35,567 bases of DNA from an uncultured Bacteroidota bacterium (GTDB lineage Bacteria; Bacteroidota; Bacteroidia; Bacteroidales; VadinHA17), in NCBI GenBank assembly GCA_903844815.1, contig CAIMVD010000097.1, forward strand, positions 1-35,567, read 5' to 3'. Position numbers and translations under genes: made by a program. This document shows positions 1 to 35,567 of the stretch, in pieces. Every line of letters begins with the position of its first letter. Positions within the stretch are counted from its first letter, which is position 1. A model generated the notes under the pieces. That model did not search any database. It was not told where the DNA came from and was given only the letters and a program-made list of their open reading frames with translations.

Positions 1-141
1 ACCCCCCTGCCCCCCAGAGGGGGTGTTCTTAAATCCCCCCTTGGGGGGTTGGGGGGTAAAAACACAAGAATAGTAGAGTGGTCCCTGTGGTAAAATATTC
101 TTTTCATGTTTGGTAATAATATTCCTTAACTAAACGCCATT
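1..141. repeat. Palindromic intergenic repeat, left copy (cut by window edge)
   Basis: This is a C/G-rich block followed by an A/T-rich tail. It matches the reverse complement of 14587-14727 over its full length, with about a dozen substitutions and two compensating one-base indels by eye. The head can fold like a small cloverleaf: an outer stem (1-7 with 51-57) encloses two hairpins (about 11-15 with 19-23, and 35-40 with 43-48). The other copy extends five more bases of A/T-rich stem beyond the position matching base 1, so this copy is probably truncated only by the window edge. It has no coding capacity. It looks like a dispersed non-autonomous palindromic element; its origin and mobility are not shown by the sequence. 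Confidence 0.85.
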
Positions 142-197
142 AATTCCTGATTAAATACAAAAAAACAAAATAAGTTAGTAAACAAAAAGCACATTTC

Positions 198-205
198 TAT
201 CTTTG
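198..205 (+). promoter_or_regulatory. Bacteroidetes -7 promoter element before porU
   Basis: TATCTTTG fits the TAnnTTTG consensus recognised by the Bacteroidetes primary sigma factor. Its last base lies only eight bases before the porU ATG, so the transcript would have almost no 5' leader. No clear -33 element is visible. Confidence 0.55.
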
Positions 206-213
206 TAACATTA

Positions 214-3200
214 ATGAAGAGATTTATTTACATAGTCCTGTCCGTAATCCTTATGATGACCGTCCGGGTTACTGCCCAGACAGGAAACAATTATGCCTCA
301 TCCTCAGTACTTTCATCGGGACAATGGTTCAAAATAGCCGTTACCTCAGACGGAGTTTACAGAATTGATTATTCGAAGATCAGGCAGCTCGGACTTGCAA
401 ATCCTTCGAATCCGAGAATTTTCGGCAACAACCAGGGACAACTTTCATATTATAATAATGATCCGCGACCCGATGACCTGAAGGAGTTACCTGTTTCAAT
501 TACCGGAAGCGATAACTCATTGAATGAAGGAGAATACCTGCTGTTTTACGGTAAGGGCACCAACAGATGGACCTTTAACCCGTTAACAGGCGATTATGAT
601 TTCACCCGTCACAACTATTCCGACACGGCTTTTTACTTTCTCACTTCATCGCCGGTTCCCGGAAAAATGATAACCACTGCAGATGAGCCCGCGCAACAGG
701 AAAATTACTTCTCCAATGTCTCCGATGCATTATATATTCATGAACAGGAAATACAGAATATTATTAAATCGGGCAGGGAATGGTTTCAGCCGGTATCTAC
801 AGTAAAGGGTATTGCCGTAAATCCCGGTTTCACCGATATTTTAACAACTGAAAAACTGAAATGCAGCTACAGGGTAGCGGGAAGGTCCTCAACTACTACC
901 ACTTTCAGTTTATCTGAAGGAGAGACCCGCCGAAAAACCACCCATGTTCAGGCCGTAAACCTCTTTGATGTCACAGGCACTTATGCAAATATTTCTTCCG
1001 ACACTGCATTAACCACCCCCGGATCTTCCACTCCCGCATATGAAATAAGGTTTTCGGGTACAGGGGAAGCTTATGGATGGCTCGACTGGTTAAAACTGCA
1101 GGGAAGAAGGTCGAACAACTTCTCAGGAAGCGCCACGAAGTACTTTGATTCCAAATCGATAGCAGCTGGCAGGATAACTAAATTTTCGATAAAATGCCAG
1201 GCAAATGATCTACTTATCTGGGATATTTCGGATCAGTTCAGCATAAAGCAGATAAAGTATTCAAGAGTTGGTGAAAATATAACTTTCAAATCCGTAACCG
1301 ACAGTCTCAGAACATTCCTGGCTTTCACTGCCGCAAGCGCAACGGTTCCTTTCATTAAAACAACTCCGGCAGCTGCTCAAAACCTTCATGCTTCCGGACC
1401 GGCCGACATGGTTATAGTAACGCATCCCCTGTTCAGGAAACAAGCTGAAAAACTTGCTTCCTTTCACACAAATTATAACGGCCTTATTTCACTAATAGTA
1501 ACTCCTGAACAAATATACAATGAGTTTTCAGGAGGAATTCCGGATATCGCAGCTATCAGGAATTTTCTCAGAATGAAATACATGAAGCAGAAAGGAACTA
1601 CTCATCCGTTAAAATACCTTCTCCTCTTCGGCGACGGCTCCTTTGAAAACAAGACGCCTCCCTCTGACAATCCGAATTCCAACCCGAATTTTATACCCAC
1701 ATACCAGTCGCAGAATTCAAATGTATATGTTACCTCCTTCACCTCAGATGATTTCTATACCTTACTCGAAGACGGAGCAGGGGAATCCGAAGGCGTCGAG
1801 AGTATCGGAGCCGGCCGGCTTCCTGTAACTGACACTACACAGGCTGGAATATTGGTAAGGAAAATAGCCGGTTACCTGAGCCAGTCAAACACCGGCAACT
1901 GGAAAAATGTTATATGCCTTACTGCCGACGATGAAGATGGCAATACTCATATGTCGGATGCTGAAGGCCTGTACAATACTTTAAAATTTAATTCTCCTGC
2001 TTTTAATGTGGAAAAAATCTATCTCGATGCGTACAAGCAGACAACTTCAGCTAACGGACAATCCTATCCTGAAGCAGTAAAAGCAATAAATAACCGCATT
2101 AATGCGGGTTGTCTTATTTTCAACTTCACGGGTCACGGCAGTGAAAGAGGACTGGCTTCCGAAGGAATAGTATCGTCTGATGACATTAATTCCTGGAGAA
2201 ACGGCAACAGGCTTCCGCTTTTTATCACTGCAACGTGTGAATTCAGCCGGTTTGACGATATCGATATGAATATCACAACCAGGGAGATTGCAGGTAAACC
2301 ATCAGCCGGTGAAAAGGTGCTTTTAAATAATAATGGCGGCGGAATTGCACTCATGTCGACGACCAGGATTGTCTATTCTGCTCCAAACTACATGCTGAAC
2401 AGGAATATTATAGCGGCAGCATTTTTGCGCGACTCAGTCGGAAACAGCATGTGCCTTGGTGATATTATAAGGATCGCAAAAAATAATTCCGGAACAGGTA
2501 TAAATAAAAGAAATTTCACTCTCCTCGGCGATCCCGCGGTGAAACTATCCTATCCATGGCATGGCACTGTAGTGACCGATTCAATAAACAATGTACCCGT
2601 AAACAATCCTACCGACAGCCTCAAGGCTCTCTCAAAAGTTACGATCTCGGGTCACATCGGTGATCTTTCCGGAACAATAACTGATTCATTCAACGGAATT
2701 GTATCTCCGGTTGTTTTCGACAAATCATCGAGGGTAAAAACTCTCGCCAACGATGGAGGACAGATAATGGAATTCGATATGAGGAACAATGTTCTTTTCA
2801 GCGGCAAGACAAATGCCAGGAACGGCAGGTTCAGCTTTTCTTTTATCGTTCCCCGAGACATTGATTATAACTTCGGTAACGGAAAAATAAGCTACTATGC
2901 AAACAACGATACTGATGACATGAATGGATATTATTCAGGTATCATTGTCGGAGGATTCACAAACAATGCAGTTAACGATACCTCAGGTCCGGGCATAAGG
3001 CTTTTCATGAACGACACACTGTTCCGAAACGGAGGACTGACCGACCAGAATCCCAAATTGCTGGCAATAATATATGATAACAGCGGAATCAATACCACCG
3101 GTGCGGGCATTGGTCACGACCTGACGGCATTCATCGACAATGACAAAAGGAATTCGTTCATTCTCAATAATTATTTCGAAAATGACTTCGATAATTTCAC

Positions 3201-3636
3201 AAGCGGAAAGTTGTCATATGACCTTTCAGGCCTTGCGTCGGGAAACCATACCCTTACTCTTAAAGCATGGGACTATTACAACAATTCCTCTGAAAAAACA
3301 CTAATGTTCCTTGTCGAAACCGGTGGTAAATTCATACTCAAAAATCTTATTAACTATCCGAATCCCTTCTTTGGAAGCACGTCCATAACTGCAGAGCACA
3401 ACAGCCCCGATATTGAATTTTCGGTTATTATTAATATATACAGCCTTAACGGGAGGATAATAAAGACTATAAAAACAAAAATATTTTCAGAAGGATACAA
3501 CCTCTCTCCGGTGGAGTGGGATGGGAATGATGATGGTGGCAAGAGAGCAGGAAGGGGAATCTATCCGTATTCGGTTACTGTCACCCGCAGCGACGGGGCA
3601 ACTGCCTCAGCTTCGGGAAGAATGATCATTTTGTGA
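214..3636 (+). CDS. porU: Type IX secretion system C-terminal signal peptidase/sortase PorU
   Basis: This is a gingipain-family (C25) cysteine peptidase of 1140 aa. PorU removes the C-terminal signal of T9SS cargo at the cell surface and transfers the cargo to A-LPS. A signal peptide covers about residues 1-21, ending at VTA before QTG. The C25 catalytic region has His641 in FTGHGSERG and Cys675 in ITATCEFSRF, close to the His-Cys spacing in gingipains and PorU. The last ~85 residues carry a YPNPF-type start and an FlgD-like fold resembling T9SS C-terminal domains; PorU is known to keep its own. porV and ispF follow, the same neighbourhood as in Porphyromonas. Length and domain order fit PorU rather than a secreted gingipain, which would have a propeptide and a cleaved C-terminus. 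ATG start supported by the signal peptide and the promoter just upstream. Confidence 0.93.
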   Translation: MKRFIYIVLSVILMMTVRVTAQTGNNYASSSVLSSGQWFKIAVTSDGVYRIDYSKIRQLGLANPSNPRIFGNNQGQLSYYNNDPRPDDLKELPVSITGSDNSLNEGEYLLFYGKGTNRWTFNPLTGDYDFTRHNYSDTAFYFLTSSPVPGKMITTADEPAQQENYFSNVSDALYIHEQEIQNIIKSGREWFQPVSTVKGIAVNPGFTDILTTEKLKCSYRVAGRSSTTTTFSLSEGETRRKTTHVQAVNLFDVTGTYANISSDTALTTPGSSTPAYEIRFSGTGEAYGWLDWLKLQGRRSNNFSGSATKYFDSKSIAAGRITKFSIKCQANDLLIWDISDQFSIKQIKYSRVGENITFKSVTDSLRTFLAFTAASATVPFIKTTPAAAQNLHASGPADMVIVTHPLFRKQAEKLASFHTNYNGLISLIVTPEQIYNEFSGGIPDIAAIRNFLRMKYMKQKGTTHPLKYLLLFGDGSFENKTPPSDNPNSNPNFIPTYQSQNSNVYVTSFTSDDFYTLLEDGAGESEGVESIGAGRLPVTDTTQAGILVRKIAGYLSQSNTGNWKNVICLTADDEDGNTHMSDAEGLYNTLKFNSPAFNVEKIYLDAYKQTTSANGQSYPEAVKAINNRINAGCLIFNFTGHGSERGLASEGIVSSDDINSWRNGNRLPLFITATCEFSRFDDIDMNITTREIAGKPSAGEKVLLNNNGGGIALMSTTRIVYSAPNYMLNRNIIAAAFLRDSVGNSMCLGDIIRIAKNNSGTGINKRNFTLLGDPAVKLSYPWHGTVVTDSINNVPVNNPTDSLKALSKVTISGHIGDLSGTITDSFNGIVSPVVFDKSSRVKTLANDGGQIMEFDMRNNVLFSGKTNARNGRFSFSFIVPRDIDYNFGNGKISYYANNDTDDMNGYYSGIIVGGFTNNAVNDTSGPGIRLFMNDTLFRNGGLTDQNPKLLAIIYDNSGINTTGAGIGHDLTAFIDNDKRNSFILNNYFENDFDNFTSGKLSYDLSGLASGNHTLTLKAWDYYNNSSEKTLMFLVETGGKFILKNLINYPNPFFGSTSITAEHNSPDIEFSVIINIYSLNGRIIKTIKTKIFSEGYNLSPVEWDGNDDGGKRAGRGIYPYSVTVTRSDGATASASGRMIIL

Positions 3637-3669
3637 CCTTCGGACAATATTAAGGCTCAAAAAATGTTA

Positions 3670-3677
3670 TATATTTG
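3670..3677 (+). promoter_or_regulatory. Bacteroidetes -7 promoter element before porV
   Basis: TATATTTG matches TAnnTTTG in the 163-bp porU-porV gap. A transcript starting just after it would have a leader of about 115 nt, which contains a 7-bp hairpin (GAATCAG at 3697-3703 with CTGATTC at 3715-3721). This suggests porV can be transcribed separately from porU. Confidence 0.5.
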
Positions 3678-3799
3678 CAGAGTAGAAGAATCGAATGAAT
3701 CAGAGTAATGAAAGCTGATTCTTAGTAATTTCAGATACCTGAATATAAGACGGTTAAACAAAATTGATTCTTCCTTGAAAATTTAAAATAAATATCATT

Positions 3800-4966
3800 A
3801 TGATTAAAAAGGCAACTCTAGTTTTTTTGTTTATAGCATTAATAGCAGGGAAAGTACAGCTTTTTTCACAACAGAGCAGCGGAGAGCTTAATGCAATACA
3901 GACCGTAGTTCCCTTCCTGACAATAGCCCCCGATTCGAGGGCAGGCGGAATGGGAGATGCCGGTGTTGCAACCGCTCCTGACGTTTACAGCCTTCACTGG
4001 AATCCTGCCAAATTTGCCTTCATCGATGGCTCAGGCGGTGTGGGCATGTCATATGCCCCATGGCTGAGAAACCTGGTGCCAGATATTAATATCGCATATC
4101 TTTCGGGCTACAAACGTATTGACACTAAACAGGTCCTGAGCGCCAGCCTTCTGTATTCTTCACTTGGCGATGTCCCCTTCACCGATGACTTTGGAAATCT
4201 TGAACGCACTTTCAATCCAAACGAATTTGCCCTGGATGCAGCCTATTCAAGGCTATTTACTGATAACCTTTCAGGTGGCGTCGCCTTCCGGTTCATCTAT
4301 TCCAATCTTACAGGAGGATCATATGCAGGAGGTGTTGCAACAAAACCAGGGATCTCTTTTGCAGCCGACATCTCATCATATTATCAGAAAGACATTTCGC
4401 TTTTCAGTAAGGATGCCCGTATGGCTTTCGGACTCAATTTCTCCAATATCGGAAATAAAATGAGCTACTCCGATTCTCAGACTTCCGACTTTATTCCTAT
4501 GAATATGAGGCTCGGAACGGCAGAGACCATATTCCTTGACCAATATAACAGCATTACACTGACAGTAGATATGAACAAACTTCTTGTTCCTACTCCTCCA
4601 ATTTACTCCGGTGCAAATCCCGACAGCATCATTGCCGGCAAGGATCCGAATGTTGCAGTACCTGTTGCCATTTTCCAGTCCTTCTTCGATGCACCCGGCG
4701 GGTTTAAGGAAGAACTCAGGGAGATGACTTTTTCGTTAGGAGCCGAATACTGGTACAATAAGCAGTTTGCAATAAGGGGAGGTTATTTTCACGAAAATGA
4801 AACCAAGGGCAACAGGAAATATTTCACAGCTGGTGCAGGTTTCAGAATGAAAGTATTCACAATTGACTTCTCTTACCTGATGCCTCTTGCTGCCAACCAT
4901 CCGCTGGCCCGCACCCTTAGGTTTTCACTCTCATTCGACTTCAATTCCCTTCAGGCCCGACGATGA
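3800..4966 (+). CDS. porV: Type IX secretion system outer membrane protein PorV (LptO)
   Basis: This 388-aa protein is an FadL-like outer-membrane beta-barrel. In the T9SS, PorV collects cargo from the SprA translocon and delivers it to the PorU attachment complex. The signal peptide covers about residues 1-24. The mature start with LTIAPDSRAGGMGDAG, followed by LHWNPAKFAF, is the hallmark of the PorV/PorQ family. The rest alternates amphipathic strands and ends in an aromatic/hydrophobic final strand (LRFSLSFDFNSL). Position directly after porU identifies it as PorV rather than PorQ. Its stop overlaps the ispF start by four bases (ATGA), implying translational coupling. Confidence 0.93.
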   Translation: MIKKATLVFLFIALIAGKVQLFSQQSSGELNAIQTVVPFLTIAPDSRAGGMGDAGVATAPDVYSLHWNPAKFAFIDGSGGVGMSYAPWLRNLVPDINIAYLSGYKRIDTKQVLSASLLYSSLGDVPFTDDFGNLERTFNPNEFALDAAYSRLFTDNLSGGVAFRFIYSNLTGGSYAGGVATKPGISFAADISSYYQKDISLFSKDARMAFGLNFSNIGNKMSYSDSQTSDFIPMNMRLGTAETIFLDQYNSITLTVDMNKLLVPTPPIYSGANPDSIIAGKDPNVAVPVAIFQSFFDAPGGFKEELREMTFSLGAEYWYNKQFAIRGGYFHENETKGNRKYFTAGAGFRMKVFTIDFSYLMPLAANHPLARTLRFSLSFDFNSLQARR

Positions 4967-5439
4967 ACTTAAGAATTGGCCAGGGGATAGATTTCCACAG
5001 ACTTGAAGACGGACTGGACCTTTACCTTGGCGGAGTTAAAATACCATCCTTAAAGGGATGTGTTGCCCATTCCGACGGGGATGTCCTGCTTCACGCAATC
5101 TGCGATGCGCTTCTGGGTGCCGCAGGGTTAAAAGATATCGGCCACTATTTTCCCGACACAAGTTCAGAATTCAGAAATATCGACAGCAAAATACTTCTTG
5201 CCAGAACATTCAGCCTTATTAAGGAAAAAGAATTCAGTGTTGTTAATATCGACAGCACTCTCTGCCTTGAAAAACCTAAAATAGCCCCTTATATTGACAA
5301 AATGAGGGACGCAATTGCGGTTATAATCGAAACAGAACCTGAAAATGTGACAATAAAGGCAACGACTACAGAGAAGCTTGGCTTCACGGGTCGTGAAGAA
5401 GGTGTTGTTGCCCTGGCTGTAGTTCTCCTTTCAAAATAG
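4963..5439 (+). CDS. ispF: 2-C-methyl-D-erythritol 2,4-cyclodiphosphate synthase
   Basis: IspF converts CDP-ME 2-phosphate to the cyclodiphosphate in the non-mevalonate (MEP) isoprenoid pathway, as a cytosolic trimer with zinc. The 158-aa length is normal. Metal ligands are in place: Asp10 and His12 in GIDFHR and His44 in SDGDVLLHA. The family signature KATTTEKLGFTGREEG is near the C-terminus. The start overlaps the porV stop. A MEP enzyme co-transcribed with T9SS genes is a lineage-specific arrangement rather than a functional link. Confidence 0.96.
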   Translation: MNLRIGQGIDFHRLEDGLDLYLGGVKIPSLKGCVAHSDGDVLLHAICDALLGAAGLKDIGHYFPDTSSEFRNIDSKILLARTFSLIKEKEFSVVNIDSTLCLEKPKIAPYIDKMRDAIAVIIETEPENVTIKATTTEKLGFTGREEGVVALAVVLLSK

Positions 5440-5448
5440 CCGGCTTAT

Positions 5449-7464
5449 TTATAATCCCGAAAAAGCTTCCTCAATTATTTTATCATCAGCGATATAAGGC
5501 ACAGTGACGTTTAGCCCGAAGGTACGCTCCATCTCCCGGTTTATAGCAAAGATAGCTTCCTTGTTTCGGGCCCATGAACGGCGTGCTATACCATTATTAA
5601 CATCCCAGTGAAGCATGCTCAGCAGTTTTCTTTCGGTAGCCTCGCTCCCGTCAAGAACCATTCCGAAGCCACCGTTTATTACTTCACCCCACCCTACTCC
5701 TCCTCCGTTATGGAGCGAAACCCAGGTTGCCCCGCGGAATGAATCGCCTATAACATTCTGAACAGCCATATCGGCTGTAAATCTTGAGCCGTCGTAAATA
5801 TTTGAAGTCTCTCTGTATGGTGAGTCGGTTCCAGACACGTCATGATGATCCCTTCCAATAACAACCGGGGCAGATATCTGCCCTTTTGCCACAGCTTCGT
5901 TAAAGGCTGATGCAAGAGCCATCCTTCCCTCGGCATCGGCATACAGGATCCTGGCCTGAGACCCTACTACCAGTTTGTTTGGTCCTGCCTCTTTAATCCA
6001 CTTAATATTATCTGCAAGCTGCTGACTGATCTCCGGGGGAGCTTCAATTGCCAGTTTTTCAAGGATTAAAACGGCTATTTCATCGGTTATTTCCAGGTCG
6101 GCAGGATTGTTCGAACAGCAAACCCATCTGAAAGGGCCAAAACCGTAATCGAAGCATAAAGGCCCCATTATGTCCTGAACATACGACGGATACCTGAATT
6201 CCCCTGAAGAATCAAGAATATCAGCACCTGCGCGTGATGCCTCAAGCAAGAATGCATTTCCGTAATCGAAAAAATAAGTACCCCGTGAAGTATGCCGGTT
6301 AATAGCCTCTACCTGGCGCCTGAGCGAGTGGCAGACAGCTGCCCTGAATTTTTCCGGATTGCTGACCATCATCTCATTCGACTCCTCAAAACTCAGGCCT
6401 GCAGGATAATACCCTCCCGACCATGGATTGTGCAGCGAGGTCTGGTCCGAGCCAATGTCAATTGTAATATTTTCTTCAGCAAACCGCTCCCAGATATCTA
6501 CTATGTTGCCTGCATAAGCAATGGAAACCGGATGATTGTCCGAAACAGCTCTTTTTACCCGTTCTGCAAGTTTATCCATATCGGCAAAAAGCTCATCTAC
6601 CCATCCCTGGGAGTACCTTGTTTGTATGGCTTTTGGATTGACTTCGGCAATGACGGAAATAATGCCTGCTATTCTGGCAGCTTTGGGCTGTGCACCCGAC
6701 ATTCCTCCAAGACCCGAGGAGACAAAGAGTTTGCCGGCCAGTTCTTCTCCCGATTGGCTGATCATCCTGCCTGCATTGAGAATTGTGATTGCCGTTCCGT
6801 GCACTATACCCTGTGGACCAATATACATATAGGAGCCAGCAGTCATTTGGCCATATTGAGAAACTCCCAGGGCATTAAACCTCTCCAAGTCATCCCTGCC
6901 CGAATAGTTCGGTATCACCATTCCGTTTGTCACAACAACCCTTGGCGCATCGTGGTGAGAAGGAAACAGTCCGAGCGGATGACCTGAATAAATCACAAGT
7001 GTTTGCTCATCTGTCATTTCCGAAAGATATTTCATAACCAACCTGTACTGTGCCCAGTTCTGAAAAACAGCACCATTGCCTCCATAGGTAATCAGTTCAT
7101 GCGGGTGCTGGGCTACCTCATTATCGAGGTTATTGGAGATCATAAGCATAATGGCAGCAGCATTACGCGACCGGTGAGGGTATTCATCAACCGGACGTGC
7201 TTTTATTATGTAATCGGGCATGAACCTGTACATGTATATCCGGCCAAATTTTGCAAGCTCACCGGCAAACTCGGCAGCAAGGATGGAGTGGAATTTTAAG
7301 GGGAAATACCTGAGAGCATTTTTAACCGCCAGCCTTTTTTCTGCTGCAGTTAGGATATCCTTTCGTCCTGGCGCGTGATTTACAGAAGCATTATAAGGCT
7401 TAACAGGAGGAAGAACATCAGGAATGCCTTCGGCAACCTGTTTCCTGAATTCTGAAGCTGTCAT
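5449..7464 (-). CDS. hutU: Urocanate hydratase (long form)
   Basis: Urocanase adds water to urocanate, giving 4-imidazolone-5-propionate, the second step of histidine degradation; it uses tightly bound NAD+. The motif YGGNGAVFQNWAQYRL is at about residues 127-142. The cysteine-containing stretch GPFRWVCCSNN (Cys449/Cys450) corresponds to the conserved active-site cysteine region. At 671 aa it belongs to the longer class seen in Bacteroidetes and eukaryotes rather than the ~555-aa proteobacterial class. No hutH, hutI or formiminotransferase gene is in the window. It is convergent with ispF, with nine bases between the stops. A terminator for the preceding minus-strand gene lies just upstream, so hutU probably has its own promoter in 7465-7500 or is expressed by readthrough. 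Confidence 0.95.
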   Translation of the reverse strand: MTASEFRKQVAEGIPDVLPPVKPYNASVNHAPGRKDILTAAEKRLAVKNALRYFPLKFHSILAAEFAGELAKFGRIYMYRFMPDYIIKARPVDEYPHRSRNAAAIMLMISNNLDNEVAQHPHELITYGGNGAVFQNWAQYRLVMKYLSEMTDEQTLVIYSGHPLGLFPSHHDAPRVVVTNGMVIPNYSGRDDLERFNALGVSQYGQMTAGSYMYIGPQGIVHGTAITILNAGRMISQSGEELAGKLFVSSGLGGMSGAQPKAARIAGIISVIAEVNPKAIQTRYSQGWVDELFADMDKLAERVKRAVSDNHPVSIAYAGNIVDIWERFAEENITIDIGSDQTSLHNPWSGGYYPAGLSFEESNEMMVSNPEKFRAAVCHSLRRQVEAINRHTSRGTYFFDYGNAFLLEASRAGADILDSSGEFRYPSYVQDIMGPLCFDYGFGPFRWVCCSNNPADLEITDEIAVLILEKLAIEAPPEISQQLADNIKWIKEAGPNKLVVGSQARILYADAEGRMALASAFNEAVAKGQISAPVVIGRDHHDVSGTDSPYRETSNIYDGSRFTADMAVQNVIGDSFRGATWVSLHNGGGVGWGEVINGGFGMVLDGSEATERKLLSMLHWDVNNGIARRSWARNKEAIFAINREMERTFGLNVTVPYIADDKIIEEAFSGL

Positions 7465-7500
7465 GGTATCAGATTTAAGTAAAATGCAAATTTAAATAAA

Positions 7501-7527
7501 AAAGCCGGCTCTATATGAACCGGCTTT
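7501..7527 (-). terminator. Rho-independent terminator of the zinc-ribbon gene
   Basis: Read on the minus strand, an 8-bp stem AAAGCCGG / CCGGCTTT with an 11-nt loop runs into three more T residues. It sits 21 bp downstream of the zinc-ribbon gene stop and upstream of hutU, separating the two transcripts. Confidence 0.75.
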
Positions 7528-7548
7528 CAATACCTTATATGATATTGT

Positions 7549-8313
7549 CTATAACTGTGTTTCCTTTATGATCTCGTCGTCAACAAGAATGCGACCGCAA
7601 TATTCACAAACGATAATCTTCTTGCGCGACCGAATATCGAGCTGGCGCTGCGGGGGGATCTGGTTGAAACAACCACCGCAGGCATCTCTCTGAACAGGAA
7701 CAACGGCCAAACCATTTCGTGCATTGGAACGGATTCGCTTATAAGCCGACAAGAGCCTCTCTTCAATGATTGACTGTACCTTTTCTGATTTTTTGTAAAG
7801 GCCTTCTTCTTCCTTCTGCGTGTCTGAAATAATCTCATCAAGCTCCGACTTCTTGTTTTCCAGATCGCTCCTGCGTTCTGAAAGAGTAAGTTCCGATTCT
7901 GCAATCACAACTCTTTTCTCTTCAATCTGGAAATTGAATTCCTTGATTTTCTTATTGTAGAGTTCAATCTCGAGGTTCTGATATTCAATCTCCTTTGAAA
8001 GCGAGTCAAATTCACGATTATTCCGAACGTTTTTCTGCTGCTCTTCATATTTTTTTATCAGACCCTCGGAATCAACTATCTCATTATTCTTCTTTAAAAC
8101 CGATTTTTCAAGCACAACGACTTCATCCTTGAAGTTACCCAGCCTGGTTTCCAGACCTGCTATCTCATCCTCAAGATCCTGTACTTCAAGAGGCAGCTCA
8201 CCCCTGAGGGTCTTGATTTTATCTATCTCTGAATCAACCAGCTGTAACCCGTATAGTGCCCTTAACCTCTCTTCAACGGAGATTTCGGATTCATGTGTTT
8301 TTGTTTTTTCCAT
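7549..8313 (-). CDS. C4-type zinc-ribbon coiled-coil protein (DUF164-like)
   Basis: This 254-aa protein has a long charged helical region (about residues 10-190, rich in E, K and L with heptad character, predicted antiparallel coiled coil). A C-terminal zinc ribbon has CGGC at 212-215 and CEYC at 236-239. It matches the architecture of the CT398/HP0958 family, whose members act as chaperone-like or RNA-binding factors in some bacteria; the role in Bacteroidetes is not established. The ATG lies two bases after the Nif3-like stop, so the two genes are in one operon, with a terminator after this one. Confidence 0.85.
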   Translation of the reverse strand: MEKTKTHESEISVEERLRALYGLQLVDSEIDKIKTLRGELPLEVQDLEDEIAGLETRLGNFKDEVVVLEKSVLKKNNEIVDSEGLIKKYEEQQKNVRNNREFDSLSKEIEYQNLEIELYNKKIKEFNFQIEEKRVVIAESELTLSERRSDLENKKSELDEIISDTQKEEEGLYKKSEKVQSIIEERLLSAYKRIRSNARNGLAVVPVQRDACGGCFNQIPPQRQLDIRSRKKIIVCEYCGRILVDDEIIKETQL

Positions 8314-8315
8314 TT

Positions 8316-9410
8316 TTACAAATAATTAATCGGATTCGTATTTGTTTCTGAAAACCGGAGTGCAAATTTAGGGAATTTTTTGACAATTAAGTCGTATAAA
8401 ATTTCAGTTGAGTATTTTTCAGTCTCAAAATGTCCGGCGTCAACAAGAAGCAGCTTTTTATCGGCATCAAAAAAGTTATGATATTTAATATCACCTGTCA
8501 CAAATGCATCGGCACCAGAAGATATAGCCCTGTTTAACAAGGATGATCCGGCTCCTCCGCATAATGCAACTTTTTTAACAGCTCTTCCCGTCAGATCTGA
8601 ATACCTTATACCTTTCTGATTAAAGCAGACCGAAAGAAGCTCTAAAAAATCCTTTTCTCCTACTGATTCCGCAAATTCACCCACACAGCCAAGACCGTTA
8701 TGCTCATCCTCATTTTGAAGAAGGAAAATATCGTATGCCACTTCTTCATACGGATGAGCCTTAAGCATGGCCTTAACCACCTCCGGCTTCAGATGGGAAT
8801 GTAATATAGTTTCAAACCTGATCTCTTTCTCAAAATGAAGTTCTCCCCTGATGCCTGTAAAAGGATTTGAATTTTCATTGCCTCTGAAACTACCTGTGCC
8901 TCCCGCTGCAAAACCACAGTTATCATAATTTCCCGTCACGCCTGCTCCTGCTTCAAAGACTGCAGAGCGAACCCTGTCAATATGCGATTCAGGGACATAA
9001 ACGATTAGTTTCAATAAATTATTTTTCAGGGGCGATAAGACTCTTATGTCGATAAGTCGAAGTTTCTCTGCCATCTTTCTGCTAACTCCGCCTTCGAAAA
9101 TATCGAGATTTGTATGTGATGAATAAATCGCAATATTTTTATTAATTGCCTTTAATAATATCCTTTCAACATACGTTTTTCCGGTAATTTTTTTTAACCC
9201 GCTGAATATCAAAGGATGGTGCGAAATCACCAGGTCGGATTTCGTATTAACCGCCTCATCAATAACATCCTCGGTAACGTCAATTGTAAGCAAAGCCGAA
9301 GTTATTTCCTTGTCGGGAATACCCACCTGCAGGCCCGCATTGTCATAATCTTCCTGGAACGACAGCGGAACAACTGAATCGAGGTATGAAGTGAGCTCCC
9401 TTAATATCAT
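8316..9410 (-). CDS. Nif3-like dinuclear metal centre protein (YqfO/YbgI family)
   Basis: This 364-aa protein has N-terminal metal ligands in ISHHPLIF (His64, His65) and SSHTNLD (His99, Asp103). C-terminal ligands are in DAGHFETE (His327, Glu331). A middle insert at about residues 125-230 corresponds to the CutA/PII-like domain of the long YqfO type. The family forms hexameric toroids with two metal ions per subunit. Biochemical roles such as GTP cyclohydrolase I type 2 have been proposed but remain uncertain. The open frame extends two codons further to a TTG at 9416; I chose the ATG at 9410, two bases after the merR stop. It lies between merR and the zinc-ribbon gene in a tight operon. Confidence 0.88.
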   Translation of the reverse strand: MILRELTSYLDSVVPLSFQEDYDNAGLQVGIPDKEITSALLTIDVTEDVIDEAVNTKSDLVISHHPLIFSGLKKITGKTYVERILLKAINKNIAIYSSHTNLDIFEGGVSRKMAEKLRLIDIRVLSPLKNNLLKLIVYVPESHIDRVRSAVFEAGAGVTGNYDNCGFAAGGTGSFRGNENSNPFTGIRGELHFEKEIRFETILHSHLKPEVVKAMLKAHPYEEVAYDIFLLQNEDEHNGLGCVGEFAESVGEKDFLELLSVCFNQKGIRYSDLTGRAVKKVALCGGAGSSLLNRAISSGADAFVTGDIKYHNFFDADKKLLLVDAGHFETEKYSTEILYDLIVKKFPKFALRFSETNTNPINYL

Positions 9411-9412
9411 TT

Positions 9413-9748
9413 TCAAATATTATCTTTTAATTCGAGGAGCAATGATTTGATCTTCTGAAGCGACTCGTTTATCTCGAATTTATAGCTCGTCTCTTCCCAT
9501 TTTTCCGAGAGTTTTTTTCTGGCACCCGAGAGGGTCATGCCTTCTTCCTTAAGTAACTGATGGATAATCCGTAAATTCCTGAGATCGGTCTGTGTGAACA
9601 TCCTGTTCCCCTTTTTATTCTTCATGGGTTTAAGGATACTAAATTCATTCTCCCAGAAACGAACAGTTGAAACAGGTACATCAAGCAGTTCTGCTGCTTC
9701 TCCGATAGAATAATACAGTTTTTCGACTTTTATTTCCTTGTAGGGCAT
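9413..9748 (-). CDS. MerR-family transcriptional regulator
   Basis: This 111-aa protein is a short MerR-type DNA-binding protein. The winged helix-turn-helix spans about residues 8-75 (YSIGEAAELLDVPVSTVRFWE, then the wing with KGNRMFTQTDL). It ends in a short helix and has no evident effector-binding domain or cysteines for metal sensing. Such small MerR proteins are common next to nif3 and M23 genes in Bacteroidetes. It is probably co-transcribed with the downstream Nif3-like and zinc-ribbon genes. Its target is unknown; no clear MerR-type dyad in a 19-bp spacer promoter was recognised. Confidence 0.85.
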   Translation of the reverse strand: MPYKEIKVEKLYYSIGEAAELLDVPVSTVRFWENEFSILKPMKNKKGNRMFTQTDLRNLRIIHQLLKEEGMTLSGARKKLSEKWEETSYKFEINESLQKIKSLLLELKDNI

Positions 9749-9806
9749 AATAATTATATAAGAGCATTGCCTTCGTCTTCAGCAACAAGGGTTAACAACC
9801 GGAAGT

Positions 9807-10778
9807 CTAATCGAACGACTGCCCTGTTTTTGAAGCAATTTCAATTATTCTTTCGTATTCTGCAGGCGTAAGGTCGTTAAAATAATAGTTTACCGGGTCG
9901 ACGTTAAGGCCGTTGATCTTAATTTCGTAATGAAGGTGCGGGGCAAGCGACATCCCGGTACTTCCTACATACGCCACAATATCCCCCCTTTTTACTTTCT
10001 GTCCGGGCCTGACGTTGAATCCCTCAAGGTGCCCGTAGATGCTGACATAACCGAAACCATGATCGATAATCAGGTTATTGCCAAGGCCTCGTTTTGATGA
10101 GTTTACTTCGGCCACAACCCCGTCGCCGGTTGAATATACATCAGTTCCTGAAGGAGCCGTAAAATCCATCCCGTAATGAAACTTAGTAATCTTGTAATAC
10201 GGATGTATTCTTAATCCGTATCCCGAAGCAGTCCTGGTAAGGTCCTTGTTTGAAATCGGAAGTATTGCAGGTATGCAGCGCATCATCAGTTCCTTTGCCG
10301 AAGCCATTAAAATCAGTTCATCGAATGACTTTGTTTGCACATAAACTTTTTTCCGTAGTTTATCAAGCCTGCTTGCAGTTTCAATAACCAGCTTTGAGTT
10401 GTTATATCCTTCCAGATCCTTGTACCTTGTAACACCGCCTACACCGCCTTCTCTAAGGGTTGAGGGAAGCGGCTCAGCCTCAAATATTGTCCTGTAAAGA
10501 TTATCGTCTGTCTTCTGGAGGTCGTCAAGAACCTTTTCAATACTATTCATCTCCCTGTAGATCAGATCGTACTGAATGGTCATCTGGGCAACTTCCCGTT
10601 TCAGGGCTTTTTCTTTTGGTGAATCGAACAGGGAGGCAAAGATAGCCCAGTAGATAACTGCTATTACTACTGAACCCATCAACAGACCCAACAGCCTGAC
10701 CAATATGGCCTTTATCCCGAGGGTTACCTTATCGTAACTCAGGGATTCGTGGTTGAATTTATATTTGATCCTTGGCAT
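9807..10778 (-). CDS. M23-family metallopeptidase (LytM-type), second of a tandem pair
   Basis: This is a predicted envelope peptidoglycan endopeptidase of 323 aa. One transmembrane helix lies near residues 20-42, followed by a helical periplasmic region and a C-terminal LytM domain. The four zinc ligands/catalytic residues are present: His201 and Asp205 (FHYGMDF), His281 and His283 (APHLHYE). The longest frame opens at 10889, but I place the start at the ATG at 10778. From there it aligns end to end with its upstream neighbour (MPRIKYKF versus MARKRKYV) and has the same length, 323 aa. The extra 37 codons overlap the neighbour's 3' end and lack homology to it. It is a tandem duplicate, 85 bp downstream of the paralogue. 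Confidence 0.9.
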   Translation of the reverse strand: MPRIKYKFNHESLSYDKVTLGIKAILVRLLGLLMGSVVIAVIYWAIFASLFDSPKEKALKREVAQMTIQYDLIYREMNSIEKVLDDLQKTDDNLYRTIFEAEPLPSTLREGGVGGVTRYKDLEGYNNSKLVIETASRLDKLRKKVYVQTKSFDELILMASAKELMMRCIPAILPISNKDLTRTASGYGLRIHPYYKITKFHYGMDFTAPSGTDVYSTGDGVVAEVNSSKRGLGNNLIIDHGFGYVSIYGHLEGFNVRPGQKVKRGDIVAYVGSTGMSLAPHLHYEIKINGLNVDPVNYYFNDLTPAEYERIIEIASKTGQSFD

Positions 10779-10863
10779 GGTCTGTAAAGATAACCATTTC
10801 TTAATCACAAAAAAATGCATCTCTAAGGGAAGTACTTTGATTATACGAAAACTGAAGCAGAAT

Positions 10864-11835
10864 TTACCTGAATTTTGATTTTGACTCAAAAGCCTGAATC
10901 ATTTCATTGTACTCTTCGTTGGAAAGGTCGTTATTGAAGAAATTGACCGGATTCTTATGCTGTCCAAATTGTTCAATCTGATAGTGAAGGTGTGGCCCGG
11001 AAGACAAACCGGTGCTTCCGCTTAGTCCAATCATATCGCCTCTTTTGACATTCTGGCCAACCTGTACTTTTATCTTGCTCAGATGGCCGTAGGTTGACTG
11101 CATGCCGAAACCATGGTCAATTACAATTACATTTCCGAACCCATTGCTTCCTCCCCAGCCTGCTTCAATGATTTTTCCCCCACCCGTAGCATATACGTTT
11201 GTTCCCGGCGGAACAGGAAAATCCTGGCCCCAGTGCATCCTGGCAGCTCCGTTAACCGGGTGATGCTCCCTGAAATGAAAACCGTCACCAAGCCTGAATT
11301 TCACATCGACCGGACTAATCACAGGCTGATGCTCCATCTCAGTCTTCCACTCTTCAGCCCTGTCGGCAATAGCATAAAATGACTCCTTTTGAACAGTCGC
11401 AAGGTTCTTTACTTCTTCAATCCGGGACCTGACTTCGATAAGAACATCCGAATTCTGGTAACCTGTAAGGTCTGAGAACCTGTCAACTCCTCCATAACCT
11501 GCCTGCCTGTACGAATCAGGAATGCTGTCCATGTCAAGTATTGGCCGGTATCGTTTGTCATCTGATTGCCTCAGACTATTAATTGAGGCTACGGAATTGT
11601 CAAGTTGCCTGCTTACGAGGGAAATCTGAAGCTTCTTGTTTTCAATCTGCTGGTTGAGAAGATGCTCTTTAGGAGATCCGAAAAGATTCTCGAATACTGC
11701 ACCGTAGAAAATGGCAAGAAGGATCGAAACCCCTAAACCAAGCAGTGTCCGCAACAGAACTGCTTTGAACGGGAGCCTGACCTGCTTGTATTGCAAATCA
11801 GTCAAATCAAGAACGTATTTTCTCTTTCGTGCCAA
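10864..11835 (-). CDS. M23-family metallopeptidase (LytM-type), first of a tandem pair
   Basis: This 323-aa protein has the same architecture as its downstream neighbour: a transmembrane helix at about residues 22-46, a coiled helical periplasmic segment, then a LytM domain. His201 and Asp205 (MHWGQDF) and His282 and His284 (GPHLHYQ) are intact, so it should be catalytically active on peptidoglycan cross-links. The start is TTG (11833-11835). No in-frame ATG lies just upstream, and alignment with the paralogue supports this position. It is divergent from alaS over a 115-bp gap. The related M23 proteins may have split roles (elongation, division) or one may regulate another hydrolase. Confidence 0.9.
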   Translation of the reverse strand: MARKRKYVLDLTDLQYKQVRLPFKAVLLRTLLGLGVSILLAIFYGAVFENLFGSPKEHLLNQQIENKKLQISLVSRQLDNSVASINSLRQSDDKRYRPILDMDSIPDSYRQAGYGGVDRFSDLTGYQNSDVLIEVRSRIEEVKNLATVQKESFYAIADRAEEWKTEMEHQPVISPVDVKFRLGDGFHFREHHPVNGAARMHWGQDFPVPPGTNVYATGGGKIIEAGWGGSNGFGNVIVIDHGFGMQSTYGHLSKIKVQVGQNVKRGDMIGLSGSTGLSSGPHLHYQIEQFGQHKNPVNFFNNDLSNEEYNEMIQAFESKSKFR

Positions 11836-11950
11836 ACAATAAGATGTTTTTTCGAAAATTTATTTTGGTCCCCGACAAAACTAATGTAAATAAATTAATT
11901 TTACAACCCCAAAATGAGTTAAGATTTTCTTAAAGAGTTAAAATAATATA

Positions 11951-14578
11951 ATGAAGTCACAGGAAATAAGGCAGTTGTTTTTTGAGTTTTTCAAATCGAA
12001 GGAGCACCTGATAGTCCCTTCGGCACCCATGGTCATTAAGAATGACCCCACCCTGATGTTTACAAATGCAGGGATGAACCAGTTTAAGGATATATTTCTG
12101 GGTAACCAACTACCTGCAAGCAAGAGAGTTGCAAATTCGCAGAAGTGCCTTAGGGTTTCCGGAAAACATAATGACCTCGAGGAAGTCGGACACGACACCT
12201 ACCATCACACAATGTTTGAGATGCTCGGAAACTGGTCATTCGGAGACTATTTTAAAAAGGAAGCAATTGAATGGAGCTGGGAATTCCTTGTAAAAAAACT
12301 TGGAATACCTGAGGAGAGAGTATATACAACAATATTTGAAGGCAGCAGGGAAGATAAGGTTGAGCGTGATGACGAATCTTACGGATACTGGCAGAAATGC
12401 TTTTCAAATCCCGACGGTAGAATTATTGAAGGATCAAAGAAAGACAATTTCTGGGAAATGGGCGAAACAGGTCCCTGCGGACCATGTTCTGAAATCCACG
12501 TCGACCTCAGGGATGAGGAAGAAAGATCTAAGATTCCAGGAAGGGAACTTGTAAACAAGGGACATCCTCATGTGATAGAGATCTGGAACCTTGTTTTCAT
12601 ACAGTATAACAGACGCTCCGACGGGGTACTGGAACTCCTGCCGTCGAAACATGTCGATACAGGAATGGGATTTGAACGCCTTTGCATGGCAATTCAGGGG
12701 AAAAAATCAAATTACGATACCGACATTTTCCAGTCTGTAATCAGCGAATTATCCTTAATCACAGGAAAAGATTACGGGGTTAACGAAAAATGGGATATCT
12801 CCCTTCGCGTCATTGCCGATCATATAAGGGCAGTCTCATTTTCAATTGCCGACGGCCAGCTTCCTTCGAATAATAAAGCAGGTTATGTTATCCGTCGCAT
12901 ACTTCGCCGTGCCGTAAGATACGGTTATAATAACCTCGGGATTGAAGAGCCCTTTATGCACAGGCTTGTTCCTGTACTGGCGCGCACCATGGGCGATCAG
13001 TATCCTGAACTCCATTCAGAAGGTGAAAATATCGCCAGGGTAATATTCGAAGAAGAGACCGCATTTCTTAAAACACTTGGCAAAGGACTTAAAATGATCG
13101 ACAAGGTCATTGCTGATCTGCAAAAGGAACACAAAAATGTCCTTCCCGGGAAAATTGCTTTTGAAATGTACGATACATTCGGCTTTCCTGTCGACCTTAC
13201 CCATCTGATACTCAGGGAACATGATATGCATCTCGACATGAAGGGCTTTGAGGATGAAATGCATAAACAGAAAGAGCGCTCACGTGAAGATGCGTCAGTT
13301 GAAGCAGCCGACTGGATAATAATGAAGGAGATTGAAGGCACAATTTTTACAGGTTACGAAACAACCGAAGATGAAGTCTGTATCACAAAGTACCGCACAG
13401 TAAAGGTTAAGGGCAGGGAGGTACATCAGCTCGTTTTCAACAAGACCCCCTTTTACGCGGAATCGGGAGGCCAAACGGGCGATACGGGATTTATATCAAA
13501 TGATTCCGAAAAAATCCATATTACCGATACAATTAAGGAACATAATCTCGTTATCCACATTGCAAAAAGAATTCCTTCATCACCAGGGGCTCTTTTTATG
13601 GCAAATGTCGATAAAGGCAAAAGACAGATGACTGCCAACAATCATACTGCGACCCATCTCCTGCATTTCGCGCTTCGTCAGGTTCTCGGAAAACATGTGG
13701 AACAAAAAGGTTCTCTTGTCACTCCCGAAAAACTGAGGTTCGATTTCAGCCATTTCAGCAAGCTGACCAGGGAGGAACTTGCAAAGATTGAGGAGATTGC
13801 TAATGCAATGATAAGGGGCAATTACCAAAGCACAATATTGAACGGAGTATCCATGGAAAAAGCAGTTGAAATGGGTGCCATGGCTCTCTTCGGAGAAAAA
13901 TATGGCGATTCGGTAAGGGTTGTACGGTTCGGCGAATCCGTTGAACTTTGTGGAGGTACCCATGTAGATTCGACCGGACGGATAGGGCTGATAAAAATTG
14001 TATCGGAAGGGGCCATAGCTGCAGGGATCAGAAGAATTGAAGCCCTTACTGCCTCAGAAGCAGAAACATACATTAACGAAAAATTAAATACTCTCGATGA
14101 AATCGCCTCTGTTGTTAAAAGCCCTGTAAACCTGAAGGAGAGTATTGAGAAGCTGGTTACTGAAAACGGATCGCTGAAGAAAACCATCGAAAAGTTCCAG
14201 AAACAGTCAGTTTCAGCAGCCTTGAATGATTTGGCAGAGAAGGCGGAGATAATCAATAATATAAGGTTTGTGGCAGGAAAGATTGAATCATGTTCATCAG
14301 ACATTCTTAAAAGCAGTGCATTCCAGTTACGAAACAGTTCTGAAAACACAGTCTTTATATTTGGTACAGAAGAGGATGGAAAAGCAGGACTCATGGTGCT
14401 TGTAAGCGACAATCTGGTTAAAGATAAAAATATGAGTGCCGTAAGCATTATCAGGGAAATCTCAGGAGAAATTAACGGAGGCGGCGGAGGCCAGCCATTT
14501 CTTGCGACTGCAGGCGGTAAAAACCCTGCAGGTATTCCGAAAGCAATTGCAAAAGCTGCAGCCTTACTTATGAAATAA
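11951..14578 (+). CDS. alaS: Alanyl-tRNA synthetase
   Basis: AlaS charges tRNA-Ala and edits Ser/Gly mischarging in the cytosol. The 875-aa protein is full length. The class II core starts at once (IRQLFFEFFKSKEHL, with VPSAPMVIKNDPTLMFTNAGM). The editing-domain zinc motif is HTATH (His565, His569) with CGGTH (Cys667 to His671). The C-terminal C-Ala/DHHA1 region ends with the glycine-rich GGGGGQPFLATAGG. The ATG start is conventional. It is divergent from the M23 pair. The gene is followed directly by the inverted repeat copy at 14587. Confidence 0.97.
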   Translation: MKSQEIRQLFFEFFKSKEHLIVPSAPMVIKNDPTLMFTNAGMNQFKDIFLGNQLPASKRVANSQKCLRVSGKHNDLEEVGHDTYHHTMFEMLGNWSFGDYFKKEAIEWSWEFLVKKLGIPEERVYTTIFEGSREDKVERDDESYGYWQKCFSNPDGRIIEGSKKDNFWEMGETGPCGPCSEIHVDLRDEEERSKIPGRELVNKGHPHVIEIWNLVFIQYNRRSDGVLELLPSKHVDTGMGFERLCMAIQGKKSNYDTDIFQSVISELSLITGKDYGVNEKWDISLRVIADHIRAVSFSIADGQLPSNNKAGYVIRRILRRAVRYGYNNLGIEEPFMHRLVPVLARTMGDQYPELHSEGENIARVIFEEETAFLKTLGKGLKMIDKVIADLQKEHKNVLPGKIAFEMYDTFGFPVDLTHLILREHDMHLDMKGFEDEMHKQKERSREDASVEAADWIIMKEIEGTIFTGYETTEDEVCITKYRTVKVKGREVHQLVFNKTPFYAESGGQTGDTGFISNDSEKIHITDTIKEHNLVIHIAKRIPSSPGALFMANVDKGKRQMTANNHTATHLLHFALRQVLGKHVEQKGSLVTPEKLRFDFSHFSKLTREELAKIEEIANAMIRGNYQSTILNGVSMEKAVEMGAMALFGEKYGDSVRVVRFGESVELCGGTHVDSTGRIGLIKIVSEGAIAAGIRRIEALTASEAETYINEKLNTLDEIASVVKSPVNLKESIEKLVTENGSLKKTIEKFQKQSVSAALNDLAEKAEIINNIRFVAGKIESCSSDILKSSAFQLRNSSENTVFIFGTEEDGKAGLMVLVSDNLVKDKNMSAVSIIREISGEINGGGGGQPFLATAGGKNPAGIPKAIAKAAALLMK

Positions 14579-14586
14579 TACAAATC

Positions 14587-14732
14587 AATGGCGTTTAGTT
14601 AAGGAATATTATTACCAAACATGGAAGGAGTATTTTACCACCGTGACCACTCTCCCTTCTTGCGTTTTTACCCCACCCAACCCCCCAAGGGGGGATTTAA
14701 GAACACCCCACTGGGGGGCAGGGGGGTAAAAA
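14587..14732. repeat. Palindromic intergenic repeat, right copy (inverted relative to 1-141)
   Basis: 14587-14727 is the reverse complement of 1-141. The palindromic head extends to 14732, where GGGGTAAAAA pairs with TTTTTACCCC from 14666 on. The match to the left copy stops abruptly at 14587, nine bases after the alaS stop codon, which marks one element end. The C/G-rich head with nested hairpins could also end alaS transcription. No ORF or flanking target-site duplication is obvious. Confidence 0.85.
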
Positions 14733-14838
14733 TGTGGGAGTGAGAAACTGATTATCCGTGCTTAACTATTCGAGATTGTAATAAAAATATTAAATACAGA
14801 AGTTAAACGCACTTTCGACAACCCGGAGATTTTTTTAA

Positions 14839-14846
14839 TAACTTTG
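14839..14846 (+). promoter_or_regulatory. Bacteroidetes -7 element before the DUF6452 gene
   Basis: TAACTTTG matches TAnnTTTG, 16 bases before the ATG at 14863. A degenerate TTTCG about 21 bases upstream could act as the -33 element. It gives a very short leader. Confidence 0.5.
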
Positions 14847-14862
14847 GCACTTTCATTAAAAA

Positions 14863-15333
14863 ATGGTTTCTAACATTTACAGGTATATTTCCCGGTTGTC
14901 GATGCTTGCCCTGCTCGTTGCAATGTATTCCTGTACCCCTTTGTCATGTTTCGATGAAACTGAAGCCTTCGTGAAGGCCTCTTTCTACAGCAATGACACA
15001 AAAAAACTTCAGGCTCCCGACAGTCTGACCATGTACGGAATAAACAGGGAATCGAGCCCCCTCTACAATAAGTCGGTTAAAATTCAGCCGGCCTACCTTC
15101 CCCTGAATTCCTCAGACGAACGCTGCAGCCTTATCGTCAGGATTAATGGAATAAACGATACTCTCGACATCAGATATACAAGTTATCCTCACCTGATCTC
15201 GAAAGAATGCGGTGTTACTTTTTATCATAATATTGACACAATTATTCATACGAGTAATATTATTGATTACATTTTCGTAAGCAAAGGCACTATAACTACT
15301 ATTAATGAGGAGAATTTACGCATATTTTATTAG
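14863..15333 (+). CDS. DUF6452-family lipoprotein
   Basis: This 156-aa protein has a probable lipoprotein signal (hydrophobic stretch then MYSC, about residues 13-24). The mature part is mainly beta: SFYSNDTKKLQAPDSLTMYG, then CSLIVRINGINDTLDIRYTS and ECGVTFYHNID. I recognise it as DUF6452, a Bacteroidetes family of unknown function that is typically paired with DUF6048. Its 3' end overlaps the next gene by 29 bp, so translation of the two is probably coupled. It should reside in the periplasmic or outer-membrane leaflet. Confidence 0.75.
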   Translation: MVSNIYRYISRLSMLALLVAMYSCTPLSCFDETEAFVKASFYSNDTKKLQAPDSLTMYGINRESSPLYNKSVKIQPAYLPLNSSDERCSLIVRINGINDTLDIRYTSYPHLISKECGVTFYHNIDTIIHTSNIIDYIFVSKGTITTINEENLRIFY

Positions 15334-16075
15334 TCTCCCCCTGTTGGCTATTGCCATTTCGGCCAACCTCAGCGCCCAGGATACAATTACTGTTCCGCTG
15401 AGGATTAAAGCCGGCATAGATATAGCTGGTCCACTTGTTTACTCAGCCAATAAAAATATTCTCAATACTGAGTTTTTTTTCTCAGCTGACCTGAGTGAGA
15501 AAAAAGCAGTTTACCTGAGTACCGGTTTCCTTGACTACAAATTTTCTCAGTATAATTATGAATATACCAACAAGGGTGCATTTTTGAAGGCTGGTCTGGA
15601 TTTTAACTTTTTAAAGCCCGACAAAGCTGCCGATAAATACTGGGCGGGAGTTGGACTGCGGTATGGCATCACCGTTTTCAATTCGGGATATCCCTCGTTC
15701 AGTCAGGACAATTACTGGGGCAAGACAATTTCATCAATTTCACGCACTACCCACTGGGCACATTTTCTGGAAATATCTCCGGGAATAAGAACACAGATAT
15801 TCACCAATTTCAGTATGGGTTGGAATATCAGCATGAGAATGATGCTCTATTCCGGAACAGGTAAAGACCTTAAACCTATCTATTTGCCCGGTTTTGGAAA
15901 TGCACAGAAGAACATTTCAGCAGGAGTTAACTATTATCTTGTATGGAGCATCCCGTATAAAAAGATAAGGGTAATACTCAAAAAGGAAGAACCCGAAGAA
16001 ACCGATGAAACCGAAGGGGCTCAGGGTTCATCCAACACAGGAAACAGGCAGCAGGTCCAGAGGGGAAGGCAGTAG
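15305..16075 (+). CDS. DUF6048-family predicted outer-membrane beta-barrel protein
   Basis: This 256-aa protein has a signal peptide at residues 1-24 (ending ANLSAQ). Alternating amphipathic beta strands follow, for example VGLRYGITVFNSGY and MGWNISMRMMLYSG, consistent with a small outer-membrane barrel. The C-terminus after the last strand is a basic patch and then an acidic, Q/N-rich tail of about 35 residues. The start ATG lies inside the DUF6452 gene in another frame. The family is known in Bacteroidetes but has no assigned function. The lipoprotein-plus-barrel pairing suggests an outer-membrane complex; this is inference. Confidence 0.75.
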   Translation: MRRIYAYFISLPLLAIAISANLSAQDTITVPLRIKAGIDIAGPLVYSANKNILNTEFFFSADLSEKKAVYLSTGFLDYKFSQYNYEYTNKGAFLKAGLDFNFLKPDKAADKYWAGVGLRYGITVFNSGYPSFSQDNYWGKTISSISRTTHWAHFLEISPGIRTQIFTNFSMGWNISMRMMLYSGTGKDLKPIYLPGFGNAQKNISAGVNYYLVWSIPYKKIRVILKKEEPEETDETEGAQGSSNTGNRQQVQRGRQ

Positions 16076-16079
16076 GGCA

Positions 16080-16114
16080 CCATCCTGCGCCAAGGCTTCG
16101 GATGGCAAAGCAGG
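16080..16114. terminator. Imperfect hairpin between convergent genes
   Basis: CCATCC (16080-16085) can pair with GGATGG (16100-16105); alternatively CCTGC (16084-16088) can pair with GCAGG (16110-16114). The stretch fills most of the 59-bp gap between the DUF6048 and symporter stops. It may act as a bidirectional terminator, but there is no T-run. Confidence 0.35.
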
Positions 16115-16134
16115 ACATGGGGCACAGGGCCTTG

Positions 16135-17592
16135 TTAATTTTCAGGAACCGATTTCCTGCTAAAGAGATACAATCCGATAAAAGTTATAAGACCGTTTAG
16201 CAGAAGCAGTTCAAATCCGAACTTATAACCGTTGAAAAGCTCCACGGAGTATTTGCTCAGGAAGAAACAGGCTACAGGTGAGAAAATAGCAATAAACGGG
16301 GTCACTCTGTCCTTCGCGATACGATTTGTAAAGAGCCCGAACGAGTAAAGACCAAGAAGAGGCCCGTATGTATAACCGGCAATCGTAAATAGCTTGTCAA
16401 TGATGGCCCTGTCATTCAAGACGCTGAATATCATAATGCTTATAAAGAACAATGCTGCTATAAGAAGATGAACTGTATAACGTATTCTTGTTTTCCGCAT
16501 TTCAGACAGATCCTTCCGGTCATTCAGTTTAAGAAAATCGATGCTGATTGATGTTGTAAGAGAAGTAATCGCGCCATCGGCACTCGGGAAGGCAGCCGAG
16601 ATAAGCCCTATCAGAAAAACAAGTCCGGCCATCGGGCTAAGGTACTTAAGAGCTACAGTAGGGAAAATTTCATCGCTTGAATTCACAACGACGCCTCTCC
16701 CCTGAACATATATAAGCAAAAGCGCTCCAAGGAAAAGGAACAGAAAATTTACAAATACAAGTATCCCGCTGAAAGTAAACATGTTTTTCTGAGCCTCCTT
16801 AAGGTATTTGCAGCTCAGGTTTTTTTGCATCATTTCCTGATCGAGCCCTGTCATCACTATTGTTATGAACATCCCGCTGAAGAACTGCTTGATGAAAAAA
16901 CGCGGATGATGCCAGTCGGTTATGAACATAGTCGAATAATCACCTTCCTTCACCGTAGTAATAAGGTTTCCGAATGTTACCCCCAGATCGCGCCTGATAT
17001 ATAATACTGACAAGACGACTGCCAGAAGCATAAAAGTAGTCTGAAGGGTATCGGTCCAGATTATCGTCCTGATTCCTCCCTTCATAGTGTACAGGATAAT
17101 AAGTAGAATAAATATCAACACATTAACCCAGAACGGAATATTCCAGGCATCAAAAACAAATGTCTGCAGTACACTTATTACCAGGAACATTCTGAGTGAG
17201 GCACCGAGAGTTCGTGAAATGATAAAAAATCCTGCACCGGTCTTGTACGACCAGTATCCAAAACGCTGATCGAGATATGAGTAGATTGAAGTAAGTTTGA
17301 GCCTGTAGTAGAGTGGCAGAAGTACAAGTGCGATAACAAAATATCCGAAAAGGTACCCGAATACTACAACCATATAGCTGAACTGCGTATCCTTTACCCA
17401 GCCGGGAACCGACATAAAGGTTACACCTGAGAGTGAAGCACCTATCATTCCGTATGCAACAACAAACCAGGGTGAGACTTTATTGCCTATGAAAAAAGAC
17501 TGGCTGTCGGCCTTGCGGGCTGTGAACCATGTAACAATGAACAGGACGATTGTATATACCAGAAATACGAAAAGTATCAGAAATGGCGACAT
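16135..17592 (-). CDS. Sodium:solute symporter (SSS family)
   Basis: This is an inner-membrane secondary transporter of 485 aa with about 13 hydrophobic helices along its whole length. Family signs include the early LSGVTFMSVPGWV segment, the conserved GGIRTIIWTDTLQ, and FPSADGAITSLTTSISIDF. The substrate cannot be told from sequence. The longest frame begins at 17661, but the 23 extra residues form an additional odd hydrophobic stretch. The ATG at 17592 (MSPFLILFVFLVYT) matches the usual SSS N-terminus. Divergent from recR. Confidence 0.9.
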   Translation of the reverse strand: MSPFLILFVFLVYTIVLFIVTWFTARKADSQSFFIGNKVSPWFVVAYGMIGASLSGVTFMSVPGWVKDTQFSYMVVVFGYLFGYFVIALVLLPLYYRLKLTSIYSYLDQRFGYWSYKTGAGFFIISRTLGASLRMFLVISVLQTFVFDAWNIPFWVNVLIFILLIILYTMKGGIRTIIWTDTLQTTFMLLAVVLSVLYIRRDLGVTFGNLITTVKEGDYSTMFITDWHHPRFFIKQFFSGMFITIVMTGLDQEMMQKNLSCKYLKEAQKNMFTFSGILVFVNFLFLFLGALLLIYVQGRGVVVNSSDEIFPTVALKYLSPMAGLVFLIGLISAAFPSADGAITSLTTSISIDFLKLNDRKDLSEMRKTRIRYTVHLLIAALFFISIMIFSVLNDRAIIDKLFTIAGYTYGPLLGLYSFGLFTNRIAKDRVTPFIAIFSPVACFFLSKYSVELFNGYKFGFELLLLNGLITFIGLYLFSRKSVPEN

Positions 17593-17674
17593 ATAGGATA
17601 AATTTAAGCACAAGAATAAGGAAAAGAAAGGAAGACAAAAAATCCTAAACAGGATTAACATCCGAAAATTGAAC

Positions 17675-17682
17675 TAATTTTG
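17675..17682 (+). promoter_or_regulatory. Bacteroidetes -7 element before recR
   Basis: TAATTTTG matches TAnnTTTG and ends 16 bases before the recR ATG. It predicts a leader of about a dozen bases. Confidence 0.5.
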
Positions 17683-17698
17683 TTAGAAAGTACCTCAT

Positions 17699-18313
17699 AT
17701 GAGTTTTAGTGAATTTCCATCAAAGCTTCTCGAAAGTGCCGTAAATGAATTTGCCTCACTTCCGGGGATAGGAAGAAAAACAGCTTTCAGACTGGTAATG
17801 AATCTCTTAAGAAGAAACAAGGATGAGGTACTTAAATTTGGCGAGAGCATCATTCGTTTGCGGGGAGAGATCCTGTACTGCAAGGTTTGCAACAACATTT
17901 CCGATACGGAAATTTGCACAATTTGCAGCGATGAAAGAAGAGATAAAAGCCTCATCTGCGTTGTTGAGAACATTCAGGATGTGATGGCTATTGAAAATAC
18001 AAGGCAGTTTAACGGTTTATACCATGTGCTTGGCGGGATTATATCGCCAATCGACGGTATAGGCCCCGCCGATCTCAAGATAGATTCACTTGAAGAAAAA
18101 ATAAAGAACGGTGGCATAAGGGAGGTAATTCTGGCCCTCAGCACAACCATGGAAGGAGATACAACCAATTTCTACCTGTACAGACGCCTGGGAAAGTACA
18201 GCACTTCAATTACAACCCTTGCCCGCGGGCTGGCAATAGGCGACGAACTTGAGTACACCGATGAGATAACTCTCGGAAGGGCTATTAACAACAGAAATCC
18301 TTATCAGCAATGA
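17699..18313 (+). CDS. recR: Recombination mediator protein RecR
   Basis: RecR works with RecF and RecO to load RecA at gaps in DNA. The 204-aa length is typical. Domains in order: helix-hairpin-helix ([12 protein letters not shown], about 21-32), a C4 zinc finger (Cys61, Cys64, Cys73, Cys76), a Toprim domain from about 85 ([15 protein letters not shown]), and a C-terminal Walker-like segment ([22 protein letters not shown]). Its stop overlaps the aminotransferase start by four bases, so the two are co-translated. Confidence 0.97.
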
Positions 18314-19542
18314 TTCATTCAATAAAAAACTTCCTGTCGCGTTCGGGTCTGAGCATGAAACGCTCTGCTATAAGGGAAATACTCAAACATCTCGGAAAGC
18401 CCGGCATGATCTCTTTTGCCGGAGGACTGCCTTCTCCCGATACATTTCCGGTCGATGAGCTCAAGGAAATTGTACTCGAAATACTCGAAAAAGAAGGTCC
18501 CGAAGCACTGCAATATGGAACTACAGAAGGCGATACCCATCTTCGTCAGCTTCTGGTCGACAGGCACATCAGGCAGGGTTTGGAAATTGGAATGGAGAAC
18601 CTTACAATAACTACAGGCTCCCAGCAGGCTATTGATCTGATCGGAAAGATTTTCATCGATCAGGGCGATGTTGTCCTCTGCGGCCTCCCCTCCTATCTGG
18701 GCGGACTGAATGCTTTCTCATCTTACGGAGCCAGGCTCAAAGGGATTACTCTCGACGAAAACGGCATGGATCCGGCAGACCTCGAAGAGACAGTTATAAA
18801 ACTGAAACAGCTTGGCAGTAAGATCAAGTTCCTTTATATTATACCCGATTTTCAGAACCCGGCGGGCATCACAGTTCCCGACTCAAGAAGAAAGAGAATA
18901 ATTGAAATTGCGGTCAGGCACAATTTCTTAATTGTCGAGGACAGTCCCTACAGGGAGGTCAGGTTTGAAGGAGAACCACAGCACCTTATGTATGAACTCG
19001 ATACTTCCGGCAGGGTAATAACCCTTTGTACCTTCTCGAAGATCTTCGCCCCGGGCTTCAGGGTGGGCTGGGTAATTGCCCACCCGGTAATAATCGACAG
19101 GCTGGTGATGGCCAAACAGACTGCCGACCTCTGTACTTCACCCTTTGTCCAGAAAATAATAGCACGCTATATTGAGATGGGTCTGCTTGAGAAGAATCTT
19201 GTAAAAACCATTGCCCTTTACCGCAAAAGAAGGACGCACATGGTTGAATGCTTTAAAAAATATATGCCCCCCGAAGTAAGATGGACCGAACCTCACGGCG
19301 GACTCTTCCTGTTTGTAACCCTGCCAAAGAATATCGACACTGATTTGATATTTACAAAAGCCATTGAAAAAAATGTGGCAATTGTTACCGGCACTCCCTT
19401 TTATTGTAATTCCGGGGGCCATAATACGATGAGGATCAACTTTTCCTATTCTGACATAAACGATATAGAAACAGGCGTTGAAAGGCTTTCTCTGGCAATA
19501 AAAGAGGAAATTGCCAGAGTAAATGAGAAACAGAGGATCTAG
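18310..19542 (+). CDS. PLP-dependent class I/II aminotransferase (2-aminoadipate/MocR-like)
   Basis: This 410-aa cytosolic transaminase has fold type I. The PLP Schiff-base lysine is Lys244 in [14 protein letters not shown]. Other family motifs are [41 protein letters not shown] and [13 protein letters not shown]. It resembles LysN-type 2-aminoadipate and broad-range aromatic/branched-chain aminotransferases and lacks the GntR DNA-binding domain of MocR regulators. The substrate is not determined. ATGA overlap with recR. Confidence 0.9.
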
Positions 19543-19553
19543 CTTTAGAAATT

Positions 19554-19650
19554 CTCTGTGGACCTCTGTGGATCTATGTGGATCTCTGTGTAACAAGTGA
19601 TTAAGAACTAACACAGAGATCACAGAGTTAGCACAGAGTTCCACAGAGAC
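19554..19650. repeat. Inverted array of 10-bp units
   Basis: The left arm is four contiguous 10-mers of the type CTCTGTGGAN (19554-19593). The right arm is four 10-mers of complementary type NCACAGAGNN (19611-19650). A 17-nt spacer separates them. The arms can form a long imperfect hairpin. Short-period palindromic arrays of this type recur between genes in many Bacteroidetes genomes as I remember them; function unknown. It fills most of the 213-bp gap between the aminotransferase and E2 genes. Confidence 0.85.
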
Positions 19651-19755
19651 TACAATAAGCCATTTTTATCTTTTGAAACAGCCTGTATTTGATTATGAAC
19701 CATTCTTATACCTGATTGTTAAACAGCTGAGAATAAAAGGACAAAAACGAGAACT

Positions 19756-21066
19756 ATGGCAACAATGAACATTGTATTGCCCGCGATGGGTGAGGGAGTG
19801 ATTGAAGCAACAATAAACAAATGGCTTGTCAGCGAAGGCACTCTGGTCAACGAAGAGGACCCTCTTGTTGAAGTGGCAACCGATAAAGTCGATTCGGAAG
19901 TACCTTCCCCTTCATCGGGAACCATTATCTCTATAGTCGCCGTTGAGGGTTCTGTAGCAAAAGTGGGAGATATAATTGCCATAATAGATGACGGACTGAC
20001 CCGTTCAGAGGATGAAGATGTTAAGGTTGATTTGGAGGTAAAAAGAATAAGAGAAACAATAGCAGAAATAAAGACCGGGAGGAAGGACGAGGAATCAGCC
20101 ACAAAGGAAATGAAAAGCAGGACTCCTTCAGGGAAATTCATCTCCCCGCTGGTTAGAAATATTTCGCTGCACGAAGGGATCAGCTATGATGAGCTCGACA
20201 GGATTGACGGCACCGGCATGGATGGCAGGATCACAAGGGACGACATTATTAAGATACTTGAAGAAAATAACAAAAAAAGAGAAGCTGCAGCTGCAACAAT
20301 CACCCCTGCGGGAGAAATAAAGGCTGAGCCTTTAATTAAAAGTTCTGATGAAGATGAGATTATTCCTATGGACAGGGTGAGGAAACTCATTGCTGAACAT
20401 ATGGTAATGTCTAAAAGAACCTCCCCTCACGTAACCTCATTTATTGATGCTGATGTCACAAGGCTCGTGAACTGGAGAAACTCCGTAAAGCAGAAGTACT
20501 TTGACCTTGAAGGGCAGAAGCTTACACTTACACCTGTTTTTATTGATGCTGCAGCCAGGGCGCTTCATGCTTTTCCCATGGTCAACATCTCAGTCGATGG
20601 ATATAATATAATAAAGAAAAAAAATATCAATATCGGGATGGCTACGGCACTTCCCGACGGGAACCTGATTGTACCTGTAATAAAAAATGCTTCCGACAAA
20701 AGCCTTACCGGACTTTCAAAAGCAGTAAACGATCTTGCCGACAGGGCCAGAAGGAACAAACTAAAACCTGATGAAATTACTGGAGGCACTTTCACAATTA
20801 CCAATTTCGGGAGTTATAACAACCTTTCAGGCACACCAATCATAAATCAGCCTCAGGCGGCGATACTCGGCATCGGAGCCGTACGAAAAACGCCTGCAGT
20901 AATCGAAACTCCCGATGGCGACATGATAGCCGTACGACAAATTGTTATTCTTTCATTAAGCTACGACCACAGGGTAATCGACGGAGCCCTTGCCGGAAAA
21001 TTCCTCAATAAAATCAAAGAAATACTCGAAAATTATACTGCCGGGCTAATATGGGGAAAGCTATGA
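19756..21066 (+). CDS. 2-oxoacid dehydrogenase complex E2 (dihydrolipoamide acyltransferase)
   Basis: E2 forms the core of pyruvate or branched-chain 2-oxoacid dehydrogenase complexes and carries acyl groups on lipoate. The 436-aa protein has one lipoyl domain (residues 1-75, lipoylated Lys44 in ATDKVDSEV). A linker leads to a peripheral-subunit-binding domain (about 115-155, with GRITRDDIIKIL). The catalytic domain runs to the end and contains His405 and Asp409 in DHRVIDG. A single lipoyl domain and the sequence style favour branched-chain or generic acyl specificity, but this is not certain. No E1 or E3 gene is adjacent, so the complex partners must be elsewhere. Confidence 0.9.
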   Translation: MATMNIVLPAMGEGVIEATINKWLVSEGTLVNEEDPLVEVATDKVDSEVPSPSSGTIISIVAVEGSVAKVGDIIAIIDDGLTRSEDEDVKVDLEVKRIRETIAEIKTGRKDEESATKEMKSRTPSGKFISPLVRNISLHEGISYDELDRIDGTGMDGRITRDDIIKILEENNKKREAAAATITPAGEIKAEPLIKSSDEDEIIPMDRVRKLIAEHMVMSKRTSPHVTSFIDADVTRLVNWRNSVKQKYFDLEGQKLTLTPVFIDAAARALHAFPMVNISVDGYNIIKKKNINIGMATALPDGNLIVPVIKNASDKSLTGLSKAVNDLADRARRNKLKPDEITGGTFTITNFGSYNNLSGTPIINQPQAAILGIGAVRKTPAVIETPDGDMIAVRQIVILSLSYDHRVIDGALAGKFLNKIKEILENYTAGLIWGKL

Positions 21067-21142
21067 TTGCGGCAAATCTTCTAATAAAACCAACCCTGGT
21101 TAATAAAAAATATCGTCAGTTTGTAAAAAGCCTTGTTGCTGA

Positions 21143-21173
21143 TTGTCATTTTATTGCTATCTTAGTAACTTTG
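21143..21173 (+). promoter_or_regulatory. Promoter of the PD40 cluster
   Basis: TTG at 21143-21145 is followed by a 20-bp spacer and TAACTTTG at 21166-21173. This is the best -33/-7 match in the window. It predicts a leader of about 80 nt before the ATG at 21262. Confidence 0.6.
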
Positions 21174-21261
21174 GAATGGATAATTAACAAAAAAACTGTA
21201 GAAAGCAGGATATTGGACCGAAACAAACCTGATTTTTTATAGAAAACCAATTTATAATCTG

Positions 21262-24123
21262 ATGAATAGGTTAATCCTGTTGACGTTAATGCTTTTTAGC
21301 TTAATAAATTTTAAAGTAAGCTCCCAGTCGATCTCGGAGCAAAAAAAGAACTTTTATTATGCCGAAAGCCGCATCTTGTATGAAGATTTCAGGGAAGCTC
21401 TGCCCCAGTATGAGGCCCTGCTAAAATTATACCCCGATAATTCAAACTATAAATACAGGATCGGACAGTGTTTCCTGAACATTCCGGGCGAAAAAGAGAG
21501 ATCGATAAAATTTCTCGAGGATGCTGTAAAAAATATAAATCCTGATTACAATGAGGGCCGATTTAATGAAAAAGGGGCACCCTATGATGCTTTATATTTC
21601 CTGGCCAATGCTTACAGGATAAATAACCAGCTTGATAAGGCTATTGATATCTATAAGATTTTCAAGAACAAAATCAACAATAAAATCTACGACACAGCTA
21701 TCGTAAACCTCCAGATAAGAACTTGCTTCAATGCCAAGGAGATGATGCGGTCACCTGTTTACCTGAAATCGGACAACCTCGGGAAACCAATTAACCAGAA
21801 AGACGGGGAGTTTTACCCTGTGGTATCCGAAAATGAGGAGATGATCGTTTTTGGCAGGAGCGAGGCCTTTTACGATGCCATTCTCTATTCGGTAAAACAA
21901 AACGGCGTTTGGTCGGAACCTCAGAATATGAATGAGATACTTAAGATCGACAGGGATATCTACCCCACATCCCTCTCTTCTGACGGAAAAGATCTCTACC
22001 TCTACAGTTCGGGTGACCTCGACGGTACAATTTTCACGTCTCACTTCGAAAACAACACCTGGTCGCCCCTTGTAAAGCTAAATGACAATATAAACACGAA
22101 ATACTGGGAATCGCACGCTACGATCTCACATGACAACAAAAAACTATACTTCACCAGCAACCGGAAAGGCGGATTCGGCGGCCTTGACATTTATGCCTCA
22201 TCCCGTGACAATAACGGCGACTGGGGACCGGCTCTAAATCTGGGATCTGTTGTAAACACACCTTATAATGAAGAATCACCATTTCTTAGCGATGATGACG
22301 AAACTTTGTTTTTCAGCTCAAGGGGTCATTATAACATAGGAGGTTACGATATCTTTTATTCATCTGTCAAGTCCGGGTCGGAATGGTCGATACCGCTTAA
22401 CGCAGGGTTTCCCCTGAACACAACCGATGATGATGTCTTCTACAAACCGCTCAAGGATGGCAATACCGGCTACATGGCCCTCTTCAATCCAAATGGTTAC
22501 GGCAAGCAGGATATCTACCACATTGAAATGTTCTCTGACGAACATCCCAGGAAATTTTTTATTAACGGAAATGTCAAAGTCCAGGACCTTCGCGCGGGTA
22601 TAATTGACAGTGTGAAGATAATTGTTACAAATACTCAAAATCCCGGACAAAAATTCATTGTCTATTCAAATCCAAAATCAGGCGAGTTTGGCTTCGAGGT
22701 TCCCCAGGGAAACTACAATATTGCATTTGAAGCCGACGGAGGAAAGAAGACATCCAAAAACCTTGATCTGCCTCTGAAATATCCATCTGACAGCATCTCG
22801 CTGGCCGGAACCATTTTACCGAAATCTGACAATATTGCTGAACTGTCAATCAGGGGAAGCAATAATTTAACTGTATCAAAAGGCGATCCGATTGACATTC
22901 CTCTTCTTGTTGAACCAAAATCGGTTCTTACTGTAGAGCGCTGGTCGGGCAACAAACTTTTATCGACGAAACAGTTTTCGATAGATGATTCAACCTTTAC
23001 ATACAATATTGTTCCTGAAATGGGAGAGAACAGGGTTACCTTCCGGCTTACCGATAAATTCAACAATACTGCCACAGCAGAGCTGTTCATCAACAGGGAA
23101 AAGATTTTTTCTGAACTTCCGTTCATAAAAGCTGACACAAATGGAAAATTCACGGGTGCTCAACTGGCTGCATTTATGGAGATCCTTAAGAAACGTGCCA
23201 ACAGTGAAATGCTTAATGTCATTAATTCAGCTGACACTACAGGTAAGAAATTCAGCAACCCCGATGATCTTCTTGCCCTTTTAAGAACAGAGGCACGACG
23301 CCAGAATATTAACCCCGAAGAAGTAGATAAACTTGCACTCGAGGTTGCCGTGAAGGACAACATTCTGACCCAGGCAGCCGTCGACCTCCTGGCCAATTAT
23401 GCCGACGGCGAGCTGAAACAACTGCTTTCTGATCTCGACATATACAAGGAAGGACTTAAAACATGGACCGATTTGCTAGATTACATTGCCTCACACTCTT
23501 CGGGAAGAATTAACCCGAGGGATCTTGATGATCTTGCCACTGCAATCTTAACAGGTACCGACAAGTCGATAAATATTATAAGAGAAAAGGTACTTGCCTA
23601 CGGCCAGAACCATAAGGATGGAAATCTGATAAGAGAATCCGTTTCAGCAACAGATCTTGAACGGTTAAAGATGAAGGAACAGTGGCTTCGCTCCTTCTAT
23701 AATGAAGCTTTAAGAGTGGGATTGACACCTGAACAGCTTGCCCGGATGCTTGCTGCAATCAGTTCTCTTCCCGGCGCTGAAGCTGATAAATACCTTCAGG
23801 ACATGATAGAGCTGTCAGCTGAGCCGATTACTTCAACCCTCAGGTCGCTTGAACTTGGGAAGGAAAAGATAAAAACGCCGTCTGACCTCATAAGATTCAT
23901 GATCGCCAATACCGATAAGGAAATATATCCGGAAGATGGTGTTTTCAGAACTATCGCAAACATGATTGTTGCCAATAATGTACCAAATGATCTTCTGTCG
24001 GGAATGTTCCGTGGAGGAATCGGCATCAGGACAATGATATCGGCGATTACCGCAGGAATAGCAATAATATTCTTCTTTTTCTTCATGCTCTGGAGAAGAA
24101 GAAAAAAAGATAAAAAAGGATGA
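21262..24123 (+). CDS. TPR / PD40 beta-propeller protein with C-terminal membrane anchor (cluster member 1)
   Basis: This 953-aa exported protein has a signal peptide at residues 1-21. A TPR-like helical region covers about 25-165 (YRIGQCFLNIPGEKERSIKF). A WD40-like/PD40 propeller covers about 170-430, with His285 in the WESH motif and FTSNRKGGFGGLDIYAS. A carboxypeptidase-regulatory-like beta domain (about 435-520) and a second beta domain (about 525-625) follow. Then comes a helical region of ~270 residues that I do not recognise. A hydrophobic helix at about 925-944 is followed by the basic tail RRRKKDKKG. A signal peptide plus a C-terminal stop-transfer helix implies a periplasmic protein anchored in the inner membrane. 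It is the first of four tandem paralogues. Function unknown; a role in an envelope complex is inferred. Confidence 0.85.
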   Translation: MNRLILLTLMLFSLINFKVSSQSISEQKKNFYYAESRILYEDFREALPQYEALLKLYPDNSNYKYRIGQCFLNIPGEKERSIKFLEDAVKNINPDYNEGRFNEKGAPYDALYFLANAYRINNQLDKAIDIYKIFKNKINNKIYDTAIVNLQIRTCFNAKEMMRSPVYLKSDNLGKPINQKDGEFYPVVSENEEMIVFGRSEAFYDAILYSVKQNGVWSEPQNMNEILKIDRDIYPTSLSSDGKDLYLYSSGDLDGTIFTSHFENNTWSPLVKLNDNINTKYWESHATISHDNKKLYFTSNRKGGFGGLDIYASSRDNNGDWGPALNLGSVVNTPYNEESPFLSDDDETLFFSSRGHYNIGGYDIFYSSVKSGSEWSIPLNAGFPLNTTDDDVFYKPLKDGNTGYMALFNPNGYGKQDIYHIEMFSDEHPRKFFINGNVKVQDLRAGIIDSVKIIVTNTQNPGQKFIVYSNPKSGEFGFEVPQGNYNIAFEADGGKKTSKNLDLPLKYPSDSISLAGTILPKSDNIAELSIRGSNNLTVSKGDPIDIPLLVEPKSVLTVERWSGNKLLSTKQFSIDDSTFTYNIVPEMGENRVTFRLTDKFNNTATAELFINREKIFSELPFIKADTNGKFTGAQLAAFMEILKKRANSEMLNVINSADTTGKKFSNPDDLLALLRTEARRQNINPEEVDKLALEVAVKDNILTQAAVDLLANYADGELKQLLSDLDIYKEGLKTWTDLLDYIASHSSGRINPRDLDDLATAILTGTDKSINIIREKVLAYGQNHKDGNLIRESVSATDLERLKMKEQWLRSFYNEALRVGLTPEQLARMLAAISSLPGAEADKYLQDMIELSAEPITSTLRSLELGKEKIKTPSDLIRFMIANTDKEIYPEDGVFRTIANMIVANNVPNDLLSGMFRGGIGIRTMISAITAGIAIIFFFFFMLWRRRKKDKKG

Positions 24124-24128
24124 TCTGG

Positions 24129-24152
24129 AATGACCGGTTTTTGCCGGTCATT
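24129..24152 (+). terminator. Hairpin after cluster member 1
   Basis: AATGACCGG and CCGGTCATT form a perfect 9-bp stem with a 6-nt loop, five bases after the stop codon. No T-run follows, so it may be a terminator, an attenuator or a 3'-end stabiliser. Confidence 0.55.
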
Positions 24153-24179
24153 GCCGTGAAATAAGTAGATGATTAATAA

Positions 24180-24207
24180 TACATTTGCATTTATTTTAAT
24201 AAATTTG
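24180..24207 (+). promoter_or_regulatory. Two candidate -7 elements before cluster member 2
   Basis: TACATTTG (24180-24187) and TAAATTTG (24200-24207) both match TAnnTTTG, ending 39 and 19 bases before the ATG at 24227. Together with the hairpin just upstream they suggest independent transcription of the second gene. Confidence 0.45.
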
Positions 24208-24226
24208 TCAGCCAACAAAATTGATT

Positions 24227-25501
24227 ATGATTAAAAGGACTCTTGGCTTTCTTGTTATGATGGCATTTCTTGTCCCTGTCACCGCTCAGGATCAAACTGC
24301 TATGGAAGACATGTTCCTTGAAGCTGAATACTTTTTCATGAAGGAAGATTATCAGGATGCGCTCATAAACTATCTGCAGCTTCATGACAAAATGCCTGAT
24401 AATCAAAATCTTGATTTCCGTATCGGAGTCTGTTACCTGAATACTCCGGGGAAAAAGAATCTGTCTGTCGGGTATCTTGAGGCTGCATCAAAGAACATTT
24501 CAGCAAAACATAAGGAAGGAACCTTATCACAGGTTTCCGCCCCCTACGAGGCGCTTTATGAACTGGGAAAAGCTTATCGCATCAATTATATGTTCGACAA
24601 GGCGAAAGATTCATTTAAGAAGTACCTTGGCACACTGCTGACCGATGACAGGGAAAATGTAAGTTTCGTAAACCATGAAATAGCTGTCTGCGACATGGCT
24701 CAGGAACTGATGTCGAAACCTGTTTCATTTACCGACGAGAATACAGGTGAGATTTTTAATGATGAAAAGGCGAACTTCAACCCACTTATCTCAGCCGACG
24801 GCAAATCATTTGCATTTACGGTTTCGCTGAAATTCTACGATGCCGTGATGGTCTCTAAACTCATAAACGGCAAATGGGCTCCGCCTGTAAACATTACGCC
24901 CGAGCTGCAATCCGATGGTGACTTTTACATTTCATGCCTGTCAGCCGACGGAAAGCAACTCTTCCTCGCAAGGGATGATAATTTCAACAGCGACATCTAC
25001 GTAAGTTCAAACAATGGTACGGGCTGGTCGAAAGTCGTGAAACTGAATAAAAATATAAATACCAAATACTGGGAAAGTCACGGTTTCTTATCAGAATCGG
25101 GCAACCAGCTTATATTTGCATCTGACAAGCCAGGCGGTTTCGGCGGGCTCGACCTTTATGTTTCTAATAAATTAAACGGAGAATGGGGACCAGCGGTTAA
25201 CCTTGGTCCTGAGGTAAACACTGAATTCAATGAAGACAGACCCTTTCTCATAAACCAGGGGAAAACACTTTTTTTTAGCTCCCAGGGCCATGAGAACATT
25301 GGAGGATATGATCTTTTCAGGTCTGACCTTCAGTCAAATGGCTTATGGAATAAACCTGCCAATCTCGGATATCCCATAAACACACCCGACGACAATTTAT
25401 ATATTATGCCATCTGGTGACGGCAAAACAGGATATTATTCTGTTTACAAGGAATCTGGCGGTTTCGGCAAAGAAGATATTTACAAAATCACATTTAAGTA
25501 A
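24227..25501 (+). CDS. TPR / PD40 beta-propeller protein, minimal form (cluster member 2)
   Basis: This 424-aa exported protein holds only the core shared by the cluster. It has a signal peptide (residues 1-20, ending PVTAQ), a TPR-like region at about 22-165 (FRIGVCYLNTPGKKNLSVGY), and a PD40 propeller at about 170-424. The propeller includes NTKYWESHGFLS with His285, and FASDKPGGFGGLDLYVS. It stops right after the last blade with no anchor or peptidoglycan-binding domain. The open frame extends two codons upstream to a TTG at 24221; the ATG at 24227 gives a normal signal peptide start. It is probably a soluble periplasmic partner of its larger paralogues. Confidence 0.85.
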   Translation: MIKRTLGFLVMMAFLVPVTAQDQTAMEDMFLEAEYFFMKEDYQDALINYLQLHDKMPDNQNLDFRIGVCYLNTPGKKNLSVGYLEAASKNISAKHKEGTLSQVSAPYEALYELGKAYRINYMFDKAKDSFKKYLGTLLTDDRENVSFVNHEIAVCDMAQELMSKPVSFTDENTGEIFNDEKANFNPLISADGKSFAFTVSLKFYDAVMVSKLINGKWAPPVNITPELQSDGDFYISCLSADGKQLFLARDDNFNSDIYVSSNNGTGWSKVVKLNKNINTKYWESHGFLSESGNQLIFASDKPGGFGGLDLYVSNKLNGEWGPAVNLGPEVNTEFNEDRPFLINQGKTLFFSSQGHENIGGYDLFRSDLQSNGLWNKPANLGYPINTPDDNLYIMPSGDGKTGYYSVYKESGGFGKEDIYKITFK

Positions 25502-25540
25502 AATATTTTATAAAAGTACCATTACAAAATGAAATATTAA

Positions 25541-25548
25541 TATTTTTG
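25541..25548 (+). promoter_or_regulatory. -7 element immediately before cluster member 3
   Basis: TATTTTTG matches TAnnTTTG and ends six bases before the ATG at 25555. If used, transcription would begin within a few bases of the start codon, giving a leaderless or nearly leaderless mRNA. It also overlaps the alternative TTG start at 25546, arguing against that start. Confidence 0.5.
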
Positions 25549-25554
25549 CAGCTG

Positions 25555-27258
25555 ATGGCAAATCTAAAAAAACAGGTCAGATGGTTTCATGCAATGCTTA
25601 TATGCATTGCATTGATTCCTTCTGTTTCTTATTCTCAGTCGAAAGACCAGAAAAAAGTCTTTTCCCAGGCTGAGACCTATTTTCTGTATGAAGACTATGA
25701 TCTGGCTGTAAAACTCTATTTAATACTAGGGTTACCAGATAATTACAATATAAAGTATAAAATAGGAACCTGTTACCTGAACTTACCGGGAGAAAAGGAA
25801 AAATCGATTGACTATCTGGAGGATGCAGTTAAAAATGTAAGTTTTGACTCTAAAACCGGGTCGTTTAGCGAAAAAAGAGCACCTATAGACGCCTGTTTTT
25901 TTCTAGCCAAAGCCTATATGATAAATAATGAACCCGAAAAAGGGCTCATTACACTTAATTCACTTAAGCAGCTTACCAAAGACTCGAAATCAGCGAAAGG
26001 GGTAAGAAATCTGGATTATATCGACCAGCAGATAGAAGCATGCAATAACCTTATTCTATTAAAGAAGACACCTGTAGCTTTTAAAAAAGAAATCGTTAGC
26101 AGTAATTTCAGTCACGGATCAGCTAATTTTAATCCTGCAGTAAGTTTCGATGGCAAAACTCTGGTTTTCACTGAAAAAAACGGAGGCAAAAACATCATTC
26201 TGATGTCAAAAAAAGGGGAGAACGGAAATTGGAAGCCACCTGTCGATATCACCGGTCAGCTGAAGGCAGGCATTGATTGTTCCTCCTGCGGTTTGAATAA
26301 TGACGGCACCGAACTGTTTCTTTATAAGACCGGCAACTTTGACGGGTCTATCTTCTCATCTAATTTCATAAACGGGAAATGGACCCCATTGAAAGCCCTT
26401 AACGGCAAAATTAACTCCAAGTACTACGAATCACACGCTTCCATTTCAGCCGACGGGAAAAAACTATATTTCGCAAGTAACAGGAACGGCGGGATGGGAA
26501 ACCTCGATATCTATGTCTCTGAAAAAAACAAGGACGGTGCATGGGGCGATGCAGTTAACCTCGGACCCTCAGTCAACACACCTTTCAACGAAGATACTCC
26601 GTTCGTCACCAAAAACGATTCCGTGCTCTATTTCTCATCCGAAGGACACAGGACAATCGGTGGATTTGATATTTTTAAATGCACCTTAATAAATGGCAAC
26701 TGGAGTGAACCGGCAAATCTCGGATTTCCCTTTAACACACCCGATGACGATAAGTTTTTCCAGCCTGCCAACGATGGCAATAATTGTTATTATTCTTATT
26801 CCGGAGATTCAGGGAAGGAAGAGATTTATTACTTTACTTTTTTAAGTCCGGTTAAACCAGAATCGCCCGTTGAAATTAAGAAAGAAACTGTTGCTGCTTT
26901 AGTTCCGGCTGTTGAGGAAGCAAAGAAAGAGGTTATTAATTCAGCTCCTGCACCATTACCTCCGGCTGAATCAATCAGCAACGAAAACAACCTGAGAGTA
27001 GTCGATCCCTCATTAAATGTAAAAGATTCAGAAATATTATATTTTACTGTCCAGCTTATGGCACTTCACAAGCCAGTCGACATCAGCTATTTTAAAAATG
27101 TCAGTAATGTAAAAGTTCTATATAACGATTCCGACAAGTTCTTCAGGTATACAACCGGAAAGTTTCAGACAAAAGAAGAAGCGGAATCGCTTAAGTTTGA
27201 ATTAGTCCGTAAAGGATATCCAAGTGAAATATTTGTAAAGAAGGTAATAAAACAATAA
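25555..27258 (+). CDS. TPR / PD40 beta-propeller protein with C-terminal SPOR domain (cluster member 3)
   Basis: This 567-aa exported protein has a signal peptide at about residues 1-28 (ending SVSYSQ). A TPR-like region (about 32-175, KYKIGTCYLNLPGEKEKSIDY) is followed by a PD40 propeller (about 180-435, NSKYYESHASIS with His294, FASNRNGGMGNLDIYVS). A Pro/Glu-rich linker of ~55 residues leads to a SPOR-like domain in the last ~75 residues (YFTVQLMALHKPVDISYF, then GKFQTKEEAESLKFELVRKG). SPOR domains bind glycan strands lacking stem peptides, so this member probably touches peptidoglycan. The frame extends to a TTG at 25546; the ATG is preferred. The next gene follows after 11 bp. Confidence 0.85.
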   Translation: MANLKKQVRWFHAMLICIALIPSVSYSQSKDQKKVFSQAETYFLYEDYDLAVKLYLILGLPDNYNIKYKIGTCYLNLPGEKEKSIDYLEDAVKNVSFDSKTGSFSEKRAPIDACFFLAKAYMINNEPEKGLITLNSLKQLTKDSKSAKGVRNLDYIDQQIEACNNLILLKKTPVAFKKEIVSSNFSHGSANFNPAVSFDGKTLVFTEKNGGKNIILMSKKGENGNWKPPVDITGQLKAGIDCSSCGLNNDGTELFLYKTGNFDGSIFSSNFINGKWTPLKALNGKINSKYYESHASISADGKKLYFASNRNGGMGNLDIYVSEKNKDGAWGDAVNLGPSVNTPFNEDTPFVTKNDSVLYFSSEGHRTIGGFDIFKCTLINGNWSEPANLGFPFNTPDDDKFFQPANDGNNCYYSYSGDSGKEEIYYFTFLSPVKPESPVEIKKETVAALVPAVEEAKKEVINSAPAPLPPAESISNENNLRVVDPSLNVKDSEILYFTVQLMALHKPVDISYFKNVSNVKVLYNDSDKFFRYTTGKFQTKEEAESLKFELVRKGYPSEIFVKKVIKQ

Positions 27259-27269
27259 ATATTAAAATT

Positions 27270-29762
27270 ATGAAGAAGATTTGCATTCTTACTCTTCTGT
27301 TTTTAGGAGTTAATTCCCTGTTTGCACAGGAGATTTCCCGGAAAGATTTTGTCAGGGAAATGGAGAAGGCTGATTCCTATTTTTACTACGGCTCTAACTA
27401 TGCATTAGCGGCAGATATCTATCAGAAGTTATATAAAGATTTTCCTGACAATGCCAACCTGGCCGCCAAGCTTGGTATTTGTTACCTGAATATGGACGGC
27501 AAAAAAACCGAATCACTAAACCTTCTGAAGAAAGCCATTAAGAATGCTGTCGCAACAGATGCTGAATACTCCGAAACAGGAGATAAAGCTCCGCTCGACT
27601 CGTGGCTCTACCTTGCATTGGCCTTTCATCAGAGCGATAGCCTGAATAAAGCAATCACTTATTATAATGAGGCTAAAAAAAGAATTGCCTCAGATGACCC
27701 TTCCCAGGAAGAATATATCGACAACCAGATAAGGGACTGCAAGTATGCTATCCAGCAGATGAAAAAGCCGCTGACAATCATTCCAACCCTTTTCACTCCC
27801 TGGCTTAAAGATTATCCGGGCGCCTGCAATCCTGTCATTTCAAAGAATGACTCAGTTTTTATCTTTACACAGAAAACAGGAGAAAAGACAAAAATATTCT
27901 GTTCTTACAATAACGGAACCTGGCAAAAACCAGAAGATATTACTCCTAATCTGGGCTCTTTCGATATGTTGTACTCAAATTCCATCTCAGGCGATGGAAA
28001 GAGCCTGATCCTGTTCATGGATGACGGCGAAGACGGAAACCTTTACCACAGCCATAGAAGTGATGCTACCTGGTCGAAGATTAAAGGCGTCGGAGCAAAT
28101 ATAAATACAATTTACTGGGAATCGCACGGCTTCATAACCCCCGATGGACGTACCTTATATGTTGCATCAAACAGGAAAGGTGGTCAGGGAGGATCCGACA
28201 TCTGGGTTTCCCAACTGGATCAGAGTGGAAACTGGCAGAAACCCATCAATTGCGGAGATGTGCTTAATACCACTTATGATGAGACAACTCCTTATTATGA
28301 CCCTGAAACAAGGGCTCTTCTGTTCAGCTCAAAAGGCTTCATAAGCATGGGTAGTGCCGACATTTTCAGGTCAGTAAACAAAAACGGAATCTGGACAACG
28401 CCCGTTGGAATTCCATATGCGTTCAACAATACTTCTGAAAATGAATTCTTTATAATGAACAACAAAGGACCGGGATTCATTACGAGTATGTTTGATTCTA
28501 AATCGCGCGTAAGGAATATCTATGCCGTTGTAGCTGAAGATCCTGCCGATAAGGTTACAATAGCACAGGGAACCATTTCCCTGAAGGACGGAGCCGCTGT
28601 CGATCCCAAACAGGTTCAGATTCAGCTATCCGACGGAAAACCCGGAAGCAGGATTAAGAACCTGTCGCTCCTGGATGCATCTTCATTCAAATTTGAAGTT
28701 AGACCAGGCGATTATCAGCTTCTTGTGAGCCATTCAGGCTACAAAACAGATACTATAAACCTTAATATTCCTCTCTATTTCAGTGGTAATTTAATATCGG
28801 TCAGTGCAGAGCTCTCGCCGGAAAAAACTTCAGGCGGAGATTTCCTCTCAATCAAAAACATCCTTTTTGAATACAACAGCTATGCCCTCGATGATCAGGC
28901 TAAAATAAGTCTCGAGATTATAAAATCGCTGATGAACAGTAAGCCTGACGTTAAAATCGAAGTTGCAGGCTATACCGATTCAAAAGGAAACAGCCAGTAC
29001 AACAGGATCCTCGCCGACAAAAGAGCACAGAGTACAATTGATTATCTCACTTCCTCTGGAATTAACCCCCAAAGACTCCTTAAAAAGGCCTATGGCGGAA
29101 CTGATTTCGTTGCCGAAAATACGAACTCTGACGGTTCCGATAATCCTGAAGGCAGAAAATATAACAGAAGAGTAATTTTTGGGATATTTGACCCTAATAC
29201 AGGAATAACAATCGCACAGGAAGGTTATACTCCTGACCATCTTCGCCAGGCTTCTTCAACAAAATACAGTATTGTCCTTCTCAAGACAGCCAAAAGAATA
29301 CCGGGAGACTATTTCAGCAGCCTGAAAATAAGCAGCCTGCATTTTATAAAATCTGTTAAGTCCGATTCAGTTTCACTTTATATTCTTGGAGTTTTCAAAA
29401 ATAAGACTGATGCCGTTAAATATCTTGATTATGTACAGAATAATGGATTCAAGGATGCCTATATCATCGACCAGAATCAGGTAAATAAAGATGTAAAGGC
29501 CAACATGAATCCGGATCCCGGACAAGCCGATCTTGCGCCTAAGAATCCATATACTATTCAGCTGCTGGCAACACGCCAGCCTGTCGATAAAAAACTTTTC
29601 AAAGATATCTCAGGATTATCTGAGGTTACTGGCAAGGACGGATTTATCAGGTATCTCTGTGGAAATTTTGTAAGCGTCGAGGAGGCTAAGAACGCACTCA
29701 CTCCCATCGTTAATTCTGGTTTTCCTGATGCTTTTATTGTAGAAACAAGTTCAATAAAATAA
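27270..29762 (+). CDS. PorE-like TPR / PD40 / OmpA protein with two SPOR-like repeats (cluster member 4)
   Basis: This 830-aa exported protein has a signal peptide at residues 1-19. A TPR-like region covers about 25-165 and a PD40 propeller about 170-420 (NTIYWESHGFIT, His286). A carboxypeptidase-regulatory-like domain (about 428-518) is followed by an OmpA C-terminal domain (about 524-640). Asp570 and Arg585 in the OmpA domain keep the spacing of the diaminopimelate-binding pair. Two SPOR-like repeats close the protein (about 663-740 and 759-830). Without the SPOR part this is the architecture of PorE, the T9SS periplasmic protein that links the secretion complex to peptidoglycan. It may be PorE itself or a paralogue; I cannot tell without a phylogeny. 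It lies 11 bp after member 3, likely in one operon. Confidence 0.85.
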   Translation: MKKICILTLLFLGVNSLFAQEISRKDFVREMEKADSYFYYGSNYALAADIYQKLYKDFPDNANLAAKLGICYLNMDGKKTESLNLLKKAIKNAVATDAEYSETGDKAPLDSWLYLALAFHQSDSLNKAITYYNEAKKRIASDDPSQEEYIDNQIRDCKYAIQQMKKPLTIIPTLFTPWLKDYPGACNPVISKNDSVFIFTQKTGEKTKIFCSYNNGTWQKPEDITPNLGSFDMLYSNSISGDGKSLILFMDDGEDGNLYHSHRSDATWSKIKGVGANINTIYWESHGFITPDGRTLYVASNRKGGQGGSDIWVSQLDQSGNWQKPINCGDVLNTTYDETTPYYDPETRALLFSSKGFISMGSADIFRSVNKNGIWTTPVGIPYAFNNTSENEFFIMNNKGPGFITSMFDSKSRVRNIYAVVAEDPADKVTIAQGTISLKDGAAVDPKQVQIQLSDGKPGSRIKNLSLLDASSFKFEVRPGDYQLLVSHSGYKTDTINLNIPLYFSGNLISVSAELSPEKTSGGDFLSIKNILFEYNSYALDDQAKISLEIIKSLMNSKPDVKIEVAGYTDSKGNSQYNRILADKRAQSTIDYLTSSGINPQRLLKKAYGGTDFVAENTNSDGSDNPEGRKYNRRVIFGIFDPNTGITIAQEGYTPDHLRQASSTKYSIVLLKTAKRIPGDYFSSLKISSLHFIKSVKSDSVSLYILGVFKNKTDAVKYLDYVQNNGFKDAYIIDQNQVNKDVKANMNPDPGQADLAPKNPYTIQLLATRQPVDKKLFKDISGLSEVTGKDGFIRYLCGNFVSVEEAKNALTPIVNSGFPDAFIVETSSIK

Positions 29763-29787
29763 AAAATAGCATATAACTTATTCCTCC

Positions 29788-30318
29788 ATGAAATATAAAG
29801 AAATAAGACTTAGGGCTCTGGAACCTGAAGATCTGGAACTTCTTTATATTTGGGAGAATAATGAATCTTTCTGGATAATAAGTAATACAATTTCTCCTTT
29901 TTCGAGGTTTACTATTAAACAATATCTGGAACATTCGCATAAAAGCATCTATGAAACGGGACAGCTGAGGCTCATGATAGATCTCATCGCCGATAAGTCC
30001 GCTATTGGAACCATCGATATCTTTGACTTTGACCAGTACCACAGAAGAGCCGGACTGGGAATTCTGGTCGCAGATCCTGTATTCAGGAGGAAAGGTTATG
30101 CCTCAATGGCGTTGAGTTGCCTTACCGAATACTGCTTCAGGACTCTTCATCTGCATCAGTTATTTTGCAATATCCTTTCGAATAATTCCGAGAGTATGGA
30201 ACTCTTTAAAAAACAAGGTTTCACAGAATGTGGCATAAAGAGAGAATGGGTCAGGGGCCCCGATGGTTACCTCGATGAACATATTTTTCAGTTGCTTAAT
30301 CCCGATCCAAAATCCTAA
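29788..30318 (+). CDS. GNAT-family N-acetyltransferase
   Basis: This 176-aa cytosolic protein has a GNAT fold. The acetyl-CoA-binding motif A is LGILVADPVFRRKGYASMAL, and motif B follows (LFCNILSNNSESMELFKKQGF). It resembles the RimJ/RimL/SpeG group of amino- or polyamine-acetyltransferases. The substrate is unknown. It begins 25 bp after the PD40 cluster and may be carried on the same transcript; a functional link is not implied. Confidence 0.88.
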   Translation: MKYKEIRLRALEPEDLELLYIWENNESFWIISNTISPFSRFTIKQYLEHSHKSIYETGQLRLMIDLIADKSAIGTIDIFDFDQYHRRAGLGILVADPVFRRKGYASMALSCLTEYCFRTLHLHQLFCNILSNNSESMELFKKQGFTECGIKREWVRGPDGYLDEHIFQLLNPDPKS

Positions 30319-30360
30319 ACTTAAGTAGCTGTATTTGACCTGCTCCGAAAAGTCTTTTTT

Positions 30361-30455
30361 TTGCCACCAAGGCGCAAAGGCACGAAGACACGCCAAGGTA
30401 ATTCATTAATATTATGCTCTTTGTGAACCTTAGCGTCTTCGTGTCTTTGTGGCAA
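30361..30455. repeat. Palindromic repeat downstream of the rlmN-like gene
   Basis: The arms pair as TTGCCAC (30361-30367) with GTGGCAA (30449-30455), CACGAAGAC (30381-30389) with GTCTTCGTG (30435-30443), and AAGGT (30395-30399) with ACCTT (30427-30431). It lies between the convergent GNAT and rlmN-like genes, so it may also terminate both. The CACGAAG-type core is shared with the repeat at 31670. Confidence 0.8.
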
Positions 30456-30501
30456 TTGTATTTATTATCTTTTTCGGAGTGGGCTCTGAATTTAAAGTCA
30501 A

Positions 30502-31545
30502 TTATTTAGATTTCTTCCCTTTGTGCCCTTTAGACCTGCCTGCTGCCAATAACCCGCAGGACGCAGAAATATCATTTCCCCTGCTTTTCCTTACCGAGGC
30601 CGATACTCCCGAAACAACCAGATTATGCTTGAAATACTGCATTCTTTCAGCTGAAGACGAAATAAGAACATCCTCTCCCGAAGAATGGTAAGGCAAAAGG
30701 TTAACCCTGATGGACGAACCTAAGGTAAGGATCATCAGAGCCTCAAGATGCCGGTCAGTATCGTTAAAATCCTTAATCATCACATAGGCCAGGCTGAATC
30801 TTCTCTTTTTCAGCAGGGGAAAATCCTTCATTATGCAGATAATCTCATTGACAGGATTTGCTTTTTCAGCCGGGACGAGTCTCATTCGTTCTTCAGCAAA
30901 GGGGGAATGAAGACTTAAAGTAAGGTTGCATCCCGACTCTGCAAGGAACCTTTCAACTCCGGCTTTTATACCGACAGTCGATACTGTAACATTCCTCTGG
31001 CTCAGCGCAAGTCCCCACTCAGATGTTATTATCCTGCATGCCCTGAGAACATTGTCAAGGTTGTCCATTGGTTCGCCCATTCCCATGAAAACTACGTGGG
31101 TGATATCCCCGGCATCCGGAAGGCTAACTATCTGGTTTACAATCTCACCCGCCGTAAGGTTTCCCCTGAATCCGTACCTGCCGGTAGCGCAAAACGAACA
31201 GCCCATCCTGCATCCCGACTGAGTTGAAATGCATACTGTCCGGCGTTTGCCGTCGGGTAGGTATACAGTCTCATATTCAAGTCCGATTTCATTCCTGAAA
31301 AGATATTTTACTGCACCGTCGCCGGAAGACTCTGAGCAGACAGGTTTGAAAGACCCTGTATCAGATAATTCCATTAATAAATCCCTGAGTTTGCCCGGGA
31401 TCTTTCCTAACAATGAAATCTCCGTTACTCTCTTTTTATAAATACCGTTTGCTATTGAAACTGCATGATGATGAGCATATCCATGAGGTTCTATGAGGCT
31501 GAATATTTCCTCAATATCAAGGCCACACAGTTTTTCCTTATTCAT
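30502..31545 (-). CDS. Radical SAM RlmN/Cfr-family 23S rRNA (adenine) methyltransferase
   Basis: RlmN methylates C2 of A2503 in 23S rRNA (and A37 of some tRNAs); Cfr methylates C8. The 347-aa protein has the radical SAM motif Cys112-Cys116-Cys119 (GCRMGCSFCATG). It also has the SAM-binding VVFMGMGEPMDNL and VTVSTVGIKAGVERF, and the methyl-carrying Cys330 in RGNDISASCGLL. The short segment around the final helices and the basic tail GHKGKKSK differ from textbook RlmN. RlmN is the more likely call, but a divergent paralogue or Cfr-like subgroup is possible. The longest frame starts at 31638; I use the ATG at 31545 (MNKEKLCGL), since the 31 upstream residues look unrelated. Palindromic repeats lie on both sides. 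Confidence 0.85.
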   Translation of the reverse strand: MNKEKLCGLDIEEIFSLIEPHGYAHHHAVSIANGIYKKRVTEISLLGKIPGKLRDLLMELSDTGSFKPVCSESSGDGAVKYLFRNEIGLEYETVYLPDGKRRTVCISTQSGCRMGCSFCATGRYGFRGNLTAGEIVNQIVSLPDAGDITHVVFMGMGEPMDNLDNVLRACRIITSEWGLALSQRNVTVSTVGIKAGVERFLAESGCNLTLSLHSPFAEERMRLVPAEKANPVNEIICIMKDFPLLKKRRFSLAYVMIKDFNDTDRHLEALMILTLGSSIRVNLLPYHSSGEDVLISSSAERMQYFKHNLVVSGVSASVRKSRGNDISASCGLLAAGRSKGHKGKKSK

Positions 31546-31669
31546 GTCAGATTTTTTTTGTAAAAGTAAATCTATAATGAATATCTTAGTAAAGAAAATT
31601 GTGTACGGTGGTAAATGATTTATGCAAATTTCAAACATTAGTTAAATTCAAAATATTTAGACCTTAAGC

Positions 31670-31776
31670 GTTCTTCCCTTCGCGCCCTTTGTGAAACCCT
31701 TCGTGTCCTTTGTGTTTAAGGATTTCTTTTTTTTACCACGAAGGGCACAAAGGACTTTACGAAGGGCACAAAGAAG
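31670..31776. repeat. Palindromic repeat between the rlmN-like and DUF6786 genes
   Basis: The left arm carries units of the CCCTTCGTG / CCTTTGTGT type (about 31676-31717). The right arm carries their complements, CACGAAGGGCACAAAGGAC and a second copy (about 31737-31776). The arms form a long imperfect hairpin with a T-rich loop. It sits in the divergent promoter region of the two flanking genes and ends 24 bp before the DUF6786 start. It is related in sequence to the repeat at 30361. Confidence 0.8.
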
Positions 31777-31800
31777 AAAACAGATAAAAAATCACGAAAT

Positions 31801-33039
31801 ATGAAATTACAGGCATTATTATTTTCCACATTGATTATCGCCTCCTGTTCGGGTGGAGGGAATGTTAAAAAAGATGTTATGAATGAAAGTAAACAATTGA
31901 CAGACAGTACTAAACAGTACGGCTACAACAGGGACTTCCTGAAGAAACACATTGATATTATTGAACTGAAAAACGGATCTTCTGCGATTGCAATTGTGCC
32001 TGCCTGGCAGGGCAGGGTAATGACAAGCACATCGGAAGGCGATGAGGGCTTCAGCTTCGGGTGGATAAACAGGGATCTGATTGCATCCGGGAAGATACTT
32101 CCACATATAAATGCTTTTGGAGGTGAGGAAAGGTTATGGCTCGGTCCCGAAGGCGGTCAGTTCTCAATTTTCTTCCGGAACGGAAATCCGTTTACCTTCG
32201 AAAACTGGCAGACTCCCGACTTCATGGACACTCTTCCATTTGAGGTCACTTCAAAAACTGATTCATCGGCTCATTTTGCCCATGACGTTATTACTGAAAA
32301 CTACAGCGGAACCCCCTTCCGATTCAGGCTTGAAAGAGCTGTCACAATTCTGACCGGCAAAGAACTGGCAAAACAGACAGGCATTGATGCCAGCGGATTA
32401 AACTGCGTGGCCTACAGGTCGGACAATACCCTGATGAATAAGGGAGAAAAAGCATGGAAAAAAGAAACAGGATTGCTTTCAGTATGGATGCTTGGAATGT
32501 TCATCCCCTCCCCTTCCGTGGTTGTTGTGATACCTGTTAAACCGGGTGACGAGAAGGCAATCGGGCCGATGGTTAATGACGCCTATTTTGGAAAGATCGC
32601 TGCTGACAGACTCAAAGTCGAAGGAAATCATATCTTCTTCAGGGCCGATGGAAAAAGCCGGGGCAAACTAGGAATACCACCGTTAAGGGCAACAGGGACC
32701 ATGGGAAGCTACGATTCTGAAAACAAAATCCTTACGCTTTTAATCTGCAGGATGTCCGATAAGCCCGGTGTCTATGTAAATTCCGCATGGGAATTACAGA
32801 AAGATCCTTTCTCGGGCGATGCACTGAATTCATATAATGATGGTCCCCTGGCCGATGGCACACAGATGGGACCTTTTTATGAACTTGAGACCTCTTCACA
32901 GGCAGCAGAACTTCTACCAGGTGAAACGCTGACTCATACCCAGTATACCCTCCACATCACAGGAGACCCTCAATTGCTTGATCAGGTCTCCCGTAAAGTG
33001 TTAGGCGTTAGTCTGGAAGAAATACAAAAGAGTTTTTAA
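31801..33039 (+). CDS. DUF6786-family lipoprotein
   Basis: This 412-aa protein has a lipoprotein signal (IIASC, Cys at about residue 16) and a short S/G/K-rich linker. The mature domain appears mostly beta (AWQGRVMTSTSEGDEGFSFG, then FGGEERLWLGPEGGQFSIFF), reminiscent of galactose-mutarotase/sugar-binding folds. I assign it to DUF6786, a family without known function; the mutarotase resemblance is only an impression. It is convergent with the M3 peptidase: the two stop codons share two bases and the genes overlap by four. Confidence 0.75.
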   Translation: MKLQALLFSTLIIASCSGGGNVKKDVMNESKQLTDSTKQYGYNRDFLKKHIDIIELKNGSSAIAIVPAWQGRVMTSTSEGDEGFSFGWINRDLIASGKILPHINAFGGEERLWLGPEGGQFSIFFRNGNPFTFENWQTPDFMDTLPFEVTSKTDSSAHFAHDVITENYSGTPFRFRLERAVTILTGKELAKQTGIDASGLNCVAYRSDNTLMNKGEKAWKKETGLLSVWMLGMFIPSPSVVVVIPVKPGDEKAIGPMVNDAYFGKIAADRLKVEGNHIFFRADGKSRGKLGIPPLRATGTMGSYDSENKILTLLICRMSDKPGVYVNSAWELQKDPFSGDALNSYNDGPLADGTQMGPFYELETSSQAAELLPGETLTHTQYTLHITGDPQLLDQVSRKVLGVSLEEIQKSF

Positions 33040-35156
33040 TTCTTTGACTTATCCTGAAGTAGTCCCCTGAACCTGAGAAGCGGTTCTATTGCAGGCTGAC
33101 GGCCACGGAAGTTTACATACATCTGCATTGCATCCATAATACCGTTTTTCTCGAGAATATTTCTGCGGAACGATTCTGCTGTAGTCCTGTCGAATAAACC
33201 TTTCTCTTTAAAGGCTTCGAAAGCATCGTTATCGAGAACTGCTGCCCAGAGGTAACTGTAGTATCCTGCATCATAGCCACCCATAATATGGGTAAAATAT
33301 GTACTCCTGTATCGTGATTTGATTTCAGGTATCAACCCTATGCTTGTAAGATATTCCTTTTCAAACTTCTGGATATCTACAACTGCTGGAGATTCAATTG
33401 TGTGATATTTCATGTCGAGAAGCGATGCTGCTACAAGTTCGGTTGTTTCGAAACCCTGGTTAAAGTAACCGCTGTTGTTTATTTTCTCAATGAGCTTGTC
33501 AGGAATTGCCTCCTCAGTTTTATAGTTTTTAGCGTACATCTTCAGTACTTCAGGTTCTGTACACCAGTGCTCCAGGATCTGCGATGGCAATTCGACAAAA
33601 TCAGTTGCTACATAAGTCTGGTTGTAAGTATGCCTGTTAAACAAACCGTCAAGTGCATGTCCGAACTCATGGTACATTGTGCTGGCTTCTTCAAGGCTTA
33701 TAAGCGCAGGCAGGTCGCCGCTCGGTTTTGTGAAATTGAAAACCACGGTAACAACGGGAGTAACAGCTTTACTATCTACGACATGATAGCCGCGGTATCC
33801 ACCGCACCATGCTCCCTGCTGTTTGCTTTCCCTTGGGAAGAAATCCATATAAAGGACACCGATATGCGACCCGTCGGCATCCTTAACTTCGAACGCCTGG
33901 ACATCGGGATGAGGAAGAGGAATATTTGCAATAGGGGCGAGTGTAATACCGAATAATTTATTGACGACAGTAAATAAACCTTCGCGCACGTTGTCGATCT
34001 TGAAATATGGACGCAATTCGTTATCATCCAGATCATATTTCTGCTTTCTTAGTTTTTCAGAATAATACCACCAATCGGAAGCTTCAAGCTTGAATTTTCC
34101 ACCCTCTTTGTCTATTATCATCTGCATTTCTGCAACTTCATTTTTCGCAACAGGAATAGCTTTTTCCCAAAGGTTATTAAGAAGATCAAAGACATTTTCG
34201 GGAACTTTTGCCATACGTGGTTCAAGTACCAGGTTGGCATAGGTTTTATATCCCAGGAGTTTGGCTTTATCGGCCCTCAGCTTAATAATTTCGGTAAGCA
34301 CCGTATTATTATCATACTCATTTCCATTATTGCCCCTGTTTGTATACGCGTCATAAATTTGCCTGCGAAGCTCTCTGTTCGGAGAATAGGTCATGAAAGG
34401 AAAAATACTGGGACGCTGGGTAGTAAAAGCCCATTTACCTTCCTGTCCTGCAGCTTTTGCGGTTTCAGCTGCAGTAGATATAACAGACTCAGGCAGACCG
34501 GCCAGATCCTCCTTGTTCACAATAAGCTTGAATCCGTTAGTCTCGGCCAGAACATTCTGACTGAATTTTACGCTCAGGACCGAGAGTTTCTGATTAATTG
34601 CCTTAAGAGTATCCTGATCCTTCTTATCAAGATTAGCGCCATTCCTTATGAAACCCTTGTAGAGGTTTTCAAGAAGGAATTTCTGTTCAGCATCAAGGCT
34701 GAACTCTGCCTGGTTATCGTATACCGATTTAACCCTGCTGAACAACCCGGGGTTTAGAAGCATTTCATCGTTATACGCGGAAAGGGCAGGCGACATGTCC
34801 ATTTCTATCTTCTGAAGCGAATCGCTTGTAGCTGCACTTGCCTGAGCAAAGAATACCATTGCGACCCTGCTCAGAAGCTCTCCCGACTTATCCAGGGCGG
34901 CAATAGTATTCTCAAAAGTGGGCTTCTCCTTATTTTCGGAGATTGCCTTAATGTCGGCTCTTCCTTCAGTCATTCCCTTTTCGAATGCTGGAACATAATG
35001 CTTAGCCATGATTTTATCGAAAGGAGGAACTTCGAAGGGCGTATTATAGGCGCCATAGAAGGGATTTGAGCTTTCTTCAGCCGGTTTCTGCTTGCAGGAG
35101 AAAAGAGCAGCCGAGACCAATCCTGAGATGATAAATAGTTTAAAGGTTTTCTTCAT
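33036..35156 (-). CDS. M3-family metallopeptidase lipoprotein (Dcp/oligopeptidase-like)
   Basis: This is a zinc oligopeptidase of 706 aa that should cleave short peptides at the periplasmic face. The lipoprotein signal ends in LFSC (Cys about residue 21). The metal motif is HEFGH (His496, Glu497, His500), with the third ligand Glu in LPSQILEHWCTEPEVL downstream. It resembles peptidyl-dipeptidase Dcp in length and in the N-terminal helical half. One oddity: HEFGHALDGLF has Asp where most M3 enzymes have a second His (HEFGHxLH). That residue is not a zinc ligand, so activity is still expected. The ATG start is supported by the signal peptide. Confidence 0.93.
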   Translation of the reverse strand: MKKTFKLFIISGLVSAALFSCKQKPAEESSNPFYGAYNTPFEVPPFDKIMAKHYVPAFEKGMTEGRADIKAISENKEKPTFENTIAALDKSGELLSRVAMVFFAQASAATSDSLQKIEMDMSPALSAYNDEMLLNPGLFSRVKSVYDNQAEFSLDAEQKFLLENLYKGFIRNGANLDKKDQDTLKAINQKLSVLSVKFSQNVLAETNGFKLIVNKEDLAGLPESVISTAAETAKAAGQEGKWAFTTQRPSIFPFMTYSPNRELRRQIYDAYTNRGNNGNEYDNNTVLTEIIKLRADKAKLLGYKTYANLVLEPRMAKVPENVFDLLNNLWEKAIPVAKNEVAEMQMIIDKEGGKFKLEASDWWYYSEKLRKQKYDLDDNELRPYFKIDNVREGLFTVVNKLFGITLAPIANIPLPHPDVQAFEVKDADGSHIGVLYMDFFPRESKQQGAWCGGYRGYHVVDSKAVTPVVTVVFNFTKPSGDLPALISLEEASTMYHEFGHALDGLFNRHTYNQTYVATDFVELPSQILEHWCTEPEVLKMYAKNYKTEEAIPDKLIEKINNSGYFNQGFETTELVAASLLDMKYHTIESPAVVDIQKFEKEYLTSIGLIPEIKSRYRSTYFTHIMGGYDAGYYSYLWAAVLDNDAFEAFKEKGLFDRTTAESFRRNILEKNGIMDAMQMYVNFRGRQPAIEPLLRFRGLLQDKSKN

Positions 35157-35270
35157 GGTATTTGATTTTACTTTTTATTATGAGGTTCAGATATTTGAAT
35201 GCAAAATAAGAATATTCGGCAGGGTAATCAATGATATTAGCAATGATTTTATAATTGTTAAAGAAAGTCC

Positions 35271-35312
35271 GAAGTCGGAAGCCTGTAGCCTGAAGCCTGA
35301 AGCCTGGAGCTT
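35271..35312. repeat. Tandem heptad repeat, six units of GAAGCCT type
   Basis: Six contiguous 7-bp units with consensus GAAGCCT (units 1, 3 and 6 are degenerate) lie about 115 bp upstream of the M3 peptidase gene. It resembles simple dispersed intergenic repeats; no function is apparent. Confidence 0.75.
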
Positions 35313-35567
35313 GTAACTCTCCCCTCCTTTTAAAGCTAATCTTTCATCACATCTTTTTCTCTCTGTTAATATAGTTGAGGTTTCTCTCATTTATAAGAAT
35401 GAGTTAATAAAATATCTGTTTCTGCGAGGGTAAGATCCCTCAACTCATCCACCACATAGTCAGTTAGTTAGAGATGCGCCATTGGGTGGATGAGTTTCGG
35501 GATGACAATTTTTTTGTGTGCATGAGGGGGGAAGGAAGCAGCGGCGATTCAATAGTCATTTTATCAG
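35313..35567. other. Non-coding right end of the window with one hairpin
   Basis: I see no convincing gene here. An 11-bp perfect stem, ACTCATCCACC (35443-35453) with GGTGGATGAGT (35485-35495), encloses a 31-nt loop. It could be another dispersed repeat or the 3' end of a gene beyond the window. Confidence 0.5.

Follow-up and report, generated by a model that had tools for sequence, protein, structure and literature searches.

Four paralogous genes, which we call A to D, lie in tandem on the plus strand at positions 21262-29762 of the window, i.e., the whole stretch of 35,567 nucleotides from an uncultured Bacteroidota bacterium that was analysed here. Intergenic gaps are short (103, 53 and 11 bp), and the genes on either side of the array are the same in many relatives.

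19756..21066, + strand: E2 acyltransferase gene, upstream neighbour, the same in many relatives
21262..24123, + strand: gene A, 953 aa; signal peptide and TPR-PD40 core, then regulatory-like and Ig-like domains, a stalk of helical repeats, and a TM helix with a basic tail at the C-terminus
24129..24152, + strand: perfect 9-bp hairpin directly after the stop codon of A; possible terminator or attenuator (one match against 0.01 expected)
24227..25501, + strand: gene B, 424 aa from ATG; signal peptide and TPR-PD40 core only; possible TTG start at 24221
25555..27258, + strand: gene C, 567 aa from ATG; signal peptide, TPR-PD40 core, SPOR-like domain; possible TTG start at 25546
27270..29762, + strand: gene D, 830 aa; signal peptide, TPR-PD40 core, weak regulatory-like domain, OmpA domain, two SPOR-like domains
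29788..30318, + strand: GNAT acetyltransferase gene, 25 bp downstream of D, the same neighbour in many relatives

The original prediction of four tandem paralogues that share a signal peptide and a TPR-PD40 core is borne out by the open reading frames, by blastp and by the PD40 model, which exceeds its Pfam cut-off in all four proteins. Over approximately 420 residues, the cores of A, B and C are mutually 42-44% identical, and D is 31-33% identical to each of them. The pairwise blastp E-values (A-B 9e-110, A-C 1e-109, B-C 9e-104, and 8e-69 to 5e-60 for D against the others) mean that the likeness of the four cores is not due to chance. A Pfam-type TPR model reaches its cut-off only in A; the TPR region can nonetheless be aligned across all four. 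The predicted YxIGxCYLNxPGxK signature in this region reads, from A to D, YRIGQCFLNIPGEK, FRIGVCYLNTPGKK, YKIGTCYLNLPGEK and AKLGICYLNMDGKK; D departs from the pattern. No lipobox-like motif was found in residues 9-40 of any of the four using a simple pattern rather than a trained predictor, and 5 of 172 array members have one. Hairpins similar to the one behind A occur 3′ of A in 4 of 18 other loci.

After the core, the four proteins diverge. The end of A had been described as a helical region plus a membrane anchor; both are present, but the description lacked a tandem repeat and two weak domain matches.

22567..22791, + strand: A residues ~436-510, weak carboxypeptidase-regulatory-like domain (Pfam E 0.012, below cut-off; the blastp alignment with D reaches A residue 521)
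22861..23091, + strand: A residues 534-610, weak Ig-like domain (Pfam Big_9, E 0.058)
23209..23331, + strand: A residues 650-690, helical repeat (local repeat HMM, E 2e-8)
23404..23529, + strand: A residues 715-756, helical repeat (local repeat HMM, E 3e-14)
23827..23949, + strand: A residues 856-896, helical repeat (local repeat HMM, E 1e-10)
24034..24120, + strand: A residues 925-953, TM helix (925-943; hydropathy 2.5 over 19 residues) and tail RRRKKDKKG

The helical region of A is a tandem repeat of approximately 66-68 aa, which is new here. Self-comparison of A-type helical regions gave offsets of 66-68 and multiples thereof in three relatives, well over shuffled sequences; in the A of the window itself, the sole offset to beat the best of 60 shuffles is 138 (49 versus 40). 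The local model finds three copies in this protein, five in several relatives, 8-10 in proteins of 1484-1489 aa, and up to 11 in a wider protein set. The 1570-aa protein P0001 carries nine copies in three blocks that are about 310 aa apart, and the whole block has therefore been tandemly duplicated. In the short A forms of the genus (about 700 aa), the local repeat model did not detect the repeat. Overall, TM-type proteins range from 598 to 1570 aa. The repeat belongs almost exclusively to this type, since in 80 named loci it is carried by 63 of 78 TM-type and by only 1 of 189 other array members, the latter being an A that is cut by the contig end. Among the matches listed in two protein searches with the repeat region (65 and 5 proteins), 67 of the 70 have PD40, and the three without it all start within the propeller. 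Pfam gave no match on the repeat region of A, and sequence searches of the Protein Data Bank for its fold returned only TPR designs with the profile and one chance-like TetR match (E 0.009) with the repeat region.

One hundred distinct TM-type proteins end in a helix and a basic tail, the part after the helix measuring 4-17 residues; lysine and arginine are commoner after than before the helix in 93 of them, and only 14 have D, E, K, R, H, N or Q within it. The TM call is a crude hydropathy threshold, and a 703-aa member from genome G150 that ends likewise fell below it. The helix and basic tail fit a passive anchor in the inner membrane with the C-terminus in the cytoplasm, a topology that we infer from sequence and that agrees with the predicted placement of one core at the inner membrane. 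The tail of A is too short to hold a signalling domain.

B has no domain after the core, and its orthologues in the genus are mostly 424 aa long. C and D carry the candidate wall-binding ends.

27037..27240, + strand: C residues 495-562, SPOR-like domain (local model; blastp to the last domain of D, E 1e-8; no Pfam match)
28863..29135, + strand: D residues 532-622, OmpA domain with Asp570, Asn578 and Arg585 (Pfam E 3e-16)
29262..29468, + strand: D residues 665-733, first SPOR-like stretch (local HMM only)
29550..29741, + strand: D residues 761-824, second SPOR-like domain (Pfam SPOR E 0.003 over 760-824, below cut-off; local HMM)

The endings predicted for these two genes thus stand to different degrees. 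The OmpA domain of D is firm, but its regulatory-like domain is a weak Pfam match (E 0.048), and the SPOR-like domains fall below the Pfam cut-off, are seen by the local model only, or, in C, have no Pfam match at all. With Pfam SPOR (PF05036, cut-off 21 bits), D scores 18.4 bits. In ten relatives, one D orthologue passes (23.1 bits), two C-type proteins stay below the cut-off and seven proteins have no match; the C-type relatives divide into 2 of 7 below cut-off and 5 of 7 without a match, and at E <= 0.01 the model matches 5 of 62 array members. Since the local SPOR model was seeded with the C and D domains themselves, its E-values for them are not independent, and independent support for the SPOR-like assignment in C and D is modest.

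For the OmpA domain, the published work on PorE is informative (for this and for the work on CHU_0125, pg1058 and PorE-PorP cited below: PMC5891637, PMC5053529, PMC9143113, PMC7192894). The side chains of PorE Asp576, Asn584 and Arg591 touch peptidoglycan in a crystal structure. D, alone among the four, has the same residues at the same spacing (Asp570, Asn578 and Arg585), which argues for the predicted wall-binding member. One core with specialised C-terminal ends is thus supported: a TM helix and tail in A, nothing in B, a SPOR-like domain in C, and OmpA plus SPOR-like domains in D. With such different ends on one type of head, the array looks like a scaffold from the inner membrane to the cell wall that has not been described before; a literature search, thin on subscription journals, found no paper describing it.

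The gene order is kept within the genus, as the original prediction would have it. A-B-C-D lies on one contig in 10 of the 19 genus genomes searched (G000, G001, G002, G003 with a broken B, G006, G009, G011, G012, G013 and G015). G005 shows this order too, although its A is truncated at the end of the contig; A-B-C is found in G017 and in G018, where the contig end cuts the array; G010 and G014 have A-C-D, G004 and G016 A-C, and G007 C-D. The genus search gave no strong match to the array in G008, and no order other than A-B-C-D or a subset of it was seen among the 19 genomes.

Most of the genomes are MAGs, and the counts depend on plain cut-offs and on a choice of loci by their likeness to A. 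Beyond the genus, a strong A-like match (E <= 1e-55) was found in 111 of 247 sampled genomes of the order, and at the same threshold in 7 of 395 genomes of a phylum sample, the window's own genome included. Regions were taken from 40 genomes outside the genus, picked among the strong matches. By the hydropathy threshold, 25 of them, from 13 families, have a TM-anchored member; two further genomes look TM-type (G150) or are cut (G056), and 13 have arrays or single genes with no recognised TM member in the region. For 11 of the 13 families, the TM member sits within an array of two to five members. Outside the genus, 23 TM-type arrays are uncut, and 18 of them include an OmpA or SPOR-like member. 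In G042 and G252 a protein with OmpA and two SPOR-like domains lies on a separate contig, as does a SPOR-like protein in G055, and in G082 and G167, which have a TM-type member, none of the members examined carries OmpA or a SPOR-like domain. In the 80 named loci, which were selected by likeness to A, each of the 50 TM-type arrays that are uncut has such a member, with OmpA in 37 and with SPOR-like domains alone in 13, and 44 of the 50 have a bare core member. The two sets are not independent, since they overlap (e.g., G006 is locus L102).

The history of the genes was followed in a careful tree of 78 cores, with bootstrap and SH-aLRT support, and in a quick tree. In the former, the PorE side is split from the array proteins at 100/99, and TM-type cores of nine families form one clade (99/98). 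The trees do not unite all TM-type members in a single clade: those of G115, G216 and G156 stand beside C, though weakly supported (70/65), and with D in the quick tree. The bare B of the genus clusters with proteins from other families that carry OmpA (81/80, and 93 in the quick tree), from which it follows that genus B has probably lost an OmpA domain. C clusters with a SPOR-like protein of G230 (100/100), and D is a long branch whose position shifts between the two trees. The A- and B-type cores thus form cross-family clades, so that their duplications are older than those families, and a recent local duplication is rejected for these two. In the trees, A, B and C are each closest to proteins from arrays of other genomes rather than from unrelated loci. 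Six proteins that had been retrieved as dispersed matches (L029, L030, L031, L193, L194 and L196) were also placed among array proteins.

The E2 gene upstream and the GNAT gene downstream occur together in at least one genome of nine families, and the conserved neighbours are housekeeping genes (E2, GNAT, RecR, HolA, PNP and others), such that they give no clear functional hint; one neighbour label, GT2, denotes a single-linkage group that is possibly mixed. Genes for a PorU-like peptidase and PorV lie at 214-4966 of the window. Of 22 chosen genomes, 12 carry PorV on the contig and strand of the array, 13-50 kb upstream of it, and the other 10 have it on a different contig; this is loose linkage amid housekeeping genes.

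How could such an array work? We propose, at a little under an even chance, that it is a passive scaffold from the inner membrane to the peptidoglycan, comparable to Tol-Pal and PorE, which serves envelope cohesion. The proposal starts from features present in the sequence: the genes and their core, the repeats, the hydrophobic helix with its basic tail, the peptidoglycan-contact residues, and the conservation of the set. A would hold a TPR-propeller head in the periplasm on a helical-repeat stalk anchored in the inner membrane. D, and probably C, would hold like heads on the peptidoglycan via their OmpA and SPOR-like domains, and B, a head alone, may serve as an adaptor or else compete for the same partners. 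The heads may meet one another or a common outer-membrane client, in the way that PorE binds the barrel protein PorP, probably through its head region. The task would be to hold the envelope together, perhaps at the division sites to which SPOR domains bind, and the reach of the bridge could be altered by gain or loss of repeats. For PorE itself, a role as outer-membrane tether has been proposed, with the protein seen as a fusion of CpoB, TolB and Pal (PMC12204202). We favour the membrane-to-wall scaffold because the array adds what this proposal does not have, a like head fixed in the inner membrane. We count for it the wall-type member in 50 of 50 TM-type arrays of the named loci and 18 of 23 outside the genus; against it count the lack of a wall partner in G082 and G167, the 13 of 40 genomes without a TM member, the missing Pfam support for the SPOR-like domain of C and for one of the two in D, and the normal antimicrobial sensitivity described for the pg1058 (PorE) mutant.

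It is possible, though somewhat unlikely, that the four are independent envelope proteins with their own ligands and no joint assembly, which share a locus through old tandem duplication and vertical inheritance. The whole housekeeping neighbourhood is equally conserved, so that clustering alone is no proof of joint function; B or D is absent in several genomes of the genus, the set is split across contigs in G042, G252 and G055, and the hairpin after A may be a terminator. However, a TM member and wall-binding members are kept together even though the wall-binding domain shifts between paralogues: the B-type of other families has OmpA and genus B does not, yet the pairing is kept, and all three split-locus genomes retain the combination.

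An involvement in the T9SS, suggested at first by analogy to PorE, fared less well. D resembles PorE (PG1058) in having TPR, propeller, weak regulatory-like domain and OmpA in the same order, as well as the three contact residues; A, B and C have no OmpA domain, and the array differs in its SPOR-like tails, in its TM-anchored stalk and, for the four genes of the window, in having no lipobox-like motif. The array is not PorE: against the PorE family NF052230 (cut-off 600 bits), A scores 103, B 131, C 111 and D 183, and the true PorE of this genome (L181, 679 bits) lies on a separate contig. Nor does the distribution support a core T9SS part. SprA is found in 233 of the 247 genomes of the order; of the 111 that match A strongly, 109 have it, and of the 136 others, 124 (Fisher p 0.024), and the two A-match genomes without SprA are about 82% complete. 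The array may therefore depend on a T9SS, but a T9SS can do without the array. We still weigh the array as a T9SS accessory, i.e., a PorE-like set that would anchor T9SS parts or PorP-type anchors to peptidoglycan and, through A, to the inner-membrane motor. It has the core type of PorE, the window contains PorU-like and PorV genes, PorV is upstream in 12 of 22 genomes, and nearly all A-match genomes have SprA. This reading is nevertheless distinctly unlikely, as most SprA-positive genomes manage without a strong A match, a separate PorE is encoded, and the interval from PorV to the array is mostly housekeeping where PorV is not on another contig altogether. Multi-copy PorE-like proteins are also described for the PorE-PorP-type surface anchors of F. 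johnsoniae, which adjoin porP-like genes; the Pfam scan of 24 proteins of the window turned up no PorP.

It is very improbable that the helix and basic tail of A are a cleaved sorting signal and that A ends outside the inner membrane, for although known sorting signals share this general layout and in other families the conserved block has rhomboid protease genes downstream, no short motif is conserved ahead of the helix in the aligned proteins shown, and the loci of the window's genus have no rhomboid labelled close to the array.

Taking up the scaffold again, Tol-Pal is one known system that resembles it. In TolA, a long helical member is anchored in the membrane, and A shares this layout; the array furthermore has a TolB-like propeller, a Pal-like OmpA domain and TPR as in CpoB. 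It differs in the C-terminal position of the anchor of A, in a helix without a conserved polar residue, in the motor genes not seen beside it, and in the weakness of its TolB matches (B, E 7e-6). In 31 relative genomes, no protein exceeded the TolB model cut-off and 30 had weaker matches, while 2 of 14 control genomes exceeded it. A 2025 analysis did not identify tol-pal loci in Bacteroidetes and expected further systems (PMC12204202).

In this context, CHU_0125 of Cytophaga hutchinsonii combines TPR, PD40 and an OmpA_C-like domain in one protein, and its deletion weakens outer-membrane integrity, in which it was proposed to act. It is described as a Pal-like lipoprotein and a single protein, with no array, and none of the four proteins passes the cut-off of its family (NF053607, 620 bits; A 161, B 138, C 125, D 177). 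In addition to CHU_0125, C. hutchinsonii has genes named tolA and tolB, so that a simple replacement of Tol-Pal may not hold phylum-wide; deletion of these two genes left cellulose digestion unaffected. For the order, we consider it rather unlikely, though worth stating, that a trans-envelope system peculiar to it performs the Tol-Pal function with no TolA, using paralogous TolB-like heads on different anchors and an inner-membrane stalk tuned by repeats. If this were true, the stalk, with anything from no detected repeat to about eleven, would be an adjustable ruler from membrane to wall.

How the inner membrane, the wall and the outer membrane are joined in Bacteroidota is an open question, to which an array that combines a like, membrane-anchored protein with wall-binding partners offers a concrete candidate answer. 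The wide variation in the number of stalk repeats asks whether the length of such a bridge must match the periplasm.

An A-type homologue of 1570 aa, P0001, carries three tandem copies of the repeat block at a spacing of about 310 aa. The C protein of the window (25555-27258) is, at 567 aa, shorter than most C proteins of the genus, which measure 642-727 aa, and part of what lies between its propeller and its SPOR-like domain is reduced. In one genome of the genus (G003, locus L043), B contains a stop, but the reading frames of A, C and D are uninterrupted. In other families, five arrays (L083, L084, L087, L089 and L096) are without a recognised TM-type member, and these arrays include proteins that combine OmpA with two to four SPOR-like domains.

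Gene A of the window is closely followed by a hairpin:

24129-24152, perfect 9-bp hairpin, shortly 3′ of the stop of A

Similar hairpins of the CCGG type were found 3′ of A at four of the 18 other loci (L039, L041, L043, L044), and in two of these four a base pair is altered, yet pairing is kept.

With respect to other genes, the following were located:

214-4966 of the window, PorU-like C25 peptidase and PorV
9807-11835 of the window, minus strand, two M23 peptidase genes side by side
L060:501-1121 (a locus of another family) and similar places, rhomboid protease gene, in a conserved block downstream of the array

Among the 22 genomes searched, 12 have PorV upstream of the array at a distance of 13-50 kb, with both on one strand. 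The conserved downstream block of the other families comprises, in addition to the rhomboid protease gene, HolA, PNP and others.
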